Part shown: positions 1 through 64,000 of the stretch, piece by piece
How positions within the stretch are numbered: the stretch's first letter is position 1
Layout: each line of letters starts with the position of its first letter
NCBI GenBank assembly: GCA_031280685.1
Contig: JAITGM010000007.1
Coordinates: forward strand, 62,001-126,000
Reading direction: 5' to 3'
From: Christensenellaceae bacterium
GTDB taxonomy: Bacteria > Bacillota > Clostridia > Christensenellales > UBA1750
Length of the DNA stretch: 64,000 nucleotides
The notes under the pieces: generated by a model
Database searches by the model: none
Told to the model about the DNA's origin: nothing
Seen by the model: the letters and a program-made list of their open reading frames with translations, nothing else
Made by a program: the position numbers and the translations under genes

Positions 1-1
1 G

Positions 2-1183
2 GCCCCTCTTCAGGACGACGAGGAGCGGGAGCGCCTTCGCTGGTACGAGATCCTCTGGTTTCCGCTCAGGCCGCTGCTCATCTTCGCCACGGCGCTGCTG
101 ATCGCGGCGGGCAGCATCATCAGCCTCTTCCTCTATAGCTACGAGCACTACGTCATGCCGGTCGATTCCGGCGACCTGCGCCCCGTCAAGCTCGTCATCA
201 AGCGCGGCTCATCGATTTCTTCCATCGCGGCGCAGCTCAAGGATGCCGACCTCATCCGCAACAAGGGCGTGTTCCAATATCTTGCGGACTTTTCCGGCAA
301 GGGCGGCAGGCTCAAGGCGGGCGAGTACGAGCTGAACCGCTCAATGTCGGTCACGGAGATCATGGCGGCCCTGGAAGCAGGCAGCGGCACCCTTGAGGTG
401 ATGCGGTTCACCCTCGTCGAGGGCCTGACCATCGAGCAGATGGGCAAATCCCTGGTAGAGCAAGGCGTGTTTAAGGACGATAAGCGTTTTCTCGCCCTCT
501 GCCGCGGCGGCGAAGCCTTCCGCGCGGAATTCCCCTTCGTGGACGAATTGCTAAATGCCGGCGTGAGCGGCCGCTTCTATGCCCTTGAGGGCCTTCTCTT
601 CCCCGACAAATACGAGATCTATGTGGATTCGAGCGAGGAGCTGGTCATCGGCAAGCTGCTCAGCAGGATGAACCAGATCTATGGCGCCAGCTACGCCACG
701 CGCGCCGGGGATCTGGGCCTTAACATGAATCAGGTCATTACGCTCGCCTCCCTCATCCAAAAAGAGGGCAAGCGCGCCAGCTTCGAAAGGGTTTCGGCGG
801 TGTTCCACAACCGCCTGAGCCAAAACATGGCCCTGGGTGCCGACGTGACTATCCACTACGCCCTGGGCATCAACGATTTGGTCCTGAGCCAGTCGGCGCT
901 CGATACCGAATCGCCCTACAATACTTATACCCACAAAGGCCTGCCCATCGGCCCTATCTGCAATCCCGGGCAAGAAACCATTGAGGCTGCCCTCTACCCG
1001 GACGATGAAACCCTCAGCGAAGGCTACCTCTACTTCACCCTTACCGATCCTGAAACCGGCGAGCTCGCCTTCTCAAAGACACTGAAGGAGCATAATAAGA
1101 TCGTCGAAGAATACCGCCCCCTTTGGGAGGAATACGACAAAAAGCGGAAGGAAACGGCCGCGGCCGCCTCCCCCGCGCCGTGA
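2..1183 (+). CDS. mltG: Endolytic murein transglycosylase MltG (5' end outside window)
   Basis: The reading frame is open from base 2, so the gene starts before the window. Visible residues about 27-47 form one membrane helix, followed by the extracytoplasmic YceG/MltG domain. Family hallmarks are the ASLIQKEGK segment carrying the expected catalytic glutamate, the ADVTIHYALG segment and the YNTY...GLPIGPICNPG motif. MltG cleaves nascent glycan strands at the membrane and sets their length. The stop overlaps the start of the next gene by 4 bases (GTGA), which indicates an operon. The first methionine in the visible frame (base 155) lies after the membrane helix and is not the real start. Confidence 0.93.
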   Translation, partial: APLQDDEERERLRWYEILWFPLRPLLIFATALLIAAGSIISLFLYSYEHYVMPVDSGDLRPVKLVIKRGSSISSIAAQLKDADLIRNKGVFQYLADFSGKGGRLKAGEYELNRSMSVTEIMAALEAGSGTLEVMRFTLVEGLTIEQMGKSLVEQGVFKDDKRFLALCRGGEAFRAEFPFVDELLNAGVSGRFYALEGLLFPDKYEIYVDSSEELVIGKLLSRMNQIYGASYATRAGDLGLNMNQVITLASLIQKEGKRASFERVSAVFHNRLSQNMALGADVTIHYALGINDLVLSQSALDTESPYNTYTHKGLPIGPICNPGQETIEAALYPDDETLSEGYLYFTLTDPETGELAFSKTLKEHNKIVEEYRPLWEEYDKKRKETAAAASPAP

Positions 1184-2403
1184 GCGCGCCGGAGCTTCTA
1201 GCCCCGGCCGGCGGGCCGCGCCAGCTCGCCGCTGCCCTGCGCTTTGGGGCGGATGCGGTCTACCTGGGCGGCAAGCAGTTCGGCCTGCGCGCCTTCGCGG
1301 GCAATTTCAGCGAGGAAGCCTTGGTTTCTGCCCTTGATCTGGCGCACAAGGCGGGCAAAAAGGCCTACGTGACCGTCAACGCCTTCCTTTATGAGCAAGA
1401 CCTGGAGCCCTGCGCGAAATGGCTTAGGCGCCTTTGCGATCTGGGGGCGGACGCGGCCATCGTTTCAGACCCGGCCGCCGTTCTGCTCGCCAGGCGCGAA
1501 GCCCCTTCCCTCCCCCTGCACCTTTCCACCCAGGCCAATACGCTCAACTCCATCAGCGCCGGGCACTTTCACGCGCTCGGCGTTTCGCGCGTCATCGCCG
1601 CGCGGGAACTGAGCCTTGAGCAGCTCGGTGCCTTGCGGCAAAACATCCCCGAAACCCTTCAAATCGAAAGCTTCGTGCACGGTGCCATTTGCGCCTCCTA
1701 CTCGGGGCGCTGCGTTCTCTCGAACCACCTCGCGGGGCGGGACGCCAACCAGGGCGCCTGCGCCCAGCCCTGCCGCTGGAAGTACGCCCTGGTCGAAGAA
1801 AAGCGCCCCGGGCAGTTTTTGCCCGTGTTCGAGGATGAATCGGGCAGCTACATCTACTCTGCGGACGATCTTTGCATGCTGGAGCACCTTACAGACCTTT
1901 TGGCGGCCGGCGTGTCGAGCTTCAAAATCGAAGGGCGCATGAAGAACGAATACTATGTGGCCCTTTCGGTTCTGGCCTACAGAAGGGCGCTCGACGCGGC
2001 GCTTGAGCACCCGGAGCGCCCCTTTGACCGGGGCCTGCTCAAGCTGGTGCATTACGCCAGCCATCGGCGCTTTTCAACTGGCTTTTATTATGGCACCCCC
2101 AAAAGCCCGCCTGGGCAGGGCGGTTACAGCCAGGGCGCGCAGTACGTCGCGCGCGTATTGAACGCCGAGGGCGATGAAAGCCTGGTCGAGCAGAAAAACC
2201 GCTTCTTTTTGGGTGAAGATCTGCTCCTGCTTTCGCCGGCAGGGCTTTTCCCCTTCCGGGCGGAGGATTTGCGCGACGAAGGCGGCAGCGCGCTCGCCGG
2301 CGCGCCCCACCCCGAACAGCGCCTGCATCTCAATCTGCCCAACACCGCCCAGCCGGGCGATCTCATCCTGCGCGAAGAGCCAAGCGAAGGAGGCCTTTCA
2401 TGA
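1180..2403 (+). CDS. U32 family peptidase/hydroxylase-like protein
   Basis: The N-terminus PELLAPAGG...ALRFGADAVYLGG and the later HGAICASYSGRC...ACAQPCRW cysteine-rich segment are typical of peptidase family U32. Several members are now known as tRNA/rRNA hydroxylation factors carrying an Fe-S cluster (RlhA, TrhP types). I chose the GTG at 1180 because it overlaps the mltG stop (GTGA); an upstream ATG at 1123 would overlap mltG by about 60 bases. The protein is 407 aa from this start. It lies between mltG and an aldo/keto reductase with 4-base overlaps, so the three are probably co-transcribed. Which substrate it modifies cannot be told from sequence. Confidence 0.85.
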   Translation: MSAPELLAPAGGPRQLAAALRFGADAVYLGGKQFGLRAFAGNFSEEALVSALDLAHKAGKKAYVTVNAFLYEQDLEPCAKWLRRLCDLGADAAIVSDPAAVLLARREAPSLPLHLSTQANTLNSISAGHFHALGVSRVIAARELSLEQLGALRQNIPETLQIESFVHGAICASYSGRCVLSNHLAGRDANQGACAQPCRWKYALVEEKRPGQFLPVFEDESGSYIYSADDLCMLEHLTDLLAAGVSSFKIEGRMKNEYYVALSVLAYRRALDAALEHPERPFDRGLLKLVHYASHRRFSTGFYYGTPKSPPGQGGYSQGAQYVARVLNAEGDESLVEQKNRFFLGEDLLLLSPAGLFPFRAEDLRDEGGSALAGAPHPEQRLHLNLPNTAQPGDLILREEPSEGGLS

Positions 2404-3248
2404 AAACCCTCGATTTAGGCTGCCTTTCCCTGCCCGTTTTGGGCCAGGGCGGCTGGTATATGGGCGACGATCCTGCCCTTGAGTCCTCGGAAGGCTCGGC
2501 GCTGCGCTTAGGGCTAGAAAAAGGCCTCTCCCTCATTGACACCGCGGAAATGTACGGCTCCGGCCGCTCAGAAAGCCTCATCGGCCGCGCGCTTGAGGGC
2601 ATCCCGCGCGAGAGCTACCTGCTCTGCTCCAAGGTCTATCCGCACAACGCGGGGCACGCGCAGATTTTCAAGAGCTGCGAAGCCTCGCTGCGGCGCCTAA
2701 AGACCGAATTTTTAGACCTTTACCTCCTCCATTGGCGCGGCTCCGTCCCGCTGGAAGAAACCATCGAGTGCATGGAGGAACTCGTCCTGCGCGACAGGAT
2801 TCGCCGCTGGGGCGTTTCGAACCTCGACCTTGGCGACATGCGGGAGCTTCTCTCCCTTCCGGGCGGCGAGCGTTGCGCGGTGAATCAGATCCTCTACCAC
2901 CTGGGTTCGCGCGGCGCGGAATATGATCTGCTCCCCTATCTGCGCCAAAACCACATCGCCGCCATGGCCTATTGCCCGCTAGCCCAGGCCGGCAGCCTGC
3001 GCCGCGGGCTGGTGCTCAACCCCGCCGTGGGCGCAGTAGCCAAAAGGCACGAAACCACGCCCTTTGCCGTGCTGCTCGCCTTCGTCCTGCGCCAAGACTG
3101 GCTGGTCGCCATCCCAAAGGCCGGCCGGATTGAGCACGTCCTGGCCAACGCGCAGGCGGCCGAGCTTGTTCTTGACGAAGCGGATCTTACCCTGCTGGAC
3201 GGAGCCTTCCCGCCGCCAACGCGCAGGCAGCCGCTCGACATCGTTTAA
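2400..3248 (+). CDS. Aldo/keto reductase
   Basis: 282 aa, one TIM-barrel domain of the aldo/keto reductase superfamily. The tetrad is readable: Asp and Tyr in LIDTAEMYGSG, Lys in LLCSKVYP and His in LYLLHWRG. The C-terminal cofactor segment VAIPKAGRIEHVLANAQA is where NADPH is usually bound. It would reduce a carbonyl substrate with NAD(P)H in the cytoplasm; the substrate is unknown. The ATG overlaps the U32 gene stop by 4 bases, and an intrinsic terminator follows about 60 bases downstream, so it closes the mltG operon. Confidence 0.9.
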   Translation: MKTLDLGCLSLPVLGQGGWYMGDDPALESSEGSALRLGLEKGLSLIDTAEMYGSGRSESLIGRALEGIPRESYLLCSKVYPHNAGHAQIFKSCEASLRRLKTEFLDLYLLHWRGSVPLEETIECMEELVLRDRIRRWGVSNLDLGDMRELLSLPGGERCAVNQILYHLGSRGAEYDLLPYLRQNHIAAMAYCPLAQAGSLRRGLVLNPAVGAVAKRHETTPFAVLLAFVLRQDWLVAIPKAGRIEHVLANAQAAELVLDEADLTLLDGAFPPPTRRQPLDIV

Positions 3249-3310
3249 CCAAAGGCAAAAAGCAGCCCGTTTTTCGCGGTCTCGGGTCGCCCTGTCAGCA
3301 TCGCGGCGCA

Positions 3311-3344
3311 AAAAAGGCCCCTCGAAAAAGAGGGGCCTTTTGCC
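3311..3344 (+). terminator. Intrinsic terminator after the aldo/keto reductase
   Basis: AAGGCCCCTC and GAGGGGCCTT form a 10-bp stem around a GAAAAA-type loop, followed by a short T run. It lies directly downstream of the aldo/keto reductase. Confidence 0.8.
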
Positions 3345-3349
3345 TGCCC

Positions 3350-3660
3350 ACGGGTTTGCTTCGCCGCTTTCATTCCTCGCGCATAGCCGGGGGAGCCGTA
3401 CGCGCTGCCGGCATGGCCTGCAACTTCGGAAGGGGCCGGCAGGCCGCAGGGCTGCCACTGCCGCGTAGCGGCAGACCGCGCGAAGCGCGGAGCCGGCCCC
3501 CGGCGCGCGAGCGAAGCGAGCGCGCCCGCCCTTTCTTCACAATGGACGGCAAAAGCATCGCTTTGGCGGCTGAAAGGCGCTGCTCCTGCGCGACCAGGGC
3601 ACCCACCTCCTCGTCGCACGGGGTACCGCAGCGCCCTTCCGCGAAGGCCCGGAGGGCCGT
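3350..3660. repeat. Palindrome-rich non-coding spacer
   Basis: About 310 bases without a supportable gene. The stretch is very GC-rich and packed with short hairpins such as TGCCGCGTAGCGGCA, CCGCGCGAAGCGCGG and GCGCGCGAGCGAAGCGAGCGCGC-type palindromes near 3455-3525. It separates the mltG operon from the convergent glmS gene. Similar hairpin-dense spacers recur near 6300 and 56600, so this may be a dispersed intergenic repeat family of the host. Confidence 0.5.
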
Positions 3661-3663
3661 GCT

Positions 3664-5493
3664 TTACTCCACCGTCACGGATTTGGCGAGGTTTCGCGGC
3701 TTATCTGGATCATAGCCTCGGAGCACGGCGCAATGGTAGGCGAAGAGCTGCAGCGGGATGATCGAAAGCAGCGGAGCGAAGAGATCGACGGTGCGCGGGA
3801 TGCGCAGAACCTGATCGGCCAGCTTTTCCCTCAAGTCCGTATCGCCGTAAGTCACGCAGAGGAGCTGAGCGCCGCGCGCGCGAACTTCCTGGATGTTGGA
3901 CTCGAGCTTATCTGCCACCAGGCCTTGGGTAGAAAGCGCGACCACGAGGGAGCCCGGCTCGATGAGCGCGATGGTGCCATGCTTGAGTTCGCCCGCCGCC
4001 ATGGCCTCTGAGTGAATATAGCTGATCTCTTTCAGCTTCAGCGAGGCCTCCATGGCGGCCGCGTAGTCCAGCCCCCTGCCGATGAAGAAGATATCCTTTT
4101 GGGCGTGGAAGAGCTCCGCGGCGCGCCGCATGGGCTCCGTGGACGACAGGATGGTTTCCGCCTTGTCGGGCAGGGTTTCCAGCTCGCGCAGGTAAAGGGC
4201 GTAGTCCTCTTCTGAAACCAGGCCCTTGTCGAAGGCGAGCTGAATGGCCAGAAGGTAGAGGCATAAGAGCTGCGTGAGGTAGGCCTTTGTTGAAGCGACG
4301 CCGATTTCCGGGCCGGCCCAGGTATAGAGCACCCTATCGGCTTCCCTAGCAATGGTGGAACCGACCACATTGGTCACGGCGAGCACCTTGCAGCCGCGCT
4401 CGCGCGCCAGGCGCATGGCCGCGATGGTGTCCGCGGTTTCGCCCGACTGGCTGACCACGATGCAAAGGTCATCCGGGCTTAAAATCGGGTCGCGGTAGCG
4501 GAATTCCGAGGCAATATCCCATTCCACGGGCACGCGGGCCAGCTTTTCGATGGCCGCCTTGCCCACCAGGCAGGCATGCGAGGCCGTGCCGCAGGCCACG
4601 AGCACCACGCGGGAAACGCCTTTTAGGTCTTCGTCGCTCAGGGCGGCCTCGCTCAGGTCGATGCTGCCCCGGCGCACGCGGGGCACCAAGGTGTCGCGCA
4701 GCGCCTTGGGCTGCTCGAAGATTTCCTTGAGCATGAAGTGGCTGTAGCCGCCGCGCTCGGCCGCGTCCACGGACCAGGTGACGGTATACAGCTCCTTTTC
4801 AACCCTCTTGCCCTCAGCGGAGTGGATTTCGACCCTGTCTTCAAAGACCAGCGCGATTTCCCCCTCGTCTAAAAGGTAAACCTCACGCGTATAGGGCAAA
4901 ACGGCCGGGATGTCGCTCGCGATATAGTTTCCTTCTGCGGAAACGCCCACAATGAGCGGGCTGCCGCGCCTGGCGGCCACCAGGCAGTTTGGCGTCTGCG
5001 CATCCAAAATGGCCAGGCCGTAGGAGCCGCGGAGCTTCGAAAGTGCCCTGACCACGGCGGGCAAAAGCCCGGCTTCGGCCTTTAGGCACTCTTCGATGAG
5101 GTGCGGAATCACCTCGGTGTCGGTCTGGCTGATGAAGGCATAGCCCGCCTTGCCCAGCTCTTCCTTCAATTGTAGGTAGTTTTCAATGATCCCGTTATGT
5201 GCCACGGCGACGCGGCCGGAGGCGCCGGTATGCGGGTGGGCGTTGATGTCTGAAGGCTCGCCGTGCGTGGCCCAGCGGGTGTGGCCGATGCCGGCGCTGC
5301 CTTTTGGGGCGCCGCCTTTGAGCTTTTCGACCAGGTTGCTCAGCTTGCCGCGCGCCTTGGCGACCTGAATCCTGCCGCCCGAAAGGGCGGCGACGCCCGC
5401 GGAATCATAGCCCCTGTATTCCAGGCGCGAAAGCCCCGAAAGCAGAACCGGAACGGCCTCCTTGGGGCCGATATAGCCAACGATGCCGCACAT
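3664..5493 (-). CDS. glmS: Glutamine--fructose-6-phosphate aminotransferase (isomerizing)
   Basis: 609 aa from the ATG at 5493, where mature GlmS starts with the nucleophile Cys (MCGIVGYIG). An N-terminal class II glutamine amidotransferase domain (to about 220) is followed by two SIS isomerase domains; the C-terminal DKPRNLAKSVTVE is the family signature. It makes glucosamine-6-phosphate for peptidoglycan precursors. A GGGAGGG ribosome site precedes the start. The leader between promoter and start is only about 60 nt, too short for a glmS ribozyme, so control must be by other means. It is monocistronic and convergent with the mltG operon. Confidence 0.97.
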   Translation of the reverse strand: MCGIVGYIGPKEAVPVLLSGLSRLEYRGYDSAGVAALSGGRIQVAKARGKLSNLVEKLKGGAPKGSAGIGHTRWATHGEPSDINAHPHTGASGRVAVAHNGIIENYLQLKEELGKAGYAFISQTDTEVIPHLIEECLKAEAGLLPAVVRALSKLRGSYGLAILDAQTPNCLVAARRGSPLIVGVSAEGNYIASDIPAVLPYTREVYLLDEGEIALVFEDRVEIHSAEGKRVEKELYTVTWSVDAAERGGYSHFMLKEIFEQPKALRDTLVPRVRRGSIDLSEAALSDEDLKGVSRVVLVACGTASHACLVGKAAIEKLARVPVEWDIASEFRYRDPILSPDDLCIVVSQSGETADTIAAMRLARERGCKVLAVTNVVGSTIAREADRVLYTWAGPEIGVASTKAYLTQLLCLYLLAIQLAFDKGLVSEEDYALYLRELETLPDKAETILSSTEPMRRAAELFHAQKDIFFIGRGLDYAAAMEASLKLKEISYIHSEAMAAGELKHGTIALIEPGSLVVALSTQGLVADKLESNIQEVRARGAQLLCVTYGDTDLREKLADQVLRIPRTVDLFAPLLSIIPLQLFAYHCAVLRGYDPDKPRNLAKSVTVE

Positions 5494-5562
5494 GCGGTGA
5501 ATCCCTCCCTTTTTGCGCCTTTTGCGCCGTGCTTTGGCCTGGCTCAGCCCAGGCTTTTCTCT

Positions 5563-5592
5563 AGTATATAGCAAATGCAAGGAAATGTTCAA
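5563..5592 (-). promoter_or_regulatory. Sigma-A-type promoter of glmS
   Basis: On the minus strand, TTGAAC (5592-5587) and TATACT (5568-5563) are separated by 18 bases, upstream of the glmS start with a leader of about 60 nt that contains a small GCCTGG...CCAGGC hairpin. Confidence 0.65.
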
Positions 5593-5747
5593 CCGCCGCG
5601 GTTTGAAATGTTATGCGCCCGAGAATGGCGCCGTGTTTTTCACGGCCCACGGCAGCTCCCATGCCTTATGCCCATGGGAATTTTGCGCTCTCTACCATGC
5701 AAAGAATAAAGAAGTTAAAAATAGAAAGCCTATTGATCAAAAACATA

Positions 5748-5776
5748 TTGACAGACAAGCCATTAAGTAATAGTGT
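5748..5776 (+). promoter_or_regulatory. Candidate promoter of the BlaI-like gene
   Basis: TTGACA at 5748-5753 and a TAGTGT-like -10 at 5771-5776 are 17 bases apart. The surrounding 5700-5775 stretch is AT-rich compared with the neighbourhood. If it is used, a GTG at 5773 cannot be the start codon of the downstream gene. Confidence 0.5.
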
Positions 5777-5805
5777 CTAGAAAAAAGAAACAAGGGATGG
5801 AAAAA

Positions 5806-6177
5806 ATGAAAGGTCCAAAATCACTGAGCAGTGCGGAACTGGAAATCATGCAGGTCTTCTGGCGGGAAGGCAAGGGCATGACGGCTCAGGAAATCCTATC
5901 AAAAATGCCAGAAAAGAACTGGCGAATCGAAACATTGCTGACCTTTCTCTCTCGCCTTTCGCACAAGGGCACTGTGAGCAGCGTGAAGGTTCCCGTCGCG
6001 CGGCGTAGGCCGCACAGTCTTTTTAGTGCCGGGATTAGCCGGCTCGACTATGCGAAGTGGCAGGATCAAATCCATATCGATAAATACCACGACGGCGATG
6101 CCGAAGATTTGGTCAAAATGCTGCTTGACGAAGGACTGATCACGAAGGAGTGCCTGCTCAAGATCGCGGCGAGCTAG
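5806..6177 (+). CDS. BlaI/MecI family transcriptional repressor
   Basis: About 124 aa. The N-terminal winged-helix LSSAELEIMQVFWREGKGMTA...ILSKMP matches the BlaI/MecI/CopY repressor family, and the C-terminal half fits its dimerisation arm. These proteins bind dyads in beta-lactamase or copper/antibiotic-response promoters and are usually inactivated by a BlaR-type sensor protease. No BlaR-like partner or resistance gene lies next to it, so its target is unknown and may be itself. In-frame starts are GTG 5773, ATG 5797 and ATG 5806. I prefer 5806 because GGGATGG sits at suitable spacing and the promoter overlaps 5773. Confidence 0.8.
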   Translation: MKGPKSLSSAELEIMQVFWREGKGMTAQEILSKMPEKNWRIETLLTFLSRLSHKGTVSSVKVPVARRRPHSLFSAGISRLDYAKWQDQIHIDKYHDGDAEDLVKMLLDEGLITKECLLKIAAS

Positions 6178-6229
6178 GCCGGGGAAGCACGAACATGGCT
6201 GGGGAGCATGAAGTTCCCCGGCCTTTTTT
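6176..6229 (+). terminator. Intrinsic terminator after the BlaI-like gene
   Basis: AGGCCGGGGAA pairs with TTCCCCGGCCT across a loop of about 27 nt and is followed by six T residues. The left arm includes the last bases of the gene's stop codon. Confidence 0.8.
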
Positions 6230-6310
6230 CATCTTGCCCCGCTTTAAGGCTCGGGCGGGGAGGCCGGCCTCTGCCGCCCCCTCGCCGCCGCAAATCCCGC
6301 CCGGCTCCCC

Positions 6311-6607
6311 GTCACTGCGAGCCGCAGCGAAGCCATCCTCCGGCGCGCTTCATTCTTGACCGGCCTTGCCGGGCTGCCCCGCCGCTTCGGGCAGCCGATG
6401 GGTGCCATGAACCCTCTAACGCAACCAAGGCAAACGGCGTTGAACCAGAGCGAGTGCTCAAGTCGCGCTCACGAAGGCGGCCCCGAAGCTTTCCTCCGGG
6501 GTGGCTACACGAAGGCTCAGGCCGAACCCACAGCTTCGAAGCCTGAGCCTTTGCAGTCGCCAGGCGCGCGGAGCGAGCACGCCCACTCCTTCGACCTTTG
6601 GAATGAC
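6311..6607. repeat. Degenerate MITE/REP-like intergenic element
   Basis: The segment opens with GTCACTGCGAG...GCGAAGCCATCC and closes with GGAATGAC, the two ends of a widespread class of imperfect-palindromic bacterial intergenic repeats (GTCATTGCGAG...GGAATGAC). No gene is supportable between 6230 and 6700. Open frames running through it have no ribosome site or family resemblance. Confidence 0.4.
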
Positions 6608-6700
6608 GAAATGGTTGATTTTCGCAATTCTCCCCTGAATAGAAATTACGAAGAGTTGCGTCCGAAAGCCTTCCTGCCTGAGGGAGCGGCTTGCCGCGGA

Positions 6701-6895
6701 CTAGTTTGCAGCGCCGTGCTCCAGTTCGTCTACAATGGCGCGCATCTCCTTGCGCGAGGCGACGTTTCTGGCGCGCCGCAAGAGCTGCGCCTTCGCATCC
6801 TCGCTCAGCGCGCTGTAGCCGCTCAACGCGCCGGGGCTTTGGGCCATCAGCGCGGCCAATCCCAGGGGAATATTCTTATACTGTTCGTCCTGCAT
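6701..6895 (-). CDS. Small conserved hypothetical protein, 64 aa
   Basis: The start at 6895 (MQDEQYKNIPLGL) has a purine-rich AGGAGG-type ribosome site just upstream; a longer frame to 6997 lacks one. The protein is predicted helical, charged at the C-terminus (EDAKAQLLRRARNVASRKEMRAIVDEL), and resembles small Clostridia proteins of the pattern lpxGxxxALAqn...fxxLsxeek. No function is known to me. It lies downstream of the GH88/105 gene on the same strand but is separated from it by about 115 bases. Confidence 0.6.
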   Translation of the reverse strand: MQDEQYKNIPLGLAALMAQSPGALSGYSALSEDAKAQLLRRARNVASRKEMRAIVDELEHGAAN

Positions 6896-7011
6896 TTTCT
6901 TCCTGCCTCCTGCCTGCTTGCGGGCGCCGTCTTTCCGGCCGCCCTCCCTATTTATATATGCCCAAAGCAGGTCATGGGGATACGGAGCGCGCGGCAAAAT
7001 GCGGGTAAAGC

Positions 7012-7995
7012 CTACACCTTCTCCCCGTTCAGCCTTGCGCGCCAGGCATCCATCATCAAAAAGCCGGCCTGCGCCTCCGCCGAGGTGCCTGAGCTTACGA
7101 AATGCGGGCAGCCGCAGACATCGTGCAGAAGGCCGATGGCATCAAACTTGCCGAGCATGGTTTGGTAGCTCTTTTCTGCATATTCGCGGCAGTTTTCGTC
7201 CAGCCAGCCCTCAAAAACGCCCCTGAAGATGAACGCCGCGGCCATCATCGCCGAGCTTCCGTCCACGAAGGAGCCTTCATCGTCCAGAATGTCATGGTAG
7301 AGGCCGTCCTTCCTTTGGAAGGGCAAAAGCGCCTTCAAAAGGGCCTTCCCCATCGCCCGAGCCCGCTCTTCCACGTCGTTTCGCCCGGCTGCTTCGGCCA
7401 GCGCGCGCAGGCGCGCAAGGCCCATCAGCGCCCAGCCGTTGCCCGTGGCCCAGAGCAGCTTGCGCACAAACCTCGCGCCGCTCACGTCATAGTTGTGGTA
7501 GAGCAGGCCGGTTTCCCCATCCTGCAAATAGCCAAAAAGCCCCTCCATCTGCAGGAGCGCATCGTCAAACTCGCCCATCGCCGCCAAAAACGGCGGGGCC
7601 ATATAGCAGCTATCCACCCATAGCTGGTCTGGCGAATAGCCCTCCGCAAACGAGACCTCGTTGTGATACAGCACGCCTTCCTTCGTGCGCGGGGCTTTTT
7701 CCTTTAAATAGGCGAGCATTTTCTCGGCCGCGGCCCTGTAAAGCGGCTCGCCGGTCAGCTCGTAGGCGCGCAGGACCGGCTCGCCGTTGGCCGCCGGATC
7801 CGTCACGGCGATGTTTTGGTTGATCACGGCCAGGCGGCCGTCCGGCTGCTGGCGCAGAACCGCGTCGTGCGCCATGGCGATGAAAAGCTCCATCTCGCCC
7901 GCCTCATACAGCGCCTGCGCGCAAACCCCTTGCTCCCAAGGGTAGCGCTGGATGGCCAGCATCGCACCCATAGCTCTCCTCGCGTAGTTGTTCAT
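7012..7995 (-). CDS. Glycoside hydrolase family 88/105-type unsaturated glucuronyl hydrolase
   Basis: 327 aa, an (alpha/alpha)6-barrel enzyme. Diagnostic pieces are RYPWEQG near the N-terminus, DQLWVDSCYMAPPFLA with the likely catalytic Asp, and WATGNGWALMGLARL, close to the RGNGW motif of YteR-like GH105 enzymes. Such enzymes remove unsaturated uronic acid ends left by pectin or rhamnogalacturonan lyases. No signal peptide is seen, so it acts in the cytoplasm on imported oligosaccharides. No transporter or lyase is adjacent, so the substrate is inferred from family only. Start ATG 7995 has a GGGGGAGG ribosome site. Confidence 0.85.
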   Translation of the reverse strand: MNNYARRAMGAMLAIQRYPWEQGVCAQALYEAGEMELFIAMAHDAVLRQQPDGRLAVINQNIAVTDPAANGEPVLRAYELTGEPLYRAAAEKMLAYLKEKAPRTKEGVLYHNEVSFAEGYSPDQLWVDSCYMAPPFLAAMGEFDDALLQMEGLFGYLQDGETGLLYHNYDVSGARFVRKLLWATGNGWALMGLARLRALAEAAGRNDVEERARAMGKALLKALLPFQRKDGLYHDILDDEGSFVDGSSAMMAAAFIFRGVFEGWLDENCREYAEKSYQTMLGKFDAIGLLHDVCGCPHFVSSGTSAEAQAGFLMMDAWRARLNGEKV

Positions 7996-8039
7996 GGTGT
8001 TCGTCCTCCCCCTTTTTGCGCCTTTAAGCGATTTTGCCC

Positions 8040-8068
8040 AGTATACGCCTAAAATCGCCCAAAAACAA
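8040..8068 (-). promoter_or_regulatory. Candidate promoter of the GH88/105 gene
   Basis: Minus-strand TTGTTT (8068-8063) and TATACT (8045-8040) are separated by 17 bases, about 45 bases upstream of the ATG. Confidence 0.5.
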
Positions 8069-8091
8069 ACCCTGGCCGCGCTCCGGCCCTA

Positions 8092-8149
8092 TTGTAAACC
8101 ATATCTTGCGCATATTTGGTTGACATATACCTTCACAGCCTGCTATACT
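8092..8149 (+). promoter_or_regulatory. bioY promoter with BirA-type biotin operator
   Basis: The dyad TTGTAAACC (8092-8100) and GGTTGACA (8118-8125) closely matches the BirA operator half sites known from Firmicutes and E. coli (TTGTAAACC...GGTTTACAA). The spacer here is 17 bases, close to the usual 14-16. The right half site contains the -35 TTGACA (8120-8125), and the -10 TATACT is at 8144-8149 with an 18-base spacer. BirA binding would block the -35, so bioY should be repressed when biotin is plentiful. Confidence 0.8.
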
Positions 8150-8178
8150 GGGCAAAACAATTTTGGAGGGATTTCCCC

Positions 8179-8715
8179 ATGCGTAAGATCAGGATTCGCG
8201 ATTTGACGCTTTGTGCGCTCTTCGCCGCGCTCAGCGCGATCTTTTCTCAGCTCAGCCTGCCCATCGGACCCGTACCTATCAACCTGACGCATCTTTCCAT
8301 CTTCCTGGCAGCCGGCCTGCTGGGGGCGAACCTGGGCGCGCTGAGCCAGCTCGCCTTTGTGCTGCTGGGCATCGTTGGCCTGCCGGTGTTTTCAGGCTTT
8401 TCGGGCGGGCTTTCGGTGCTGCTCGGGCCAACTGGGGGCTTCATCGCCGGGTACATCGCCTGCGCCTATGTCGCCGGCCTGGTCATCGAGCGCTTCGGCC
8501 ATAAACTGCCCAGCGCGCTTCTGGCCATGGTCCTGGGTCTCGTCGTCACCTATGCCCTTGGCCTTGCATGGTTTATGTACTCCACCGGCTCTTCCCTCGC
8601 CGCGTCCCTTCCTCTTTGCGTGCTGCCCTTTTTACCCGGTGACGCGGCAAAAATCCTCGTCAGCGCCCTCCTGGTCGGCCGCCTGAGGCCCCTTCTGCAC
8701 CGCGAAGCCCGTTAG
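8179..8715 (+). CDS. bioY: Biotin ECF transporter substrate-binding component BioY
   Basis: 178 aa with about six hydrophobic segments. The family pattern is clear: N-terminal FAALSAIFSQLSLPIG.VPINL, the GLLGANLGALSQLAFVLLGIVGLPVF segment, and GGLSVLLGPTGGFIAGYIA. BioY captures biotin in the membrane and works with the shared EcfA1-EcfA2-EcfT energising module. Genes for that module lie at 58219-60697, so a complete transporter is encoded within this window. Start ATG 8179 follows GGAGGG at good spacing. The upstream BirA-type operator supports the biotin assignment over other ECF S components. Confidence 0.93.
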   Translation: MRKIRIRDLTLCALFAALSAIFSQLSLPIGPVPINLTHLSIFLAAGLLGANLGALSQLAFVLLGIVGLPVFSGFSGGLSVLLGPTGGFIAGYIACAYVAGLVIERFGHKLPSALLAMVLGLVVTYALGLAWFMYSTGSSLAASLPLCVLPFLPGDAAKILVSALLVGRLRPLLHREAR

Positions 8716-8753
8716 GCCAAGGGTTCCGCATCCCAAAACCGTGTTTCATTTTC

Positions 8754-8782
8754 TTGCTCTCGCCCCCGCTCTGTGCTACACT
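8754..8782 (+). promoter_or_regulatory. Candidate promoter of the IclR gene
   Basis: TTGCTC (8754-8759) and TACACT (8777-8782) with a 17-base spacer, about 65 bases before the start codon. Confidence 0.5.
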
Positions 8783-8854
8783 TATCAAAAGGGCGCGCCC
8801 GGCGCAAAAACCAGGGTGCGCCACACAGACCGCGCTTGCGGAGGGGTGTTTTTC

Positions 8855-9616
8855 ATGGAAAAGGCGACCGTTCAATCCATCGACAGGGCTCTGACCATCA
8901 TCGAAACCCTGGCTAGCGAAAAGGATGGACTCGGCGTGACCGAAATCGCCGGCAAGGTGAGCCTGCACAAGTCCACCGTCCACCGCCTGCTCTCTGCCCT
9001 TGCAGAGCGCGGCTATGTGGAGCAGCGCGCGGGCAGCGCCTACCGCCTGGGCATGAAGCTGGTCGAGCTTTCGAGCCTGTACCTCAATCAGGTCGAGCTG
9101 AAGACCGAAGCGCAGCCCTATTTGCGGTGGCTTCTGCAAAAGACCCGGCAGCCGGTGCATCTCTCCATCCTCGAGGATTTGGAGATCGTCTACATCGACA
9201 AGATCGAGTCTATTCACTCCATCCGAATGTATTCGCAGATCGGCAGGCGCTGCCCGGCGATGTGCACCGCCATGGGCAAGGCACTGCTCTCGGGCTTGCC
9301 GGATGCCGAGCTTTGCGCCAAGGTGCGCGCCGCAAAGATCCCGACCTACACCTCCCGCTCCATCACCGATCCGGCGCTTTTAATCAAGGAGATCCGCTCG
9401 GCCCGCGCGCAGGGCTGGTCGAGGGACGATCAGGAGCACGAGCCCGGCATCCGCTGCATCGCCGCGCCGATCCGCGACTATCGGGGCAACGTCATCGCCG
9501 CGGTTTCCACCTCCGGCCAAAAGCAGATTTTGAGCCCCGCGCGCGACCAAGAAATCGCGGGCTTTGTCATGGAGGCGGCCGAGAGCATCTCCCAGCGCAT
9601 CGGCTACCACCCATAG
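8855..9616 (+). CDS. IclR family transcriptional regulator
   Basis: 253 aa. Residues 1-65 form a winged helix-turn-helix (VQSIDRALTIIETLA...GLGVTEIAGKVSLHKSTVHRLLSALAERGYV), followed by the IclR effector-binding domain with RCPAMCTAMGKALLSGLP and DDQEHEPGIRCIAAPIRD, the segment that lines the small-molecule pocket. Such proteins typically repress or activate sugar or aromatic acid catabolism operons. The start at 8855 follows GGAGGGG. The HAD-kinase gene begins 10 bases after its stop, so the pair probably form an operon; the effector is unknown. Confidence 0.92.
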   Translation: MEKATVQSIDRALTIIETLASEKDGLGVTEIAGKVSLHKSTVHRLLSALAERGYVEQRAGSAYRLGMKLVELSSLYLNQVELKTEAQPYLRWLLQKTRQPVHLSILEDLEIVYIDKIESIHSIRMYSQIGRRCPAMCTAMGKALLSGLPDAELCAKVRAAKIPTYTSRSITDPALLIKEIRSARAQGWSRDDQEHEPGIRCIAAPIRDYRGNVIAAVSTSGQKQILSPARDQEIAGFVMEAAESISQRIGYHP

Positions 9617-9625
9617 AGGCGCAGG

Positions 9626-10876
9626 ATGACTCTCTTTTTTGATCTGGACGGCACCCTGTTTGAAACCGGGCCCTGCGTCGCTACCGCGGCGCAGGGCCTG
9701 CTTGCGGAATATGGCCTGCCTTCCCTGACGGAAGCCGCGATCTTAAGCGGCCTTGGCAAGCCCTCCCTGGAGTTCCTGCGCGGCCTCTTGCCGGATGGAA
9801 TGGATCCCGCGAGCGTTCGCGGCCGCTTCCGCGAGCTGGAGCGCGACGCGATCCGAGCGCGGGGCAAGCTCTATCCCGGCGCGCGTGAGCTGCTCGAGAA
9901 TCTGCGCAAGGCAGGGCATTCCCTTCATATTTGCTCGAACGGCAGCGCGGAGTACCTTCAAATCGTGCTCCGGGCGACGGGCATTGAAGGGCTTTTCGAT
10001 GGGGTGCACAGCGCGAGCGAGCACCCGAGCAAGGGCGCGCTGCTGCGGGCTCTTTTGCGGCCTGGCGAAGCTGCGCTGCTCATCGGCGATACGCGCTTTG
10101 ACCTGCAGGCGGCCGAATGCTGCCGCATCCCCTTCATCGCGGCGCGCTACGGCTATGGCTCGCGCGGAGAGCTGGCGCCCGCCTGCCTTTTTGCGGACTC
10201 GCCGAGCGAAATCGCCTCCCGCGTCGCCCAGGCCTGCGTTTTCGTGGCCATTTCAGAGGAAATCAAACGAAAAAGCGCTAAAATTGTGGGCGTCAACGGT
10301 GTGGACTGCTCCGGCAAAACGCGCTTTGCCCAAACGCTCGCGCGCTTCCTTCAAGCGTCAGGGCAAGAGGCCTCGGTCGTTCACGGGGACGACTTCCACA
10401 ACCCTGCGGCCCTCCGCGCACAGGGGGATGACGAGGCCGAAAGCTACCTGCGCAACGCCTTCGATCAGGAGCGGCTCGCCCGCGAGATTCTTGCGCCTTT
10501 CCGGACCGATGGCGCCCTGCGAAAGGAGTTGCTTTGCCTAGATCTTCAAAGCGATCTCTTCGAGCGGCGCATCCGGCTGGACGCGGGCGAAGGCAGCGTT
10601 TTGCTCGTCGAAGGGGTTCTGCTCTTCCGCGAGCCGCTTTTGCCCTATTTTGACTTAAAAATCTTCCTAAAAGTCGGCTTTGACGAGCTTCTGCGGCGCG
10701 CCGCGCTGCGGGATGTTCCCCTGATGGGCGAGGGCATCCTCGGAAAGTACCGGCGGCGTTATATTCCGGCGCAAACGCGCTATTTGAATGAAAACGCCCC
10801 CGAAAGCGGCGCGGATTTCGTCGTTTGCAACGAAGACTTTGCCCGGCCTGCCATCCTGCGGCAACCGGGGCGTTAA
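9626..10876 (+). CDS. HAD-family phosphatase fused to a P-loop nucleoside kinase-like domain
   Basis: 416 aa with two domains. Residues about 1-205 are a phosphoglycolate-phosphatase-like HAD domain: motif I FFDLDGTL, motif II ICSNGS, motif III Lys in the HPSKGALL segment, and motif IV LIGDTRFDLQAA. Residues about 220-416 are a uridine-kinase-like P-loop domain with Walker A GVDCSGKT, a VVHGDDFHNP segment and a C-terminal lid-like RRRYIPAQTRY. Opposite activities (dephosphorylation and phosphorylation) on one chain suggest a nucleoside or sugar salvage role, but the substrate is not recognisable. It follows the IclR gene by 10 bases. Confidence 0.82.
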   Translation: MTLFFDLDGTLFETGPCVATAAQGLLAEYGLPSLTEAAILSGLGKPSLEFLRGLLPDGMDPASVRGRFRELERDAIRARGKLYPGARELLENLRKAGHSLHICSNGSAEYLQIVLRATGIEGLFDGVHSASEHPSKGALLRALLRPGEAALLIGDTRFDLQAAECCRIPFIAARYGYGSRGELAPACLFADSPSEIASRVAQACVFVAISEEIKRKSAKIVGVNGVDCSGKTRFAQTLARFLQASGQEASVVHGDDFHNPAALRAQGDDEAESYLRNAFDQERLAREILAPFRTDGALRKELLCLDLQSDLFERRIRLDAGEGSVLLVEGVLLFREPLLPYFDLKIFLKVGFDELLRRAALRDVPLMGEGILGKYRRRYIPAQTRYLNENAPESGADFVVCNEDFARPAILRQPGR

Positions 10877-10930
10877 AGCTTTTCGCCAAGCGCGTCATTT
10901 GACTCAAACCCAGCAAAAAGAAGGCCGTGT

Positions 10931-11138
10931 TTCGTCATTTTGGAGGGGATGGGTTCCCTTCCGGCCACTCCGCGCGGGGCATGGCTAGGGCTGCAATAAG
11001 TCCGTGCGGCGCTTGGTTGTTTGCGCCCGAAACTGCGTCAGCTTGGCCTTAAAGCGCCTTGAAACCATGAAAAACGCCTCGTTTTCGCCGTTTTTCGTCG
11101 TTTTTGAAGGGGCAAGTTCCCTCCCGGCCGTTCTGCGC
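10931..11138. repeat. Imperfect direct repeat in a non-coding spacer
   Basis: The spacer 10877-11223 holds no gene. Two imperfect copies of a roughly 44-base unit lie at about 10931-10974 and 11094-11138; both read TTCGTC..TTTTGnAGGGG...TTCCCT..CCGGCC..TC.GCG. Sequence upstream of each copy is also loosely similar, so this could be an old duplication of about 160 bases. Confidence 0.45.
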
Positions 11139-11141
11139 TCC

Positions 11142-11162
11142 AAAAAAGCGGGGCGCTTTTTT
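11142..11162. terminator. Short bidirectional hairpin with T run
   Basis: AAAAAAGCG and CGCTTTTTT form a 9-bp stem with a GGG loop immediately before the PadR promoter. It could stop readthrough from the HAD-kinase gene. Confidence 0.5.
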
Positions 11163-11164
11163 GC

Positions 11165-11193
11165 TTGACATACTGTGTGAAACACCATATAAT
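11165..11193 (+). promoter_or_regulatory. Consensus promoter of the padR-HAAS operon
   Basis: TTGACA (11165-11170) and TATAAT (11188-11193) with a 17-base spacer, a perfect sigma-A match. The sequence between them and the start codon is AT-rich with short dyads, the expected place for PadR autoregulation. Confidence 0.85.
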
Positions 11194-11223
11194 ATCTATA
11201 ACGATACAATGTGAGGTGAGGGC

Positions 11224-11580
11224 ATGCCCACGAAGGAGGAGCTGCTTTCGGGCTTTATTCAGGAGCTTCGGCGCGGAACGATCCTGCTACCGGTGCTGAG
11301 CAAGCTGCAAAGGCCCGCCTATGGCTACGAGCTGATCGCGGATCTGGCGCGGGGCGGTGTGCGGATCGAGGCCAACACGCTCTATCCCCTTTTGCGCAGG
11401 CTAGAAGGGCAGGGGCTGCTCGAAGCCAGCTGGAGCCTGGACGCCGCCAAGCCGCGCAAGTACTATGCGGCCACGCTCCTTGGGCTGGAGCTGCTGCGCG
11501 ACATGAAGGCGCACTGGCAAAGGGCCGTTTTGAGCCTGCAGACCATCTTGGAGGAGGATTTGCCGCATGACCAACCCTGA
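11224..11580 (+). CDS. PadR family transcriptional regulator
   Basis: 118 aa. A winged-helix domain with GTILLPVLSKLQRPAYGYELIADLARGGVRIEANTLYPLLRRLEGQGLLEASW, the classic PadR signature, followed by a short C-terminal dimerisation helix. PadR proteins repress small operons, often of membrane proteins or efflux pumps. The gene overlaps the downstream HAAS-domain gene by 14 bases, a pairing common in Bacillota where PadR controls a HAAS-domain membrane protein. A perfect promoter lies upstream and autorepression is likely. Confidence 0.92.
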   Translation: MPTKEELLSGFIQELRRGTILLPVLSKLQRPAYGYELIADLARGGVRIEANTLYPLLRRLEGQGLLEASWSLDAAKPRKYYAATLLGLELLRDMKAHWQRAVLSLQTILEEDLPHDQP

Positions 11581-12565
11581 GCTGACCGAACGCTACATCT
11601 ACGCAGCCACCAGACGGCTGCCGCCCAAGATGCGCACGGACTTGGAAAAGGAACTGCGCGGCCTGATCGCGGATATGCTTGAAGAACGCTGCGGCGAAGT
11701 GACTCCCACGGAGCACGACCTGCGCGTGGTGCTAACTGAGCTTGGCAGCCCGGGCGAGTTCGCGCGGAAAAGCCTGGGCGACCGGCCGCAGGCGCTGCTT
11801 GGCGGCGAGGTTTACCCAAGCTATGTGCTCGTGCTGAAAATCGTGATAGCGGCGACCGCCTTTGGGCTGACGCTGGCCATGGTTTTGTCTTTTGTGACCG
11901 ACGGCGCGGCGACGCATCCTTTAGTGGCGGCGCTGGAATGGCTTTCCTCCTTATTTTTTGGCGAAATGCTCGCCTTTGGTTTCGTCACGCTGATCTTCGT
12001 CCTCTTCGAGCGGCGCGGCGTGAAATTCCAAATGGGGGAAGAAGGGCTCGACTCCCTGCCACCCGTGCCCAAGTCCAGGGAGCGCATCCCGCCTTGGGAG
12101 CCGATTTGCGGCATCGCGTTTTGCCTCGGGTTCCTCTTCGTCTTTCTCGTTTGCCCGCAGATCATTGGCGGCTATTTCAGCCGAGATTTCGTCTGGACGC
12201 CGATCTTCGAGGCCGCGGCCATCCGGCGGGGCTGGCCGATCTTGCTGGCCTTTGCGGCGCTGGGCATCTGCCGCGAAATCATCAAGCTGCTGGAGGGACG
12301 CTATTCCAGGCGCGTGGCGCTGGTTTCCCTTGGCGCCGACCTGCTCTCGCTCCCGCTGGCGCTTGGCTTCTTTTGGAACCCCGCTCTGATCAACCCGATC
12401 TTCGTCGGGCAGATCCATGCGCTGCTGGCGGATGTGGGCGAGCTAATGCTCTTTGGGCGCATGCATCACTTCATGGGCTGCGTGGTGCTCTTCGCCCTCG
12501 TTTTGGATGCCGCGACCTCTCTCTTTCGCGCATTCCGGGCGGGGCGCGAGCAGGGCGAGGTCTAG
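11567..12565 (+). CDS. HAAS-domain integral membrane protein
   Basis: 332 aa. The N-terminal 75 residues (YIYAATRRLPPKMRTDLEKELRGLIADMLEE...LTELGSPGEFARK) match the HAAS signalling-domain pattern that accompanies PadR regulators. About six hydrophobic segments follow (near 88-110, 120-145, 180-205, 222-240, 255-270 and 295-315). It overlaps padR by 14 bases and is clearly co-expressed. The role is probably envelope stress or sensory signalling; no transport signature is visible. Confidence 0.8.
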   Translation: MTNPELTERYIYAATRRLPPKMRTDLEKELRGLIADMLEERCGEVTPTEHDLRVVLTELGSPGEFARKSLGDRPQALLGGEVYPSYVLVLKIVIAATAFGLTLAMVLSFVTDGAATHPLVAALEWLSSLFFGEMLAFGFVTLIFVLFERRGVKFQMGEEGLDSLPPVPKSRERIPPWEPICGIAFCLGFLFVFLVCPQIIGGYFSRDFVWTPIFEAAAIRRGWPILLAFAALGICREIIKLLEGRYSRRVALVSLGADLLSLPLALGFFWNPALINPIFVGQIHALLADVGELMLFGRMHHFMGCVVLFALVLDAATSLFRAFRAGREQGEV

Positions 12566-12629
12566 GCAGGCGCCGGGGGCTGTGCTATACTCAAATTACC
12601 TATTTTGCTTAAAAGAGGAGGCGCCTTTC

Positions 12630-13277
12630 ATGCCAAAGAGGGTTCTCATCCTGCTGGACGACTACTGGCACCCCAGGCATACCATCGAGCCCGCCCTGCC
12701 CCTGATCCTTCCCGCCGAAGAGTTCGACTTGAGCATCGTGGAAACCGTGGAAGAAGCCCAGGCTCTTCCCTTTGCACCCGATTTGATCGTCAACTTCAAG
12801 GATGGCATCGCCAACACTCAGATTCCGACGCCGAACTGGTACTCAAGCGCGCTGGCCGGGCAGATCCTTGCACTGGTGGAAGGCGGCGCGGGGTTTTTGG
12901 GCATCCATTGCGGGCTGGCCAACATCCCGGATGGCAACGCCGTCTTCACTAAGGTGCTGAAGGGGCGCTTTCTGCGCCACCCACCGCGCTGCCAGGTTCG
13001 CTTTGAGCCAAAGGGCGAGCATCCCATCCTTCAAGGCGTCGAAGCCTTCACGGCGGAGGATGAGCACTACATGGTAGAGGTGCTTGAAGCGCAAACCCAG
13101 GTGCTGGGCAGCAATACCTCGGAGCACGGCACGACCATCGCGCTTTGGGCGCATGCGCTGGGCCGGGGCCGCGTCGCGGGCGTGACGCCCGGGCACAGCA
13201 CCGAGGTGCTGTGCCACCCGCAATACGCCAAGCTGCTGCACAACGCGGCAAAATGGTGTGCCGGGCTCATCTGGTAA
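12630..13277 (+). CDS. ThuA-like domain protein
   Basis: 215 aa, one ThuA (class I glutamine amidotransferase-like) domain. Features are an N-terminal beta strand RVLILLDDYWH, LIVNFKDG, the GGAGFLGIHCGLANI turn, and the histidine-rich end GRGRVAGVTPGHSTEVL. ThuA proteins occur in trehalose or other sugar utilisation loci, but their reaction is poorly defined. The start at 12630 follows a GAGGAGG ribosome site. An SGNH esterase starts 17 bases after it, so a two-gene carbohydrate-related operon is likely. Confidence 0.82.
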   Translation: MPKRVLILLDDYWHPRHTIEPALPLILPAEEFDLSIVETVEEAQALPFAPDLIVNFKDGIANTQIPTPNWYSSALAGQILALVEGGAGFLGIHCGLANIPDGNAVFTKVLKGRFLRHPPRCQVRFEPKGEHPILQGVEAFTAEDEHYMVEVLEAQTQVLGSNTSEHGTTIALWAHALGRGRVAGVTPGHSTEVLCHPQYAKLLHNAAKWCAGLIW

Positions 13278-13293
13278 AAAGGAGGCCTGCCTT

Positions 13294-14379
13294 ATGCCCC
13301 TTATGGAATGGAAGCCCAGGGAACTCAAGCACCTCCGCGTGCTGGGCCGCAGCACTCCCATCGAGCCGCTGAACCTGTTTTGGACGGGCAGCGGCGTGGA
13401 GTTTGACCTGCGCGGCGGCGAACTTTGGGCTGAATTCGAGGCCGATTATGACGATTTGGAACCCTGGTTTTCGGTGCTGCTCAACGGCCATTGCGTATTG
13501 CGCCAGCCGCTTGAAAGGGGCAGGCGCTGGCTGCCCCTGCTCCGCGGGCTCGACGCAAGCAAGCCCCATCACATCCTGATCCTGCGCGAAACCCAGCCCA
13601 TGCCGACCGACCGCTCGACCTGCTTGAAGCTGCACGCGCTGCGCTTCAGCGGCGAGCTTGCCCCCCTGCCCCCACCGAGCTGCCGCATCGAGCTTCTGGG
13701 CGACAGCCTGAGCAGCGCCGAGGGCGCGCTCGGCGGCCCGCAGGATGGCGAATGGCGGCCGATCTGGTTCTCGGCCTGGCAAAACTATGGCAGGCTCTGC
13801 GCCGAGCGGCTCGGCGGCGAGGTGCGCATCCTTACGCAGAGCGGATGGGGCGTTCGCTCCTCGTGGGATAACGACCCTGCCTGCAACCTGCCCGAGTATT
13901 ACGAAAGAGTCTGCGGCGTGGCGCCCGAGGGCGCGAAAGGCGCCTGCCATCAGCCCAACGACTTTGGCGCCTGGAAGCCGGATGTGGTGGTTTGTGCGCT
14001 GGGCACGAACGACCGCGGCGCGACGAACCAGCCTTCCAGGCTAGATGAGCGCACAAACCGCCTCTTTAAGCAGGAAAAGGACGATTTGCAGCCCTTCGAG
14101 AACGCAGCGCTGGCCTTTTTGCAAAAACTTCGCGCCTGCAACCCAGACGCCTACCTTCTGTGGATGTTCTTCGAGGAGGAAGAAGTCGTCCTGCCCCGCC
14201 TGCGCGCCGCCATGGAGCGCTTTCAGGCGCAGGGGGATGCGCGCGCAGAGCTCTTTCTCGTGCCCATGATGAAGCCCAGCGGCGCGCGCTTTCATCCGGG
14301 CGGGGATGAGCACCTGCGCGTGGCGGAGCGCCTTTCGGCCAAAATCGCCGCGATTTTGGGCCTTGCGCGCCCCGAATGA
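13294..14379 (+). CDS. SGNH/GDSL hydrolase, carbohydrate esterase-like
   Basis: 361 aa. The N-terminal ~125 residues form a beta-rich domain as in CE2 acetyl-xylan esterases. The SGNH domain follows: GDSLS with the nucleophile Ser near residue 136, a Gly in TQSGWGVRS, Asn in ALGTNDRG and the terminal FHPGGDEH catalytic His. No signal peptide is visible, so it probably deacetylates imported sugars. It follows the ThuA-like gene by 17 bases with AAGGAGG before the ATG and is ended by a strong terminator. Confidence 0.88.
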   Translation: MPLMEWKPRELKHLRVLGRSTPIEPLNLFWTGSGVEFDLRGGELWAEFEADYDDLEPWFSVLLNGHCVLRQPLERGRRWLPLLRGLDASKPHHILILRETQPMPTDRSTCLKLHALRFSGELAPLPPPSCRIELLGDSLSSAEGALGGPQDGEWRPIWFSAWQNYGRLCAERLGGEVRILTQSGWGVRSSWDNDPACNLPEYYERVCGVAPEGAKGACHQPNDFGAWKPDVVVCALGTNDRGATNQPSRLDERTNRLFKQEKDDLQPFENAALAFLQKLRACNPDAYLLWMFFEEEEVVLPRLRAAMERFQAQGDARAELFLVPMMKPSGARFHPGGDEHLRVAERLSAKIAAILGLARPE

Positions 14380-14400
14380 CCGATGCGCTTTTATGGAGAG

Positions 14401-14430
14401 AACCGGGAAGCCTGGGGCTTCCCGGTTTTC
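14401..14430 (+). terminator. Intrinsic terminator after the SGNH esterase
   Basis: AACCGGGAAGCC and GGCTTCCCGGTT form a near-perfect stem with a short loop and a following T run. Confidence 0.85.
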
Positions 14431-14434
14431 GTTC

Positions 14435-14463
14435 TTGACAGGGGCGGCTTCGCCCGATATACT
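14435..14463 (+). promoter_or_regulatory. Promoter of tRNA-Ser(GGA)
   Basis: TTGACA (14435-14440) and TATACT (14458-14463) with a 17-base spacer, about 45 bases upstream of the tRNA. Confidence 0.85.
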
Positions 14464-14508
14464 AAAGGGCGTTCGGCGGCTTGCCGCCTCGCCGTGTGAC
14501 CGGCCTTT

Positions 14509-14599
14509 GGAGAGATGGCTGAGTGGTCTAAGGCGCGCGACTGGAAATCGCGTGTGCGTTAATAGCGCACCTAGGGTTCAAATCCCTATCTCTCCGCCA
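14509..14599 (+). tRNA. tRNA-Ser(GGA), prophage insertion site
   Basis: GGAGAGA at the 5' end pairs with TCTCTCC at 14589-14595, followed by discriminator G and an encoded CCA. The anticodon loop CTGGAAA gives anticodon GGA, and the long variable arm (GTGCGTTAATAGCGCAC) is typical of tRNA-Ser. The prophage begins inside its last bases; the phage supplies an identical GCCA so the tRNA stays intact. Its original terminator now lies 34 kb away at 48985. Confidence 0.96.
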
Positions 14600-14620
14600 A
14601 TGCAATTCAAATCCGAACCC
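14592..14620. other. attL (core plus phage-side arm)
   Basis: Core CTCCGCCA at 14592-14599, followed by the phage arm AAATCCGAACCC (14609-14620). This arm is the exact inverse complement of the arm at 48953-48964, which flanks the other junction. Confidence 0.8.
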
Positions 14621-14675
14621 GCAATTTATCTTCGTAAACGGTGTGTTCGGCTGTGTCTTCAAGCGGTAAGATGCA

Positions 14676-14721
14676 GAAAAAGCCCCCGTGCCAAGCCATA
14701 AGGCCAGCACGGGGGCTTTCA
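14676..14721 (-). terminator. Terminator at the left end of the prophage
   Basis: AGCCCCCGTGC and GCACGGGGGCT form an 11-bp stem. On the minus strand it is followed by TTTTTC and ends the lysis operon. In the excised circle the integrase gene would converge on it from the other side. Confidence 0.8.
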
Positions 14722-14749
14722 CATGTGTAAGTAGTTTTCTTCGCCGGGT

Positions 14750-15592
14750 TTATTCCTTCCACGTACCGCCCAGCGCGGTAACGGTGAATTTGCCCGCTCT
14801 GCCGTCTACAATAAGACGGTTCATTGACTGGAAGTGTCGCACGGCCTGCGCTGTGAAGCGCCCGTAGATACCGTCCGCGCCCATAGCACCGCAACCAAAG
14901 CTGCGGGCAATCAGGGCATTTTGCAAGGCTGCCACGTCGTCGCCTTTAACAAGCGGCTTCGTAATTTTCAGAACGCGCGATACTTCAAAGCCTCCACCTG
15001 CCGCGGGCGGCGCTTGCGGTTGTGGTGTGGTGTCGCCTGTTGGCGTGTCCGGCGCGGCGGGTTCAATATCAGCCTTAAAGAATGAAGGCCGCCCGTATGC
15101 GTTCCAGCCTCCAGCCTTCAACGGGCGCTTTACTACGCCGTCGTCGCGGCCTTTGGCCTCGATCACGTTTAATTCGCCGTCTACCACATAACCAATATGG
15201 TAGGCTTCGCCCTTCTTCTGCTTGCCGTCGTCGCTGTCCTTCGTATAGGTTTTGAAAACCCAATCGCCGCGGCGCACATCTGCCTTTGCCAACTTTTCGC
15301 AATTTCGCAAAAGGCCGTTTGCCGTGGTGTCGCTCTTCAAAATTCCCTTCATATTTTGCAGGAAATACATAGCAAGGCCGGAACAATCGAAGGCGCGCAA
15401 CACGTCGCCAAAACCTGCTTCGCATTGAGCCTTCCAGAATTCCATAGCCCGCTTTGCGTTTTTCTCTGACGTTTCCCGCCCCTTGATCCATTCTTCGGTT
15501 ATCTCGCCGCCCTGCTGCCCCTGTGCGCCCCAAACATAAATAGAGTGGTTGCGCAACTGTTCTTCAAGGTATTGTATAAACTCATTCAGCAT
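14750..15592 (-). CDS. Phage lysin: NlpC/P60-type peptidase with peptidoglycan-binding domain
   Basis: 280 aa. The N-terminal domain has FDCSGLAMYFLQ with the catalytic Cys, and HIGYVVDG with the His, as in NlpC/P60/CHAP amidases. A Pro/Thr linker (DTPTGDTTPQPQAPPAAG) leads to a C-terminal PG_binding_1 repeat (VKGDDVAALQNALI...ADGIYGRFTAQAVRHFQ). It cleaves peptidoglycan peptides at host lysis. I chose ATG 15592 because GGAGGG sits 6 bases upstream; a longer frame to 15649 lacks one. It is the last gene of the late operon. Confidence 0.88.
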   Translation of the reverse strand: MLNEFIQYLEEQLRNHSIYVWGAQGQQGGEITEEWIKGRETSEKNAKRAMEFWKAQCEAGFGDVLRAFDCSGLAMYFLQNMKGILKSDTTANGLLRNCEKLAKADVRRGDWVFKTYTKDSDDGKQKKGEAYHIGYVVDGELNVIEAKGRDDGVVKRPLKAGGWNAYGRPSFFKADIEPAAPDTPTGDTTPQPQAPPAAGGGFEVSRVLKITKPLVKGDDVAALQNALIARSFGCGAMGADGIYGRFTAQAVRHFQSMNRLIVDGRAGKFTVTALGGTWKE

Positions 15593-15729
15593 ATAAAGCC
15601 CTCCAGTTATAGAGAAGCCCCGCACCGCTGCGAAGCCAGCGCGGGGCATTCCTGTTATTTACGGCGGGGAAGCCCCCGCCGCCATTAAGCTAACCGCCGA
15701 AAGGAAGAAAGAGCGGCCAGCGAAACGGT

Positions 15730-16152
15730 TTATTCGTTTGTCTTCGGCAAGGCGAAGACTGCCGCTTCAATGCACCCGTTTACAATCTTGCGCACATCGT
15801 CGGTTACGTCAATGTCGGCAATGCGCAAGCAATCGAATACAATGTCGGTTGCTGCCTGCTTCCGCTGTGCCGCCTCGATCTGGCTTGTTTTATATAGCTG
15901 CTCGGCGGCCTCCGTTGCCTCTTTTGCGTATTTGATGATCTTGTCCACGATTGTAAAGGCTCCCACTTCGGGGAAGAACCCTTGCAGGCCGTCAACTACC
16001 AATTCGGCAGTATCCAGCGCGCCGGACGTGCCAGACAGCACGCCGGAAATGTCCACGCCCTTTTTCACAAGTCGGGGAATGACGATTGCCAGCCCGCCGA
16101 AGACGGCCAGCACCATAGCCACGATAAAAATAATAACCTGATAACCTTCCAT
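15730..16152 (-). CDS. Phage holin, LLH-like
   Basis: 140 aa with one N-terminal membrane helix (VIIFIVAMVLAVFGGLAIVIP) followed by an amphipathic helical tail (DTAELVVDGLQGFFPE...KIIKYAKEATEAAEQLY), the layout of LLH-type holins. It would form membrane lesions that let lysins reach the wall. It lies between the amidase and the NlpC/P60 lysin genes. Confidence 0.75.
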   Translation of the reverse strand: MEGYQVIIFIVAMVLAVFGGLAIVIPRLVKKGVDISGVLSGTSGALDTAELVVDGLQGFFPEVGAFTIVDKIIKYAKEATEAAEQLYKTSQIEAAQRKQAATDIVFDCLRIADIDVTDDVRKIVNGCIEAAVFALPKTNE

Positions 16153-16173
16153 GTTTGAAACCCTCGCTTTCTT

Positions 16174-16917
16174 TTAGTCCTGTTTTATGAATGCGTCAGT
16201 AAAGCCCGCCGCCTTCGCCTTCTTCAAGGTTGCTTCGGCGTTGGCTTTTACCGAATACGCGCCAATTTGTACGCGGTAGAGCTTGCCGGACGGCTCCGGC
16301 GTGGTCGTCCCGCTCCCGTCGCCCGGCGTGTTGGCCGCCTTCATTTCGGCGGCTACGTCTGCGCGGAAGGTGTCCATGCTCTTCCCATGCTTCGGAAACC
16401 AGTTTTTCGGATCGCCGTGATTGCTGGCAATGCCGCGGGCGTGTCCCTCATAATGCCCGATAATCACGCCATCGGCTGCCGGGTTCAGCCCGAAAAGCCC
16501 GCATAAATAGGCGCAAAGCTCCACGGCCTCGCGGTACACTGCGTTGAAGTATGCCGCGTCGGTCAAGCCGTCTTCGCAAATCTCGAAGCCTATGTGCGTG
16601 TCGTTCACCGAACCTTTATTACCGCTGCCGCCGTGCCATCCGCGCATATCCCACGGCAAGGTTTGATATGTTGCAATGCTGCCATCGGCCAGCTTTCCAA
16701 TAAATCCATGCACGCAAACTTGCCGCCCGTCCGGTTTGTTCTGGTTCCAGTGGTTGTTATACTGGTTTTTTCCTAACAAGCCGTCGTCCGGCCCCACGTA
16801 GCGCTTCAAATTCGGATTGTTCGCACCCGTGGAGTGAACCATAATACCCTTCACCGCAAGAGCCTTGCCCGCTTTGTAACAGTCGTTTTCCGTGAAAATC
16901 AGCTTTCGCAAATTCAT
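16174..16917 (-). CDS. N-acetylmuramoyl-L-alanine amidase with SPOR domain
   Basis: 247 aa. An Amidase_2 (PGRP-like) domain covers residues 1-180: IMVHSTGANNPNLKRYV carries the first zinc His, and GHYEGHARGIASNHGDPKNWFP the later zinc ligands. A Gly/Thr/Pro linker leads to a C-terminal SPOR-like repeat (YRVQIGAYSVKANAEATLKKAKAAGF). It cuts the amide between muramic acid and the stem peptide. Its start overlaps the stop of the upstream small membrane gene by 4 bases. Confidence 0.92.
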   Translation of the reverse strand: MNLRKLIFTENDCYKAGKALAVKGIMVHSTGANNPNLKRYVGPDDGLLGKNQYNNHWNQNKPDGRQVCVHGFIGKLADGSIATYQTLPWDMRGWHGGSGNKGSVNDTHIGFEICEDGLTDAAYFNAVYREAVELCAYLCGLFGLNPAADGVIIGHYEGHARGIASNHGDPKNWFPKHGKSMDTFRADVAAEMKAANTPGDGSGTTTPEPSGKLYRVQIGAYSVKANAEATLKKAKAAGFTDAFIKQD

Positions 16918-17231
16918 TGCATCTTCCCACCTTTCACAATGTCGTCAATGCGCTTGTGCGCCTGTTTCGCGGAAGCCTCCACCGTTGTAAGCCGCGATAT
17001 GACTTCAAGGTGCTGTACTTCCTGTTTTTCGTCTTGTTTTTCCTGCTTGCGCTTTATATCGTCTACACTGGACTTGATATAGCCCAAATCAGACATAATC
17101 GAAGCGCCTTTCGCGCCGCCCTCTTCGTCGTCCTTCTTCTTATTGCGGGTAAAGGCGGCATACCCGAAGATGATTGCGCAAAGTGTACTTATAACGCTAA
17201 TCGCCGTTAGTAGCCCGTTCATTCCGTCCAT
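16914..17231 (-). CDS. Small membrane protein, XhlA/holin-like
   Basis: About 105 aa. An N-terminal membrane helix (LLTAISVISTLCAIIFGYAAF) is followed by a Lys/Glu-rich segment and a long coiled-coil (IKSSVDDIKRKQEKQDEKQEVQHLEVISRL), the general plan of haemolysin XhlA-like phage proteins encoded beside amidases. The ATG at 17231 overlaps the upstream stop (TAATG). Confidence 0.65.
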   Translation of the reverse strand: MDGMNGLLTAISVISTLCAIIFGYAAFTRNKKKDDEEGGAKGASIMSDLGYIKSSVDDIKRKQEKQDEKQEVQHLEVISRLTTVEASAKQAHKRIDDIVKGGKMQ

Positions 17232-17758
17232 TATTTCACCGCCTCCCACTGCCACATTCCCGGCGTATCAGGCGGGTAAACGCAATTCGGCATATCGGCC
17301 TTCGCCAGATATACCGCGCCTTTGTAGCTGTAATATTTGCCGCTTTCCACCGCTACCAGAATACCCGCCGTTTCCGGGTATGGCATGGGATCGTCCTTTG
17401 TCCCGGCTGCGGTAAGCTCCACAAGGCGGTAATACGCAAAAGTGGTTTCAACCGGGTAGGCTGCATTCGACGTGTGCGCCGCCACGATTTCAAAGAGAAG
17501 ATCGCCGCTGCGTATGATTTCGCCTTTCTTGTAGGCTGTGTCAAGCGCATATTCTGGATAGTCCACAATGTCAGCGGATTGCAGGATCATTTCGTCAGTA
17601 ATGACATTTGCGCCGCTGGCACGGTCTGCTGCAATCTGCGCCCGGAATGAAAGCGAAAGCAAAGCGGCGGTGCTTTCGCCCGCCGCCTGTATCTGCTCCA
17701 TATCCTTTTTTATGGCCTCTGTTTCGTCCGGCCTGTCTTTTTTATGATTTACACTCAT
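17231..17758 (-). CDS. Phage tail accessory protein with CBM5/12-like segments
   Basis: 175 aa. Two short modules resemble the carbohydrate-binding type 5/12 fold: YALDTAYKKGEIIRSGDLLFEIVAAHTS and GKYYSYKGAVYLAKADMPNC...PGMWQW. Such modules are frequent in proteins at the tip of Firmicute phage tails, where they may touch cell-wall sugars. It directly follows the DGR target gene with a 4-base overlap, so it belongs to the tail tip/receptor-binding group. Confidence 0.6.
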   Translation of the reverse strand: MSVNHKKDRPDETEAIKKDMEQIQAAGESTAALLSLSFRAQIAADRASGANVITDEMILQSADIVDYPEYALDTAYKKGEIIRSGDLLFEIVAAHTSNAAYPVETTFAYYRLVELTAAGTKDDPMPYPETAGILVAVESGKYYSYKGAVYLAKADMPNCVYPPDTPGMWQWEAVK

Positions 17759-19488
17759 TCAAAATTACCTCCCACACCGGAAACCCAGCATTCGCCGACA
17801 GCGCCGTTTCTGGCTACCGTAATACGAAGCCCCAAGCCGGAATTTATGGCATACTGTGACGTATTTTCAAATACGTGCGCCGTACCCTGCAAAACCTTTG
17901 TTGTCATGTCCTCCCACACGGGCGACGTGTCAAACGGGTTATTGCTCACTTCCACGCGGAAGGTTGCGCCCGCGGGTATCTGCCTGTGAACAATGACATT
18001 TACGCGCTTCGGCTGCGCGTCAGCATTGAAAGGCTGCGAAAGCCCGATTGTGAAGCCGTCAACCTGTTTCGTGAATGTCATTGTGCGGGAAGCAGTATTC
18101 CCGGCGCTGTCTGTGGCCGTGATTTTCAAAGAATGCTGGCCGTTTGCCAGCTTCACGAAGTCCACGCCCGCCACATTCGCCGTTTGCTCCACGCCCAGCG
18201 GCGGCGTGAACGTGCGGATCGTGTTGTCGCCCACGGCCTCAACCGCCGTTACCGCGTCGCCGTCCGGATCGGTCACGGTGTAGGCGTAGCCGAAGTCCCC
18301 GGACTTAACGCCCAAATCGCCGTTTGTGCCGGAAATGGCCGGCGGCTGGTTGTGTATGACGGCAACCGCGCCGCCTGTTACATAGGCGCTTTCGTTTCCG
18401 TAGCTGTCCACGGCCTTCACGCGGTATTTTATCGTATTCCACGCCGTAGACACGGTTTCGCTGAACGTCAGCCCCGCCGTGCTTGTGGCCTGCGTGTAGC
18501 TGCCGTTATTTACGCTTCGTTCCAGCTTGTAGGTGATTGCGTCGCCGTCCGGATCAGTGGCCGCGCCCCACGAAATATTTATAGGCTGGCTGCTGTAGCA
18601 CGTCGAAGGCGTGGTTATCCCCGCGGGCGCGGAAGGCGCACTATTGAAGATAATTTCATAGTTGCCATCTGAATTTACACTGTCAGATACCAAGATTTCA
18701 GAGGACAGATTACAAAGCGGACGAACGCCCCTGACACCGTAGTACGCGCTGTAGTTGATCAACGCGCCGGACGTGATGACGCTGCGCACGTTGCAGGAGT
18801 TCGACACGTTAGGCGTGCGAAGCCACCAGTACCACGCCGCCGTAGTATTCAAGCTTGCGTTTGTGTACTCTGAATTACTCACGCATTCGCTTGTCGGATA
18901 CGCAAGGCGGCTTGCATCGTCGCTGAAAAGCGCCAGCTTCACGCCCTCGGCAATGCTGTTTTCATTGGCAAGCCCTACTTCGGTAGTGGACGGCAAAAAC
19001 ATTTTCGCCGTGAAGGTTTCGTAGCTGCCGCCGTCTACCGTTGCTTTAACCACCGAAAGCGTAGTTGTCATAAGCGCATCTACAAACTGCGCCGGAAGCA
19101 TGGCAAGGAAGCCCGCCCACTGATCGTATTCGTTATAATTCTGGTACACGTTCGCATTCGTCGGCGGCGCGTCCGCGCTGTGCTTCGCGCTGTACCACGC
19201 TCCCGCCGCGGCGTTGCTGTTCAGCCATTGCAGAATATTTGAATGAATGTGCCTGTTATTACCGTACTGCTTGCGGTTGCTGTCGCTGTTGCTGGCCTCT
19301 ATAGCGTCAGAACACATTAGCTGTATAATTTTATCCGTTATGAGCGTTACCGCCCCGGACGGATAACCCGTATGGTTCTTGTCAGCAACCTTGAATACAA
19401 TTTTGCTGCCGAAACGCGATTGAAACGCCGAATTGACAGGTATTTCAACCTTGTTCCCCACCGCCAGCGTGCTTAATGCCTTTGGCAT
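17755..19488 (-). CDS. DGR target 1: tail protein with DUF6273-like variable domain and Ig/FN3-like repeats
   Basis: 577 aa. Residues about 1-265 form a DUF6273/C-type-lectin-like domain (WYWWLRTPN...GVRGVRPLC) whose residues 228-258 are variable region 1. An FN3-like domain (about 275-365), a second Ig/cadherin-like domain with two TDPDGDA motifs, and a C-terminal beta-rich region follow. By analogy to Mtd-type and other DGR targets it is inferred to be the receptor-binding tip of the tail. Start ATG 19488 follows GGAAGGTG; a GTG 9 bases upstream lies within that site. It overlaps the RT gene by 44 bases. Confidence 0.88.
   Translation of the reverse strand: MPKALSTLAVGNKVEIPVNSAFQSRFGSKIVFKVADKNHTGYPSGAVTLITDKIIQLMCSDAIEASNSDSNRKQYGNNRHIHSNILQWLNSNAAAGAWYSAKHSADAPPTNANVYQNYNEYDQWAGFLAMLPAQFVDALMTTTLSVVKATVDGGSYETFTAKMFLPSTTEVGLANENSIAEGVKLALFSDDASRLAYPTSECVSNSEYTNASLNTTAAWYWWLRTPNVSNSCNVRSVITSGALINYSAYYGVRGVRPLCNLSSEILVSDSVNSDGNYEIIFNSAPSAPAGITTPSTCYSSQPINISWGAATDPDGDAITYKLERSVNNGSYTQATSTAGLTFSETVSTAWNTIKYRVKAVDSYGNESAYVTGGAVAVIHNQPPAISGTNGDLGVKSGDFGYAYTVTDPDGDAVTAVEAVGDNTIRTFTPPLGVEQTANVAGVDFVKLANGQHSLKITATDSAGNTASRTMTFTKQVDGFTIGLSQPFNADAQPKRVNVIVHRQIPAGATFRVEVSNNPFDTSPVWEDMTTKVLQGTAHVFENTSQYAINSGLGLRITVARNGAVGECWVSGVGGNFE
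18715..18807 (-). other. DGR variable region VR1
   Basis: 93 bases aligned without gaps to the template repeat at 20704-20796. They differ at nine positions, all of them A in the template on the coding strand. The 3' end in coding sense is an adenine-free 17-base block (GGGGCGTTCGTCCGCTT), the expected G/C-rich initiation segment. Homology to TR stops sharply on both sides. Confidence 0.96.
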
Positions 19489-20527
19489 CGTCGTCACCTT
19501 CCTTTTTGAATAGTTTGTCGTAGTAAATATCCATCCGGTGAATTAAGTGGTAACAGTCACCTTTAGAGGCATGAGCGCGCCAGCTTTGATATGATTGCGC
19601 AACCGTGGCGCGGTCAATTTTGCCTTCGTCCAGCAAATGCCGCATTTTCTTTAACTTCCTGCGCGCGTTATTCTTTGACTTGCGGCGCACCTTTCGGACA
19701 ACGCCGCCCGTTTCGGTCAAATACGTATGAAAGCCTAAAAAGTCAATACCGTTTTTCAGCGGATAAATATTTGTTTTTCCATTAAGCGAAAGCCCCAAAG
19801 CGCCGACGTGCTTTTCGATCTCCCGCAAGCAATGGCGCAAATATTCCTTGTCTTCATGGATTAAGTAGAAGTCGTCCATGTAGCGCCCGTAGAATTTCAC
19901 GCCCAATTTTTCCTTGATAAAATGATCCATGTCATTCAGGTAGAGCAAGGCGAACAGCTGCGAAGTTTGGTTGCCTATAGGAATGCCGACATTGCCTTCG
20001 GTGCTGTCTATAATCATATCCAGCAACCAAATGACATCGGGATCGGCAATGCGTTTGCGGATTAAAAGTTTTAACAGGTCGTGCCTAATGGAATAGAAAT
20101 ACTTTGAAATGTCGCATTTCAATACCCACCCGTCAACACTGTTTCTTCTGTAAAACTTCCGCATGAAGCCCTCCAGCCTGTCAAGCCCGTAATGCGTGCC
20201 TTTTCCTACTTGCGAAGCGTAGTTGTCTTGAATGAAACTGCGCGTAAAATTCGGCTGTAAGACATTATCGCATAGGGCGTGCTGCACAACCTTGTCTTTG
20301 TAGCTGTTCGACATGACAACCCGCTTTTTCGGTTCGTACACCATAAATACGTTGTACGGCGAAAGCGTGTATGTCTTCGTGCGTAGCTGCTCACTTAACA
20401 GGTTCAAAGCCTCCAGCAAATTCACTTCAAATTTAGCTGCCGCCTGCTTCCACCTTTTGCCCCGGCGCGCCGCTCTGTAGGCGCGGTAGAGGCTTTCAAA
20501 CTGGTAAACCTTTTCAAATTCGCTCAT
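19445..20527 (-). CDS. DGR reverse transcriptase
   Basis: 360 aa. Catalytic Asp lies in KCDISKYFYSI (about residue 139) and in YGRYMDDFYLI (YMDD at about 216-219). The IPIGNQTSQ motif at about 182-190 is the DGR-lineage version of RT motif 4. C-terminal GIDFLGFHTYL and a basic thumb region follow. The protein copies TR RNA into cDNA with errors at adenines, and the cDNA then replaces VR sequence. No endonuclease or maturase domain is present, so it is not a group II intron RT. It sits directly after TR and overlaps the first target gene. Confidence 0.96.
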   Translation of the reverse strand: MSEFEKVYQFESLYRAYRAARRGKRWKQAAAKFEVNLLEALNLLSEQLRTKTYTLSPYNVFMVYEPKKRVVMSNSYKDKVVQHALCDNVLQPNFTRSFIQDNYASQVGKGTHYGLDRLEGFMRKFYRRNSVDGWVLKCDISKYFYSIRHDLLKLLIRKRIADPDVIWLLDMIIDSTEGNVGIPIGNQTSQLFALLYLNDMDHFIKEKLGVKFYGRYMDDFYLIHEDKEYLRHCLREIEKHVGALGLSLNGKTNIYPLKNGIDFLGFHTYLTETGGVVRKVRRKSKNNARRKLKKMRHLLDEGKIDRATVAQSYQSWRAHASKGDCYHLIHRMDIYYDKLFKKEGDDDAKGIKHAGGGEQG

Positions 20528-20703
20528 AAAAGAAACTCCTTGCCGTATATAGCCTTCGCCTTGCCGGGCAATGCATCGGCATCGGCAATCCTGTATTTAT
20601 CCCCGCTGTGGTTGGCGGCGACGGGATGCACCTTCCTTTGATGGTGGTTCTCTGTTTTCGGCCGGCCGCATGGCGGCGGCCTACTCAATCGCAATTTCCA
20701 CCG

Positions 20704-20796
20704 AAGCGGACGAACGCCCCTGTTACCGTTGTACGCGTTGTTGTTGTTCAACGCGCCGGACGTGTTGACGTTGCGCACGTTGTAGGAGTTCGACAC
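20704..20796 (-). other. DGR template repeat (TR)
   Basis: A 93-base non-coding unit between avd and the RT, read on the minus strand. It carries clustered AAC codon-like triplets corresponding to NSYNVRNVNTSGALNNNN, the adenine-rich positions that become variable. It matches VR1 over all 93 bases and VR2 over 78 bases except at adenines. The transcript from 20818 to 20528 would be the template RNA. Confidence 0.96.
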
Positions 20797-20818
20797 TACA
20801 AGGCACACCCCCGCGGTT

Positions 20819-21217
20819 CTATGCTCTCGTTTTATCCCGCTTTTTCCACGCGGCGGTCATAGCCTTAACTTCGATAACCAGTTTTGACCAATATTCGCAA
20901 CTGGAAAGCGAAATGAAGCCCATTTCCTGCGAAAGCTCTATAAGAAAAAGAAGCTCCTTGCAATAGGTCATCGCCCTTGCCTGTAGCCTCTGCCGCTGCA
21001 CCTTTTCGGCTGCGTCCCGTAGGTCTAATTCGTTGGCCTCTAAGACGCATTCAAAAATGCTTAATGATTTATCCTGTATCCGGTTCACTATGGTAAATCG
21101 GTACTTCTTCGGGAATTTGTTTGTGTTGCTGCTCACTGTGAAGGTGTGCTTTACAAGGTCTTTCGCCTTCACAATCACCCCGAATTCGTTTTGTTCCTTT
21201 TGCTGTTGTGGCGGCAT
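20819..21217 (-). CDS. avd: DGR accessory variability determinant (Avd)
   Basis: 132 aa, predicted all-helical four-helix bundle with a basic surface. Recognisable segments are VKAKDLVKHTFTVSSNTNKFPKKYRFTIVNRI, LEANELDLRDAAEKVQRQRLQ and MTYCKELLFLIELSQEMGFIS, the usual pattern of bacterial Avd proteins. In studied DGRs, Avd forms a pentameric barrel that binds RT and TR RNA and is needed for cDNA synthesis. It lies immediately upstream of TR, the usual avd-TR-RT order. Confidence 0.9.
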   Translation of the reverse strand: MPPQQQKEQNEFGVIVKAKDLVKHTFTVSSNTNKFPKKYRFTIVNRIQDKSLSIFECVLEANELDLRDAAEKVQRQRLQARAMTYCKELLFLIELSQEMGFISLSSCEYWSKLVIEVKAMTAAWKKRDKTRA

Positions 21218-21476
21218 TTATACACCGTTCCTTTCTCATGCGCTCCAATGCCGCCACATCTTCCGCGCTTCCCATAAAGTTAAACCCGGCCTGTGTTACA
21301 ATCAGCACCGCCGCGCCGCCCGTAACCGTGCGCCCGCATATTGTAAGCTCACCCGCACCGCAAGCGCTGCACGGCGGTTCTAATTCTGCAAAAATGTTTC
21401 CAATAACGCACGACAATTCCGTAGGCGTGCAGGCGTAGCGCCTTAACACTCTATCCGCTGCAAGGCCGCATTCCAT
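21069..21476 (-). CDS. Small cysteine-containing phage protein overlapping avd
   Basis: Up to 135 aa. The ATG at 21476 has GGAGG at good spacing inside the end of the upstream tail gene. The N-terminal part holds a PPCSACGAGELTICG zinc-finger-like pair of cysteines. The last roughly 50 residues overlap the avd start by 149 bases in another frame, unusual for this compact but orderly operon. Either the real protein is the full frame, or a frameshift or early stop shortens it. No family was recognised. Confidence 0.5.
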   Translation of the reverse strand: MECGLAADRVLRRYACTPTELSCVIGNIFAELEPPCSACGAGELTICGRTVTGGAAVLIVTQAGFNFMGSAEDVAALERMRKERCINAATTAKGTKRIRGDCEGERPCKAHLHSEQQHKQIPEEVPIYHSEPDTG

Positions 21477-22333
21477 ACGCCCGTAACCTCCACGCCGTCC
21501 AAATTATCAAACTGCACCACAAACGGGTTCGTGCTTATGTCGTTGAAAAGAACGGCTTCGATCAGCGTTACCCGGTCGGTAAGGTTGGTTATCATGGAAA
21601 GCAAGTGCGCCGCCGTGTTTTCGTCAAGCACATTCTGGAGGCTTGCGAACCATGCGTTAAACTCGTTTTCCGATACAGACTTAAAATTGTTAAACCATGC
21701 TTGCAGCGCCGCGAATTCTGCGTCGCTCTGAATTTTCCGCGCGTCCATATAGGCCACAAGGTCGTTGAATTCCTGATCGCTCATTAGCTGGTAGTCAGCA
21801 AACCACGCCTGCAACTGCGCGTTGAAAGCGTCTGTGTCAATCTGCTGCACCACGCCCGCCACCACGCCGCACAAGTCACCGTTCAAGCGCTGGTCTGTAA
21901 TTGCTGCCTGTGAAATGGCCGTAACGCCCGCGCCTACCATTACGTCGGCTACGCATATTTCGTATGCGTCCGCGTCCCGCTGGAGGGCTGGCGCTGTCGG
22001 GTTTGCCGAAGGCGTAGAGGACTTCACACGCGCCGATATTGTCCGCTCGGTCAAGTCCCACCGAATAACAATGCGGTCAATGCGTTTCAAAACGCCGTCT
22101 GCCGTCGCTATGGTAATGGTAAGGTCGGTTGTGTTGGTGTAGAAGTAACCATTGATCCACGCTTTACCCGCTCGAAGCGCAATATTCATGCCTTCATCTG
22201 CTACGGCTTGCAGTCCAGACGACGGAAGGGGGAATACCCCGTTTCCGATAAACGAAGAGAAATACGCCGCCCACTCTTCGGCCTTGTATTTTCTGTCGCC
22301 GCCTATCGAATTAAAAAAACTGGATTTTTCCAT
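21443..22333 (-). CDS. Phage baseplate/tail fibre-type protein
   Basis: 296 aa from ATG 22333. The N-terminal part (SSFFNSIGGDRKYKAEEWAAYFSSFIGNGVFP...GMNIALRAGKAWINGYFY) is a widespread Firmicute phage/prophage tail module, usually attached to the distal tail. The C-terminal half is helical with repeating LQAWFADYQ/LQAWFNNFK/FNAWFASLQ units, likely a trimeric coiled shaft. It sits between the tail-tip protein and the DGR cassette, consistent with a baseplate or receptor-binding scaffold. Confidence 0.7.
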   Translation of the reverse strand: MEKSSFFNSIGGDRKYKAEEWAAYFSSFIGNGVFPLPSSGLQAVADEGMNIALRAGKAWINGYFYTNTTDLTITIATADGVLKRIDRIVIRWDLTERTISARVKSSTPSANPTAPALQRDADAYEICVADVMVGAGVTAISQAAITDQRLNGDLCGVVAGVVQQIDTDAFNAQLQAWFADYQLMSDQEFNDLVAYMDARKIQSDAEFAALQAWFNNFKSVSENEFNAWFASLQNVLDENTAAHLLSMITNLTDRVTLIEAVLFNDISTNPFVVQFDNLDGVEVTGVWNAALQRIEC

Positions 22334-22345
22334 GCTGTTCACCTC

Positions 22346-23467
22346 TTATTTAGCTATTTGCCGGATTTTATCAATAAGCGCGGGCAGACTTTCGCCGAAG
22401 GTTATATCAATTTCGGGTATGTTCTGTTCGTACACTTCGGAAATTTCCGTAATGCGCACGTTGATTTTTATACCCCAACGCTTATTTATGCAAGTGACGC
22501 GATCCCCTAAGTCGTAGTCGGTTCTGTACTGTAAATTGCTGTGCGTGTTTACCTTGCTGGAAAACGCCAGCGTTTCAGCCATGCCACCAAGCTCGGAAGC
22601 GCCCCGCTGCTCCAACATTTCAATGTATTGCGCGTCCGGCATGGTTACGTCGTTGTCGTTATTGTCTTTGTACGTCTGCGTAATATCGGTTGCATTCACA
22701 AAGACTTCTTCGCGGTCAAGCCCCGCCGTAGAGCCGCCAACCTCGGCAACCTTCCGCGGCGTGTCCTGCAATTCCTCGCCGCCCACGTAAGCGGTAGTTT
22801 TCAGGTTTTCAACGCTATTTGTGTATTCCTGCTCTAAAATATTGTCAAATTCCTGCGAAAAGGTGCAGGGCGGGTTCCCGTCGTTATTGTCCGAAGTCAG
22901 ATCACGCCCGGCATACACCCGGAATGTGTGAAGCCCGGTCTTTACGTCCGTGGTAATCTGAAAGCCCAGCTTCGCGGCCTTCGCCGCCGTTTCACAAGCA
23001 AGCAGGGCATTCATGTAATATTCCGAAGCGTATTCTATTGTCCCGCTCCCCAAATCCTCCATAGCGGCAATAACCACATTCGGGATTATGCGGGCGGCCA
23101 CGGAAGGGTTCGTTATGTTCTCGGACACGATACGGGTTAAAATGTTTTGCGTGTTATCCGTCGTCACTATCTGCCGGCGCACAACCCGCTTTCCAATCCA
23201 GCCCGTAACGAATTTCCCCTGTACTTCGATTTCCTCCAGCCCTTGCGAATTCTTTTTGATATTGACATACTTTATTTCGCCCGCTTCGTCATCGCCGCGC
23301 TTCATAATCAGCCTGTTTTTAAGCAGAAGGGCGACATGCCTTTCAGTAAACGGCACAAGCAGTTTGAATTCACCGCAAGCCCAATAACGGCGCGTCCAGA
23401 TAAGCGACGAAATTTCGTCAATCACGCCTTGCAGCGTCATTTCCCTGTCGTATACGTAAATTTCCAT
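22346..23467 (-). CDS. Siphovirus ReqiPepy6 Gp37-like tail protein
   Basis: 373 aa. MEIYVYDREMTLQGVIDEISSLIWTRRYWACGEFKL at the start and the late YDLGDRVTC...ITEISEVYE...ITFGESLP pattern match the Gp37-like tail-associated family that follows the distal tail protein in many Firmicute siphoviruses. It probably forms part of the tail tip hub. It is separated from the distal tail gene by only 3 bases. Confidence 0.8.
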   Translation of the reverse strand: MEIYVYDREMTLQGVIDEISSLIWTRRYWACGEFKLLVPFTERHVALLLKNRLIMKRGDDEAGEIKYVNIKKNSQGLEEIEVQGKFVTGWIGKRVVRRQIVTTDNTQNILTRIVSENITNPSVAARIIPNVVIAAMEDLGSGTIEYASEYYMNALLACETAAKAAKLGFQITTDVKTGLHTFRVYAGRDLTSDNNDGNPPCTFSQEFDNILEQEYTNSVENLKTTAYVGGEELQDTPRKVAEVGGSTAGLDREEVFVNATDITQTYKDNNDNDVTMPDAQYIEMLEQRGASELGGMAETLAFSSKVNTHSNLQYRTDYDLGDRVTCINKRWGIKINVRITEISEVYEQNIPEIDITFGESLPALIDKIRQIAK

Positions 23468-23470
23468 TCG

Positions 23471-24364
23471 TCACACCCCCAAATAAAGGTTATTGTGATA
23501 AATGGACACTTCTAAATTTTCAAGGTTTCCATCTGCATCATACCTGAACAGGTTGTCGCCAACCGATAATTGCAAGTATGAGCTGTCCACATCCAAGTAG
23601 CGGAAAGCGTCCGTAATAACGCCGTTTCGGTTGAGCGTCACGGCCTTTTCGCCGTAGCCCGTGGAAACTGTCAGCACGTCGCCCGCCTCCATTTCAAGGT
23701 TCAGGCGTATATACTGCTGCGTGTTGACGTTCAGCAAGGACGGGTTCGACACCACGCCCAGCGCCCGAAAGTCAATTCGTATACCCGAAACAACGTCGCC
23801 GTCATTGTATACGTTGACAATCAGCGACGGTTCGCGGAAGCCGATTTCCCAGCCCTCAATAGGAATTTCCAAGCCGTCCGGCACCGGGAATTCAAAACCG
23901 CCCGTCCATGTCGCTATATCCTCGCGGGTTTCTGCTTCTTCCCTCCAGAACGGATTAAGGCAAAGAAGCTGTATTGTGAACTGCTCAAAGATCGGTTCAC
24001 GCTTAAAAACGGGCGCGTTGTCTACCTTGCAACCGATCACCCGCTTGTAGTCGTCGTATTCATAAATCAACGTGGCTTCGTACTGCGGGTTCAAAATATG
24101 GTTCATTCGGCGGCGCATGGCCTGCGCCCGCTCTTTGTTTCGCTCTTTGAAGTAGCCTACGATCTCAATGTCGCGGCTTTCAATGCGGTTCCCTAAGTAG
24201 GTGTCGCCGTCCTGTCCCATGCTGTTTATGCTGTAAATGGCGTTGCGAATATCCGAAAGCCCGCTAACGTCCTTAAAATTGACATGGAAGGAAGAGGCGG
24301 GGGAAAAGACAATACTTTCCCCCCGCTCGTTCACATAGGTAAGTTTTTCTATTTTGCCGCTCAT
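23471..24364 (-). CDS. Distal tail protein (Dit family)
   Basis: 297 aa. The N-terminal tail-fold (FKDVSGLSDIRNAIYSINSMGQDGDTYLGNRIESRDIEIVGYF) and the linker NHILNPQYEATLIYEYDDYKR are typical of phage tail family/Dit proteins, which form the hexameric ring joining tube to tip. The C-terminal beta domain carries LNLEMEAGDVLTVSTGYGEKAVTLN. Its start overlaps the tape measure stop by 4 bases. Confidence 0.85.
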   Translation of the reverse strand: MSGKIEKLTYVNERGESIVFSPASSFHVNFKDVSGLSDIRNAIYSINSMGQDGDTYLGNRIESRDIEIVGYFKERNKERAQAMRRRMNHILNPQYEATLIYEYDDYKRVIGCKVDNAPVFKREPIFEQFTIQLLCLNPFWREEAETREDIATWTGGFEFPVPDGLEIPIEGWEIGFREPSLIVNVYNDGDVVSGIRIDFRALGVVSNPSLLNVNTQQYIRLNLEMEAGDVLTVSTGYGEKAVTLNRNGVITDAFRYLDVDSSYLQLSVGDNLFRYDADGNLENLEVSIYHNNLYLGV

Positions 24365-27300
24365 ATTCCAACCTCCCGCGCCGCTAACCTGAACTGTTTT
24401 GCCGCCGCGCGCTGCTGCTCGGCGTAGCTTGTTTCGTTAGCGTAAATAGTCTGGTTGACTGTCACGCCGCCGCGCTCACGCCCGCCGTTTCTGCCTGGCT
24501 TCTTCGGCGCTTCTGGCACAACCGCATTCGTGGCTTTGCGTATGGTCTTTTCCACGTTGCGCATTTCGTCGGCGAAGCCCTCACCGATACCCAGCGCCAT
24601 AAATTCACCGATCCCAGCGAATACCAATGAAGGTGAATTTATGTCCATCTCTTCTTCTACCGCTCGGACAATGGCGCGCATCATGGAACGCACGTTGCTT
24701 TCCAGCCAGTTTTGCATATTCTGAAAGCCCTGCCAGATACCCCGCACCATATCTTCGCCAGCTGTAACGAACTGATTTTTGAAACTGTTTACCGCCGTTA
24801 CAATAGCCGTTATGACTTGCGGAACCTTGCTTGTAAGCTCTGATATGCCGGAAACCATACCGGAAGCAATGGCTTTGTCCATGTCCACGCCTTCCGTAAC
24901 AAACTTTTGGTGCTGCGCTACGAAGGCGGTAATGATAGACTGCACCAGCTGCGGAACCTTGCCCGTAATTTCCACTGTCCCGGCAATCATGCCGGAAGCT
25001 ATTTGCTTGTCAATGTCGCGGCCTTCCGTTACAAACTTCTGGTGCTGCGACACGAAGGCGGTAATAATGGACTGCGTTATTTGCGGCACTTTCGCCGTAA
25101 TCTCGGTTGTGGCCGCAACCAGCCCGGAAGAAATTTGCTTCGCAATGTCCTTGCCGATATTTATAAGCTGCTGGCTCTTCGCGGTCAGCCCGGTAATGAT
25201 TTTTTCTACAATGGCGTTTACCGCTGCGTCAAGCTGCGACACGTTAGACATAATGCCGTCGTTCACCGCTCGGATTGCCTCGGCTGCCGTAACGCCTCCA
25301 GCGCTGCCCATCGCGGCTTGCATGTCGCCTTCCACGCCGCCCATTTCGTCGCCGAAGCCCACGCCTACGCCATCGGCCATATTGCCGCCGATTTCCGCAA
25401 AGACGGTTGACGGGCTTTTAATGCCAAGAAAGCCTTTTATCCCGTCCACAATCCCGCCGAAGAAGCCTGTAACTTTTTCTTTGAGCCATTCCCCCGCGGC
25501 GGTAATGCCTTCCCATATGCCTTTTATGAGATTGCCGCCCACTTCGATAATTTGCGGGAATAGCCCTGTGAACGCCTCCACGATACCGCCCACAATCTGC
25601 GGAACCGCTTTTACGATTTCAATTATGATCGTTGGTAGGTTTTCGATTAAGGCTACAAACAGCTGCACGCCCGCTAAGATAATTTGATCAATGTTTCCTA
25701 TGACGGCCTCTACAATGCTGCTGATAATCTGCGGTATGGCCTGCACTATGGTAACAATGATTTCCGGCAACGCCTGAATGAGCGAAACAAGAAGGTCAAT
25801 GCCCGCCTGAATAATCAGCGGTATGTTTTCCGTAAGCGCCGTTATAATGCTGTCGATTATCTGCGGTATGGCTTCCACGATAGACGTTATAATATCCGGC
25901 AACGCCTCTACAAGCGCGGTCAATAGGTCAATTCCCGCCTGAATGATTAGCGGTATGCTTGTAAGTATCGCGGTTATTATGCTGTCAATTATCTGCGGTA
26001 TGGCCTCCACCAGCACGGGTATAGCTGCAATCAAGCCTTCCGCAAGCCCAAGCACCAGTTGCAAGGCCGCTTCGATAAGAAGCGGTATATTGTCAATAAG
26101 CCCCTGAACCGTCGTCGTTATGGCCTGAACCGCTGCCGGAATAAGCCGCGGCAACGCCGATCCTATACCTTGCACAAGCGAAGCCACCAGCTGCACGGCT
26201 GCCGAAATGAGTAATGGCAGATTATCAATAAGCGCGCCCACTATTGTTATAAGCGCATCGACAGCCACCGGGATCAAGTCCGGCAGTAGTGACAAAAGCA
26301 TTTCCAGCACTTCGCTAAACAAGCTTGTAACCGTATTCAGCAAAACCGGAAGCAGTGATTGAAGCGCGCTTGAAATTGCGCCCATCGCGGAAGGAAGGGC
26401 GGCAACAATGTTATTTATGATTGGAACGACGTTTGAAACAACCGCGCCGAAAGCGTCTACAAGGTTTTCCGTAAGGTTTGTCATGTCGGCATTGGCATTT
26501 CCCAGCCCCGCCGTGAATGAGCCAAGCGCCGCTTGAAGCAATCCAAGCGAACCCGTAACGGTTTGTGTGCTTTCCCGCGCGAAGTTTCCTGCGTATTGCT
26601 CTGTTTTCTCAAAGAACATTTGCATAGCAACTTCTGCTTTTTCCGCTTCCGTCGCCTTGCTCCACACAAAATCAAGGCCGTTTGCTACGGCATAGGCTTC
26701 AATACTGGTTGCGTTCATGGCAACGCCCAAGTTATCCATCATTGTGAAATTGCCTTTAGCCGCTCCCGCTACGCTGTCAAGGGCTACTTGCATGTCAATA
26801 CCCATGACAGAAGCCATATCTGCGGCGCGCTGCATGGCCTGCTCTGTTAATTCAAGGCTTTTTTGCTGCTCTACGCCGCTGCCCTGAAAAAGCGCGCCCA
26901 TTTTGTTAGCCGTTGCAAGGTATTCGCTTTGTGAAACGCCAAGGTTCTTATATGCTTCTTCGCCCGTCTTCTGTATCGAAGCCGCATACTCACCGAATAC
27001 AGCTTCGGAGCCGCCAAGATTTTGTTCTAATTCGCCGAACTGCTGGACAACTTCTTTTCCAAGCTTTATAGCCGCTGCACTCGCCGCAATAGTCGCCGCG
27101 CCCAAAGCCGCGCCAACACCTTTTAGAATGCCGCCCAGCCCCTCGAATTTCCCGCCGGCCTTTTCTGCCTCTTCACCTGTTTTCTTGATTTCGTCGCCGA
27201 ATTCGTCTGCGTTTTTTTCCGCTTCTTCCAATTCGTCGCCCGTTTTGTCCAACTCTTTTTGAGTTTTGATCATTTCGGCCTTTGCGTTGTTCAGGTTGGT

Positions 27301-27594
27301 TTCCATCTTTTTGAAGGCCGGATCGGTTGGCTCCATTCCTGCCGTTCTGAATTTTTCAAGGGCTTTTTCGGCTGCTTCAACCGTTTTGCTCTGTTCGTCC
27401 AGCTTTTTTTGCAAAGTATCTTGCTTTTTTGTAAGCCCTTCTATGCTGGTGTCGTTTTTTCCGTATTCGGCAGTAACAACCTTCATTTCAGAAGAAACCA
27501 GTTTTAGGCTTGCTGTAATTTCTTTACAGGCCGCCTTATATTCGCGTTCGCCCTCCAGCACAATAGCCGAACTTATTTTGCCTTCCTTCGCCAT
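24361..27594 (-). CDS. Tail tape measure protein
   Basis: 1077 aa. An N-terminal coiled coil (to about 150), a phage tape measure core with a Gly/Ala-rich hydrophobic stretch (about 155-180), a TP901-type segment, and then a long series of hydrophobic repeats of the type LPxIIxxIVxAIPQIIxxI (about 380-690). Later ones read VPQ(I/L/V)xxxIxTAFV. This is the ruler that sets tail length and is the longest gene in the window. It starts 4 bases after the stop of the frameshifted chaperone. Confidence 0.95.
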   Translation of the reverse strand: MAKEGKISSAIVLEGEREYKAACKEITASLKLVSSEMKVVTAEYGKNDTSIEGLTKKQDTLQKKLDEQSKTVEAAEKALEKFRTAGMEPTDPAFKKMETNLNNAKAEMIKTQKELDKTGDELEEAEKNADEFGDEIKKTGEEAEKAGGKFEGLGGILKGVGAALGAATIAASAAAIKLGKEVVQQFGELEQNLGGSEAVFGEYAASIQKTGEEAYKNLGVSQSEYLATANKMGALFQGSGVEQQKSLELTEQAMQRAADMASVMGIDMQVALDSVAGAAKGNFTMMDNLGVAMNATSIEAYAVANGLDFVWSKATEAEKAEVAMQMFFEKTEQYAGNFARESTQTVTGSLGLLQAALGSFTAGLGNANADMTNLTENLVDAFGAVVSNVVPIINNIVAALPSAMGAISSALQSLLPVLLNTVTSLFSEVLEMLLSLLPDLIPVAVDALITIVGALIDNLPLLISAAVQLVASLVQGIGSALPRLIPAAVQAITTTVQGLIDNIPLLIEAALQLVLGLAEGLIAAIPVLVEAIPQIIDSIITAILTSIPLIIQAGIDLLTALVEALPDIITSIVEAIPQIIDSIITALTENIPLIIQAGIDLLVSLIQALPEIIVTIVQAIPQIISSIVEAVIGNIDQIILAGVQLFVALIENLPTIIIEIVKAVPQIVGGIVEAFTGLFPQIIEVGGNLIKGIWEGITAAGEWLKEKVTGFFGGIVDGIKGFLGIKSPSTVFAEIGGNMADGVGVGFGDEMGGVEGDMQAAMGSAGGVTAAEAIRAVNDGIMSNVSQLDAAVNAIVEKIITGLTAKSQQLINIGKDIAKQISSGLVAATTEITAKVPQITQSIITAFVSQHQKFVTEGRDIDKQIASGMIAGTVEITGKVPQLVQSIITAFVAQHQKFVTEGVDMDKAIASGMVSGISELTSKVPQVITAIVTAVNSFKNQFVTAGEDMVRGIWQGFQNMQNWLESNVRSMMRAIVRAVEEEMDINSPSLVFAGIGEFMALGIGEGFADEMRNVEKTIRKATNAVVPEAPKKPGRNGGRERGGVTVNQTIYANETSYAEQQRAAAKQFRLAAREVGI

Positions 27595-27598
27595 AGCC

Positions 27599-28200
27599 TT
27601 ATAACCCCCCTAACGCAAAGTCAATATCATCCACGCCATCCGGCTTTTCCGGCGCGAATTTATCAGGATTGAATTGTCTGTGAATTTTGAAGAGGGTAGT
27701 TATTTTGTACGGTGTCATTTTCCAGACTTCCCGTTCAGGCCACCGAAGAATTGTCACGCCAATATAAAGCAGGCGGGCAAGGTCTATTCTTCCTTGCCCG
27801 CCTGCGCGTTTTTTCCCTCTTCTTCACCTTCGCCGCCGCTGTCGTCGCCGTCTTCGTCCGGCTCTTCGTCTTCTTCGGCGGGCGGCTCGGTTGTGCCACG
27901 GTTCCCAAGCGCGAACGACTTATAAATAGCGTTCTGGATTTCGGCCATATTGCCGCCGTGAATCATTTTGCCGACTTGCTTTTCGGTCAATGGCTCTTCG
28001 TTGTCAGCTGCGCCTTCATTCAGAAGAAGCGTAAAAAGCCACCGCACATTTTTCATTCTGCCTTCGCCGTTCAAAGCGTCGGTTAGTTTGTCAAGGCTGC
28101 CGAAGCGGTCTTCTACTTCGTCCATGACATTCAGCGAAAAGAGCATGTGCCGCTCTTTGTCCAATGTAATAGGCAAACGCCCGTCTTTAATTGCGCTCAT
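27599..28200 (-). CDS. Tail assembly chaperone pair G/GT with -1 frameshift
   Basis: The zero-frame product (28200 to 27784, 138 aa) starts MSAIKDGRLPITL and ends in an acidic tail. A slip by -1 at AAAAAAC (27814-27808) lets ribosomes continue through a second frame (RAGGQGRIDLARLLYIGV...DDIDFALGGL) to a TAA at 27601-27599, giving about 200 aa. The G and GT proteins guard tape measure assembly in long-tailed phages, and the position just before the tape measure gene fits exactly. Confidence 0.85.
27808..27814 (-). promoter_or_regulatory. Programmed -1 frameshift slippery heptamer
   Basis: A AAA AAC in the correct phase of the G frame (GGA AAA AAC), the canonical X XXY YYZ form, 25 bases before the zero-frame stop. 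A GC-rich stretch follows. Confidence 0.85.
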
Positions 28201-28204
28201 AACA

Positions 28205-28255
28205 AAAATAGCCCCCGCCCGCTAATCGTAAATAATCAGCAAGCGGGGGCTTTCC
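28205..28255 (-). terminator. Terminator between major tail protein and tail chaperone genes
   Basis: AGCCCCCGC..GCT pairs with AGC..GCGGGGGCT around a 14-nt loop, followed on the minus strand by ATTTTTG. A partial terminator here would lower chaperone and tape measure levels relative to tail tube protein. Confidence 0.7.
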
Positions 28256-28275
28256 TCCTTTCGATATTCCGGCCT

Positions 28276-28836
28276 TTAGCCGCCTGTGTTGTTCGGTTCG
28301 CGCACGGCGGTAAACCAAGCCGCCGCCGCGGTTTCGGTCGGAAGCGCCACATGCTCGGCCTTCCAAAGCCCATCCGGGCGCTTAATGAATTGCCCGGTAA
28401 TTTCCGGCGTGGAGAACTCCAGTTTGTCGCCCTTCGTGTTGTACTTCTCGTTCGGAATGGCGAATTTCACCTTGTAAAGCCACAAGTATTTGTACTGGCC
28501 GCCCGCCTTCTTCGCCCGGAACCCGATTGCGAAGTAGGGCGGTTCGTCTTCCTCCCCGGCGTAAACTACCTGGTCGTCGTCCTGTGTCTGCCCCAAAATG
28601 GCGGCAAGGTCTGCGGGCAACAGGTCGTTTACGTTCAATTTCAATTCGCCGCTGACGAATTCTTTTACAATTTCGTCTGCGCCGTCGTCTGCGTATAAAA
28701 TCGCCTCGGCGACTTCAACGGACAATTCGGCAGTAATGGCCTTCGCCATTCTTACAGGCGTGCCGTAGGTTTCTACGCCGCCTTCGCCGACAGTGATCGG
28801 CGCGCGATACAGATCGCGCAATCCAACTGTAGCCAT
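28276..28836 (-). CDS. Major tail tube protein
   Basis: 186 aa. The beginning MATVGLRDLYRAPIT..EGGVETYGTPVRMAKAITAELSVE and the KYKYLWLYKVKFAIPNE-like beta strand region fit the phi13-type/major tail protein family. It forms the tail tube by hexamer stacking. Position between the connector genes and the frameshifted chaperone is the standard siphovirus order, and a terminator follows. Confidence 0.85.
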   Translation of the reverse strand: MATVGLRDLYRAPITVGEGGVETYGTPVRMAKAITAELSVEVAEAILYADDGADEIVKEFVSGELKLNVNDLLPADLAAILGQTQDDDQVVYAGEEDEPPYFAIGFRAKKAGGQYKYLWLYKVKFAIPNEKYNTKGDKLEFSTPEITGQFIKRPDGLWKAEHVALPTETAAAAWFTAVREPNNTGG

Positions 28837-28839
28837 CTG

Positions 28840-29178
28840 TTATACCTCCATAAAATAGAATTCAAGCGGCACATGATAAAAGCCCGTGTCGTTTTCGTAG
28901 GCTTCCGCATTTACGGTTATTCCGTAGAAACCCGCTTGCTTTAATGCTCGTTCCGCTTGTCTGACAAGGGCTACATAATCCGTTTTTGAATATATGTCAG
29001 CCCGGTAAAATTGTTCTTTCGCTATGTCTTCGTCGTCTGCAAAGGCTGCGTCGCGCCCTAAGACAAGCTGAAAGGTGATATAGGTATTTGCCTTGCCTTT
29101 GTAGCGCAAGCGGGCAACAGGCACACCCAGCGCCGCCAGCGTTGATTTAACAAGGCTGTCAACGGTAGGTTCAGCCAT
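28840..29178 (-). CDS. Tail terminator/tail completion-type protein
   Basis: 112 aa from ATG 29178 (MAEPTVDSLVKSTLAALG). The AFADDEDIAKEQFYRADIYSKTDYVALVRQAERALKQAGFYG segment resembles the minor capsid/tail terminator proteins placed just before the major tail protein. Function is inferred mainly from position and size. Confidence 0.65.
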   Translation of the reverse strand: MAEPTVDSLVKSTLAALGVPVARLRYKGKANTYITFQLVLGRDAAFADDEDIAKEQFYRADIYSKTDYVALVRQAERALKQAGFYGITVNAEAYENDTGFYHVPLEFYFMEV

Positions 29179-29623
29179 CTTGTTTTTCCTCCCATTTCTT
29201 GCGCATGGCCTCATGCACGGCGTTTTCGCTCTTCGCTGCCGCTACTGACATCCACGGGCGGGCGGGCATTTCAGAACTTCCGTTTTCAATCGTGAAGCCG
29301 ACTTGCGCGTTTGAAACCATGCCCCTTTTCTTTTTGCCGCCGCCCGAAGGCGTGCCGTGTGGCTGGTTCCCTTGCGGGTAAACGTCAACGTAGTATTTCA
29401 GCCCGCTTTTGCTTTTCTTCGGCGTTCCTGTACCGATTGAAGCCGCCAGCGTGCCTATGCTGCGATCACCCCTCGAAATGCGCTGCAATTCCTGCCGCTG
29501 CGCATTCGCAAGGATTTTCGCGCCAGCCTCCAGCATATCGGGCGCGAAGTTTTCCACGTCCTCGGAACGACGCAAAAGCATTGCTTCTACTTCGTCGAAG
29601 CCCGCTACTGTAAAATCAGCCAT
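29171..29623 (-). CDS. HK97 gp10-like head-tail/tail completion protein
   Basis: 150 aa. GFDEVEAMLLRRSEDVENFAPDMLEAGAKILANAQRQEL followed by a Gly/Lys-rich middle and MPARPWMSVAAAKSENAVHEAMRKKWEE is the HK97-gp10 family layout. It acts where tail joins head. Overlaps both neighbours by a few bases in the late operon. Confidence 0.8.
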   Translation of the reverse strand: MADFTVAGFDEVEAMLLRRSEDVENFAPDMLEAGAKILANAQRQELQRISRGDRSIGTLAASIGTGTPKKSKSGLKYYVDVYPQGNQPHGTPSGGGKKKRGMVSNAQVGFTIENGSSEMPARPWMSVAAAKSENAVHEAMRKKWEEKQDG

Positions 29624-29963
29624 CAACCGCGCCCCCTCTCTCCGAAAGGTCGGAAAGCGTCAATTCTGTAAACTCTCCGCTTTTGCTGACGTAGGTTCGC
29701 AAAATTTTATAGCGCTTGCCGCTGTATTCGGCGTATTCCTGCCCGCTGTATTCCTCGGTGTACATGTCAAACTTCAATTCAGTGCTATAGCCCGCCTGTT
29801 GTGCTTTGTAAAATTCGCTGTAGCCTACAGACTTCTTATTGCAATAAACCGTTGTTTGCGTTTCCTCCGGTGACAGTGTGAAGCCGTTTTCGTTCGTGGT
29901 TTCGTCGTCTTCGGCAGGCGGTACAATGCCGATCAGTGTGATTTCGTCACTCCACCGCATCAT
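29616..29963 (-). CDS. Head closure/head-tail adaptor protein
   Basis: 115 aa from ATG 29963 (GGCGGG spaced 6 bases upstream). MMRWSDEITLIG and the beta-rich YSTELKFDMYTEEYSGQEYAEYSGKRYKILRTY segment fit phage head-tail joining proteins of the SPP1 gp16/HK97 gp7 type. Assignment relies on position between connector and gp10-like genes. Confidence 0.7.
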   Translation of the reverse strand: MMRWSDEITLIGIVPPAEDDETTNENGFTLSPEETQTTVYCNKKSVGYSEFYKAQQAGYSTELKFDMYTEEYSGQEYAEYSGKRYKILRTYVSKSGEFTELTLSDLSERGGAVDG

Positions 29964-30246
29964 AATCACCCGCCAAGCTCAAAGAGCATTTCAAGTAGTC
30001 GTATGCCCTCTGGTATTTTTCGCCGTCGTCGGTGTAGCCGAAATTCGCTTTGGCGTAAAGGATAATCGCCCGTTCAATAAGAGGATCGCCCGCCGTTGGC
30101 TCTTCACCTTCGGCGGGCGGCTCGGTTTCCGGTATGTTTACCCCTACTAAGCGTAAGTCGGCAAGGCTGGCGGCGATCAAGCCTTCGATCTCACCGTCAA
30201 ACGCGGCAGTTTTTACGCGCAAGGCGGCTTTAACCTTTTCCAGCAT
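29947..30246 (-). CDS. Head-tail connector (gp6-like)
   Basis: 99 aa. The helical pattern MLEKVKAALRVKTAAFDGEIEGLIAASLADLRLVGV...DPLIERAIILYAKANFGY is the gp6-like head-tail connector/DNA packaging family (SPP1 gp15, HK97 gp6). It forms a ring under the portal. It directly follows the capsid gene. Confidence 0.85.
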   Translation of the reverse strand: MLEKVKAALRVKTAAFDGEIEGLIAASLADLRLVGVNIPETEPPAEGEEPTAGDPLIERAIILYAKANFGYTDDGEKYQRAYDYLKCSLSLAGDYDAVE

Positions 30247-30266
30247 TTCGCCACCCCTTCCCGCTA

Positions 30267-31487
30267 TTATGCCGATTTCGCAATCGTCACCAGCGAATTG
30301 TTGTCAACAACCTTGCCGTCAACCAGCATAATAGCCTTCGTTACAAGGTCGTCGGTGTCGTTGTCTTCGTACTTCTTAATGCCCATCTGGTAATTCGTGT
30401 TTAACACATAGTCCGCGAAGTTGAACAGGAATGCGAACACCTGACCAGTAGCAAGGCCGGAAGCGTAGGAGGGTACATAGTCGCATACTACGACAGGGCG
30501 GCCAAGCAAAGAGCGTTCGGGCTTCCCGGCAAGGCCGTAATTTACCCTGCCGATAGGCTGCCCGGTTTCGTCCTGCAAGCCGTAGTACGACATAAAGGTT
30601 TTCTTGCTCATGCACCACACCGCGCCGTTTTCATATGCCTGCGGCAAGGCTGCTTCGGCGTTGATAAGGTCGGCATACGAAGGCGCACCGCTGGTGAGCG
30701 CCTGCCCGGTTGCGGGCGTTTCTGCAAGAATGCCCTTCGGCTTGCCCGTGCCGTCGCCGGATACAATCGCCTGTTCAATGGCTTTTGTCATGGCCTCCAC
30801 TGCGTTATTGATAAGCGTAGCTTCAAAGGCAGACATTGCCATTGTGTCAACTTCCAGCGAAACGGCCACCGCGCAACGCAACTTATGGTATGCGAAGGTG
30901 ATCATGCCGTCTTTTGCCACGGTCTTTTTCTGCTTGTCGCTGCCCGCCCCCTCATTTACCCACGTTGCAACGGGCTTCGCCGTCGAAACGGGGATTGCAA
31001 GGCCGCCGCGGTATGCAGTGCGGGTTACAAGCGGAAGGATCATGCCGACAGCTTCCAGCTTTTCGACAATCTTGTTCAGAACGGTAGTAGGAATAACCGC
31101 GCCTACGTCCGTTGTTTTGGTCAGCGCGTCGGCGCGGTACTCGGCGGGAATAGGCGTGCCGCGCAATGCGTATGCCATAAATGCCCGGCGATACTCTACC
31201 GTCGCGTAGCGGTCGTCGTCCAGCGCGCGGGCTTCGTCACCCTCTGCGGGCGTGGAAGGCGACGGGAAAGAACGGGTAACAGTCGCGCCAGCTTCGCGGC
31301 CTTCCGCAATAGAAGAAAGAAGGTTGCTGCGCTGCTCATTGGCGGCCAGAATGCCCGCCCGCTCGGTTTTAAGGTCGTTTACTTCGGTTTCCAGTGCCGA
31401 AAGCTGATCCGCGGTAAGCTCTGCGCCGCGGCTTTCGATCTCGCTTGCAATAGCGGCAAGCCTCGCTTCAATAGCTGCTAATCTCAT
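30267..31487 (-). CDS. HK97-family major capsid protein
   Basis: 406 aa. A coiled-coil delta-type scaffold (residues 1-65, RLAAIEARLAAIASEIESRGAELT) precedes the mature HK97 fold (from about 95; VGAVIPTTVLNKIVEKLEAVGMILPLVTRTAYRGGLAIPV...AIVSGDGTGKPKGIL...LLGRPVVVCDYVPS). The protease gene upstream would remove the N-terminal scaffold. It starts 2 bases after the protease stop. Confidence 0.95.
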   Translation of the reverse strand: MRLAAIEARLAAIASEIESRGAELTADQLSALETEVNDLKTERAGILAANEQRSNLLSSIAEGREAGATVTRSFPSPSTPAEGDEARALDDDRYATVEYRRAFMAYALRGTPIPAEYRADALTKTTDVGAVIPTTVLNKIVEKLEAVGMILPLVTRTAYRGGLAIPVSTAKPVATWVNEGAGSDKQKKTVAKDGMITFAYHKLRCAVAVSLEVDTMAMSAFEATLINNAVEAMTKAIEQAIVSGDGTGKPKGILAETPATGQALTSGAPSYADLINAEAALPQAYENGAVWCMSKKTFMSYYGLQDETGQPIGRVNYGLAGKPERSLLGRPVVVCDYVPSYASGLATGQVFAFLFNFADYVLNTNYQMGIKKYEDNDTDDLVTKAIMLVDGKVVDNNSLVTIAKSA

Positions 31488-31489
31488 GG

Positions 31490-32110
31490 TTAAACCTCCA
31501 GTTTTAATTTAATTCGTAGTAGCTGTAGCTGCCGCGCTAACGCCTCCCGTTTCTCTTCCTCAATCACTCCGTTAAAGAAGGAACGCGCGGAAATATCAGT
31601 ATCGGCATTCGCCGGATAACTGACGGCTGACACGTCATACACCTTTTTGATTTTCAAAATGCGGCGCGTGCGTGTGTCTTCGTCGTAGCTGTCTTCCGCA
31701 ACCCGGAACGCCCATGACATTTTGTATATAAGCCCGCTATCAATCGAAGCGTAAAGGCTCTTCGCTTCTTCGATAACGCCAAGATCGGCGGCAACAAAAA
31801 GGCCGCTTTCCTGTGGTTCTACCAACAGGCACGGCGGCTTCCCTTTGGCCATCTTGTTTCTTGCAAAAACTGTTCCGGCGTGATCATATTGCATAATCAC
31901 GTCGGACAGGTCAGCGCCCGCAAGCGCGTTCCGGTCTACGACTTCAAAGACCTGTATGCCGTCGTACTCATAAAGCACGTAAGGCGTGTCGAAGGTGGTT
32001 GCAAAACCTTCTACGTAGAAGTCACTGTCAAACCGTTTCGTCGCTACCCCCGGCGCTGTTGCCAGCGGAAGCGCCATTGCCCGGTATTCCCGATCCTTCG
32101 CTATTGGCAT
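31490..32110 (-). CDS. HK97-family prohead protease
   Basis: 206 aa from ATG 32110 (MPIAKDREYRAM). DSDFYVEGFATTFDTPYVL, VIMQYDHAGTVFARN with the catalytic His, and VYDVSAVSYPANADTDISAR with the Ser motif define the U35/HK97 protease family. It matures the prohead by cutting the capsid delta domain. Its 5' end overlaps the portal gene by about 80 bases, longer than usual but compatible with both frames being conserved. Confidence 0.9.
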   Translation of the reverse strand: MPIAKDREYRAMALPLATAPGVATKRFDSDFYVEGFATTFDTPYVLYEYDGIQVFEVVDRNALAGADLSDVIMQYDHAGTVFARNKMAKGKPPCLLVEPQESGLFVAADLGVIEEAKSLYASIDSGLIYKMSWAFRVAEDSYDEDTRTRRILKIKKVYDVSAVSYPANADTDISARSFFNGVIEEEKREALARQLQLLRIKLKLEV

Positions 32111-33263
32111 TTCCTGTAACCTCCTTTCCAAGCTCGTTTACTTCGGCGTATTCCTTGCGAATATAGTAGACTTCGCCGCCCTCAACATGCGCCATATTCC
32201 ATATATCCATAACGCCGTTACGGTTTAGCAACCCCCGGTCGAAAAGCTGCGTGGAAATGCTTAACTTTGTTTGGTTGCTGGCGTATTGAAGCCTGTTGGC
32301 CGTCCAGTATATGGCGTTGTTGTGGGCGATTTCCCGCGGCGTGAATGTCATGTTGGACATGACAAGCGACAGCTGGAGCGCGAAGGGTTCAATTTTCCCT
32401 TCATAGTAGGCGTTCCATTCGTCTTCTGTATATTTATTTTGGATAATGGCCGCGTTCGTGCCGAAGTAGTGAAAAACATTGTCGTTTATCTGCTGCATTT
32501 GCAGGGGATTAACAACAAAGGGCTTGCTGTCTACCTGTTTCAAGTCCGAAAACTTGTTGTCGTATATGATCATGCCGCTTTGGTTGTCTGCTGAAAGGTT
32601 GTCTTCCGTGAAGCGCTTGCGCTCTTTGGCTATGTCCTCCGGGCTGATCATGTTGGCGATTTTGGCAAGAAACCGAATTGAAGCTGAATTCTTCACGCCG
32701 TTTATGATCCCTTGATTTTGCGTATGTATCAGCTGCATGGTAGGCTTCAAGGCGCGGTTGTCAGAGCCGAAAAAGTCATCGTCATACTGAAACTGCGTCA
32801 AGATACCTACGCGGTTAAACTCAATCGCTGCGCGCTGTCCGTTTGAAAACGTGTAGCGCAAGAATGGTTCGCCTTTTACTTCTACAACCTCGCACCGCTG
32901 CGGCAAAATAGGGTAGTATCCCGTAATAAAGCCGCCTTCGTCCTCCAGCGGCACAATGAACGCCGTGTTGTTCACCGAAAGAATGGTTGCAAGCCTATAT
33001 ACGAACTTGCTTGTGTCCATGAACGGGTTCGGGCGAAATTGCAGCGTTTTTTCAAGGTTTTTGTATGCGCTTCCCCTGATTTCCGGCTTTAGTTTGCTGG
33101 CGAAACTCGCAAACGAATGAATGGCCGCCCGGATAAGCTCCATTTCGTAGAGGCTTTCCGGCGCGTTCGTAAATACGGGCGTATAGCCGTTCAGCAACTC
33201 GAAAAAGCCATCTGCCGTAATGTCGCCCCGCGGCTTCCTAAAGATTTTTTCAAATAGTCCCAT
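32028..33263 (-). CDS. Phage portal protein
   Basis: 411 aa from ATG 33263 (MGLFEKIFRKPRG). Typical portal features are FFELLNGYTPVF, ELIRAAIHSFASFASKLKPE, NPFMDTSKFVYRLATILSVNNTAFI and TPREIAHNNAIYWTANRLQYA. The dodecameric portal is the DNA entry gate at one capsid vertex and docks the terminase. The C-terminal Gly/Asn/Ser-rich tail overlaps the protease gene. Confidence 0.9.
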   Translation of the reverse strand: MGLFEKIFRKPRGDITADGFFELLNGYTPVFTNAPESLYEMELIRAAIHSFASFASKLKPEIRGSAYKNLEKTLQFRPNPFMDTSKFVYRLATILSVNNTAFIVPLEDEGGFITGYYPILPQRCEVVEVKGEPFLRYTFSNGQRAAIEFNRVGILTQFQYDDDFFGSDNRALKPTMQLIHTQNQGIINGVKNSASIRFLAKIANMISPEDIAKERKRFTEDNLSADNQSGMIIYDNKFSDLKQVDSKPFVVNPLQMQQINDNVFHYFGTNAAIIQNKYTEDEWNAYYEGKIEPFALQLSLVMSNMTFTPREIAHNNAIYWTANRLQYASNQTKLSISTQLFDRGLLNRNGVMDIWNMAHVEGGEVYYIRKEYAEVNELGKEVTGNANSEGSGIPGNGASAGNSAGGSDETV

Positions 33264-33278
33264 TTTATCACCCCGCAT

Positions 33279-34937
33279 TTAAGCTGCATTTTTGAGCATT
33301 TCGCCAACTTCGGCGAAGTATTTTTGCCGCACCGTCAGCGCGTCTATGACGGACACAAAGCCGTCTATGCGCGCCCGCTGCTCTATTTTTACAGGCCGGA
33401 ATTTCCTTGTTTCCATGTTGTGCTTGTATGCCACGTTCAGGAAATGGCCTTGTAAAAGCGTGTTTTCGTCGGCAAATAGGAAATTGCCGTCTAATAAAAT
33501 CCCCTCAAACTCACGAATAACAGGCGCTAAGTTTTCGCCCTGCCACACGTCATCCATGTGGAAGCCGTAGCCCCGCATATCGTCAACCAGATATTGCGCG
33601 CTGTATCGGTCATAGCCCACTTTCAGTACGTAAATTCTGTATTCCTCTTTGAGCTTTACAAACCAGTTGAACACGTCTTTATAATTCACATGGTTTTCGC
33701 CGGACAGCGTGACAATTCCACGCTTAACAAAAATATCATATGGCACGCCGTCTATAGCCGTGGCCGTTTCTATCCGGTTGGCCGGCATGAAGAATTGACA
33801 GAATGCGTATAACTTGCCGTCCCGCTCTATTACCACGCTTGCGGCGGTAAGGTCGGTTGTCTGCGAAAGGTCAATACCTCCCACGGCGTAGGTATTACGG
33901 AAACTGTCAAGCGTAAGCCCTGCGCTGGCTGCATAAATAACGGGCGCGTCGAAGGCCGCCATTGAAGAATTCTGCTTGATATTGCAATACTTCACAAGGA
34001 ATTCTGTTTTTTTGCTTATGCTGCCTTCGGCTATGGCGATCTCTTCTTCAAAGAATGCCGGGAATACTGAAACGCCCATATTCGGGTTCGCTTTTTTAAG
34101 CTCTGCTATGTCGTTCCACTTGTCCGGATCGTCCACCATGTAGATAAACGGAAGCAAGCGGCGTTCCTTGCTATTGCCTTTCAGGAATGCCGTAGAGCGC
34201 TTCATAAGCTCATCGTAAATACCGTCGTTCTCATAGCCCGCCGTGGAAATGGATAAAATAAAAGGCTGTCGCCGCGCGCCCAAAGCAGATTTCATAACTT
34301 CATACTGCTTTAGTCCAGCGTCGCCGCGCCAGCTTGCCACTTCGTCGTTTACAACTAAGTGCGGATTGAAACCATCTGACTTTTTAGCGTTAAATGCCAA
34401 CGGCTTTATAGCCGTGTTGCTTTCCTCAATGTAAATATCACTTCGACGCTTTTTTGAAAGCTCGGCAAGCTCCGGTTCCTTCTTGAGCATTTGAAAAAAG
34501 TTGTCGTAAACTATGTTCGCCTGCTCCAATTTCGGGGCTAAACAGTAAATTTTTGCCCCGTATTCACCGTCCAAATACGCCATGCAAGCGATAATCGCGG
34601 ACGCAAAAAGGGTTTTTCCGTTCTTTCTGCCAATGACAACAAACACTTCGCGCCAGACGCGCAAGCCGTCTGCATCCACAATGCCGAAAAGCGCTGAAAC
34701 AAGGGCTTTTTGCCATAGCTCCAGCTTTAATAAATCGTCGCGGCCTTCGCAATGATGGCAGAAGTTTTCAATAAAGCGAATGGCCTTGTTTGCCTTCTTC
34801 GCATTGAATAGATATTCGCCCCGCTCCAGCCCGGCAACGATAATTTCATAGACGGCAAGCACCCATTTTCCAACCGTTATTTCGCCGCTTTTTATGCGCG
34901 AATAGTAGTCGTAAATGTAATTCGCCGCCGCCATCAT
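33279..34937 (-). CDS. Terminase large subunit
   Basis: 552 aa. N-terminal ATPase: VIGRKNGKTLFASAIIACMAYLDGE carries the Walker A-like motif, and NPHLVVNDEVASWRGD carries the Walker B region. C-terminal nuclease: YAVGGIDLSQTTDLTAASVV with the acidic Asp, VLKVGYDRYSAQYLVDDM and RIDGFVSVIDALTV. The enzyme pumps DNA into proheads and cuts concatemers. It overlaps the TerS gene by 4 bases. Confidence 0.95.
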   Translation of the reverse strand: MMAAANYIYDYYSRIKSGEITVGKWVLAVYEIIVAGLERGEYLFNAKKANKAIRFIENFCHHCEGRDDLLKLELWQKALVSALFGIVDADGLRVWREVFVVIGRKNGKTLFASAIIACMAYLDGEYGAKIYCLAPKLEQANIVYDNFFQMLKKEPELAELSKKRRSDIYIEESNTAIKPLAFNAKKSDGFNPHLVVNDEVASWRGDAGLKQYEVMKSALGARRQPFILSISTAGYENDGIYDELMKRSTAFLKGNSKERRLLPFIYMVDDPDKWNDIAELKKANPNMGVSVFPAFFEEEIAIAEGSISKKTEFLVKYCNIKQNSSMAAFDAPVIYAASAGLTLDSFRNTYAVGGIDLSQTTDLTAASVVIERDGKLYAFCQFFMPANRIETATAIDGVPYDIFVKRGIVTLSGENHVNYKDVFNWFVKLKEEYRIYVLKVGYDRYSAQYLVDDMRGYGFHMDDVWQGENLAPVIREFEGILLDGNFLFADENTLLQGHFLNVAYKHNMETRKFRPVKIEQRARIDGFVSVIDALTVRQKYFAEVGEMLKNAA

Positions 34938-35287
34938 TCATCCCTCAAAGCCTGTAATTTGCTTTCTTTTTTCTTCACGGGCGGCGCAAGGTCGGCAAGC
35001 TGTTTCATAATTGCGGCGTGGTTTTTTGTCATGGCAATATGAGTTTTCACCGCCTCGGACTGCTTACGCCCGGACTGGTTCGCGCCGTTCTGGTATTCCT
35101 CGGTGTAGCCCTCTACGTTTATGATTTCCTGCAACTCTTCAAGCGACACCGCCATGAACGCGGCGTTGCGGATCAGGCTTTCAACGGTCTGCAATTTGTT
35201 TTTGTCAAGGTCACGAAAAACCCGCTTTAGTCGGCTGATCTCTTTCTTGATTTTCTGTTCTTTCGTAAGCTCTGCTTTTGTCGCCAT
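34934..35287 (-). CDS. Terminase small subunit
   Basis: 117 aa from ATG 35287 (MATKAELTKEQKIKKEISRLKRVF). Helical, with FRDLDKNKLQTVESLIRNAAFMAVSLEELQEIINVEG, a common P27-like small subunit pattern. It recognises the packaging start site and recruits TerL. Directly upstream of TerL on the same transcript. Confidence 0.8.
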   Translation of the reverse strand: MATKAELTKEQKIKKEISRLKRVFRDLDKNKLQTVESLIRNAAFMAVSLEELQEIINVEGYTEEYQNGANQSGRKQSEAVKTHIAMTKNHAAIMKQLADLAPPVKKKESKLQALRDE

Positions 35288-35392
35288 AAAAACGCCCCCT
35301 TCCTCCCGGCTACACACCACCCCCTCACGCTACACCCGTCATGCGCGCCTGTGTGGAGTAAAGTTAGCCGGCACGCTCGGTGCGGAAGCCGC

Positions 35393-35713
35393 CTAAAATT
35401 TTTCAAACGATGGGGGGGATAGTATCAAGTTGCCGTCGCTGTCGAAACTGTACCGCGAATTCCTTTCCGCTGCGTGATGCTCCCTGTTGTGGCAATCTTG
35501 ACAAAGTGCTTCAAGGTTGCCCCATGCAAGCGAAACGTAAGGATTATTTATATTATCCTGTGTCAAGTATTCCTTGTGGTGAACTATCTTTGCCGCAACC
35601 GGATTGCTCGGCGTGCTGCACCGTTCGCACAAGTAGCCCTTGCTTTGCATGAATGCCTCGCGGCATTGCTGCCATGCCACCGAAGCATAGAAGCGTTCAG
35701 CCCATGCTTTCAC
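35393..35713 (-). CDS. HNH endonuclease
   Basis: 106 aa from GTG 35713, preceded by a GGGAGG ribosome site. The HNH core reads CERCSTPSNPVAAKIVHHKEYLT...ALCQDCHNREHH with two CxxC zinc pairs. In HK97-type phages an HNH protein next to terminase is needed for specific cutting at packaging. A longer frame to 35935 crosses a terminator and a promoter region, so it is not the real start. Confidence 0.87.
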   Translation of the reverse strand: MKAWAERFYASVAWQQCREAFMQSKGYLCERCSTPSNPVAAKIVHHKEYLTQDNINNPYVSLAWGNLEALCQDCHNREHHAAERNSRYSFDSDGNLILSPPSFEKF

Positions 35714-35726
35714 ATCCTCACCGCCT

Positions 35727-35771
35727 CCCCAAAAAGAAAATAGCCGTGCCCTCGAAAGGGTACGGCTATAG
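35727..35771 (-). terminator. Terminator/attenuator between early and late regions
   Basis: ATAGCCGTACCCT and AGGGCACGGCTAT form a stem of about 13 bp with a short loop, followed on the minus strand by TTTTCTTTTT. It lies between the early operon and the packaging genes. Confidence 0.75.
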
Positions 35772-35790
35772 GCAATTCTGCATCGTCCAT

Positions 35791-35851
35791 AAGTATACCA
35801 TGTCGTTTGTGCATATGGAAAGTGCAAGTTATGCGCACGCCGTTTGTGCAT
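35791..35851 (-). promoter_or_regulatory. Candidate late promoter with direct repeats
   Basis: On the minus strand a -10-like TATACTT (35797-35791) has no good -35. Instead two direct copies of an 11-base motif (plus-strand reading CGTTTGTGCAT at 35804-35814 and 35841-35851), 37 bases apart, lie upstream. This is what an activator-dependent late promoter would look like, and an ArpU-like regulator gene ends at 35851. Confidence 0.5.
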
Positions 35852-36381
35852 TACAGCGCCGCCGCGCCATATAGCCATACCGCCAGCCGACGCACCAGCC
35901 GCCCCCGGTTCCGGCGCACTGTCGAAGCGTCGCATGGAATGACCGCCGCTATGTCGTCATCCGTCCGGCCTTCAAGAAATTTCCCGGCCACCGCCGCATA
36001 GTAGGGATCGGCCTCTATAGTTTTGAGCGCGCCCGCTATTGTGGCAACTTCGTATTCGTCGGCGGCAATTCGTGCTTCCATGTCCTGCACCAGCGCGTCA
36101 AGTATTTCTTCCGGCGTTAGTCGTGTTCCCGTTCTGGTGAACCGTACAATGTCTTTGCTGCGCCCCGGCGCTCCATGTAATAAATATTCTTGTAGCCGCT
36201 CCCTGTTGTCCACAATCCGGTTTTGCAAGACAGGAAAGGCGTAAAGCCGCTTTTCTGTGTCCTTGTATGCGTTCTTCGTTTCACTGGCGGCCTGAACCCG
36301 CCCGGCTTGCAGTCCAGCATTTACCGCCTTTTCAATTACCGCGTTTATATCCAGCGGTTTAGGTTTCTTGTTTTGTGCCAT
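35851..36381 (-). CDS. ArpU-like late transcription regulator
   Basis: 176 aa. The C-terminal part (VATIAGALKTIEADPYYAAVAGKFLEGRTDDDIAAVIPCDASTVRRNRGRLVRRLAVWLY) is a sigma-70 region 4-like helix-turn-helix found in ArpU/RinA-type phage regulators that switch on late genes. It is the last gene before the packaging operon and its stop abuts the candidate late promoter repeats. Alternative: a terminase-associated DNA-binding protein. Confidence 0.75.
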   Translation of the reverse strand: MAQNKKPKPLDINAVIEKAVNAGLQAGRVQAASETKNAYKDTEKRLYAFPVLQNRIVDNRERLQEYLLHGAPGRSKDIVRFTRTGTRLTPEEILDALVQDMEARIAADEYEVATIAGALKTIEADPYYAAVAGKFLEGRTDDDIAAVIPCDASTVRRNRGRLVRRLAVWLYGAAAL

Positions 36382-36778
36382 ATGCCATATCCTCCATTTT
36401 CAAATAATCTAAAATTACCTGTGCCGCTGGTTCCCACCCAAAGCAAAGGGCAACGCAATAACCCTGCGCCTTTAATCGCTCCATCCATTCCGTTTGTGTT
36501 TCGCTTACCTTGCCGCCCCGCTGCCGCTTTAGCTCTATGTAAAGGCCGTGGAAGCCTCCGCGGGCAACGGGTAAGCATATGTCCGGTATGCCAGCTTTCA
36601 CGCCCTCGGCTTTGAAGCGTCCCGCCTCGGCCTTGCTGCGGCTGCCGCCGTTCGGCACGTGGTACATAAGCGCCAATTCCGGAAAGCGCCCGCTTTGTAT
36701 AACTGCCCACTGAAATAGCGTTTGCTGTTCCTCGCTTTCCGTAGGAACTGGCAATGCGGCATTATTACGGCGTTGCAT
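36359..36778 (-). CDS. VRR-NUC domain nuclease
   Basis: 139 aa. TESEEQQTLFQWA, YHVPNGGSRSKAEAGRFKAEGVKAGIPDICLP and GLYIELKRQRGGKVSETQTEWM give the VRR-NUC core with catalytic Asp and Glu-x-Lys. Phage VRR-NUC proteins are structure-specific or Holliday-junction-type nucleases linked to replication and recombination. Overlaps both neighbours by short stretches. Confidence 0.9.
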   Translation of the reverse strand: MQRRNNAALPVPTESEEQQTLFQWAVIQSGRFPELALMYHVPNGGSRSKAEAGRFKAEGVKAGIPDICLPVARGGFHGLYIELKRQRGGKVSETQTEWMERLKAQGYCVALCFGWEPAAQVILDYLKMEDMAYGTKQET

Positions 36779-37136
36779 ATTGCGCCCCCTCTTGAAGCCC
36801 CTCTTTCAAGCCTTCTTTTAGTTTTTGTTCCCATTCGGCGAAGTAGAATATTTCCATTCCGTGGGCGGCGGCGTAACCGTGTTCAAACATTGCCCCGCGG
36901 CTGTCTGTCCAGTCCGGCAAAAAGCAAGCGGCTTTGCATTCTGCCAGCATTGCGCCGGATATGCGCATATATGCTTCGTAGTCAAACCCGCTCGAAGGAA
37001 GCATAGCGGGATTGAGAACGATAAACCCCGCCTTTTCCAGCGTTTGCGCCGCATCTAAGAATTTTAAGCGGTAATACGGATCACCTGTGATTTTCCCCGC
37101 AAGGTAAACTGTTGTCGCGTGTTTAGGCATTTTCAT
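36765..37136 (-). CDS. DUF4406-type nucleoside 2-deoxyribosyltransferase-like protein
   Basis: 123 aa. TTVYLAGKITGDPYYRLKFLDAAQTLEKAGFIVLNPAMLP and SRGAMFEHGYAAAHGMEIFY match the DUF4406 group of the nucleoside deoxyribosyltransferase fold. It may act on nucleotides or nucleosides during phage DNA synthesis; the reaction is not established. Confidence 0.82.
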   Translation of the reverse strand: MKMPKHATTVYLAGKITGDPYYRLKFLDAAQTLEKAGFIVLNPAMLPSSGFDYEAYMRISGAMLAECKAACFLPDWTDSRGAMFEHGYAAAHGMEIFYFAEWEQKLKEGLKEGLQEGAQYATP

Positions 37137-37441
37137 AGCTCCCCCTTTTCTCTTCTCGCTTGCATTTTATCGTTTAGGCGGTCGGCCACCCTCTGCGCCC
37201 GCCGCTGCGTGCGGTATAGCTCGCGCCGGGAAGCGTCGTATTCCTCGGCATAGCCCGGATCGCCTTCGTACATGTCATTCGGCGGCACAAGCTGCCATTC
37301 GCCCACGAATAGCTTTTTCGTTTTGTTGCTGTAGCTGAAAAGGCCACCTTTGCGAACCAGTGTCACGGGTACGGCGCAAAATGTTTCGTACATGTCCGTT
37401 ACAATCCAATATCGCCCGCCAATTCTCGGAAATATCACCAT
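37133..37441 (-). CDS. Phage hypothetical protein, 102 aa
   Basis: Begins at ATG 37441 (MVIFPRIGGRYWIVTDM) after a GGAGGG site. It has an N-terminal beta-rich half and a C-terminal Arg/Lys/Glu-rich helix (RRELYRTQRRAQRVADRLNDKMQARREKGEL). No family recognised. It sits between the MT-A70 methylase and DUF4406 genes with a 4-base overlap to the latter. Confidence 0.65.
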   Translation of the reverse strand: MVIFPRIGGRYWIVTDMYETFCAVPVTLVRKGGLFSYSNKTKKLFVGEWQLVPPNDMYEGDPGYAEEYDASRRELYRTQRRAQRVADRLNDKMQARREKGEL

Positions 37442-37445
37442 GCCT

Positions 37446-38078
37446 TTAACCCTCCTGTGCTTCAAAGTAATCAAAGAACGATAATTGCCCGTCGTCGTTG
37501 CCGGCCGCATTATCTGGCAACACTTCGGCTTCTTCGTCCGGCGCTTCGTTGCCCCAACAATCCCACCCCGGCGCGGATTGCCGGGCGAAAAGCTCTATTG
37601 CCTCGCCACCGCCCATAAGCTCCATAATTTTCTTCCGGACAATCGGCGGTTTTGCACTATGGCGGCCAAGTGGCCATTCGATAAGCTGCGATACGCTGGC
37701 CGAAACCCGCTTCGGCTTTCCTCGCGTCGCAATAAAGCAAGGTTCCGTATTTCCTCGCGTCCAGCGGCCAAGCCCGAAGAACCAGCCTTTGCCGCTTCGG
37801 TTCTGCTTTATCCACTGGAACCCGATTGTTTTATATTCAAAGCCCCATGCCTCAATAAGCCGTAAGGCTTCGCGCATCATGGGATATGTAGCCCAAAGAA
37901 ATAATACGCAATCCTTTTCCGCTATCCGTTCGACTGGTAGGGCGCATATGTCGTCGATCTTCATGGTCTGGTAATGCAATTCACAAGCTCCATTGCATTT
38001 CTTGTCGTTATAGCTCCACGGCGGATCGGCGTAAATTATGCTGTATTTCTTGTCTGTGTTGAAAATGTCCACATACAA
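37446..38078 (-). CDS. MT-A70 family DNA adenine methyltransferase
   Basis: 210 aa. The catalytic DPPW lies in YSIIYADPPWSYND; VLFLWATYPMMREALRLIEAWGFEYKTIGFQWIK and RGNTEPCFIATRGKP complete the MT-A70 pattern. It transfers a methyl group from SAM to N6 of adenine in DNA, probably to protect phage DNA. It is one of three methyltransferases in the early operon. Confidence 0.92.
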   Translation of the reverse strand: MYVDIFNTDKKYSIIYADPPWSYNDKKCNGACELHYQTMKIDDICALPVERIAEKDCVLFLWATYPMMREALRLIEAWGFEYKTIGFQWIKQNRSGKGWFFGLGRWTRGNTEPCFIATRGKPKRVSASVSQLIEWPLGRHSAKPPIVRKKIMELMGGGEAIELFARQSAPGWDCWGNEAPDEEAEVLPDNAAGNDDGQLSFFDYFEAQEG

Positions 38079-38084
38079 ACGCCG

Positions 38085-38963
38085 TCACCCCCTCTTTTTC
38101 TGCTTTTTCGTTTTTCGCGGCGGCGGCTCCGGCTTTAGGTGCATTTTCGCATATATGTAAGCCCCTGCCACGAATTTAGAACTTTTCACCGCTACTTCGT
38201 CGAAGTCGTATTCGGGAAATAGCTTGCTGAAAATCATCGGCGCGGCTGCGTCCATATCCTGCGCCATGCGCTCGGCCTGCCTTTTGCTGATCTTCGTGTC
38301 GGCGGTTGTTATGGTCGGCTCCTTCAAATTCCGCGAAGCCTGCCAGCGCTTGCTTTTCGTCGGCTGCTTCGTGATATACCGCGCCAACCCTTCCAGCGTG
38401 CCATCCTCCGGCTCTAATTCATCAACGCGAACGCTGCCATGCGGCCAAAGGCTTTTTACTGTTTTTCTATCCATGCCGGACATGATAACGTGATGGTGAA
38501 CCCGTGTCCTGCGCCCGTCGCCGTTGTAAAACTCAATCACGTAAACATACTTCAATTCCGAAAGCCCGTTTTTGCGCCGATATGTGCGAACCCGACGAAT
38601 GAAATTGCGTATGTCCCGGCGCGCCTGTTCTTCCTCTGGTAACACGCCGCGCTTGTAAGTAAGCGTTACATGGAGGTCTTCCGGCGTAAAGTTGGCATTG
38701 ATTTTCCGGATCAGTTTCTTTTTTGCGTTCCGGTCGTTCAAATTCTGCTGTGCTTCTCGGCTGGAATGCACCTTCGCCGCCCGAACCTCGTTTTTCGTGT
38801 TCCAAAGCGGGTAAACCTCCACTTCCAGAACCTGACCGCTTTTTATCGTGGCCGCCCTGTATCTGAAAATATCTTTGTGCCGCAATGCTTCAAAAGCGCT
38901 TTCTGTAAGCTCGCCGCACATCTGGTCAAAAAGAAATTCATAGTTTTTTGCGCTATACGGCAT
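38085..38963 (-). CDS. HUH rolling-circle replication initiator-like protein
   Basis: 292 aa. Three HUH endonuclease motifs are visible: motif 1 LHVTLTYKRG, the HUH motif RVHHHVIMSG and motif 3 LARYITKQ with the presumed nicking Tyr and Lys. Such proteins nick one DNA strand and stay covalently attached, starting rolling-circle synthesis. The C-terminus is strongly basic. Rep proteins of this class occur in filamentous phages, plasmids and some Firmicute prophages. Confidence 0.8.
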   Translation of the reverse strand: MPYSAKNYEFLFDQMCGELTESAFEALRHKDIFRYRAATIKSGQVLEVEVYPLWNTKNEVRAAKVHSSREAQQNLNDRNAKKKLIRKINANFTPEDLHVTLTYKRGVLPEEEQARRDIRNFIRRVRTYRRKNGLSELKYVYVIEFYNGDGRRTRVHHHVIMSGMDRKTVKSLWPHGSVRVDELEPEDGTLEGLARYITKQPTKSKRWQASRNLKEPTITTADTKISKRQAERMAQDMDAAAPMIFSKLFPEYDFDEVAVKSSKFVAGAYIYAKMHLKPEPPPRKTKKQKKRG

Positions 38964-38977
38964 TTTCCCTTACCCCC

Positions 38978-39532
38978 TCAATATCCGAAGTCATGCTTTA
39001 CTTGATTGCTGTAATGCGCGTCAAGCTCAAACACGGAATTGTAAAGGGCGGTCTGCAAGTATGCCTTTTTGTTATAAATTTTGCTGGTTATCTGTGCGAA
39101 GTTGTCCGCTACAAGTTCGGCGTGGGCGTGTGTCAACTGCGAATAAACTTCCTGCACCATTTCAACATTCGTAAATGAGCCGTTTATTTTTATCGCCTTC
39201 GGTGCGCCGTCCCGGTCTTCGATTTCCATTGCCAGCACTTCGGCGATTATGTAGCAGATTTCCTTATATCGCGGCAAGTCCGGATTTCCCGTATAATCCA
39301 AGTGGGCAAAATCAATTTGCCGCTTTGCTATTTCTATGGCTGCGGCCAAAGAAAGACGGACGGGACGGACTGACATTGACGCGCCGATGCATGAATGATT
39401 TTTTTCAAGAAGCGAAAGCGCACGGGATATATTTTGCATCGCCTCTTCTTCTGGCATCCCTCCTAAAAACCTTTCAAGCCTGTTTTTGATCTCTTGATAT
39501 TCTGCCAATGGCAGGGAAATATATTTATCCAT
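38978..39532 (-). CDS. DUF6017-like replication-associated protein
   Basis: 184 aa from ATG 39532, which follows GGAGG. The C-terminal part (FTNVEMVQEVYSQLTHAHAELVADNFAQITSKIYNKKAYLQTALYNSVFELDAHYSNQVKHDFGY) resembles the DUF6017 domain found at the C-terminus of RepA-type initiators of Firmicute plasmids and ICEs. Here it stands alone without the DNA-binding half. It precedes the HUH Rep-like gene by 15 bases, suggesting a shared role in replication. Confidence 0.7.
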   Translation of the reverse strand: MDKYISLPLAEYQEIKNRLERFLGGMPEEEAMQNISRALSLLEKNHSCIGASMSVRPVRLSLAAAIEIAKRQIDFAHLDYTGNPDLPRYKEICYIIAEVLAMEIEDRDGAPKAIKINGSFTNVEMVQEVYSQLTHAHAELVADNFAQITSKIYNKKAYLQTALYNSVFELDAHYSNQVKHDFGY

Positions 39533-39606
39533 TTTCACGGCCTCCATCGTTCAGATGATAATACCCATTACAAGCCCGTAATGCGCCACGGTTAGGCGCT
39601 TTTCGC

Positions 39607-39635
39607 TTGACTTGTAGCCGTGTGTTTGATATAAT
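39607..39635 (+). promoter_or_regulatory. Promoter of a plus-strand small RNA
   Basis: TTGACT (39607-39612) and TATAAT (39630-39635) separated by 17 bases, near consensus. It points against the direction of the surrounding early genes. Confidence 0.75.
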
Positions 39636-39641
39636 AATTAT

Positions 39642-39719
39642 GTTAGTTATCGCACTTACACACGGCATAAACCCTTCGGGGGAAAGCGGCTTGCAGTCTA
39701 CGCAAGCCGCTTTTGTTTT
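39642..39719 (+). ncRNA. Predicted prophage small RNA, about 75-80 nt
   Basis: A near-consensus promoter is followed within 80 bases by a perfect 11-bp stem (AAGCGGCTTGC at 39684-39694 and GCAAGCCGCTT at 39702-39712) and a T-rich tail, so a short transcript should be made. A second small hairpin (CCCTTCGGGG) lies in its middle. The only open frame begins at the very transcription start without a ribosome site. It sits between the Cys-rich early protein and the DUF6017-like replication gene, inside an otherwise minus-strand operon. No known RNA family is recognised. Confidence 0.65.
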
Positions 39720-39727
39720 GCGTTCTT

Positions 39728-40102
39728 TTATCCGTAATTTTCGCCGTCGAATTCTTCATACTCGCCGCAATCTGGTTCGCCCTCTTTTGGCGAATAGCGG
39801 ATACCGTCCACGCAACCGACGCACGGGAACGGATTTTCTTCATCCGTTTCGGCGCTGCCATCGTCAAGCGGGCAATGCGCCAGCTTCGCGCACGTGTTGC
39901 ACCAACACGCTTTACAGTCGGCAATATTCGTTTTGCCCGGCGTTGCCGCTGCTGGTTTTTCGTCCTGCGTCCAGTAAAGAGCCTCCATCGCCGTAGGGAA
40001 CACAACTTCAAGAAACTTCGTGCGTTCCCGGTCGATAAAGTCCGGATCACCGTGCGCTTCGAATTCAATGTCGGCTATCTTATATCTAACGCGGCTTTCC
40101 AT
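39728..40102 (-). CDS. Cysteine-rich early phage protein, 124 aa
   Basis: N-terminal half MESRVRYKIADIEFEAHGDPDFIDRERTKFLEVVFPTAMEALYW is followed by a cysteine cluster (DCKACWCNTCAKLAHCPL...FPCVGCVDG...DCGEYEE) that could bind zinc or an Fe-S cluster. No family recognised. The start overlaps the end of the 48-aa membrane peptide gene, so translation is probably coupled. Confidence 0.7.
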   Translation of the reverse strand: MESRVRYKIADIEFEAHGDPDFIDRERTKFLEVVFPTAMEALYWTQDEKPAAATPGKTNIADCKACWCNTCAKLAHCPLDDGSAETDEENPFPCVGCVDGIRYSPKEGEPDCGEYEEFDGENYG

Positions 40103-40232
40103 TCCCGCGGCCTCCTTTTATAATGTTGCGTATGCAGGCCAGCACCACGGCCACGATCAGCGCCGCGCCTCCTGCGCAAGCAACGCCCACAAGCAAATAG
40201 AAGGCGTTTGCCATAAATTGAAATGCCGTCAT
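40086..40232 (-). CDS. 48-aa single-pass membrane peptide downstream of the VR2 protein
   Basis: ATG 40232 overlaps the stop of the VR2 gene (ATGA) and its own TAG overlaps the start of the next gene. One hydrophobic helix (FYLLVGVACAGGAALIVAVVLACI) is followed by a basic tail (RNIIKGGRGNGKPR), so the C-terminus should face the cytoplasm. Tight translational coupling to the DGR-diversified protein suggests stoichiometric expression and perhaps membrane anchoring of it; this is inference. Confidence 0.7.
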   Translation of the reverse strand: MTAFQFMANAFYLLVGVACAGGAALIVAVVLACIRNIIKGGRGNGKPR

Positions 40233-41044
40233 TTGTCATCGCCTCCGAAAAAGTTTATAGTGCGGGCGAAGTGGAACATCAATTCCCACGCTTGCGTTTC
40301 ATTAAAGCCCGCCGTTTGAAATTCGCTATACATATTAAATAAGGTATGTGCCAGCTGGCCGAAGTCGCATTCGTCTTCGTCCGGCTCTTCTTTTTCCTGT
40401 GCGTATGGCGCGGGCGGCGCTTCGCCGAAGAAGTTTTTGTAAAGCGCGTCCATGATTTCCGAAAATGGCGCTTTTACACGCTGCTTCACTTCGGCTTCAT
40501 CGTAAGATACCGAAATATCAGATTTCAGATAACAAAGCGGACGAACGCCCCAGCTACCGTGGTACGCGCGGCTGTTGTCCAACGCGCCGGACGTGTTGAC
40601 GCTGCGCACGTTACGGGAATTTCCGTTCCGCTCGGTCGTCCACGGTGTACAAGTCCACCACCAATCAGACGCATCCGGGATCAGCTTTCTATAATGGCGG
40701 TACATGTCGCATGTGATAAGGCCAATTGTTACGGTTTCCTTGCCGTAGTCCGTTAACCCGTCGTCCGAAGTCAAATCCAGCGCAATAGGCCGGAAAGCTT
40801 CCTTGTCCGCGCCGCCCTCTATGAGCGCGCTCAAAAACTCTTCATTCAAATATGCGCGAAGAGAAGAGGCGGCAAAGTCGTTTTTGTTGTCTTCGTCGAA
40901 GGCGCGTTCCTCCAGCACGTCGGCGGCAAGGCACAACGCCGCATTTGGCCTATGCTCCAGCACAACCCATTTCACGCCGCCGTATGTAAAGCGGCTTCCG
41001 GCCTCCAGCGTCGAAAGTGTCCCGGTTTTCATTGCGGTTTCCAT
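40229..41044 (-). CDS. DGR target 2: early DUF6273-like protein carrying VR2
   Basis: 271 aa. The domain (LRAYLNEEFLSALI...WWWTCTPW...VRSVNTSGALDNSRAYHGSWGVRPLC) is homologous to the variable domain of the tail target, and residues 145-170 are VR2. No signal peptide or Ig-like repeats are present; the C-terminal 75 residues are a helical tail (FSEIMDALYKNFFGEAPP...CDFGQLAHTLFNMYSEFQTAG). It therefore seems to be an intracellular protein. It lies in the early operon after the MazG-like gene, with AAGGAG before its ATG, and is coupled to a small membrane peptide. Confidence 0.88.
   Translation of the reverse strand: METAMKTGTLSTLEAGSRFTYGGVKWVVLEHRPNAALCLAADVLEERAFDEDNKNDFAASSLRAYLNEEFLSALIEGGADKEAFRPIALDLTSDDGLTDYGKETVTIGLITCDMYRHYRKLIPDASDWWWTCTPWTTERNGNSRNVRSVNTSGALDNSRAYHGSWGVRPLCYLKSDISVSYDEAEVKQRVKAPFSEIMDALYKNFFGEAPPAPYAQEKEEPDEDECDFGQLAHTLFNMYSEFQTAGFNETQAWELMFHFARTINFFGGDDK
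40535..40612 (-). other. DGR variable region VR2 (remote)
   Basis: 78 bases aligned without gaps to the 3' part of the template repeat at 20704-20781. It differs at eight positions, all adenine in the template. The adenine-free 17-base 3' block is identical to TR and VR1. Beyond it, VR1 and VR2 continue to resemble each other (CTTTGT.ATCTG) while TR does not, as expected for the IMH side. It lies about 19.8 kb from TR. Confidence 0.95.
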
Positions 41045-41094
41045 GTTTCACTTCTCCTTATATATAATGTAGTGGTGCGCTGCCACCCGCTCGG

Positions 41095-41535
41095 TTAGCA
41101 TTTTTTGCCGCCGTGACGATATGGGCGGCTTTTGTTGTATTCGTGCTTAATACGGATCGCTCGTTCAATGTCAATTCCGGCGTGGCCGCAATAGTCCAAA
41201 ATGCGTATAATGCAGTCTGCCAGCTCCACGGCCACACCTTCCGGCTTTTCCACTCTGTCCGTGCATTCTTCGCAATGGCCGCAATCAGCGTCGGAACTGT
41301 CGGCAATCCGATCTTGCGGATCGTCTTCGTGCAATGTTTCTTTACACTTGTGATAAACCATCGGCATTCCGTCCCTAAATTCTTCCAACGCCTCCGCAAG
41401 CTCCGACACGCAAAGCATAAGAATTTCCGGAAGGCCACGCGGTTCTTCCCACCAGCCATGCGCAACCGCGTTTTGGTGGATTTCTGCGGCAAGCTCATTC
41501 ATGCCAGTGCCGGGCGCTACTGTGTTAATGTCCAT
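41095..41535 (-). CDS. MazG-like nucleotide pyrophosphohydrolase
   Basis: 146 aa from ATG 41535. LCVSELAEALEEFRDGMP and VAVELADCIIRILDYCGHAGIDIERAIRIKHEYNKSRP form the ExxE...ExxD metal-binding helices of the all-alpha NTP pyrophosphatase superfamily. A Cys-rich insert (DADCGHCEECTD) separates them. Phage MazG proteins hydrolyse dNTPs or (p)ppGpp-like signals. It lies just upstream of the VR2 protein gene. Confidence 0.85.
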   Translation of the reverse strand: MDINTVAPGTGMNELAAEIHQNAVAHGWWEEPRGLPEILMLCVSELAEALEEFRDGMPMVYHKCKETLHEDDPQDRIADSSDADCGHCEECTDRVEKPEGVAVELADCIIRILDYCGHAGIDIERAIRIKHEYNKSRPYRHGGKKC

Positions 41536-41539
41536 TTGT

Positions 41540-42172
41540 CTATTCCTCCCCGTCAATTTCTGTTTGTTCGCCCTCGCTCTCACGCCGGGCGGCTTCGCGT
41601 TCGGCTTTTCGCGCTTCTTTCAATTCAAAGGAAGTGCGGCATTTGCTCGAAAGCTGTTCCATGCTCTCAACAAATTTTGCTTCAAGGATATTCAGCGGCA
41701 TAATAACACCCGCTATCATAAGCCCCATTTTTGCCGCAAAGTACGTGCCGCCTTCCGGCGTGTGCCGCTCGTATAGTTCTAAATCGTCCGCTACATCTGC
41801 AAGCGGTGCTAAAAAATCAGCGTCGATAAACTCCAATCCTCCACGTGTGAACAGTGGTCGGACAACGCGCCCACTATAGCCAAGCGTTATTTTCTCGCGG
41901 TCAAGCATAGTTTCGTCTGTGTCTATATGGTCAAAATTGATAGAGGTCGGAAGCCGATCATGTCGAATGTAGATTTTTTCAAGTTGCTTTTCCGTTAGGT
42001 CGAACATTGCCGCAATGTTTTCTTCCGTCAGGTAAGGTAAGCCGGAAAGCGGGTAAACGGCTGCGTGTGTCCCTAACCACTGTTCCGTTATTTCGCCTTC
42101 GGCGCTTATGCGGTCGTACAAACAATACACGCCATCACGCTTGCACATGGCCGCCAGTGTCTTCAATTTCAT
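41540..42172 (-). CDS. Conserved early phage protein, 210 aa
   Basis: MKLKTLAAMCKRDGVYCLYDRI..EGEITEQWLGTHAAVYPLSGLPYLTEENIAAMFDLTE is a pattern I associate with conserved Firmicute prophage proteins of unknown function. The C-terminus is a charged helix (ELKEARKAEREAARRESEGEQTEIDGEE). It is followed 4 bases later by the MazG-like gene. Confidence 0.7.
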   Translation of the reverse strand: MKLKTLAAMCKRDGVYCLYDRISAEGEITEQWLGTHAAVYPLSGLPYLTEENIAAMFDLTEKQLEKIYIRHDRLPTSINFDHIDTDETMLDREKITLGYSGRVVRPLFTRGGLEFIDADFLAPLADVADDLELYERHTPEGGTYFAAKMGLMIAGVIMPLNILEAKFVESMEQLSSKCRTSFELKEARKAEREAARRESEGEQTEIDGEE

Positions 42173-42183
42173 ATCGCACCCCG

Positions 42184-42492
42184 CTACATTGATATTTTTT
42201 CATACACTTTGACCGCTTCGTGCCCGTAGGTGTCCCGCTGCACGTAGGTAACAAGCGCTGACTGCATCCACGAATTGCGAAGATGATCGCGGGCAACCCG
42301 CTTTGCCAGCTTCCACGCGGCGCGCTTGTCTTCGCCGCTGGAATAGACGGGGAATTCAGCTATAAGCCTGTAATCATTCCCCCGCATAGAGGCCGCGCGC
42401 TCTCGCATGAACTCTTTGCGCCCGTCCCTGCACTTGAAAATTTCCGTGTCCTTCGGAAAGCTCCAGCTTTTGCCGCCGTTGTCCTTTGCCAT
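42184..42492 (-). CDS. Early phage hypothetical protein, 102 aa
   Basis: From ATG 42492 (MAKDNGGKSWSFPKDTEIFKCRDGRKEFM). Basic, mixed alpha/beta, with DKRAAWKLAKRVARDHLRNSWMQSALVTYVQRDTYGHEAVKVYEKISM. No family recognised. Located between the SleB-like hydrolase and the 210-aa conserved protein. Confidence 0.6.
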   Translation of the reverse strand: MAKDNGGKSWSFPKDTEIFKCRDGRKEFMRERAASMRGNDYRLIAEFPVYSSGEDKRAAWKLAKRVARDHLRNSWMQSALVTYVQRDTYGHEAVKVYEKISM

Positions 42493-42506
42493 GTGTCCCG
42501 CTCCTT

Positions 42507-43124
42507 TCAATCTTTGTATGGATTTTGCAAGCTCCAGTCCCAAAGCTCGCCGCTACTGTAGGTGTTGCGAAAATGGTTGTTCTTGCCGTCGCCCGTGAAG
42601 AATGTGTATTCTGCTGGAAGAACGCGCCCCGCATCTCCAAGGCCGATTTTTTCAAGCTTCCACCGCGCCAGCACGTCGGCGGCTATGGCTATATGCTCTT
42701 CTGTGGCCGGATAGCTCGGCGAGTATCCCACGAACTGGTTTTCTTGCTTCACAACCTCGGCTATGGTATCCGGCCAGCGCGGATCGTCAACCCGGTTCAG
42801 CACGCACCATACAACCGCCGCTTTTTCCGCTGTAGAGGGAATGCCCCGTGCTTCGCCCCATATGAGCCGCGCCAGCATTTCAACGTCGTTTTCGTCCCGC
42901 TCCGCTTCCGGCGCTCTTATTACACTGTCGCCCGGTTCTGTTGCGCTTTCGGCTTGTTCGATAACACTTTCTGGTGTTTCAATAACGGTTTCCGGCGTTT
43001 CGGTCACATAATCGGGCGTTGTGTCGCTGTTGGTTGCCAGTGTCGGCGTATGTGGCGGCATAATTGCTGCGGCGAAAATAACAACGCCCGCTATCATGCA
43101 GATAAGAAGGGAAGGCTTTTTCAT
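42507..43124 (-). CDS. Membrane-anchored cell wall hydrolase, SleB/Hydrolase_2 type
   Basis: 205 aa. An N-terminal signal anchor (LLICMIAGVVIFAAAIM) is followed by a low-complexity linker with repeated ETPETVIETPESVIEQAES units and then a SleB-like Hydrolase_2 domain: MLARLIWGEARGIPSTAEKAAVVWCVLNRVDDPRWP carries the catalytic Glu. These enzymes are lytic transglycosylase-like. It lies in the early operon beside methyltransferase genes, not in the lysis cassette, so it may act during lysogeny or early infection. Confidence 0.82.
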   Translation of the reverse strand: MKKPSLLICMIAGVVIFAAAIMPPHTPTLATNSDTTPDYVTETPETVIETPESVIEQAESATEPGDSVIRAPEAERDENDVEMLARLIWGEARGIPSTAEKAAVVWCVLNRVDDPRWPDTIAEVVKQENQFVGYSPSYPATEEHIAIAADVLARWKLEKIGLGDAGRVLPAEYTFFTGDGKNNHFRNTYSSGELWDWSLQNPYKD

Positions 43125-43924
43125 ATAGCCGCCTCCTTTATCCAAAGAACTTCAATGCGTGCTTGCCCCCGCTCGGCGGCGGCTTTCTTTTCAATGCGCT
43201 GCCAGCCCGCCAAGCGCTCGTTGTAAAGTTCGTTGTCGTACCCGCTCAAAACCACGGAACCGGAATGCGCCGCCAATGCCTCCAGTAATTCCACATGCTG
43301 CGCATCGTTCATTTCAATGGCATATATGTTTTTTCGGCGGGTTCCCGGTACATATGGCGGATCGGCATAAATAAGACATTTTGGATCGTTGTACTTGCGG
43401 ATAAGCTCCAAAGCGTCCATGCACTCTATTTGCGCTTCCATTAGGCGGCCGGCCGCTTGTATGATCCTCTCTGGAACCTTCGCCCATTGCTGCGGCATTG
43501 CGGGCGCTCTGCCTGTAGCGCTGTGCCTCCAGCCTGTTTTTTGCCCGGTAAGCGTTCCGAAAGCCTGCCAGCATCGCACAAGGAAAAGGCGTGCGGCGTA
43601 TAAGTCGGCTTCGTCGCTATGCTTGCAAGCCTCCAGCGCTTCAAGCGCCGTGCAAGCGATTTCGTATTCTTCACGCGCCCACGGCGTTAAGGCTATGAGC
43701 GCCGCCAACTCTTCCGGTTGGCTACGAATGACGCGAAACAGATTTACCACGTTGTGATCGCGGTCGTTTATGGTTTCCAGTCGGGCGGGTTTTTTGTTAA
43801 AAAATATGGCTCCGCTACCGAAGAATGGTTCAAGGTAGATTTCATGCGCCGGAAGTTGTGGTATAATCCAGCTCGCCGCGCTCCATTTTGCACCGGGATA
43901 TTTCAAAAGCGGTCGTTGTGTCAT
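43121..43924 (-). CDS. DNA adenine methylase, Dam/D12 class
   Basis: 267 aa from ATG 43924 (GGAGG upstream). N-terminal PLLKYPGAKWS and YLEPFFGSGAIFF bind SAM; the catalytic motif is CLIYADPPYVPGTR. RARLFL-type features (AARLFLVRCWQAFGTLTG) also fit the D12 class. It methylates N6 of adenine, probably in a GATC-like site. Its start overlaps the stop of the C5 methyltransferase gene (ATGA). Confidence 0.92.
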   Translation of the reverse strand: MTQRPLLKYPGAKWSAASWIIPQLPAHEIYLEPFFGSGAIFFNKKPARLETINDRDHNVVNLFRVIRSQPEELAALIALTPWAREEYEIACTALEALEACKHSDEADLYAARLFLVRCWQAFGTLTGQKTGWRHSATGRAPAMPQQWAKVPERIIQAAGRLMEAQIECMDALELIRKYNDPKCLIYADPPYVPGTRRKNIYAIEMNDAQHVELLEALAAHSGSVVLSGYDNELYNERLAGWQRIEKKAAAERGQARIEVLWIKEAAI

Positions 43925-45264
43925 ATAGCTGCCTCCCTGCCCCGCCATACATCGAAGTAACCCGCTCGGCGCACTGCGAAAGCGTCCCCGCGCTGGACAA
44001 TATCCGGGTAATTGCTGCTTGCTATTTGCATTGCGTATTTGTCTATCTCAAAGGCGTAATACTTTATGTTGTTGTATCCCAACTGGTCGAAGCAATAGCG
44101 CCCCGTGCCGATCCCGTCATACATGGACATAACAACAATTCTTTCATCCAGCGGAACGCCCGCCAGCGCGTGGCGTAAAAGGTGTATAATAACTTCCGCT
44201 GTCCAACCGTTGCCAAGCCCTCTATACGCTTGCGTATCAGATACCGCCCGGCAATAATCGTCCGGCAAGGTCTGGAGGCGGCAAGCCTCGGTTACGCTTA
44301 ATTTTCGGATTATGTAATAGCCATCCGGTAATTTGATAGGATAGGTTTTGCCCTTAATCTCAATTTGTCCAGCTTCCACGCGATACACTGGCCGGCCGCG
44401 CTCCACATTATCAGAAGGCACGGCATAAAGCCCGGTTCGGCTACTGCTTTTATCGCTACATCCTCCTGCGGTCGTGGCCGCTTGCAGGGCAACGCTTTTT
44501 GCGTCTACCGCATAAATGCGCTTTGATTGTGTTGGTTTCAGCTCGCCCTTTTCATTCGGAAGACAACCAACCCGGACGGGTACGCCTTGATAACCCTTCG
44601 TGCGGATTATGTTTTCTTCGAAATTGCGTTTGCCGCATTTGTCATATGAAGCGCGGAAGCATTCGGCCTTTTCCCGGTCGGCAACTGGCATAGCGTAAAG
44701 CCCCGTTGCTGCACCCCCGCCGCCGTCCGTCGCTTTTAGTGTAACGCTCTTTCCGTCAACGCCATAAATGCGCCCCGCCTGCTGCTGGTAGTCCGGCCAC
44801 GTTCCCACACGGTTAGGTGCTACCGCCTCGGCAACCATATTCCGGGTATGTCGCTTCAAACTGTCTTCCGGCGTGGGGCCGTGCGCCGTGGTAAGTGTGT
44901 ATGCTTTATCGCTCCAACTTTCGCCCCGCTCCAAAATGTCTTGAAGTAATATGCCGCGGTCTTCCGGCTGCGGAACGTCGCCGAAATTGTGGCAATAGAA
45001 CCGTTCCCGCCGCTGCGCGGATACCAGCGCCGAATTGATATACTGGAGCGGCGCGCCAAGCTCGGCGGCTATCTGGTCTTTGATCGGCTGCGCGGCGCTT
45101 TTGTTGTTCTCGTATAAGAAGAAGTCCGGCTTGAAGCGCTCTTTGGCGATAAGGTAGTTTCTGAATAGCTCCCACCCTATGCCCTCGGCTTCGGTTTCGC
45201 GGTTCTTGCTCTGCGCTATGCTCCAGTGCGTGCAGGGCGAACCGCCGATTAAGAATTTGATCAT
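43921..45264 (-). CDS. Circularly permuted DNA cytosine-5 methyltransferase
   Basis: 447 aa from ATG 45264, with AAAGGTG upstream. Motif order is unusual: the N-terminus begins with motif IV (IGGSPCTHWSIA, catalytic Cys), then motif VI-like FFLYENN and motif VIII-like SAQRRERFY. Then come a variable target-recognition stretch with two repeated RIYxVDxKSV...GLYA(M/V)P units and motif IX/X (LSVTEACRLQTLPDDY, YRGLGNGWT). SAM-binding motif I (VVMSMYDGIGTGRYCFDQLGY) comes last, with motifs II-III. The DGIGTG form resembles Dnmt3-type sequences. It probably protects phage DNA. Confidence 0.88.
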   Translation of the reverse strand: MIKFLIGGSPCTHWSIAQSKNRETEAEGIGWELFRNYLIAKERFKPDFFLYENNKSAAQPIKDQIAAELGAPLQYINSALVSAQRRERFYCHNFGDVPQPEDRGILLQDILERGESWSDKAYTLTTAHGPTPEDSLKRHTRNMVAEAVAPNRVGTWPDYQQQAGRIYGVDGKSVTLKATDGGGGAATGLYAMPVADREKAECFRASYDKCGKRNFEENIIRTKGYQGVPVRVGCLPNEKGELKPTQSKRIYAVDAKSVALQAATTAGGCSDKSSSRTGLYAVPSDNVERGRPVYRVEAGQIEIKGKTYPIKLPDGYYIIRKLSVTEACRLQTLPDDYCRAVSDTQAYRGLGNGWTAEVIIHLLRHALAGVPLDERIVVMSMYDGIGTGRYCFDQLGYNNIKYYAFEIDKYAMQIASSNYPDIVQRGDAFAVRRAGYFDVWRGREAAI

Positions 45265-45349
45265 GTTAGTTAGCACCTTTCGTTAATGGTTAGCCAGGCG
45301 GGGGACGGGTTCGATCACGTCTGGCGGGGCAGTCAATATTTGAAGCCGC

Positions 45350-45589
45350 CTACTTCCCGCGGCGCTCCAGCTTTTTAGCCGCCTCCGCGTATTCGTGAAA
45401 CGCCGTGGACATGTCCCGCACTATGCCGTCACACACGGCCTTTTCGTCGCTTGTCATTTTGCCGCCGTCGTCCAGCGGCCTTTTGTCGGTGTAGAAGCGG
45501 ACGCTTTCCACTATGGAGCCGTCCGGCGCGCGAAGGCCGACAACGCCTTCGCGCGGTTCGCCGCTGGTTCGTTCGATTTTTACCGCCAT
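45350..45589 (-). CDS. Small early phage protein, 79 aa
   Basis: MAVKIERTSGEPREGVVGLRAPDGSIVESVRFYTDKRPLDDGGKMTSDEK followed by a helix (GIVRDMSTAFHEYAEAAKKLERRGK). First gene after the Cro-like repressor and just behind the second operator copy, so it is among the first early products. No family recognised. Confidence 0.65.
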   Translation of the reverse strand: MAVKIERTSGEPREGVVGLRAPDGSIVESVRFYTDKRPLDDGGKMTSDEKAVCDGIVRDMSTAFHEYAEAAKKLERRGK

Positions 45590-45606
45590 GTCGTCACCTT
45601 CCTAAA

Positions 45607-45623
45607 GTTACGTAAAACGCAAC
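45607..45623. promoter_or_regulatory. Operator copy downstream of the Cro-like gene
   Basis: GTTACGTAAAACGCAAC, an imperfect dyad (GTTACGT/ACGCAAC), and exactly the inverse complement of 45859-45875. It lies at the end of the Cro-like gene, before the next early gene. Confidence 0.7.
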
Positions 45624-45844
45624 TACGCCGCAAAAAAAATATCTTGCGGCCTTGCGTTTAGGACGGAAGCGAAGGCTTCCATCTCGCTTCGCGTAAAATC
45701 GGTTTTCCCGTTAATACGCGCGGAAAGAGTGGCACGGCTCATTCCCATCTTTTCGGCCATTGTGCCAATGTCAAGGCCAGCATCTACAAGTTTTGCCTTC
45801 AAACTCCGCGACTGGCCTTCTGTCAAATAGGCGTGTGCGCTCAT
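45623..45844 (-). CDS. Cro-like helix-turn-helix regulator
   Basis: 73 aa from ATG 45844 (GGAGGTG upstream). AGLDIGTMAEKMGMSRATLSARINGKTDFTRSEMEAFASVLN is a compact XRE-type HTH. It is divergent from the CI-like gene and is the first gene of the early operon. Two inverted copies of a 17-base operator flank it, so it probably controls both its own promoter and readthrough into the operon. Confidence 0.82.
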   Translation of the reverse strand: MSAHAYLTEGQSRSLKAKLVDAGLDIGTMAEKMGMSRATLSARINGKTDFTRSEMEAFASVLNARPQDIFFAA

Positions 45845-45858
45845 CGTTTTCACCTCCT

Positions 45859-45875
45859 GTTGCGTTTTACGTAAC
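45859..45875. promoter_or_regulatory. Operator copy upstream of the Cro-like gene
   Basis: Plus strand GTTGCGTTTTACGTAAC, the exact inverse complement of the copy at 45607-45623. It lies between the early promoter -10 and the Cro-like start codon, ideal for repression. Confidence 0.75.
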
Positions 45876-45876
45876 C

Positions 45877-45906
45877 ATGATAGCATACTGTTTGTGGGCT
45901 TGTCAA
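45877..45906 (-). promoter_or_regulatory. Early (PR-like) promoter
   Basis: On the minus strand TTGACA (45906-45901) and TATCAT (45882-45877), 18 bases apart, drive the Cro-like gene and the early operon. Confidence 0.7.
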
Positions 45907-45912
45907 TACGCC

Positions 45913-45936
45913 ACGTCAAAAAGTTTCGTTTGACGT
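45913..45936. promoter_or_regulatory. CI-type operator between divergent promoters
   Basis: ACGTCAAA-N8-TTTGACGT, a perfect 8-bp dyad midway between the two divergent -35 elements, a different sequence from the Cro-type operators. A CI dimer here could touch polymerase on both sides. Confidence 0.65.
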
Positions 45937-45937
45937 A

Positions 45938-45966
45938 TTGATTTTAAGACGCGCCAGTGGTACAAT
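45938..45966 (+). promoter_or_regulatory. Lysogenic (PRM-like) promoter of the CI-like gene
   Basis: TTGATT (45938-45943) and TACAAT (45961-45966), 17 bases apart, about 30 bases before the CI-like ATG. Confidence 0.65.
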
Positions 45967-45996
45967 GAAAGAACCTTATTGAAATGTGGTGGTTTT

Positions 45997-46368
45997 ATGA
46001 ACATAGGGGATAGGATAAGAGAATTAAGAGAACGGCGCGGCCTCACGCAAGAAGAGGTCGGAAGTCACCTGAATGTCAATAAGGCGACTGTGCAGCGTTA
46101 CGAAAGCGGTAACATTGATATTAAGCGTAAAACCGCTTTGCTGCTTGCCGAAGTCTTGCAAACAACCCCCGCTTACATTATGGGATGGGAAGACGAAGTT
46201 GTGGAGCCTGACACGCTCACCGCTGACGAACAACAGCTTTTGCGTGATTACCGGGCGTTGAGCGATCAGGGCAAAGAGTACATGCGCCAAACTATGGTTA
46301 TGGCGCTTCACACATATAAAAAAGATAGTGCTATTTCCGACATGGAAGTTGCCGAAGAAATAGGGTAA
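45997..46368 (+). CDS. CI-like lysogeny repressor (XRE family)
   Basis: 123 aa from ATG 45997. Strong N-terminal HTH (IGDRIRELRERRGLTQEEVGSHLNVNKATVQRYESGNIDIKRKTALLLAEVLQTTPAYIMGW), then an acidic hinge and a helical C-terminal region (DEQQLLRDYRALSDQGKEYMRQTMVMAL). No LexA-like peptidase domain is present, so induction cannot occur by RecA-stimulated self-cleavage and probably needs an antirepressor or metalloprotease, neither of which was found nearby. Confidence 0.9.
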   Translation: MNIGDRIRELRERRGLTQEEVGSHLNVNKATVQRYESGNIDIKRKTALLLAEVLQTTPAYIMGWEDEVVEPDTLTADEQQLLRDYRALSDQGKEYMRQTMVMALHTYKKDSAISDMEVAEEIG

Positions 46369-46433
46369 AGCATTCCAAAATAAAAAAGCCCCTCCAGCCC
46401 GAAGGCCGAAGGGTTATGAAAGGACGTTTAAGC

Positions 46434-47417
46434 ATGAGCGGTTTATACTTTTCTATAAACGCAAGCGGCGAACTCGTGCGTGTGGATGCGCCGGAAAAAC
46501 AAAAACCTTCGCGCGAAGGTAAGGGCAGAAGCCTACTTGAAGCGTTGTCAAGCTATGTCGTGCTTGATTTAGAAACTACAGGACTTGATCCCCGTTGGGA
46601 TAGCATAATAGAGATTGCCGCCGTGCGTGTGCAGGATGGCAAAATTACAGATCAATTCCAAACGCTTGTAAATCCGGGTTTTGAAGTAGACAACTTCATT
46701 ATTGAACTGACCGGAATAACCAACGAAATGCTTTCTTCCGCTCCATCTGTCGAAGATGTGTTGCCGCGCTTTGTTGAATTTGTCGGCGACAGTGTGGTAA
46801 TTGGCCACAACGTGAACTTTGACGTTAATTTCATATACGACGACTGCAAGCGCATTATGTCTGTTCCGTTCGCCAATGACTTTATAGACACTATGCGCGT
46901 AAGCCGCCGCCTCTACAAAGAATATTCAAATCATACGCTTTCGGACTTGCTGGAACGCTTTTCTATCGGCGGCAATGTAGAGCATCGCGCACTATCTGAC
47001 GTGTTGAAGACAAATGCTTGCTATGTCTACATGAAGGATTACGCCAGTAGCCACGATATAGAATTCGCTTCGCTCTATCCTTTGAAAGGCGGCGTTTCGG
47101 CGAAAAATATTCAGACTGGCGAAACGGAATTTGACGAAAGCACGGCAGTATATAACAAGCTCTTTGTATTCACCGGGGCTTTGGAGCGCATGACACGAAA
47201 AGAGGCTATGCAGATCGTTGTAGATATGGGCGGCAAGGTTGCCGACAATGTAACGAAAAAAACCAGTTACCTTGTGTTGGGCAATAACGATTACTGCACT
47301 ACAATAAAAGACGGCAAAAGCACGAAGCAAAAGAAAGCTGAACAGTTTAAGCTATCTGGCCTTGACATTGAAACCATTTCGGAAGACATCTTCTACGAAA
47401 TGCTATCAGGACAATAA
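46434..47417 (+). CDS. DEDDh exonuclease (PolC/DnaQ-like) with C-terminal BRCT domain
   Basis: 327 aa from ATG 46434 (AAAGGA upstream). The exonuclease has YVVLDLETTGLDPRWDSIIEIAAVRV, IGHNVNFDVNFIYDD and EHRALSDVLKT, giving the DEDDh residues. The last ~80 residues form a BRCT domain (LFVFTGALERMTRKEAMQIVVDMGGKVADNVTKKTSYLVLGN). It lies in the lysogeny module between cI and int on the plus strand, so it may be made in the lysogen. DNA repair, replication fidelity or a defence role are all possible. Confidence 0.87.
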   Translation: MSGLYFSINASGELVRVDAPEKQKPSREGKGRSLLEALSSYVVLDLETTGLDPRWDSIIEIAAVRVQDGKITDQFQTLVNPGFEVDNFIIELTGITNEMLSSAPSVEDVLPRFVEFVGDSVVIGHNVNFDVNFIYDDCKRIMSVPFANDFIDTMRVSRRLYKEYSNHTLSDLLERFSIGGNVEHRALSDVLKTNACYVYMKDYASSHDIEFASLYPLKGGVSAKNIQTGETEFDESTAVYNKLFVFTGALERMTRKEAMQIVVDMGGKVADNVTKKTSYLVLGNNDYCTTIKDGKSTKQKKAEQFKLSGLDIETISEDIFYEMLSGQ

Positions 47418-47436
47418 ACGCCGGGAAGGTGATTGT

Positions 47437-49230
47437 ATGGGCGCTGCTGCATTACAAAACGCCGTCATATATGCCCGCTACTCCAGCCACGGGCAGACGG
47501 AACAAAGCATAGAGGGACAATTACGGGACTGCTACGCCTTCGCCGAACGTGAAGGCTATGTTGTCGTGGAGGAATACATAGACAGGGCTTTAACCGGGCG
47601 TTCGGATGATCGCCCGGACTTCCAGCGCATGATCGCCGACGCGCCGAAGAAGCAGTTTTCCTATGTGATTGTCTGGAAGCTGGACAGGTTCGCCCGGAAC
47701 CGCTTTGACAGCGCCAACTATAAGCACCAGCTAAAAAAGCACGGCGTGCGCGTGGTGTCGGCCACGGAACGCATAAGCGACGATCCCGAAGGCATCATGC
47801 TTGAAGGTATGCTTGAAAGCCTTGCGGAATACTACAGCGCCAACCTTTCGCAAAACGTGAAGCGCGGCCAGCGGGAAAGCGTCATAAAAGGCACGTACAC
47901 GGGCGGCATTCCTCCCTTTGGCTTCAAAGTAGTAGACAAGAAGCTTGTAGCCGACGAAGCAACCGCGCCTATAATCAAATGGGTATTTGAGCAATATGCT
48001 TCCGGCGTGCCGAAGAAGTTAATTATGGATACGCTGAACGCCCGCGGCGTGAAAAACTATTATGGGCGGCCTATGTCGCTTTCCAGCCTCCAGCACGCGC
48101 TACGCAATCGAAAGTATATCGGCGAATACCTCTACAACGGGCAGGAAGTAACGGGCGGTTGTGAAGCGCTCATAGACGTAACAACCTTCAATCAGGTGCA
48201 GGAAAGGCTTGATAAGCTACGCCACGCGCCCGCTACGAAGAAGGCGCGGCAGGACTATTTATTGCAGGGCAAGGCGTTTTGCGGCTATTGCGGAACAAAG
48301 CTTGTAGGCGACGGCGGTACGGGCAAGATGGGGAAGGTATACCACTACTACGCTTGCGGCAAAAAGAAGAAATACCGCACATGCCAGAAACTCAACGAAA
48401 AGAAGGATTTTCTGGAATGGTACGTAGTGGAACAGACGGTTGAATACGTGCTTACGCCGCCGCGCATGAAGTATATTGCAAGCCGCCTTGTGGAGCGGTA
48501 CGAACAGGACTTCGGCGGCGCGAAGGTTAAGGAAATGGAACGCCAGCTTGAAAAGCTGGAGCGGGACATAAGCCGGGCGGTTGACGCTTCCATAGAAGCC
48601 CCATCGAAAAAAGCCCGCGAACGCTTCTATGAGAAAATAGAAACGCTGGAGGCTAAAAAGGAAGATTTAGAACTTGATCTTGCCCGGCTTCGTCTGGTGA
48701 ATGGCATTCAGTACACCGAAGAGCAAATAATAGCGTGGATGAAGACTTTTTGCAAAGGTGATCCGCTCGACGAAGTTTTCAGACGGCGCATTATCGACGT
48801 TTTCATAAATGCCGTGTACGTCTACGACGACAAAATAGTTATTTACTATAACGTGAAAAACGGCAAGCAAGTTTCGTATATGGAAATGTGCGAAGACTTA
48901 GAAGGGCTTGAAGATTTAGACGGCGCGTGCTATGATATGGACAAGTCAAGCGGGGTTCGGATTTCAGGTAACACGCTCCGCCACGCCGCCGCGAACTCTA
49001 CTGAGTTCGCGGCGGCTTTTTGCAAGCGACCTTTCTCATTCCGTCGTTTAACTCAAATTCCCGATTCTCGCATCGCTTCCCTTCGGCCGCGCCGCTCACG
49101 GCTCACTACACGCTCCGCCCACTTGCGAAGGGAATTTCACTGCGGGCGGTGCTTAATGAGCGAAAACGAAGGGAAAATCGGCTTAATTCCCCGGCAAAAA
49201 CGCGGCCCAAACGCCGCACGGCCAGGGTAA
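47437..49230 (+). CDS. Large serine integrase (C-terminus reads into host DNA)
   Basis: 597 aa as read in the lysogen. A resolvase domain (AVIYARYSSHGQTEQSIEGQLRDC, catalytic Ser in YARYSS), a recombinase domain, a zinc ribbon (KAFCGYCGTKLVG...YYACGKKKKYRTCQ) and a coiled-coil-containing C-terminal domain. ATG 47437 follows GGGAAGG. The attR core (48976-48983) lies inside the frame: residues up to about 515 are phage DNA and the last about 82 are host DNA. In the circular phage the frame would end after 23 other residues (538 aa). Confidence 0.93.
   Translation: MGAAALQNAVIYARYSSHGQTEQSIEGQLRDCYAFAEREGYVVVEEYIDRALTGRSDDRPDFQRMIADAPKKQFSYVIVWKLDRFARNRFDSANYKHQLKKHGVRVVSATERISDDPEGIMLEGMLESLAEYYSANLSQNVKRGQRESVIKGTYTGGIPPFGFKVVDKKLVADEATAPIIKWVFEQYASGVPKKLIMDTLNARGVKNYYGRPMSLSSLQHALRNRKYIGEYLYNGQEVTGGCEALIDVTTFNQVQERLDKLRHAPATKKARQDYLLQGKAFCGYCGTKLVGDGGTGKMGKVYHYYACGKKKKYRTCQKLNEKKDFLEWYVVEQTVEYVLTPPRMKYIASRLVERYEQDFGGAKVKEMERQLEKLERDISRAVDASIEAPSKKARERFYEKIETLEAKKEDLELDLARLRLVNGIQYTEEQIIAWMKTFCKGDPLDEVFRRRIIDVFINAVYVYDDKIVIYYNVKNGKQVSYMEMCEDLEGLEDLDGACYDMDKSSGVRISGNTLRHAAANSTEFAAAFCKRPFSFRRLTQIPDSRIASLRPRRSRLTTRSAHLRREFHCGRCLMSENEGKIGLIPRQKRGPNAARPG
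48953..48983. other. attR (phage-side arm plus core)
   Basis: Arm GGGTTCGGATTT (48953-48964) and core CTCCGCCA (48976-48983). After the core the sequence continues CGCCGCC, the natural downstream flank of a tRNA-Ser gene as seen at 61711. Confidence 0.8.
48985..49021 (+). terminator. Original terminator of tRNA-Ser(GGA), displaced by the prophage
   Basis: GCCGCCGCGAACTC and GAGTTCGCGGCGGC form a perfect 14-bp stem with a 4-nt loop and five T residues. It is nearly identical in sequence and placement to the terminator directly after tRNA-Ser(GCT) at 61712. This supports the idea that it once followed tRNA-Ser(GGA) and was separated from it by insertion. Confidence 0.85.
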
Positions 49231-49351
49231 GTGGCGTTGGGGCAGCAAAGAGGTTCGAGTTACGACTTCAGAGCCGGGCGAGCGCAGCTCGTTCCCACCG
49301 CGCTGAAGCGAGGCTACGGCGCCGCCTTCGCGCGGCGGGAGCGAGGAGAGC

Positions 49352-49379
49352 TTGCCTTCTTTCAGGGGCATGGTATACT
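49352..49379 (+). promoter_or_regulatory. Candidate rdgB promoter
   Basis: TTGCCT (49352-49357) and TATACT (49374-49379), 16 bases apart. The 330 bases before it (49022-49351) hold no supportable host gene; only the tail end of the integrase frame runs through part of them. Confidence 0.5.
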
Positions 49380-49416
49380 GGAACGCGAGAAAACGCAAGA
49401 GAAAGAAGGAATCCAT

Positions 49417-50016
49417 ACGCGCTTAATCATCGCCAGCGGCAACGCGCACAAGGTTCGCGAGATCAAGCAGATCGCCGCGCCCTTTTTCAACGAGATTTTG
49501 AGCCTGAAAGAGGCCGGGCTTTCGCTAGATGTCAAAGAAGACGGCCAGAGCTTTTATGAAAACGCCAAAAAGAAGGCGGCGGCGGTAGCGGCCCTGAGCG
49601 GCTGCGCCGCCTTGGCCGATGATTCCGGCCTTTGCGTCGATGCCCTGGGCGGCGCTCCCGGCATCTTTTCAGCGCGCTTCGCCGGGGAAGGCGCCAGCGA
49701 TGGCGACAACAACGCCCTGCTCCTAAAAAGGCTACAAAACAGCCCCGCGCCAAGGGCCGCACGCTATGCCTGCGCCATCGTGCTCCTTCTGCCGGATGGC
49801 GGCGAAAGCTCGGCCTACGGCGAGTGCGCCGGGCATATTCTCGAGGCCCCTCAGGGCAGCGGCGGCTTTGGCTACGACCCGCTCTTCGTACCCGAGGGCT
49901 TCTCGCTGAGCTTTGGGCAAATCCCCGCCGAGGAAAAGAACCAAATCAGCCACCGCGCCAAGGCGCTGCGGGCGCTCGCCGCCCAGCTAGGCGCCCAAAA
50001 GGGCGAGAAGGCATGA
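49417..50016 (+). CDS. rdgB: RdgB/HAM1 non-canonical purine NTP pyrophosphatase
   Basis: About 199 aa. TRLIIASGNAHKVREIKQI is the conserved N-terminus, ALADDSGLCVDALGGAPGIFSARFAG carries catalytic Asp residues, and GFGYDPLFVPEGFSLSFGQIPAEEKNQISHRAKAL is the C-terminal signature. It hydrolyses dITP/XTP to keep them out of DNA. No ATG, GTG or TTG lies between the candidate promoter and the conserved start. AAGGA precedes an ACG at 49417, which I take as the tentative start. It overlaps the phosphoesterase gene by 4 bases. Confidence 0.85.
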   Translation, partial: TRLIIASGNAHKVREIKQIAAPFFNEILSLKEAGLSLDVKEDGQSFYENAKKKAAAVAALSGCAALADDSGLCVDALGGAPGIFSARFAGEGASDGDNNALLLKRLQNSPAPRAARYACAIVLLLPDGGESSAYGECAGHILEAPQGSGGFGYDPLFVPEGFSLSFGQIPAEEKNQISHRAKALRALAAQLGAQKGEKA

Positions 50017-50492
50017 TGCGCCTCCTCGCCCTGAGCGATAGCCACGGCAACGCGCAGGCCCTGCGCGCCCTCGCACCCTTTATTGAGGCCCTGCGGCCCG
50101 ACCATATCGCCCATTTGGGCGACTATGCATCGGATGGACAACTGCTTGCGGCCTGCGCGGGGCGGGAAGTAATCCAAGTGCGTGGCAACGGCGATTTTGC
50201 CTTTGGCGAGCTGCCCGCCGAGCTCGTTCTTGAGTTGGGTGCCGCGAAAATCCTGCTCACGCACGGGCACCAGCACGCGGTCAAGAGCGGGCTTTCGCGC
50301 CTGTGCGAACGCGCGGGGCAGCTTGGCTGCGCGGCCGCGCTCTTTGGGCACACGCACCTTCCCCATTGCGAAAAGACGGACGGAATCTGGCTCGTAAACC
50401 CGGGTGCGCTCGCAGACCCCGCCGACCCGCGCCGCAAGGGCCTGGCCGTGCTCGAAGCCGAGGGCGACGCGCTCCGCGCGGCGCTTTTATAA
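50013..50492 (+). CDS. YfcE/MJ0936-type metallophosphoesterase
   Basis: 159 aa. LLALSDSHGN, HLGDYASDG, VRGNGDF, THGHQHAV and FGHTHLPH are the five metal-binding motifs of the calcineurin-like YfcE family, and WLVNPGAL is the typical end segment. Usually located after rdgB in Firmicutes, as here with a 4-base overlap. Probable phosphodiesterase; natural substrate unknown. Its last 96 bases are duplicated just downstream. Confidence 0.92.
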   Translation: MMRLLALSDSHGNAQALRALAPFIEALRPDHIAHLGDYASDGQLLAACAGREVIQVRGNGDFAFGELPAELVLELGAAKILLTHGHQHAVKSGLSRLCERAGQLGCAAALFGHTHLPHCEKTDGIWLVNPGALADPADPRRKGLAVLEAEGDALRAALL

Positions 50493-50646
50493 GCTAAACC
50501 CCGCCAGTTGAGCCGCCCCGCTTGTGAAAGGGCGGCGAAATCCGCCCACGAACCCGGGTGCGCTCGCAGACCCCACCGACCCGCGCCGCAAGGGCCTGGC
50601 CGTGCTCGAAGCCGAAGGCGACGCGCTCCAGGCGGCGCTATTTTAA
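50397..50646. repeat. 96-bp direct duplication of the phosphoesterase 3' end
   Basis: 50397-50492 (AACCCGGGTGCG to the stop codon) is repeated at 50551-50646 with six base differences and again ends in a TAA stop. The copies are 58 bases apart. The second copy has no start and is a dead remnant. Confidence 0.9.
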
Positions 50647-50699
50647 ACGCCGAGGTTTCCTCATTATAATTAACTTAGAAAATTTTTTTCTCAGGGTTT

Positions 50700-50728
50700 T
50701 TGCTTTTCTCTCAAGTCCGCAATATACT
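50700..50728 (+). promoter_or_regulatory. Candidate promoter with long leader
   Basis: TTGCTT (50700-50705) and TATACT (50723-50728), 17 bases apart, in an AT-rich patch. The next gene starts at 51019, so the leader would be about 285 nt. Confidence 0.55.
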
Positions 50729-50796
50729 TAAGCAAAAGGAGGGTTGCATCAACATTTTAGGAGTAAGGGATAAAATTCATTCTTGAAAAATCCCCC

Positions 50797-50882
50797 CTTC
50801 CTGCACGTCGCAGGGTGACCCCATTTTCGGAGCAAAAAGGGTTCTTTGAAAGGATCCGTCCCCGCACATGCGGGGGTGCCCA
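50797..50882. repeat. Pair of CRISPR-repeat-like hairpins, possible type I-E relic
   Basis: Two related segments exactly 60 bases apart: TTCCTGCACGTCGCAGGGTG (from 50799) and GTCCCCGCACATGCGGGGGTG (from 50858). The second strongly resembles a type I-E CRISPR repeat core (CCCCGC-ACAT-GCGGGG), and the spacing fits one repeat plus one ~32-nt spacer. No third copy and no cas gene are nearby, so this is at most a relic; a structured leader RNA is the alternative. Confidence 0.35.
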
Positions 50883-50892
50883 AGCAGAAAAA

Positions 50893-50933
50893 GAGATCAA
50901 GGCGAACATTGTGCAAGTGGGCGCCTTGATCTC
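50893..50933 (+). other. Strong leader hairpin
   Basis: GAGATCAAGGCG and CGCCTTGATCTC form a perfect 12-bp stem around a 17-nt loop, with no T run after it. It lies about 85 bases before the 58-aa membrane peptide gene and may be a regulatory RNA element. Confidence 0.5.
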
Positions 50934-51018
50934 CCGGCACTAAGAGGTCGCCCTCAAAGCCATTTTATTTTACCACGAGCGGCGGCCTCTTTCAACAAAA
51001 GAAGGAGGAAATGACTCA

Positions 51019-51195
51019 ATGAAAACATACCCAACGAAACGCCGCCGAAATGGAACCCACGAATCCAACTCTTTGGTCACAACCGCATGGCTTACCCTGC
51101 CGGTAACCCTCCTAGGGTTGCTCCTTCTCTTTCTTTCGAACTGGCACAACATCCACCCGAACGTCGTCGATCTCATCGGCCGCCTGATGGGCTAA
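51019..51195 (+). CDS. 58-aa single-pass membrane peptide
   Basis: ATG 51019 follows GAAGGAGG. A basic N-terminus (KTYPTKRRRNG) precedes one hydrophobic helix (AWLTLPVTLLGLLLLFLSNW) and a short C-terminus (HNIHPNVVDLIGRLMG). By the positive-inside rule the N-terminus stays in the cytoplasm. No family recognised. It has its own promoter, a long structured leader and a terminator at 51246, so it is a stand-alone transcription unit. Confidence 0.7.
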   Translation: MKTYPTKRRRNGTHESNSLVTTAWLTLPVTLLGLLLLFLSNWHNIHPNVVDLIGRLMG

Positions 51196-51245
51196 GCTCG
51201 TTTCCCCCCTTCCGCCTGCGATGAGACCCGAACCCCATTCCATAT

Positions 51246-51275
51246 AAAAAACGGCTTGTTTTAGGCCGTTTTTTT
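51246..51275. terminator. Bidirectional terminator between convergent genes
   Basis: AAAAAACGGC and GCCGTTTTTT form a stem with A and T runs on both sides, serving the membrane peptide gene (plus) and the deacetylase gene (minus). Confidence 0.8.
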
Positions 51276-52151
51276 GCCCTCATAGGCTCTGAGCAGGCTT
51301 TCGGCCGAGCGCCCGGGCGAGCGTAGCCAGCGCCGAAGGCCGAAGAGCGACTCGGGCGCCCCTCGCTCCACCGCGCTCACGCCCTCTTGGCAGCCGAGGG
51401 TGGCCTTAAAGCCCATTTCCCTCAAAATCGTGCTCTCGCCCTCCGAAATCTTCCCGAAGGGGAAGGTAAAGGCAGCCGGCTTTTCGCCCGTGATCTCCGC
51501 AAGCTTTTGCTGCAGCCTCGCCAAATCCTCCTGCAACCGCATGGAGTAGGCATCCACGGGCTCGTTGCTTCCCCTGGTCGAGCCTCGCTGGCTCACGTTA
51601 TCGTGCAGGTTCCACGAGTGGTTCTGGATCTCGAACACGCCCTCGCCCGCCATCTGCCGAACCTGTTCCCAGCTCAAGTACGAGTACTGCGGGTTGACGT
51701 CGCCGCTCTCGCTGCTCTTTTCGCAATAGCTGCCCACCAGCGAAATCACGGCCCGGAAGCCTTGCTCTTTAAGAAGCGGCTGGCCGTAAACGTAGTTGTT
51801 GTAATGCCCATCGTCAAAACTGAGCATGACCGGCCTTTCCGGCAGCGGAATCCCCTCTTCCACGAAGGCGATCAGATCCCGCACCACCACCGTTTGGTAG
51901 CCGTTTTGGTGAAGATAGGCAAGGTCAGCTTCCAGCGCGGCGAGGGAGATGACGTAGTCGTTGGCAAAGGGCTTTTTCAGCACGCTGTGATACATCAAAA
52001 TGGGCACCTCGACGCGCCCGGCGCCGCTCGCCGCCCCCAAGACCCCAAGGCCCCTTTCTTCGCCCCGCCTCAGGACGAAGAGCCCGACAAGGCCCAAAAA
52101 CAGGGCGAGCGCAGCGCAAAGGCCGCGCCTGCGCACGCGAATGACCGGCAT
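51261..52151 (-). CDS. Membrane-anchored polysaccharide deacetylase
   Basis: 296 aa from ATG 52151. N-terminal signal anchor (GLCAALALFLGLVGLFVL), then a NodB-homology domain: VPILMYHSV, VMLSFDDGHYNNY with catalytic and metal Asp, EIQNHSWNLHD with metal His, and FTFPFGKIS. It probably removes acetyl groups from peptidoglycan or another envelope glycan outside the membrane. The frame extends upstream to 52289, but the basic-hydrophobic start and ribosome site favour 52151. Confidence 0.88.
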   Translation of the reverse strand: MPVIRVRRRGLCAALALFLGLVGLFVLRRGEERGLGVLGAASGAGRVEVPILMYHSVLKKPFANDYVISLAALEADLAYLHQNGYQTVVVRDLIAFVEEGIPLPERPVMLSFDDGHYNNYVYGQPLLKEQGFRAVISLVGSYCEKSSESGDVNPQYSYLSWEQVRQMAGEGVFEIQNHSWNLHDNVSQRGSTRGSNEPVDAYSMRLQEDLARLQQKLAEITGEKPAAFTFPFGKISEGESTILREMGFKATLGCQEGVSAVERGAPESLFGLRRWLRSPGRSAESLLRAYEGKKTA

Positions 52152-52475
52152 CGCGAATCCCCCTTTTTCTTCGGCTCCTCTCCCCTGCGGCGAATTTCGC
52201 CGGCAGTCCCTCTTATGCCTATTCGAAGAAAGCCCCTGCCATGCGGGAATTCGCCATCTTTCAGGCATAAAACCTGCTTTTTTTCGCAAAAAAGGCAGGG
52301 GCAGCGAATTCCCCTTTTGGGCTGCCTTTTACGCAAATCGCCCCGATCTCATTCCGGGTTCCGCCCGCAAATGGCGTTCCCACTGCGTTTTGCCGCCCCT
52401 TGATGGCGTTGCTTTCGGCCTTCCCTTCGGCGCACGAGCGCCCCGTGCCCACAAGGGCGGCGCTGCGGGAAGGCC
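52152..52475. other. Non-coding spacer
   Basis: About 320 bases between the deacetylase start and the trxA terminator. It contains a loose inverted pair (CCTGCC..GCGGGAATTCGC near 52236 and GGCAGGGGCAGCGAATTCCCC near 52292) and no gene that I can support. Confidence 0.5.
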
Positions 52476-52517
52476 GAAAAAAGCCGCCCAAGGCACCGAA
52501 AAAGTGCCTTGGGCGGC
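52476..52517 (-). terminator. Terminator of the rseC-like/trxA operon
   Basis: GCCGCCCAAGGCAC (52483-52496) pairs perfectly with GTGCCTTGGGCGGC (52504-52517), a 14-bp stem. Minus-strand T run follows (plus-strand AAAAAA at 52477-52482). Confidence 0.9.
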
Positions 52518-52540
52518 CAAGAGTGCGTCTATGTAGCTAC

Positions 52541-52876
52541 TCAGAGATGGTTTTCGACGAACTCCTCGATGAGGGCCTTCGGAGCCGCGCCGACCATTCG
52601 GTCGACGGGCTGACCACCCTTGAAGAGCACCATGTTGGGAATGCTCATCACGCCGTATTCGGCGGCCAGCTCGCCAAGATCATCCACATTAACCTTAGCG
52701 ATGGTGAGCTTGCCCGCCTTTTCGGCCGCGATCTGCTCAAGCGCGGGGGCTATCATGCGGCAGGGGCCGCACCAGGCAGCCCAAAAGTCCACCAGCACGC
52801 CGCCCTCCGCGCCCAGAACCCTTTCTTTGAAGTCATCATCGCTCTGAATCTGCAGGATCAACTTGTTTTCGCTCAT
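52541..52876 (-). CDS. trxA: Thioredoxin
   Basis: 111 aa from ATG 52876. LVDFWAAWCGPCRMIAPALEQIA contains the WCGPC redox site, and YGVMSIPNMVLFKGG the cis-Pro loop. It reduces disulfides of cytoplasmic enzymes. Its start overlaps the stop of the upstream SoxR-reducing-system-like gene (ATGA), an unusual but sensible redox pair. Terminator follows. Confidence 0.95.
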   Translation of the reverse strand: MSENKLILQIQSDDDFKERVLGAEGGVLVDFWAAWCGPCRMIAPALEQIAAEKAGKLTIAKVNVDDLGELAAEYGVMSIPNMVLFKGGQPVDRMVGAAPKALIEEFVENHL

Positions 52877-53298
52877 GCTTCCTTCCTCCTCGTGCAAGGT
52901 TTTTCAATCGCCACCACCGTAGGGGTATACCGCTTTTCGCGCAGGGGCTCGCTAAGCTTGAGCCCAAAAAAGGCAAGGCCCGCAAACCCCAACCCAAGGC
53001 CAACCGCGATCAGATCCCGATTGCCCTGAAAGGGCAGCGTTTCGCCTAAGATCAGCCCCAGAAGCAGGCCCGCAAGCGGCAGGCCGTAAGCCAGCAGCGC
53101 GGCCTTTAGGAGCGTTCCGCCGCGAAGGCTTACCTTCACCCTATCGCCCACTTCGGCTTCCTCGGCGCGGCCCACCAGCATGCGCATTTCTTCGTTGGCC
53201 TTCTCGCAGGCGCCGCAGCGCTCGCACATCGCCGAGCGCTCAAAGAGCACCGTCATCGTTTCGCCATGAATCTCCAGCACCCGGCCGCTCTCTTCCAT
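52873..53298 (-). CDS. RseC/SoxR-reducing system family membrane protein
   Basis: 141 aa from ATG 53298. An N-terminal cytoplasmic part with CERCGAC, a short beta domain (VGDRVKVSLRGGTLL) and two membrane helices (LLAYGLPLAGLLLGLIL and LIAVGLGLGFAGLAFFGL). The family includes RseC and RsxC-linked proteins and often sits with Rnf or redox genes in Clostridia. It is translationally coupled to trxA. Divergent from hisS. Confidence 0.85.
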   Translation of the reverse strand: MEESGRVLEIHGETMTVLFERSAMCERCGACEKANEEMRMLVGRAEEAEVGDRVKVSLRGGTLLKAALLAYGLPLAGLLLGLILGETLPFQGNRDLIAVGLGLGFAGLAFFGLKLSEPLREKRYTPTVVAIEKPCTRRKEA

Positions 53299-53417
53299 GC
53301 AGCATTCCCCTCTTCGTTCGGAGGGCTTTGTGCCCCGCTCGCCTCTGCTATAATATACCCGCGAGCACAAACTTGTAAACAGGCCCGTAAAAGGCGCAAA
53401 AAGTCCCTCCTTTTGAT

Positions 53418-53446
53418 TTGACAAGCCCCCTTGCGCGCCCTATACT
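53418..53446 (+). promoter_or_regulatory. Promoter of hisS-aspS with leader hairpin
   Basis: TTGACA (53418-53423) and TATACT (53441-53446), 17 bases apart. The leader then contains AAAGCGCC...GGCGCTTTTT (about 53460-53487), a small terminator-like hairpin before the GGAGG ribosome site. It is too short for a T-box riboswitch. Confidence 0.75.
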
Positions 53447-53506
53447 GTTGTGTACTGGCCAAAGCGCCCGCTGAGCGGCGCTTTTTGGGGTTAGGAGGTT
53501 CTTTTT

Positions 53507-54775
53507 ATGATTCAGGCTCCCAGGGGCACGCGAGATGTGCTGCCTTCGCAGAGCGGGAACTGGCAGCACATCGAAGGCGTGATGCGTGAGGAGTGCAGGC
53601 TGGCCGGCTTTCGCGAGGTGCGCACGCCGGCGTTTGAGCACACCGAGCTTTTTTTGCGCGGCGTGGGGGACACGACCGATATCGTCCAAAAGGAAATGTA
53701 TACCTTCGAAGATAAGGGTGGTCGCTCCATCACCTTAAAACCCGAGGGCACGGCGGGCGCGGTGCGGCTCTTTTTGGAGCACGGCTTGTTCAACGAGCCC
53801 CTGCCCCTGAAGCTGTATTACCTAAACTGCCCTGTTTTTCGCTATGAGGCGCCGCAAGCCGGCCGCTTCCGCGAGCATCACCAATTCGGCGTCGAGGCCT
53901 TTGGCGCGCCGCTGCCGAGCATGGACGCGGAAATCATCGCGCTGGGCGCCGGCATCGTGCGGCGGCTAGGGCTTAAGGATCTGGAGCTGCACCTAAACTC
54001 GATCGGCTGCCCGAAGTGCCGGCCAAACTACCAGGAGGCTCTGCGCGAGTTTTTGCGGCCCAGGCTGCCCAAGCTCTGCGGTAGCTGCAACGAGCGCTTT
54101 TCGCGCAACCCCTTGCGCATTTTAGACTGCAAGCTGCCCTCTTGCCAAGAAGAGCTGAAGGGTGCGCCGGTTACGCTGGACTCCCTTTGCGAGGACTGCG
54201 CGAGCCATTTTTCGGCGCTGAAGGCTGCGCTTGAAAGGCTGAACGTGCCCTTCGTGATCGACACGGGGCTGGTTCGGGGGCTGGACTACTACAGCAAGAC
54301 CGTCTTTGAGATGATCGCAACCCTGCCGGATGGCGGGCACTTCACCACCTTTGGCGGCGGCCGCTACGACGGGCTGGTGGAACTCATCGGCGGGCCGCCC
54401 ACCGCCGGAATTGGCTTTGGGCTGGGCATGGAACGCATTTTGGCCGTAATGGAAAGCCAGGGGTTGTTCGAAGATGAGAAAAGCGACGTGCCCATGGTTT
54501 ACATCGCCTCAATGGGCCAAGACGCCCCGACGGCCGCCCTTCTTTTGGCGCAAGAACTGCGCCAAAGCGGCGTCAGCGCGGATATGGACCACGCGGGCAG
54601 GAGCCTGAAGGCGCAATTCAAGTACGCGGGGCGGCTCGGCAGCCCGTATGTGGTGATCATCGGTGAAAACGAGCTGCAAAGCGGAAAATACACCCTGCGC
54701 AATATGCAAACGAAGGACGAAAGCGCCCTTCCTCCCGCGGAACTCATCGAAACCCTTAAAGGAGTGAGAGTATGA
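53507..54775 (+). CDS. hisS: Histidyl-tRNA synthetase
   Basis: 422 aa, class IIa synthetase. PRGTRDVLPSQ at the start, motif 2-like YYLNCPVFRYEAPQAGRFREHHQFGVEAFG, the His-binding LVRGLDYYSKTVFE and a C-terminal anticodon-binding domain. It charges tRNA-His. The stop overlaps the aspS start by 4 bases, the hisS-aspS order common in Firmicutes. Confidence 0.97.
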   Translation: MIQAPRGTRDVLPSQSGNWQHIEGVMREECRLAGFREVRTPAFEHTELFLRGVGDTTDIVQKEMYTFEDKGGRSITLKPEGTAGAVRLFLEHGLFNEPLPLKLYYLNCPVFRYEAPQAGRFREHHQFGVEAFGAPLPSMDAEIIALGAGIVRRLGLKDLELHLNSIGCPKCRPNYQEALREFLRPRLPKLCGSCNERFSRNPLRILDCKLPSCQEELKGAPVTLDSLCEDCASHFSALKAALERLNVPFVIDTGLVRGLDYYSKTVFEMIATLPDGGHFTTFGGGRYDGLVELIGGPPTAGIGFGLGMERILAVMESQGLFEDEKSDVPMVYIASMGQDAPTAALLLAQELRQSGVSADMDHAGRSLKAQFKYAGRLGSPYVVIIGENELQSGKYTLRNMQTKDESALPPAELIETLKGVRV

Positions 54776-56571
54776 CGAATCCCTCTAAGGCCTTCCCCCG
54801 CAGCCAGTATTGCGGGGAGCTGCGGCCAGGCCACGCCGGGCAGCAGGTGCAGCTCTGCGGCTGGGTGCAGCGAAGCCGCAATTTGGGCGGACTGATCTTC
54901 GTCTGGCTGCGCGACAAGACTGGCCTCGTCCAGCTCGTGTTCGACGAAACCATTTGCGGCAAGGAGCTTTTTGCCTTGGGCGAAAGCCTGCGCGGCGAGT
55001 ATGTGCTCAGCGCCGAGGGCCGGGTTTCGCTCCGCGCGCCGGAAGCCGTGAACGCCAAGATCGAAACCGGAGAAATCGAGGTCTTCGTCCAGAAGGCGGC
55101 GCTGCTCAACTCCTCACAAACCCCGCCCATCTACATCGACGAAGACCACCCGGATGAAAACGAGGCGCTCCGCCTAAAATACCGCTATCTGGAGCTGCGC
55201 AAGCCCTCTATGCAGGCCATGCTGCGCCTGCGCTCGAAGCTGACGCAAACCCTGCGCAGCTATATGGACGGGCAGAACTTCATCGAGGTCGAAACCCCGA
55301 TTTTGACAAAATCGACCCCGGAAGGCGCGCGCGACTATCTCGTGCCCTCGCGCGTGCACCCGGGTGAATTCTACGCGCTGCCACAATCCCCGCAGATCTA
55401 TAAGCAGCTCCTGATGCTGGGCGGCTGCGACCGCTATTTTCAGCTCGCCCGCTGCTTCCGCGACGAGGACTCAAGGGCCGACCGCCAGCCTGAGTTCACC
55501 CAGTGCGACCTTGAAATGAGCTTCGTGGAGCCAGCCGACGTGCAAGCGGTGGTAGAAGGGGCCTTCCAGGCCGTGTTCGCGGCGGTCAAAGGGGCCGAAA
55601 TCCAGTTGCCGCTCCCGCGCATGACCTGGCGCCAGGCCATGGACGAGTACGGATCCGACAAGCCCGACCGCCGTTTTGGCCTAAAACTCAAAAACCTGAG
55701 CGATTGGGCCAAGGATTGCGGATTCTCGGTCTTTGAAGGCGCCCCGCAAGTGCGCGGCCTCAACGCCAAGGGCTGCGCGGGCCGCCTTTCGCGCAAGGAG
55801 ATCGACGCGCTGGGCGAGTTCGTCAAAGGCTTTAAAGCAAAGGGCCTGGCCTGGATGAGCCTTGGGGCCGACGGCGTGCGCTCGCCCTTTTTGAAGTTCC
55901 TGAGCGAAGAAAAGGCGGCGGAACTGAAGGGTTTGATGGACGCAGAAGAGGGCGATGTGCTCTTTTTCGTGGCGGACCGGCAATCCGTGGTGCTGCAGAG
56001 CCTGGGGCAGCTTCGCCTCGAGCTCGGCAGGCGGCTGCAGCTCATCGACCAAGGGAAGGACGACCTTTTTTGGGTGACCGAGTTCCCCTTGCTGGAGTGG
56101 AGTGAGGAAGATCAGCGCTTCATGGCCATGCACCACCCCTTTACCTCGCCCATGGACGAAGACCTGCCCCTCGTTGGTTCGAATCCGGGCGGCGTGCGCG
56201 CCAAGGCCTACGACCTAGTGCTCAACGGCCTTGAAATGGGCTCGGGCTCGATCCGCATCCACAAGCCCGAGGTGCAGGAGGAGATGTTCAGGCTCATCGG
56301 CCTGCCGCACGACCTCGCCTGGGAGCGTTTCGGCTTCCTGCTCGAAGCCTTCCGCTACGGCGTGCCCCCGCACGGCGGCTTCGCCTTCGGCATCGACCGA
56401 TTGATGATGGCGCTGACCCGCGCAAACTCGCTTCGCGACGTTTTGGCCTTCCCCAAGGCTTCAAACGGGGCCTGCCTGATGATGGATACCCCCTCTTCGG
56501 TGCAGGAAGAACAGCTTAGCGCGCTGCACATCGCGATTTTGCAGGCACAGCCGGGCGAAGCGGACCTTTAA
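54772..56571 (+). CDS. aspS: Aspartyl-tRNA synthetase (bacterial type)
   Basis: 599 aa. N-terminal OB-fold (VQLCGWVQRSRNLGGLIFVWLRDKTGLVQLVF), class IIb core with ETPILTKSTPEGARDYLVPSR and FRDEDSRADRQPEFTQ (motif 2), the bacterial GAD insertion in the middle, and motif 3 GGFAFGIDRLMM. It charges tRNA-Asp (possibly also tRNA-Asn if no AsnRS is present, which cannot be judged here). Confidence 0.97.
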   Translation: MTNPSKAFPRSQYCGELRPGHAGQQVQLCGWVQRSRNLGGLIFVWLRDKTGLVQLVFDETICGKELFALGESLRGEYVLSAEGRVSLRAPEAVNAKIETGEIEVFVQKAALLNSSQTPPIYIDEDHPDENEALRLKYRYLELRKPSMQAMLRLRSKLTQTLRSYMDGQNFIEVETPILTKSTPEGARDYLVPSRVHPGEFYALPQSPQIYKQLLMLGGCDRYFQLARCFRDEDSRADRQPEFTQCDLEMSFVEPADVQAVVEGAFQAVFAAVKGAEIQLPLPRMTWRQAMDEYGSDKPDRRFGLKLKNLSDWAKDCGFSVFEGAPQVRGLNAKGCAGRLSRKEIDALGEFVKGFKAKGLAWMSLGADGVRSPFLKFLSEEKAAELKGLMDAEEGDVLFFVADRQSVVLQSLGQLRLELGRRLQLIDQGKDDLFWVTEFPLLEWSEEDQRFMAMHHPFTSPMDEDLPLVGSNPGGVRAKAYDLVLNGLEMGSGSIRIHKPEVQEEMFRLIGLPHDLAWERFGFLLEAFRYGVPPHGGFAFGIDRLMMALTRANSLRDVLAFPKASNGACLMMDTPSSVQEEQLSALHIAILQAQPGEADL

Positions 56572-56790
56572 GGCCTGCGCCAGAGCGGCTCGCGCCTTCG
56601 CGGAAGGAATTGAAATTCGCCCACCACATGCCTCCCGATAGAGCCGGCTACGCTGAACGCGCCTGCACTTTCTCGCCGCCATTGTAAGGTGCGAGAAGCG
56701 GCGCGGCAAGCGCGAATGACGAAAAAGGGAGCCGGAAGGCCGCAGTGCGGCGGGTTCGCCCACCACAAGCAGGAATATTTTCATTTAAAG
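56572..56790. repeat. Palindrome-rich spacer before obg
   Basis: About 220 bases with inverted motifs (GAGCCGG..., GAGAAGCGGCGCGGC..., GGCCGCAGTGCGGC) and two copies of TTCGCCCACCACA (near 56616 and 56755). No gene supportable. Similar in style to the spacer at 3350-3660. Confidence 0.45.
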
Positions 56791-56800
56791 GAGAAGCGAT

Positions 56801-58063
56801 TTGGCACTCTTTGTTGACCAGGCAAAAATCGAGGTGAAGGCCGGCGACGGCGGGGACGGCAAGGTCTCGTTCCATCGCGAAAAGTACGTGGCCGCAGGCG
56901 GGCCGGATGGGGGCGACGGCGGACGCGGCGGCAGCGTGGTGTTCGTGGCAGACCCCGGCATGCATACCCTGCTGGACTTTCAATACCACCGCAAGTTCCT
57001 GGCCGAAAACGGCCAGCCCGGCGGCCCCAGCCGCATGGGCGGCAAGGCCGGGCAGGATCTGACCATCAAGGTGCCCCCGGGCACCCTAGTCAAGGATGGC
57101 GAAAGCGGCCTGATCTTGGCCGATTTGACCAACGAAGCGCTGCCGCAGGTGCTGTTTCGGGGCGGGCGCGGCGGCTGGGGCAACGCGCACTTTGCCAACC
57201 CCGTGCGCCAGGCCCCGCGCTTTGCCAACCCCGGCCAAAAGGGCAAGCGCGCCAGGCTGGTTTTGGAGCTTCGCTCCATCGCGGACGTAGGGCTGGTCGG
57301 CTTCCCAAACGTGGGCAAATCCACGATGCTCTCGGTTCTGACCGCGGCCAGGCCCAAGATCGCGAACTATCACTTCACCACCTTAACGCCGAACCTGGGC
57401 GTCGTCCGCGCCTACGGCGACGGCTTCGTTTTGGCCGATATTCCAGGCCTTATTGAAGGCGCAAGCGAGGGTGCGGGGCTTGGGCACACCTTTTTGCGGC
57501 ATATCGAGCGCACGCGGCTGCTGGTGCACGTCGTCGATGTTTCAGGCTCCGAGGGGCGCGACCCCGTAAAAGACGTTCACGCCATCAACCTTGAGCTTTC
57601 GCGCTATGGCGCTCTTTCGGCGCGGCCGCAGCTTCTTTGCGCCAACAAGACCGACCTGCCCGGCGCTGACGAGAACCTGCTTCGCCTCAAGGAGGCCTTC
57701 CCCGGGCTTGAGATCTACCCCGCCTGCGCGGCCATCCACGAAGGGCTGGAGCCCTTGGTGGCGCGCTGCGCCGAGCTGCTCAAAAGCCTCCCCCCCATCG
57801 AAAGCTTTGTGGACGATCTGCCCGAGGAGATCCCGGCCGACCCTTCCCAATTCCGCGTCTTTCGCCAAAACGACTGGTATGTGGTCGAGGGCCCGCTGGT
57901 CGAAGGGCTGCTTCGCCGCGTGGATCTGGATGACGATGAGTCGCTGGCCTATTTCGAGGGCGTTTTGCGCAGGAGCGGCGTCATTGACGCGCTGCGGCAG
58001 AAGGGTGCCAAGGATGGCGTCAGCGTGCGCCTGGGCGAGATCGAGTTCGACTTCGTGGATTGA
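56801..58063 (+). CDS. obg: Obg GTPase
   Basis: 420 aa with a TTG start at 56801, preceded by AAAGGAGA. The glycine-rich Obg fold (VKAGDGGDGKVSFHREKYVAAGGPDGGDGGRGGS) is followed by a GTPase domain with G1 GFPNVGKST, G3 DIPGL and G4 NKTD. The C-terminal OCT domain comes last (VVEGPLVEGLLRRVDL...GVIDALRQKGAKDGVSVRLGEIEFDFVD). Essential ribosome-assembly and stress GTPase. Confidence 0.97.
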   Translation: MALFVDQAKIEVKAGDGGDGKVSFHREKYVAAGGPDGGDGGRGGSVVFVADPGMHTLLDFQYHRKFLAENGQPGGPSRMGGKAGQDLTIKVPPGTLVKDGESGLILADLTNEALPQVLFRGGRGGWGNAHFANPVRQAPRFANPGQKGKRARLVLELRSIADVGLVGFPNVGKSTMLSVLTAARPKIANYHFTTLTPNLGVVRAYGDGFVLADIPGLIEGASEGAGLGHTFLRHIERTRLLVHVVDVSGSEGRDPVKDVHAINLELSRYGALSARPQLLCANKTDLPGADENLLRLKEAFPGLEIYPACAAIHEGLEPLVARCAELLKSLPPIESFVDDLPEEIPADPSQFRVFRQNDWYVVEGPLVEGLLRRVDLDDDESLAYFEGVLRRSGVIDALRQKGAKDGVSVRLGEIEFDFVD

Positions 58064-58218
58064 CGAAGCGGAGTGCGGCCGCACTGGGCGGTCGCGCCCT
58101 TTTTGCGTTTCCGACCCCGAAAGCGCAAAAAATTAACCTTTCTTCCTTTTAAAAAGCGCCGGGCGGATGCTAAACTTGAAAAACCGCTTTACCCTGCGCG
58201 ATCGGAGGCTTTTCATCC

Positions 58219-59061
58219 ATGGCACTCATAGATTTAAGCGAGGTATTCTTCCAATACGAAGGCCAAACCGAGGAGGACGGCGCTGTTCGCGGCGTTTCTT
58301 TTGGCGTAAACAAGGGCGAGTGGCTCTCGATCATCGGGCATAACGGCTCAGGCAAGTCCACGCTGATCAAGCTGCTGAACGGGCTGTATCTGCCCACTTC
58401 GGGCGAGGTCAAGGTGGAGGGCATCTCATCGGCCGCGGAGGATCGGATCTGGGAACTGCGTAAAAAGGTCGGCATGATCTTCCAAAACCCAGACAATCAG
58501 CTCGTGGCCACCGTGGTCGAGGAGGACGTGGCCTTCGGCCTTGAAAACCTCGGCGTGCCCCCGCTCGAAATTCAGGGGCGCGTGAAAAACGCCCTCGAAA
58601 AGGTGCGCATGGGCGAGTTCGCCAAGCACGCGCCGCACCATCTTTCGGGCGGGCAAAAGCAGCGCGTAGCCATTGCGGGCATCTTGGCCATGGAACCCGA
58701 GGTGCTCCTCATGGATGAGCCTACGGCCATGCTCGACCCCTCCGGCCGTAAGGAGGTTTTGGACACCGTTTTGCGCCTGCACGAAGAGCAGGGCATCACC
58801 GTGGTGCACGTCACGCACTTCATGGAGGAAGCGCTGGCCGCGGATCGCGTCCTTTGCATGGACGAGGGAAAGATCGCGCTTTCGGGCAGCCCGCGCGAGG
58901 TGTTTTTAAACATCGGCGGGCTGCACGCCCTGGGGCTTGAGGTTCCGCCGATGGCTGAGCTTTCGCTCAGGCTTCGCAAGAAGGGCCTGCGCATTCCCGA
59001 AACCGTAATGAGCATCGAAGAGATGACGGAGGCTTTATGCCAATTGAAGTCAGCCATTTAA
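58219..59061 (+). CDS. ecfA1: ECF transporter ATPase A1
   Basis: 280 aa ABC ATPase. Walker A GHNGSGKST, Q-loop FQNPDNQ, signature LSGGQKQR, Walker B VLLMDEPTAML and switch His in VHVTHF. EcfA1-type because it precedes the ecfA2 and ecfT genes and has the LxxLGVPPLE coupling segment. It powers vitamin uptake, including biotin through BioY. The first gene of ecfA1-ecfA2-ecfT-truA; overlaps ecfA2 by 25 bases. Confidence 0.95.
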   Translation: MALIDLSEVFFQYEGQTEEDGAVRGVSFGVNKGEWLSIIGHNGSGKSTLIKLLNGLYLPTSGEVKVEGISSAAEDRIWELRKKVGMIFQNPDNQLVATVVEEDVAFGLENLGVPPLEIQGRVKNALEKVRMGEFAKHAPHHLSGGQKQRVAIAGILAMEPEVLLMDEPTAMLDPSGRKEVLDTVLRLHEEQGITVVHVTHFMEEALAADRVLCMDEGKIALSGSPREVFLNIGGLHALGLEVPPMAELSLRLRKKGLRIPETVMSIEEMTEALCQLKSAI

Positions 59062-59894
59062 GCCATGTCTATATGCCTGGCAGCCCCTTCAGCGCGAGCG
59101 CGCTGGAGGATGTTTCTTTGCGCATTGAAGACGGCGAATTTGCAGCGGTGATCGGCCACACGGGCAGCGGCAAATCGACGCTGGTGCAGCATTTCAACGG
59201 GCTGATCCGGCCCAGTCAGGGCAAGGTGCTCGTCAACGGCCTTGAGCTTTCAGACCCCAAAACCTCGCTCAAGGAAGTCCGCCGCCAGGTCGGGCTGGTC
59301 TTTCAATACCCCGAGTATCAGCTCTTCGAAGAAAGCGTCGAGCTCGACATCGGCTTTGGCCCAAAAAACCTGGGGCTGCCGAAGGATGAGATCGCCGCGC
59401 GCGTCCGCCAGGCGCTGGCCGACGTGCACCTGCCCGAGGAGCTTTTGCAGCGCTCGCCCTTCGACCTATCGGGCGGGCAGAAGCGACGTGTGGCCATCGG
59501 CGGGGTTCTGGCGATGGAGCCTTCGATTTTAATCCTCGACGAACCCACGGCGGGACTTGATCCGCGCGGACGGGAGGAGATCCTATCCTTGATTCAGGGT
59601 TGGCACCGAAAGGGCCGCACCATCGTGATGGTTTCACATTCGATGGATGACGTTTCGCGCCTGGCCGAGCGCGTCTATGTGATGAGCCAAGGCCGGTTGG
59701 CCATGGAGGGCAGCCCAGCCGAGGTCTTTTCGCGCCCCGACGAGCTGCTTTCGATGGGGCTTGACCTGCCGGCCGCGGCCAAACTGCGCGCCGAGTTAGC
59801 AAAAAAGGGCTTCGCCCTGCCGAAGGGCATTCACCGCATGGAAGAGATCGAAACCGCGCTGCTTGCGTTCTTTTTGAAGGGAGGGGCTGCCTGA
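59037..59894 (+). CDS. ecfA2: ECF transporter ATPase A2
   Basis: 285 aa ABC ATPase. MPIEVSHLSHVYMPGSPF is the typical EcfA2 start. Walker A GHTGSGKST, Q-loop FQYPEYQLFEESV, signature LSGGQKRR, Walker B ILILDEPTAGLD, and MVSHSMDDVSRLAERV. It forms the heterodimeric motor with EcfA1. Shares one base with the ecfT start (TGATG). Confidence 0.95.
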   Translation: MPIEVSHLSHVYMPGSPFSASALEDVSLRIEDGEFAAVIGHTGSGKSTLVQHFNGLIRPSQGKVLVNGLELSDPKTSLKEVRRQVGLVFQYPEYQLFEESVELDIGFGPKNLGLPKDEIAARVRQALADVHLPEELLQRSPFDLSGGQKRRVAIGGVLAMEPSILILDEPTAGLDPRGREEILSLIQGWHRKGRTIVMVSHSMDDVSRLAERVYVMSQGRLAMEGSPAEVFSRPDELLSMGLDLPAAAKLRAELAKKGFALPKGIHRMEEIETALLAFFLKGGAA

Positions 59895-60697
59895 TGCTGG
59901 GTGATATTACCCTTGGCCAGTTCTTCCCAGGCGATTCGCCGGTGCATCGCGTCGATCCGCGCATGAAGCTGTTGCTCACGGCGCTCTATATCTGCCTGAC
60001 CTTCCTCGTCAAGGACTTTATCGGCTACGGGCTACTGCTGGCGCTGCTGCTCTTTTGCACCCTGCTCTCGGGCCTGAAGCTCAAGTTCATGCTGCGCAGC
60101 CTGAAGCCCATCCTAATGATCATCCTCTTTACTTTCTTCCTCAACATGTTCTTCGCCAAAGGCGACCGGGTTCTCTTTGCGTGGCGCTTCATCGTCATCA
60201 CCGAGGAAAGCCTCTATTTCGCCGCCTTCATGGCGCTTCGGCTGGTGTTTTTAATCCTCGGCACCTCGCTTCTCACCCTCACCACCTCGCCCATCGCCCT
60301 GACCGACGGGCTTGAGCGCGTCCTAAAGCCCCTGAAGCTCGTCCGCTTCCCAGTGCACGAGCTTTCGATGATGATGACCATCGCCCTGCGCTTCATCCCA
60401 ACGCTTTTGGAAGAAACCGATAAGATCATGAAGGCCCAGGCGGCCCGCGGCGCGGATTTTGACACGGGGAACCTTCTGCAGCGCGCCAAGGCCATGGTGC
60501 CCCTTCTAGTGCCGCTGTTCATCAGCGCCTTCCGCCGGGCAGATGAGCTGGCCATCGCCATGGAGGCGCGCTGCTACCGCGGCGGCGAAGGTCGCACCCG
60601 CATGAAGATTCTCAGGCTGCAGGCGGTCGATTACCTGGCGCTGCTGCTCTTCCTGGCGCTGCTGGCAGCCGAACTTCTGCGGCAAAGGCTGCTTTAA
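59894..60697 (+). CDS. ecfT: ECF transporter transmembrane scaffold T
   Basis: 267 aa. About five to six membrane segments and two coupling motifs with the Ala-Arg-Gly pattern: KAQAARGADFDTGN and AMEARCYRGGEGRT, which contact the ATPases. Begins with GQFFPGDSPVHRVDPRMKL, typical of EcfT. It links the S component (such as BioY) to the EcfA pair. Confidence 0.95.
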   Translation: MLGDITLGQFFPGDSPVHRVDPRMKLLLTALYICLTFLVKDFIGYGLLLALLLFCTLLSGLKLKFMLRSLKPILMIILFTFFLNMFFAKGDRVLFAWRFIVITEESLYFAAFMALRLVFLILGTSLLTLTTSPIALTDGLERVLKPLKLVRFPVHELSMMMTIALRFIPTLLEETDKIMKAQAARGADFDTGNLLQRAKAMVPLLVPLFISAFRRADELAIAMEARCYRGGEGRTRMKILRLQAVDYLALLLFLALLAAELLRQRLL

Positions 60698-60701
60698 CGC
60701 C

Positions 60702-61448
60702 ATGCGCCGCATCGCGCTGATCCTTGAATACGATGGTGGGCCCTACTGCGGCTGGCAGCGGCAAAAGAACGGCCTGTCGGTTCAGGCCGTGGCAGAGAAT
60801 GCCCTAAAACGGCTCTGCGGGGAGGAAATCGCCCTAACCGGCGCTTCCCGCACGGATGCCGGCGTCCACGCGCTGTATCAGGTCGCTCATTTCGATACGG
60901 AGTCGCGGATTCCGGCCGAAAAGTTCAGTTTCGCGCTCAATACCCTGCTGCCGTCCACCATCCGTGTGACGGGTTCCCTGCAGGTGCGAAGCGACTTCCA
61001 TGCTCGCTTCGACGCCAAGGGGAAAAGCTACGAATACCGCATCCTCAACCGGCCGCACCAGAGCGCGCTGAAGGCCAACACCCACGCGCACCTGCCCACG
61101 CCCCTCGATTTTGGGGCCATGGCGGAAGCCGCGGCCCTCTTCCTTGGCAGGCACGACTTTTCTGCCTTCATGGCGGCTGGCGGCAGCGCCAAGACCTTTA
61201 CCCGCGAAATGACGGCTTCTACCCTGCAAAAAAACGGCGACGAGCTCCTCTTCACCATCTGCGGCAGCGGTTTTTTATATAACATGGTGCGCATCATAGC
61301 CGGCACGCTGATCGCGATCGGTCAGGGCAAGCTCGCGCCAGGCTGCATCCCCCGCGCCTACCAAAGCCGCTCGCGCCTTGATCTTGGCCCCACAGCGCCC
61401 GCACACGGCCTGTGCCTGACCCGGGTCTTTTACGATTCCATGGCTTGA
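60702..61448 (+). CDS. truA: tRNA pseudouridine synthase A
   Basis: 248 aa. LEYDGGPYCGWQRQ, the catalytic Asp in GASRTDAGVHALYQVAHF and GSGFLYNMVRIIAGTLI are hallmark motifs. It modifies positions 38-40 of tRNA anticodon stems. It ends the ecf operon 4 bases after ecfT. Confidence 0.96.
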   Translation: MRRIALILEYDGGPYCGWQRQKNGLSVQAVAENALKRLCGEEIALTGASRTDAGVHALYQVAHFDTESRIPAEKFSFALNTLLPSTIRVTGSLQVRSDFHARFDAKGKSYEYRILNRPHQSALKANTHAHLPTPLDFGAMAEAAALFLGRHDFSAFMAAGGSAKTFTREMTASTLQKNGDELLFTICGSGFLYNMVRIIAGTLIAIGQGKLAPGCIPRAYQSRSRLDLGPTAPAHGLCLTRVFYDSMA

Positions 61449-61474
61449 CAAGGCCCCACCTTCCTTGGTATACT
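61445..61474 (+). promoter_or_regulatory. Promoter of the tRNA-Ser pair
   Basis: TTGACA (61445-61450) and TATACT (61469-61474), 18 bases apart, about 35 bases upstream of tRNA-Ser(TGA). It overlaps the end of truA. Confidence 0.8.
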
Positions 61475-61508
61475 CATCTTGGTAGCCCGCGGCCTGGCTG
61501 CCTTGCGC

Positions 61509-61598
61509 GGAGAGATGTCCGAGCGGTTTAAGGAGCTGGTCTTGAAAACCAGTGATGCTGCATAAGCACCGAGGGTTCGAATCCCCCTCTCTCCGCCA
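61509..61598 (+). tRNA. tRNA-Ser(TGA)
   Basis: GGAGAGA pairs with TCTCTCC, encoded CCA end, anticodon loop CTTGAAA giving TGA, and a long variable arm. It shares its acceptor stem with tRNA-Ser(GGA) at 14509. Confidence 0.95.
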
Positions 61599-61619
61599 TC
61601 TCTTTCGTGAAAACGATTC

Positions 61620-61710
61620 GGAGAAGTACCCAAGTGGCCAAAGGGGCTCCCCTGCTAAGGGAGTAGTGTGGGAAACTGCAGCGAGGGTTCAAATCCCTCC
61701 TTCTCCGCCA
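61620..61710 (+). tRNA. tRNA-Ser(GCT)
   Basis: GGAGAAG pairs with CTTCTCC, encoded CCA, anticodon loop CTGCTAA giving GCT, long variable arm. 21 bases after tRNA-Ser(TGA), same transcript. Confidence 0.95.
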
Positions 61711-61711
61711 C

Positions 61712-61751
61712 GCCGCCACGAACTCAATAGAGTTCGTGGCGGCTCTTTTTT
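61712..61751 (+). terminator. Terminator of the tRNA-Ser pair
   Basis: GCCGCCACGAACTC and GAGTTCGTGGCGGC form a perfect 14-bp stem with a 4-nt loop and a T-rich tail. Closely similar to the displaced terminator at 48985. Confidence 0.9.
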
Positions 61752-61919
61752 CCGCATCGCAGCATCGCCTGCGGCGATATTGAACCCTGATTCGTTCGGC
61801 GGCCGCAGGCGAAAGCGACGGCCGAGTCCGACCTTTCCCGCAGGCGGCAAGCCTACCATCGATCCAGAGCAGCTTTTAACCGTTCGGCCCCAAGCGTAGG
61901 GGTTTCATTTCCCCCACGT

Positions 61920-62597
61920 ATGGCGAAAATGGAGCCCTTTTCGCATCGCGACGGTGACTTTTCGCGTCTAATTGCGCGTGAGATTGCCCTCGACTTTGGT
62001 TATCCGAATGCTGTACTCCCCGCTTTCGTAGTTGACTTCCATGATGAGGATCTTCCCCTCGGCCTGGGATCCCAGTGGCGATCTGCGCGCTGCACGGCAG
62101 GGCCTTGAGGTTATCGTCCTAAACCTGTTGATTCAAGGCTAGGTGAGCTATGCGAAGGCCGTCGTCGAATCCCCTCCCCTGGCTGTGGCTTCCATCAGCC
62201 TCTGCCCGGCCACCGCCCTTGCCAGGCTTTTGGGCAGTCTCAGCCCCGCCTTGCCGTCCGCACAAGGCTCAATCCCGCGGCAATCGCGCACGACCAGGAC
62301 GCAATGCGGCGGCTGGTGGACGACGGCGTTTTTCACGATAGGCCGTCGTTCCGTCTCTATGCCCAAATCGCCGCAGCCGGCGAAAATGCACTCGCGGACG
62401 CGTCCAAAATCGCGAACCCTAGCCTGCTTCTGGGCGCGGACGGCGATCAAATCGTTTCCGCGCCCGCGATCGGCGAGCTGGCCTAAAGCGCAAGGCCCCA
62501 TCTGCGCCTGAAGGAGTTTACGGACGGATTTCACTGCCTGCGCCATGACAGCGCACGCGAAGAGGTCCTTTTGGCCATGCTTTGCTTCCTCAAGTGA
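61920..62597 (+). pseudogene. Decayed alpha/beta hydrolase (lysophospholipase-like)
   Basis: The 3' part reads MRRLVDDGVFHDRPSFRLYAQIAAAGENALADASKIANPSLLLGADGDQIV (from 62304), then an in-frame stop, then HLRLKEFTDGFHCLRHDSAREEVLLAMLCFLK. This is the C-terminal half of a monoacylglycerol-lipase-like hydrolase, with the Asp in GADGDQIV and the His in DGFHCL. Upstream the frame is broken repeatedly and no intact nucleophile elbow is seen. The 5' limit is uncertain. Confidence 0.65.
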
Positions 62598-62688
62598 CCG
62601 GCCTTCGGACTCCCAGGACGCAAGATGCCTTTCGCCGGCGCATAATGCTTCAATTCGTATCTTATCCCTTCTTTTTCAAGCAAGGTTC

Positions 62689-62717
62689 TTGCAAATTCAA
62701 GTTTTTCGTCTTATAAT
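62689..62717 (+). promoter_or_regulatory. Promoter of the Y-family polymerase gene
   Basis: TTGCAA (62689-62694) and TATAAT (62712-62717), 17 bases apart, in an AT-rich patch. No LexA/SOS box was recognised in the leader. Confidence 0.7.
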
Positions 62718-62754
62718 AGCTACAAAACGTTGATTATTGGGAGGGCAATTTATA

Positions 62755-63972
62755 ATGGGCGAAAGAACGATCCTTCACGCGGATCTCAATAACTTCTACG
62801 CCTCGGTCGAGAGCCTGGAACACCCCGAGTACAGGCAGGTTCCTCTGGCCGTCTGCGGGGAAGAGAGCCTGCGCCACGGCATCGTGCTGGCCAAGAACGA
62901 CGCGGCGAAGGCCCTAGGCATCTACACGGGCCAAGTCGTTTGGCAGGCGCGGCAGATCTGCCCGCATCTCCTAGTCGTGCCCCCGCATATGGAAAAATAC
63001 CGCGAATACGCCACGATGGCACGCGCCATTTATGCCCGCTATACCGATCGTGTCGAGCCCTTCGGCCTGGATGAAGCCTGGCTGGATGTCAGCGGGAGTG
63101 CCTCGCTCTTCGGCTCCGGCCGTCGGATCGCGGATCGACTCCGCGCCGACATGTTGCGCGAAACCGGCCTGAGCATCTCAGTCGGCGTGGCCAACAACAA
63201 GGTCTTCGCCAAGCTCGGCTCGGATATGAAAAAGCCCAATGCCACCACGGTCTTGCTCCCGAGCGAATACCGGCAGACGATTTGGCCCCTGCCTGCGGGC
63301 GAGATGCTCTATGTGGGGCGCTCCGCCAGGCGCAAGCTGCAAGATATCGGCCTATATACAATTGGCGACCTGGCGCGCGCCCCTCTTGGCACCTTAAGCG
63401 CCCTACTAGGCAAGTGGGGGGAAACGCTGCATGCCTACGCAAACGGTCTGGACGACTCCCCGGTCGCCTTCTTCGACCATCGGGATGCCATCAAGAGCAT
63501 CGGCAACTCCACTACTTTGGCCCAAAACCTCCAAAACGCCGAAGAAATCAAGCTCGTCTTTCAGGTTTTGGCCGACTCAGTTTCGTCACGGCTGCGCAAG
63601 GCGGGATTAAAGGCCGCGACCCTGCACATCGGCGTGCGCAACGCCGACCTTACCTGGGCCGGCAAGCAAACCAAACTCGCCGCCCCGAGCTGCCTCTTTC
63701 GCGAGCTTTGGGAAAGCGCCCTCGCGCTTTATCTGAGCGCCTTTGACCAAGGCAATCCGGTCCGTGCGCTGGGGCTGCGTTGCTCCGATCTGCGGCCCTT
63801 CAGCGAGGGCATGCAGATGGACATTTTCTCTCGCCAGCTCCGCAGGGCCCGCGACGAGAACCTGGAGCTCGCCGTGGATTCCCTCCGCGAGCGCTTCGGC
63901 TTCTTTTCGGTTCGCCACGCCTCACTTTTGGAAACCGCTAAGGTCGAGCAGTCGAGCTTTCAATACTTCTAA
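62755..63972 (+). CDS. dinB: Y-family DNA polymerase (DNA polymerase IV type)
   Basis: 405 aa from ATG 62755 after GGGAGGG. ILHADLNNFYASVESLEHPEYRQVPLAVCG binds metal and dNTP, and EPFGLDEAWLDVSGSASLFG carries the catalytic Asp-Glu pair. SISVGVANNKVFAKLGSDMKKPNATTVL is the family helix and the helix-hairpin-helix thumb follows. A C-terminal little-finger domain is present but there is no obvious beta-clamp peptide of QLSLF type; QSSFQYF at the end is only a weak candidate. Translesion synthesis after DNA damage. Confidence 0.92.
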   Translation: MGERTILHADLNNFYASVESLEHPEYRQVPLAVCGEESLRHGIVLAKNDAAKALGIYTGQVVWQARQICPHLLVVPPHMEKYREYATMARAIYARYTDRVEPFGLDEAWLDVSGSASLFGSGRRIADRLRADMLRETGLSISVGVANNKVFAKLGSDMKKPNATTVLLPSEYRQTIWPLPAGEMLYVGRSARRKLQDIGLYTIGDLARAPLGTLSALLGKWGETLHAYANGLDDSPVAFFDHRDAIKSIGNSTTLAQNLQNAEEIKLVFQVLADSVSSRLRKAGLKAATLHIGVRNADLTWAGKQTKLAAPSCLFRELWESALALYLSAFDQGNPVRALGLRCSDLRPFSEGMQMDIFSRQLRRARDENLELAVDSLRERFGFFSVRHASLLETAKVEQSSFQYF

Positions 63973-64000
63973 GGTTCTTTTTGAGGGGACGATGTACCCC

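Follow-up and report, generated by a model that had tools for sequence, protein, structure and literature searches.

A gap between two early genes of a prophage is predicted to encode, on the strand opposite to those genes, an RNA of ~78 nucleotides that is likely, as judged from the sequence, to be the countertranscribed RNA (ctRNA) of a phage rolling-circle replicon. It would act through a switch between two leader arms, A and B, that closes the start of the next gene. The gap lies within the window, by which we mean the whole stretch of DNA analysed (64,000 nucleotides), and the signals and genes around it are as follows.

39607..39635, plus strand: promoter of the antisense RNA, TTGACT-N17-TATAAT, located by promoter scan and kept in relatives
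39642..39719, plus strand: predicted antisense RNA, ~78 nt, its start inferred from the −10
39682..39719, plus strand: intrinsic terminator and U tail, with the stem at 39682-39714 followed by GTTTTG
39728..40102, minus strand: early gene upstream of the gap, 124 aa, no family match, ending 8 nt past the antisense RNA 3′ end
38978..39532, minus strand: gene for a DUF6017-domain protein (184 aa, counted from ATG 39532), the first one downstream of the probable double-strand origin (dso)
38085..38963, minus strand: rolling-circle replication initiator (Rep), PF23343 E 3.3e-16, phrog_3584 E 2.3e-76
33279-34937, minus strand, as the genes of the gap: terminase-like ORF, labelled from a reading of its translation

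The near-consensus promoter reported in the first-pass annotation is confirmed, scoring 11/12 on the plus strand, with the −35 TTGACT at 39607-39612, the −10 TATAAT at 39630-39635 and a 17-nt spacer; a TG at 39627-39628 (TGA ahead of TATAAT) adds an extended −10, sequence TGATATAAT. The terminator with its T tail also stands, but its stem, given earlier as a perfect 11 bp, has 12 perfect base pairs in a repeat search and 13 pairs in the terminator scan. These signals delimit an expected plus-strand transcript of 78 nt, within the 75-80 nt first proposed, and the gap of ~200 bases between early minus-strand genes measures 195 bp from the stop at 39728 to the DUF6017 start, which is most likely ATG 39532, preceded by GGAGG. 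The predicted RNA fold has an MFE of −27.7 (z −3.64) and beats all 200 shuffles. Within 30000-49000 only two promoters reach 11/12, that of the antisense RNA and a minus-strand site at 45906, and the antisense RNA terminator ranks first among the terminators listed for that region. The earlier statement that the plus strand carries no other such signal thus holds for 30-49 kb; elsewhere in the window there are plus-strand 11/12 sites at 14435, 53418 and 61445, two of them directly ahead of tRNA-Ser genes. The same prophage region also contains a very strong minus-strand terminator at 28251-28210 (18 pairs, 10 G-C).

Judging by the terminase-like ORF and further genes sharing its strand, the gap belongs to a prophage operon. 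The best minus-strand promoter, at 45906-45877, adjoins a repressor-like ORF, and the promoter scan found no minus-strand promoter of ≥9/12 between 38510 and 42763, so that the rep mRNA should cross the gap and with it the antisense target. The RNA does adjoin replication genes, as had been noted, with DUF6017 and then Rep (PF23343, phrog_3584) following downstream on the minus strand, and it lies opposite the leader of both. At the level of sequence it therefore has its own promoter and intrinsic terminator and is antisense to the leader of an initiator mRNA, as a ctRNA is. A DUF6017-like ORF is found at the same place in locus L012 and is absent there from L006, L009 and L011. A second Rep relative occurs in the window's own genome (L005, G000:C40:23406-24176; 38% identity), and the origin core described below was not seen in the upstream sequence inspected.

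Alignment of 10 viral loci of related Rep genes (43-65% identity) places the highest conservation outside the RNA gene, in a neighbouring GC hairpin followed by ATTACGGGCTTGTAATGGGTATTA.

39559..39599, minus strand: probable dso, hairpin GCGCC..GGCGC (39583-39599) plus core GGGCTTGTAATGGGTATTA, recognised by conservation among Rep loci

The minus-strand 18-mer at 39559-39576 is present as a single copy in the window and in none of 100 shuffles. Exact searches with the core matched 37 loci in contigs of bacterial genomes and 75 in contigs of viruses, which, once copies were removed and the window added, make 96 distinct core sites, mostly in Bacillota prophages. A match to the window's Rep lies within 4 kb at 86 of these 96 sites and at none of the other 10. 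A conserved nick element and hairpin beside an initiator gene are what mark a rolling-circle dso, and this unannotated, highly conserved element is probably just that. The nick presumably falls within CTTG^TAATG of GGGCTTGTAATGGGTATTA, an assumption that we base on CTTG^ATA of phiX174 and pC194. A 34-kb Paraclostridium sordellii plasmid (L135, NZ_CP124276.1) carries a related Rep and an origin-like core matching at 14/19 positions; it is perhaps an extrachromosomal phage.

Rep proved the useful handle for finding relatives of the gap: the gap DNA itself gave no match when searched directly in phage records or in a genus comparison with just one other genome, and peptide-based searches with the two flanking proteins gave 0 loci for one and 1 for the other. 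Grouped by upstream sequence, the 96 core sites form 64 clusters. Of these 64, 27 have an antisense promoter of ≥10/12 within the zone 20-80 nt upstream of the dso. The mean of 100 shuffles is 0.46 (sd 0.64, maximum 2); the opposite strand of that zone scores 5, and the two strands downstream of the dso score 0 and 1. In 22 of the 27 clusters the distance from the origin core to the start of the −35 is 26-31 nt, and in the other 5 it is 62-73 nt. The count of 27 is a lower bound, since the scan started at 20 nt from the core and thus missed L025, at 18 nt. When 23 modules are aligned, no variation is seen at the T of the TG or at T, A and T of the −10, and almost none at the G of the TG. All 31 of 31 modules examined have a hairpin plus T tract that reaches −12 kcal/mol or better and whose end lies 88-120 nt past the −35 (shuffles 8.25/31); in 30 of 31 it reaches −15 kcal/mol or better (shuffles 4.75/31). 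The 31 modules are those scoring ≥9 with TT at −35, plus L012, L027, L029 and L076 by hand, with L052 standing in for L039, a truncated member of the same cluster, and with L025, L082, L073, L117, L059 and later L043 excluded by hand. Conservation of promoter and terminator in related prophages, proposed in the first-pass annotation as the thing to look for, is thus found for both. Window-like terminator hairpins also occur 118-148 nt upstream of the origin in L059 and L117, which have no clear promoter at the usual place; these are perhaps shifted or decaying copies.

Because the layout recurs in relatives far above shuffles, it represents more than chance. Chance signals, or a bidirectional terminator of the upstream gene combined with an accidental promoter, are scarcely credible as an explanation: the hairpin does come after the upstream gene's stop, but its minus-strand side has no U run, and the enrichment extends across the 64 clusters. 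Carriers of the module have Rep proteins about 30-100% identical to the window's. On a Rep tree of 57 rows the RNA is present in 29 and, by the promoter rule, absent from 28, a distribution that needs 11 gains or losses, of which well-supported branches force at least 7. It is found on either side of the deepest split, and the window's nearest rows by path, L071 and L030, are without the promoter by this rule. Host labels include Oscillospiraceae, Lachnospiraceae, Clostridiaceae, Peptostreptococcaceae, Tissierellaceae, Peptococcaceae and Paenibacillaceae.

The first-pass annotation had offered three roles for the RNA, in replication, immunity or the regulation of host mRNAs. We choose replication, a role made plausible by the association of the RNA with the rolling-circle origin and the Rep gene. 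Many prophage small RNAs act in trans on host mRNAs, yet such a function is very improbable here, given that across families little primary sequence is shared beyond the signals and the stem layout and that the RNA tracks the dso/rep locus; nothing seen at these loci points to host mRNAs. Rfam likewise offers no match: the window RNA belongs to no family at the gathering threshold, with just two weak matches to eukaryotic families at a relaxed level, and the loci of 14 relatives gave none.

The promoter spacer is an inverted repeat of a segment transcribed further downstream, GCCGTGTGT and ACACACGGC in the window, which defines two arms of the mRNA leader; a third lies at the start of the next gene.

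39658..39666, minus strand: arm A, GCCGTGTGT, in the mRNA leader and covered by the antisense RNA, recognised as an inverted repeat
39617..39625, minus strand: arm B, ACACACGGC, in the mRNA leader and the complement of the promoter spacer, able to pair with A or C
39536..39542, minus strand: arm C, GGCCGTG, between the Shine-Dalgarno sequence and the ATG of the DUF6017 gene, recognised by its pairing with B

Arm B lies outside the RNA, and the mRNA leader contains both A and B. Of 31 modules, 17 have the more stable A:B duplex on the mRNA strand and 7 have it on the RNA strand (Wilcoxon p 0.0135), a bias that fits a structure formed either in the mRNA or in displaced single-stranded DNA. In an exploratory fold of the leader, covering A seemed to redirect B to where the next gene starts. 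We had earlier abandoned closure of the DUF6017 start as a universal rule, because the module also occurs without DUF6017; this fold led us to take the idea up again for whichever gene comes first downstream.

The pairing tests of this hypothesis used largely the same loci as the fold that gave rise to it. Pairing of each B with its own start region (−30..+25) has a mean of −12.4 kcal/mol, compared with −9.7 kcal/mol for the B of other clusters, and 0 of 20,000 permutations gave a mean as low. The same own-versus-other comparison shows no excess in control intervals at +40..95 and +80..135 (p 0.69 and 0.62), but an excess is present at +120..175 and +160..215 (p 0.006 and 0.0006), so that part of the B signal may reflect composition or homology. 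Against shuffled start regions, z is below −1.5 in 16 of 26 clusters and in 2-6 of 26 in five control intervals; the window's B against the GGCCGTG start region of DUF6017 gives the most extreme value of the 26 (z −4.16). The best partner of B between the origin and start+200 is centred ≤25 nt from the start codon in 14 of 26 clusters, where 5.4 would be expected with the B of other clusters (P 1.2e-5) and 6.1 with shuffled B (P 8.8e-5). With the clusters split by leader length from dso to start, at a value of 150 nt chosen after inspection of the data, the best partner is the ribosome-binding/start region in 14 of 15 clusters with leaders of ≤150 nt (expected 4.3 and 5.3) and in 0 of 11 with longer ones. 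Masking the RNA-covered part had no net effect on the accessibility of positions −16..+3, whose mean went from 0.39 to 0.38, falling in 9 and rising in 7 of the 26 clusters, a result that speaks against the switch, and G-U counts on separately optimised duplexes (34/398 vs 38/417) were uninformative.

Missing from the 26-cluster set are L041, L039/L052, L044, L085/L097 and L099, where either Rep or its start could not be located, and also L043, L059, L076 and L113, which we chose to omit; the cluster of L009 contributes L011 as an additional, second member. The DUF6017 start was used for the window and L012, and that of L058, set by hand to +183, was not counted as a success. The long-leader group must rely on another device, since B:start pairing is missing there. 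A B pairing at +165 in the Oscillospiraceae-type members of this group was rejected as regulatory, the site being a conserved coding stretch (NARRYF). In the long-leader loci L048, L066 and L112 the rep Shine-Dalgarno sequence lies inside a hairpin, GCTTCATC..GGTGAAGC, directly upstream of a GTG start.

Named phages provide the sole new loci for B:C pairing. Rep matches occur in 22 phage records and 4 plasmids, of which 14 and 1 were sampled; 4 of these 15 records have an antisense promoter of ≥10/12 upstream of an origin-like core (≥14/19 bases): the Latilactobacillus phages TMW 1.1365 P1 and TMW 1.1381 P1 (both L. curvatus) and TMW 1.46 P2 (L. sakei), all three from post-induction lysates, and the Terrisporobacter phage TPDSL_ph2. 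In the remaining 11, Butyrivibrio phage Arawn and Faecalibacterium phage Toutatis among them, the promoter is absent or weaker. Pairing of B with the start region fits in TMW 1.1365 P1 (z −3.87), which is near-identical to L110 and hence not independent, and in TMW 1.1381 P1 (z −2.79), where both B and C differ from those of TMW 1.1365 P1. TMW 1.46 P2 and TPDSL_ph2 have the promoter, but the best partner of B lies elsewhere than in the start region. The annotated start of the TMW 1.46 P2 replication protein (L136, 1156-1240) looks 28 codons late, as homology begins upstream. The main text of the L. curvatus phage paper contains neither "antisense" nor "rolling" (PMC10688831).

The main rival to the ctRNA is a single-strand origin (sso), in which RNA polymerase would bind the A:B hairpin of the displaced strand and the plus-strand RNA would be the lagging-strand primer. 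The sequence of the RNA does match the complement of the strand expected to be displaced, and the position of the element, directly 5′ of the dso, is that of most ssos of rolling-circle plasmids according to the parts of the source available (PMC4595007). Modelled pairing of the displaced strand exceeds the null in the spacer (up to 0.94 vs 0.68) and at the −10 (~0.67 vs 0.44), but scarcely at the −35 hexamer. A lagging-strand primer is ~20 nt long and would need neither a full double-strand promoter nor a terminator in 31 of 31 modules; because the terminators are conserved we favour a finished small RNA. An sso also leaves the complementarity of B to the start region unexplained, and we judge it unlikely, although the two roles could coexist. 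A further alternative is transcriptional interference, whereby the convergent promoter would slow or collide with polymerase on the early operon and the RNA product would be idle. In its favour, a strong extended −10 promoter faces the early operon, but it leaves the conserved A:B arms, which pair better on the mRNA strand, and the B:start pairing unexplained, and we consider it quite unlikely.

For a ctRNA, we infer the following course of events from the sequence, conservation and pairing statistics. The strong, constitutive-looking promoter would give an RNA of ~78 nt antisense to the stretch of early mRNA that precedes the dso and rep genes. As long as the mRNA is by itself, A would pair with B and the start region of the next gene would stay free; once the RNA covers A, B would be released to pair with the start region, in the window with arm C by the DUF6017 Shine-Dalgarno sequence. 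With the start closed DUF6017 would not be made, nor, through translational coupling, would Rep. Within the window the direct target would thus be DUF6017 and not Rep, a point that counts against the ctRNA. In the lysogen leaky early transcripts would be kept from starting replication, and after induction the early mRNA would outrun the antisense RNA. By extension, superinfecting relatives may be affected too. A scan of 39530-39660 found no minus-strand terminator-like site, and an intrinsic attenuator on the mRNA strand was not seen; the mechanism would therefore be translational, and not termination of the pT181 kind.

Several known systems share parts of this arrangement. The CI immunity RNA of phage P4 is likewise a phage RNA, of ~70 nt, that holds replication genes off, but it is processed from a sense leader and works by transcription termination. 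RNAI of pSK41, a RepA_N plasmid, is described in the available parts of one paper as a ctRNA of ~83 nt with its target in the rep leader, ~100 nt upstream of the start region, and with a proposed role in closing the ribosome-binding site (PMC5703833); length, antisense orientation to the rep leader and start-closing logic are all similar. pSK41, however, is a theta plasmid with an unrelated initiator, whereas here the replicon is that of a rolling-circle phage, the RNA promoter abuts the dso and the promoter spacer is itself a switch arm. The RNAI/pre-emptor attenuator of pT181 belongs to a rolling-circle replicon and combines a ctRNA of 87 nt with alternative leader pairing (same parts of PMC5703833), but pT181 stops transcription at a terminator-like stem, whereas no minus-strand terminator is listed here before DUF6017, and its dso lies inside rep. 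RNAII of pMV158 is a ctRNA from the intergenic region of an operon that blocks translation of a rolling-circle initiator; in the portions of the source available it is 48 nt long, forms a single hairpin and adjoins the start signals, and no A/B switch is described (PMC4485353). Extrachromosomal mycobacterial prophages also use an RNA in replication, serving maintenance of the prophage as a plasmid, but theirs, in the excerpts available, is an initiator RNA compared with ColE1 RNA II, with no Rep (PMC7157519).

Antisense control is standard in rolling-circle plasmids (PMC5703833 and PMC4485353, in part), and a review devoted to rolling-circle initiators has one mention of antisense RNA in its accessible text (PMC5714925). 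Among open papers on antisense RNA, rolling-circle replication and phages, judged mostly by titles and the beginnings of abstracts, none was seen to describe an RNA of this sort in a tailed phage. We tentatively raise the idea, which may well prove wrong, that a widespread class of tailed phages controls rolling-circle replication by a plasmid-style antisense RNA, with the promoter spacer as regulatory arm of the target mRNA, and that this RNA acts in trans as a second, repressor-independent immunity against related phages. The ctRNA model itself is directly testable because inducible named phages carry the module. If true, it would bring plasmid copy-number logic to temperate phages of the Bacillota, from gut Clostridia to Paenibacillaceae and lactobacilli, would provide a simple means of finding the rolling-circle origins of Bacillota phages, and would give a testable account of what keeps the origin of an integrated phage from firing within the host chromosome.

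Follow-up and report, generated by a model that had tools for sequence, protein, structure and literature searches.

What role does a short membrane peptide play when its gene lies directly after a phage DGR target? Phage DGR targets are mostly taken to be virion receptor-binding proteins. In the window (the whole 64,000-nt stretch of Christensenellaceae contig JAITGM010000007.1 analysed here), a prophage of this gut bacterium carries its second DGR target as an early-operon gene. A first-pass annotation had proposed that this variable protein and a 48-aa peptide encoded beside it form a two-part unit, in which the peptide would serve either as an anchor or as a membrane effector.

The prophage and its remote DGR target

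The main DGR cassette lies on the minus strand and consists of the reverse transcriptase (RT; 19445..20527; PF00078, 6.8e-15; phrog_1423, 1.4e-134), the template repeat region (TR; 20671..20790) and the Avd accessory protein (20819..21217; phrog_3206, 7.3e-27; the bAvd match at 1.9e-7 was below the Pfam cut-off). The cassette-proximal target (17755..19497, minus strand; VR1 at 18682-18801) is a 580-aa tentaclin or Hoc-like decoration protein with N-terminal DUF6273 and Ig domains, which matched phrog_10993 (2e-189) and was 67% identical to target 1 (tgt1) of nd12, a published two-target DGR phage (PMC10743442). Homologues of 34 of the 51 nd12 proteins were present in the window in largely colinear order, and this identifies the window prophage as an integrated relative of nd12. 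Just outside the prophage, at 50397-50646, a phosphoesterase-like gene ends in a 96-nt segment of which a second copy, 94% identical, lies close by.

The remote target gene (40229..41044, minus strand) lies about 20 kb from the tentaclin gene and encodes a 271-aa C-type-lectin-like protein, the orthologue of nd12 tgt2, with matches to Pfam DUF6273 (E 4.7e-11) and phrog_9958 (1.5e-65). Its 78-nt VR2 core (40535..40612, minus strand) differs from TR at eight positions, and all eight mismatches fall at TR adenines, which make up 21 of the 78 template bases of the core. The premise that this gene is a remote DGR target was therefore sound. The remote VR also differed between near-identical phages (L067/L068, L043/L044 and nd12/L037), indicating that the target is diversified in nature.

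Structural comparison of the AlphaFold model of the VR2 protein (pLDDT 71.9) picked up numerous C-type lectins, at Z ~5 and so short of the guide value of Z 8, and a Foldseek search with this model returned nothing at E<=0.001. The predicted fold appears C-lectin-like, and the published model of nd12_tgt2 also has a C-lectin fold (PMC10743442). Separately, residues 7-186 of the model aligned at Z 14.4 over 172 residues with residues 32-299 of 9qa6, a Thomasclavelia ramosa IgA peptidase; by this match, a secreted bacterial protease may contain a domain resembling DUF6273. Neither the AlphaFold model nor the hydropathy of the orthologues indicated a transmembrane (TM) segment in the VR2 protein.

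The remote target, the peptide and a Cys-rich gene form a three-gene cassette placed in the early operon between a MazG-like pyrophosphatase gene upstream (41095..41529, minus strand; phrog_3301, 7.6e-36) and the gene for a replication initiation protein downstream (38085..38963, minus strand; phrog_3584, 2.3e-76; PF23343). This position bears on the role suggested for nd12 tgt2, that of an Mtd-like virion receptor-binding protein (PMC10743442), under which the peptide would merely assist assembly or be unrelated. Consistent with a virion role, the VR is borne on a C-lectin-like predicted fold, the remote target of the G403 phage shares homology with a tail protein (phrog_5302), and there is likewise a relationship between the Hoc-like/tentaclin C-lectin domain and the remote target of a second prophage of the same host (on contig C16). 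However, the VR2 gene sits in a pyrophosphatase-Rep early/replication operon far from the tentaclin gene, and it is hard to see what a TM peptide would do in a virion. We consider a virion role for VR2 improbable.

The peptide is a conserved phage gene

The peptide is encoded by the middle gene of the cassette (40086..40232, minus strand; translation MTAFQFMANAFYLLVGVACAGGAALIVAVVLACIRNIIKGGRGNGKPR), and we refer to its family as PEP. As the first-pass annotation had read it, this ORF specifies a 48-aa membrane peptide whose ATG shares an ATGA (40232-40229) with the stop of the VR2 gene; it also has its own GGAGG 9 nt 5' of the ATG. The hydropathy maximum of 2.68 (Kyte-Doolittle, 19-residue window) falls in a single hydrophobic segment and fits one TM helix. 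A second overlap, of the peptide stop with the following start, had been misread. The stop, at 40088-40086, does not touch the next start codon; instead the next ORF (39728..40102, minus strand) opens 17 nt within the PEP ORF, preceded by its own AAGGAGG, so the two genes overlap rather than meet stop-on-start. This downstream gene encodes a Cys-rich protein (CYS) with eight conserved cysteines (CxxCWCxxC...C...PFPCxxC...C). The window copy retains the Cys domain and differs from its relatives in the N-terminal domain; its AlphaFold model was too poor for use (pLDDT 50.9).

Homologues of the peptide were gathered from viral contigs and nd12, giving a family of 15 diverged members, window copy included, at a single syntenic position in related phages. 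The homologues were 38-54% identical to the window copy. One of them is already annotated in nd12 (WRQ08100.1, 49% identical, equivalent position). tblastn with the window peptide alone found no match in phages, and the family was reachable only through homologue alignments and neighbouring genes. The possibility that the small frame is unconserved or free of purifying selection can be set aside, as pN was below pS in all 105 pairs of family members, and dN/dS was 0.07-0.40 in most pairs examined, with L042/L058 an outlier at 0.85. Conservation and purifying selection together confirm, at the level of sequence, that PEP is a real phage gene and more than a chance ORF.

Searches of Pfam, NCBIfam, PHROGs and PDB with the 15 members assigned PEP to no family, returning just scattered weak TM-type matches, and linked it to no protein whose function is known. 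Hol_Tox (PF16935) was rejected as an identity for the peptide: nine peptide-bearing phage records gave no match at E<=10, while control genomes matched, and Hol_Tox was absent among the family matches of the 15 members. The same searches matched PEP to no sequence family of superinfection-exclusion membrane proteins. Outside the host, no convincing homologue of PEP or of the Cys-rich protein was found among 396 genomes of the order; the weak matches in this search (E ~0.001) lay mostly within larger frames, and one contained a stop. With PEP, the count of conserved small-protein families grows by one that standard libraries have overlooked.

Conservation is uneven along the peptide. The most conserved part is the N-terminal MTxFxFMxNAFYxLxGVxC (residues 1-19; mean pN 0.17), whereas mean pN was 0.43 in the remainder of the TM segment and in the tail, and the basic C-terminal tail ranks with the most variable stretches. 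In all 15 members there was no K or R in residues 1-12 and there were three to seven beyond residue 33. By the positive-inside rule, this distribution places the N-terminus, and with it the conserved end, outside. PEP is thus predicted, from charge counts, to be a bitopic small membrane protein with its N-terminus out and its basic tail in.

The size of the peptide and its TM segment would also suit a holin-like peptide or a small membrane toxin, of the type of TxpA/BsrG (Hol_Tox) or one similar to it. The N-terminal start presumably resembles that of BsrG and TxpA, which we treat as a lead only. PEP has in common with these toxins that it is small, hydrophobic and encoded by a prophage, and its start looks similar; unlike them, it has a longer, basic C-terminal tail and gives no profile match, and the amidase gene of the window lies elsewhere (16174-16917). 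We regard a toxin or holin function as highly improbable.

The peptide persists when its neighbours are exchanged

The two-part proposal rested on translational coupling of the peptide to VR2. A DUF6273 target (TGT) lies directly upstream of PEP and overlaps it in seven lineages, by the 4-nt ATGA in the window, nd12, L045 and L067 and by 14 nt in L047, L055 and L065. Elsewhere the arrangement varies: a gap of 70-274 nt separates TGT from PEP in three lineages, an HTH-like or other inserted gene is directly upstream in L043, L064 and L107, and an 89-aa gene takes this place in L050 and L054. In L050/L051 (G403), DUF6273 is replaced by an unrelated 364-aa C-lectin-type protein that holds the remote VR, the pyrophosphatase gene and the 89-aa gene separate this target from PEP, and the gene downstream of PEP is without the Cys domain. 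PEP is thus kept in L050/L054 despite loss of the adjacent DUF6273 gene and of the Cys domain. The G403 remote target itself (L051:3847-4941) is a free tail-protein-like protein whose DNA is ~69-71% identical in parts to the cassette-proximal target; it resembles a duplicated target minus its virion part.

Coupling to VR2 was therefore not conserved. On the downstream side, PEP and the next gene overlap by 14-20 nt in nearly all members, and by 35 nt, from a GTG, in L045. Judged by gene arrangement, the constant coupled neighbour of PEP is the downstream gene and not VR2. The PEP motif was unchanged across swaps of either neighbour. Persistence of the peptide where the VR2-type neighbour is replaced indicates a shared small cassette rather than a proven protein-plus-anchor pair.

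These observations weigh on the anchor half of the earlier proposal, in which PEP would hold the VR2 protein, itself cytoplasmic, at the inner membrane face by binding it. Such an anchor would suit a VR2 protein that has no TM segment of its own and whose gene, or an orthologue of it, overlaps PEP in the seven lineages given above. However, it would use the cytoplasmic tail of PEP, which is among the least conserved parts. Moreover, PEP persists with an unrelated target protein, and its motif does not co-vary with target type. Conservation of the outer half combined with a variable tail argues against a tail-held anchor, and we give this reading little credence. The effector half fared better, as conservation of the N-terminal half makes an acting membrane component the likelier of the two.

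In the sampled loci, the peptide occurs only with early C-lectin-type targets

So that neither the peptide nor the target would steer the choice of loci, early regions were sampled via two replication-initiator (Rep) families, and loci were scored with profiles for PEP, TGT, an alternative C-lectin target (ALT), CYS and the pyrophosphatase. Among 49 non-redundant loci with upstream sequence, 11 had PEP together with TGT or ALT, 38 had neither and none was discordant (Fisher p 3e-11 on the 49 loci, with kinship not corrected for, Rep alignments seeded from peptide-bearing loci and a TGT profile built on peptide-linked members). A different early DUF6273-like protein without PEP was present in three of the 38 loci with neither, and the one in G419/L116 has a proven remote VR. 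The cassette was found beside two Rep families and required at least 2-3 changes on one Rep tree, which suggests that its genes move or are lost together, although independent gain or loss events were few.

Two VRs were present in each of the six RT-bearing peptide records (nd12, G400, G403, G407, G411 and the window), the remote one lying upstream of the peptide, and the three RT-bearing relatives with a cassette-proximal VR only (G430, G435 and G441) have no peptide. PEP was absent beside the early or remote DUF6273 targets of nd4, Lelie, Toutatis, G419/L116 and the same-host C16 prophage. The presence/absence pattern links PEP to early C-lectin-type DGR targets. The expected co-conservation with remote DUF6273 targets thus held in one direction: among the sampled loci the peptide occurs only with an upstream early C-lectin-type target, but several DUF6273 targets occur without the peptide. 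Likewise, what stands of the two-part unit is this exclusive company, while VR2 itself is not an obligate partner.

Co-inheritance of adjacent genes can be explained by plain linkage, and PEP could be a small membrane protein with a task of its own, such as host takeover or exclusion, whose place in the operon of the DGR target implies no functional link to that target. The constancy of the N-terminal motif would be expected of such a passenger: it holds whether DUF6273, an HTH gene or the 89-aa gene is upstream and despite a changed N-domain or Cys domain downstream, and the upstream overlap is generic, at 4 or 14 nt regardless of the gene. On the other hand, every PEP found was accompanied by an early C-lectin-type target, and every TGT/ALT type by PEP, even by the second Rep family, and in nd12 PEP is the sole annotated protein of <70 aa with a strong TM segment. 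Pure linkage is a serious contender, nearly as likely as the cassette model that we favour.

A candidate membrane-acting component

We tentatively favour a model, short of even odds, in which PEP is the membrane-acting component of the three-gene cassette, whose order is hypermutated C-lectin-type protein, TM peptide, Cys-rich protein. PEP would be the membrane arm, seated in the host membrane, with its conserved N-terminal or outer half contacting a membrane protein or the membrane itself. Variable recognition would come from the diversified C-lectin protein, and the Cys-rich protein would be the cytoplasmic, directly coupled partner of PEP. The putative outcome is an altered host envelope during infection or lysogeny, for example superinfection exclusion or interference with a host factor. 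The insensitivity of the motif to partner swaps suggests that what the conserved end touches lies outside the cassette, or is another copy of itself; together with conservation of the outer half, it favours a membrane-acting cassette component. On this sequence evidence, an active part for PEP in the same pathway is likelier than passive anchoring of VR2.

For other systems, DGR-based recognition has been suggested to work by cytosolic or superinfection-exclusion-like routes (PMC10053308). By extension, though we think this rather unlikely, some phages might have a second, non-virion DGR output, in which an early free C-lectin-type domain, a small membrane protein and a Cys-rich protein make up a variable envelope-level system of exclusion or host interference. 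If so, the two unrelated cases of a small TM gene beside a remote DUF6273 gene, in the C16 prophage and in L017, would be parallel solutions. The role of early remote DGR targets becomes directly testable on three small genes that are gained or lost together.

The C16 case concerns another two-target DGR prophage of the host genome (contig C16 of G000, 61-104 kb; L201-L203), with RT at 102547-103152, TR at 102059-102168, a VR at 104031-104140 and a remote VR at 62404-62513. The remote VR lies in an early DUF6273 gene (61776-62579), the start of which overlaps, by ATGA, a gene for a 104-aa protein that has two hydrophobic segments; homologues of PEP and CYS were not found in this prophage. The L017 phage, a different one that has an RT of its own (G412), encodes a phrog_9958-family DUF6273 protein far from that RT (L017:4971-5641), and a non-homologous 52-aa TM peptide follows 14 nt after it. 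Small Cys-rich zinc-ribbon-like proteins (L035:5825-6004 and L022:5516-5755) that echo CYS have ATGA overlaps with the DUF6273 genes of nd4 and L022. In a post hoc tally, in which the hydrolase with a TM segment that precedes the G419/L116 target is counted, a TM gene adjoined the remote DGR target in ~4 of 8 lineages, against ~10% TM genes in nd12/nd4. Two scans for remote DGR targets beside TM genes yielded 0 and 4 loci.

Comparison with known systems

In the nd4-like phages and the Faecalibacterium phages Lelie and CP11 (PMC10743442, PMC11792537), as in the window, a second small DUF6273 DGR target lies outside the RT cassette; in contrast to the window, nd4, Lelie and the related Toutatis have no homologous peptide beside it. 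DGR targets with membrane anchors in cellular genomes (PMC8144416) likewise place variable C-lectin proteins at a membrane, but there the TM or signal segment is within the target protein, whereas in the window it would be a separate peptide.

The closest known system is nd12, which shares with the window the RT, Avd and TR, the VR1-bearing tentaclin target 1, a remote DUF6273 target 2 with adenine-specific VR2 variation, and the TM peptide and Cys-rich genes directly after it. The window copy differs in being an integrated prophage, of which the authors of the nd12 study found no nd12-like example (PMC10743442), and in the N-terminal domain of the Cys-rich protein and the C-terminal extension of VR2. 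The peptide after target 2 is common to both and lies outside the published definition of nd12, in which the membrane peptide, the membrane and the operon context are unmentioned (PMC10743442). The finding in the window is therefore an unrecognised conserved small-protein family within a known class of two-target DGR phage.

Follow-up and report, generated by a model that had tools for sequence, protein, structure and literature searches.

A two-target DGR with a second variable region in a putatively early C-type lectin gene of a Christensenellaceae prophage

The window analysed here, 64,000 nucleotides of contig JAITGM010000007.1 from a Christensenellaceae bacterium, carries a DGR whose template repeat (TR) matches two variable regions (VRs), VR1 in a tail-module protein and VR2 in a small C-type lectin (C-lec) protein. 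VR2, which lies some 20 kb away from the TR, is a real second VR. On balance, and with cautious confidence, the data as a whole are best explained by a two-target DGR in which the VR2 protein is cytoplasmic and has a role in conflict.

Results

The DGR cassette and its two variable regions

The DGR of the window is complete, with a DGR-type reverse transcriptase (RT) and Avd located next to the TR according to Pfam and PHROG profiles. RT, Avd and TR are present and both VRs differ from the TR at adenines only, which identifies the locus as a DGR. Its features are:

17755-19497, minus strand: first DGR target, tentaclin-type tail-module protein, 580 aa; DUF6273 and Ig-like domains; phrog_10993
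18715-18807, minus strand: VR1, inside the tail-module target; 9/9 differences at TR adenines
19445-20527, minus strand: DGR reverse transcriptase gene, 360 aa; RVT_1 6.8e-15, phrog_1423 1.4e-134
20704-20796, minus strand: TR, flanked by avd and the RT gene
20819-21217, minus strand: Avd accessory protein gene, 132 aa; phrog_3206 7.3e-27; bAvd 1.9e-7, under Pfam's cut-off
40229-41044, minus strand: second DGR target gene, 271 aa; DUF6273 C-type lectin; phrog_9958
40535-40612, minus strand: VR2, 78 bp; 8 differences from the TR, all at TR adenines

VR1 matches the TR (20704-20796, minus strand) over 93 bp, and the location of 9/9 differences at A has a P of 1.4e-6. For VR2, aligned with TR positions 20704-20781 (minus strand; 21 A in 78), all eight differences are likewise found at A (hypergeometric P = 8.7e-6). 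The initial annotation had described this 78-bp match and its eight differing sites, all template adenines, and recomputation gave exactly the same result. A chance repeat is ruled out by the adenine-only differences at this P value. Judged by their sequence, the VR2/TR differences bear the pattern of adenine-mutagenic retrohoming. The frame of VR2 reads the TR as AAC (Asn) codons, and the eight base changes alter seven codons, from Asn to Ser, Asp, Arg or His and in one case from Arg to Trp. At the 3' end, where an IMH-type initiation sequence would be expected to differ between VR and TR, both VRs run on as CTTTGT.ATCTG and the TR has CTTCGG; this stretch is also coding sequence that homologous domains have in common. 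VR1 and VR2 are 21.8 kb apart. The earlier view that one DGR has two targets about 20 kb from each other is supported, with TR 20704-20796 matching both VRs.

Domain structure of the VR2 protein

The two targets share a DUF6273 domain (Pfam, 4.7e-11 in the VR2 protein and 1.8e-31 in the tail target). The tail target additionally matches Ig-like families, for which no Pfam match was found in the VR2 protein; a common DUF6273 fold and missing Ig repeats had also been noted in the initial annotation. The VR2 protein belongs to phrog_9958 (1.5e-65), which is annotated as of unknown function. A single C-lec domain and additional helices make up its AlphaFold2 model (32 relatives, mean pLDDT 83.5). 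The solved IgA peptidase 9qa6 is matched over its residues 32-298 by residues 7-188 of the VR2 protein (Z 16.8), and the aligned part is the DUF6273 domain of that peptidase (PMC12402451). The C-lec part of the model matches the DGR target TvpA (2y3c) with a Z of 7.7, which is middling taken alone, and also many C-type lectins. Mtd, which has beta-prism and beta-sandwich domains in addition to its C-lec domain, is absent from the listed fold matches, an absence that does not exclude likeness.

The strongest 19-residue hydropathy window of the VR2 protein is 0.88, and the threshold for a membrane segment (1.6 over 19 residues) is reached by 0 of 32 family members. None of the PADLOC defence models matches the VR2 protein. 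Pfam and PHROG scans of the target and its scanned neighbours returned neither STAND/NACHT nor MoxR-vWA domains.

Genomic context of the VR2 gene

In the direction of transcription, the VR2 gene is preceded by genes for a C5-type MTase-like protein, a D12 MTase, a SleB-type hydrolase, two unknown proteins and a MazG-like protein. It is followed by genes for a 48-aa membrane protein, two unknown proteins, a replication initiator, an MTase, VRR-NUC, HNH and terminase. Located features of this region are:

38085-38963, minus strand: replication initiation protein (REP_ORF2-G2P), marking the early module
40086-40232, minus strand: 48-aa protein with a single membrane segment; its ATG overlaps the stop of the VR2 gene (ATGA)
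41095-41535, minus strand: MazG-like pyrophosphatase gene, next to the VR2 gene on its upstream side; phrog_3301 8e-36 on the longer frame 41095-41583
43121-43948: D12 MTase gene, early region
43921-45276: C5-type MTase-like gene, early region, upstream of the D12 MTase
45623-45919, repressor-like gene; 47362-49230, large serine integrase, on the other strand

By gene order, the VR2 gene would belong to the early region, before the terminase and between the MTase, SleB-type and MazG-like genes and the REP_ORF2-G2P initiator, which agrees with the early assignment made previously. The tail genes, with which an Mtd-like protein would be encoded, are elsewhere, their cassette being about 20 kb away. 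The MazG-like neighbour is also present in L005, nd12 and other relatives.

A conserved 47-48-aa one-segment protein is encoded directly downstream of the early target in the window, in L005 (3508-3651) and in L064 (20615-20761); the window copy has no PHROG match. The ATGA overlap with the early target is found in the window and in nd12, and the small protein adjoins the target in L005 too. Beyond the integrase, a 96-bp stretch of the window is directly repeated, with 6 mismatches between the copies (50397-50492 and 50551-50646).

Recurrence of the two-target design

By self-comparison, a TR, a tail VR and a remote early VR were found in seven other phages or prophages. The share of VR2/TR differences located at A in individual relatives is:

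FP_Toutatis: 13/14
Lelie: 15/17
FP_Brigit: 7/9
nd4: 9/10
nd12: 13/13
contig L008: 11/11
contig C16, second prophage of the same genome: 11/13
contigs L202, L205 and L210: 9/9, 13/13 and 12/12

The VR2 protein is 41-49% identical to its nd4 and nd12 homologues and about 30% to that of Lelie. By its homology to the tgt2 of nd4 and nd12, the VR at the domain end and the TR in common with a tentaclin, the window DGR is classified as a tgt2-family two-target tentaclin DGR. In C16, the early target is located at 61776-62579 and the avd-TR-RT-tail target block at 101592-105085 (loci L058 and L060). In FP_Toutatis (NC_047915.1), gp80 (49048-49200, L065), annotated as 'DUF6273 domain-containing protein', overlaps the TR (~49056-49179) and is therefore probably no gene.

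A scan of bacterial genomes yielded 48 relatives. Thirty further targets were compared, on both strands, with RT loci from the same genome or record; for 24 of them, an RT-adjacent TR was matched and ≥75% of the differences fall on A. A clear TR match is absent for the other six (L075, L094, L084, L098, L109 and L110); L126, which supplied the RT locus compared with L075 and L094, is a short contig end, so missing TR matches may be technical. Pooled over 22 matching targets, 215 of 225 differences (96%) are at TR adenines, where A makes up 26% of TR positions; these targets were chosen because they match, and the figure describes the matches rather than providing a stand-alone test. Against TRs taken from other genomes, 52% of differences are at adenines.

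Near-identical relatives vary mostly inside VR2. Between L005 and L007, 10 of the 11 differences in 6.6 kb fall within 29 bp inside the VR, and L005 and L006 differ at 17 positions in 7.6 kb, including the same 10 VR positions. The variable positions of these three contigs coincide with AAC codons of the TRs of relatives, not of the contigs' own TR, which was not found. Similarly, 12 of the 26 differences between L207 and L209 (4.7 kb) are within 52 bp of VR, and in nd4, Toutatis and Lelie, each compared with near relatives, the density of differences is 3.6- to 13-fold higher in VR2. On these comparisons, the VR2 copies of relatives are evidently actively diversified.

The initial annotation had suggested comparing VR2 between near-identical prophages and had reasoned that a VR2 constant across many strains while VR1 varies, or differing from the TR at non-adenine sites, would be a fossil duplication. 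Among the relatives, to which the comparison extends, VR2 varies (10/11 differences in the VR for L005/L007, 12/26 for L207/L209) and 215/225 of the TR differences are at A. Since VR2 varies among relatives, a fossil duplication is rejected at the family level.

Early position, MazG-like fusions and early-only DGRs

The commonest neighbour of the early target within 7 kb is a replication initiator (22 of 38 remote-target loci). The early target of Brigit is located after cro-like regulators and before an exonuclease and recT, that of nd4 before a DnaQ-type exonuclease, SSB and DnaC.

A MazG-like pyrophosphohydrolase is fused to the early DUF6273 protein in five distinct relatives, namely L078, L091, L104 (also L104/L150), L195 and L204, with profile matches to phrog_2245 (6.5e-27) in L078, at 2.6e-16 in L104 and to phrog_715 (3.7e-34) in L091. 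The L104 fusion is also among the DGR targets, 8/9 of its differences being at A; a TR was not found for the fused relatives L078, L091 and L204. In total, a MazG-like gene is fused or ≤4 kb away in 14 of 42 loci, the window among them, and the linkage holds in part of the family. As a universal partner gene of the early target, the MazG-like gene and the 48-aa membrane protein were both discarded, each being found in part of the family. MazG domains are cytoplasmic, and the DUF3310 domain carried by the early target protein of nd12 is presumably a cytoplasmic partner as well. DUF3310 in the nd12 target is also given in the available part of PMC10743442. Publications on MazG in phage defence, at the level of titles and abstracts, offered no explanation for a link between MazG and DGR targets.

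In L010, L012, L024 and more than 12 relatives, a tandem pair of small DUF6273 genes is immediately followed by Avd, TR and RT (L010:7450-13473, L012, L024, L106, L111-L117, L221-L250). The L010 TR, compared with the whole 54.6-kb record, matches only the two tandem early VRs and no tail VR. The stretches of L010 that were read include a 1122-aa gene of tape-measure size and, judged by eye, a run of structural-looking genes. The L010 DGR adjoins recT and an SMC/RecF-like ATPase; this ATPase resembles Lamassu LmuB (8e-16, PADLOC) and may be an ordinary SMC/RecF-type ATPase. Near-identical contigs with early-only DGRs vary almost exclusively in the VR of the second target (13/13 differences for L009/L012 and 12/12 for L018/L019).

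In a domain tree, which is small and based on a short domain, early targets are split from tail targets with a support of 0.98. The exception is the C16 early target, which is sister to the tail target of the same prophage (0.98). This pairing suggests two or more origins of an early target, one of them independent in C16. Retrohoming from one TR makes the VR parts of two targets alike and could pull the C16 pair together; the 41% full-length identity over 271 residues suggests that this likeness does not fully account for the pairing.

Possible function of the VR2 protein

Receptor switching is the usual explanation for phage DGRs. An early-gene protein that is diversified does not sit well with it and points to an intracellular arms race with phage-evolved binders. 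In the proposed mechanism, one Avd-TR-RT cassette would mutate two targets, the tail-module tentaclin and the small early C-lec protein, the latter of which would act in the cytoplasm, outside the virion. Its variable hairpin would bind a rapidly changing partner, either a host defence factor or the protein of a rival phage, and the phage population would maintain a variety of such binders inside the cell, for use in counter-defence or in the control of superinfection. A linked MazG-like enzyme, in the phages that have one, may be the effector.

The VR2 protein probably works in the cytoplasm and is not part of the virion, because of the MazG and DUF3310 fusions, the replication and nucleotide neighbours, the lack of membrane segments and the early-only DGRs, for which two such early genes are the sole targets detected. 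The intracellular location proposed in the initial annotation is thereby supported indirectly, in large part through relatives. What counts against a cytoplasmic location is that in known phage DGR targets the C-lec domain binds receptors on the cell surface. The chances are about even that the hairpin binds a fast-changing partner and that the proteins form an intracellular binder set for counter-defence or superinfection control.

The main alternative, a rather unlikely one, is a second virion receptor-binding protein that is Mtd-like and encoded in the early region (proposed in the available passages of Baykov et al. 2023, PMC10743442). The C-lec fold and the TR in common with the tail target speak for it, as does the best-studied phage DGR target being a tail receptor-binding protein; virion proteins, too, are normally without a signal peptide. 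However, the gene is located in the early module in all phages examined, beside replication and nucleotide genes, relatives have MazG and DUF3310 fusions, a virion-anchoring Ig domain was not found in the VR2 protein, and early-only DGRs lack a tail VR in the record.

An improbable alternative is that the VR2 protein associates with the membrane and acts in superinfection exclusion together with the adjoining small membrane protein, its hairpin recognising components of incoming phages at the membrane. A 47-48-aa one-segment protein directly downstream in the window, L005 and nd12 would suit such a role, and C16 and L008 carry another hydrophobic protein directly upstream, but proximity alone is weak evidence and the targets of Toutatis, Lelie, Brigit and nd4 are without such a neighbour.

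Still less probable is a purely metabolic function, in which the lectin module would guide a replication enzyme or a nucleotide pyrophosphohydrolase and diversification would tune it to different hosts. The MazG fusions and the MazG and replication neighbours agree with this, yet the MazG link is missing in most members and conserved nucleotide metabolism offers no obvious reason for continually randomising a binding surface. That VR2 is a passive passenger, a lectin-domain copy held TR-like by retrohoming without benefit, is scarcely credible given its recurrence across distant phages, the early-only DGRs, the independent second origin and, outside the VR, open frames and invariant residues, even though a second target can be absent (39 of 54 nd4-like genomes have two targets, according to the available part of PMC10743442).

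Extended from the cytoplasmic VR2 binder to its family, a tentative picture is that gut Clostridia phages may keep antibody-like diversified cytoplasmic binders, some fused to a pyrophosphohydrolase effector, with the whole DGR of one phage group serving two early genes and the early target having evolved at least twice. With a recurring family that includes MazG-like fusions and early-only DGRs, what was a single puzzle becomes open to testing, also in phages whose hosts are cultured (FP_Toutatis, Lelie).

Comparison with known systems

Two-target DGRs with a tentaclin (tgt1) and a small DUF6273 protein (tgt2) are described for nd4 and nd12 in the passages available from Baykov et al. (2023, PMC10743442). 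They have the same two target types as the window, one TR, and a shorter VR2 at the end of the DUF6273 C-lec domain. They belong to a different phage; in those passages, receptor binding of the Mtd type is proposed and the early position is not taken up. In the Faecalibacterium phages Lelie and CP11, one DGR is reported to have a large and a small DUF6273 target, and both VRs vary among CP11 relatives (Microbiol Spectr 2024, PMC11792537, in part). The large/small pair is like that of the window and is without assigned function in the part available. One kind of DGR target is reported for each of Toutatis and Brigit (excerpts of Cornuault 2018, PMC5883640).

Remote non-structural VRs among counter-defence genes are known from Quimbyvirus (Benler et al. 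2021, PMC8008677) and from four double-VR gut prophages (Nature 2025, PMC12629997), as described in sections of both papers. These are mostly Bacteroidota phages, and the likeness of their targets to the VR2 family is one of description. Putative antigen sensors that are diversified by DGRs in multicellular bacteria (PNAS 2024, PMC10907252, in excerpts) contain a C-lec sensor, like the VR2 protein, and are proposed there to recognise invaders in the conflict systems of the cell. In contrast to the window target, for which no such partners were seen, they are cellular DGRs with STAND/NACHT or MoxR-vWA partners. Mtd of Bordetella phage BPP-1 is, as in the window, a C-lec domain under an adenine-mutagenic DGR. 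It is a single tail target with extra domains (PMC10743442, in part), whereas the window target is one C-lec domain in the putative early region.

Two-target DGRs with a small second target and remote non-structural VRs are thus already published, and the window is less novel than the initial annotation assumed. Within the open-licence literature, mostly available as passages, what is new are the MazG-like fusions, the early-only DGRs and the apparently independent origin of an early target, all of them in relatives.
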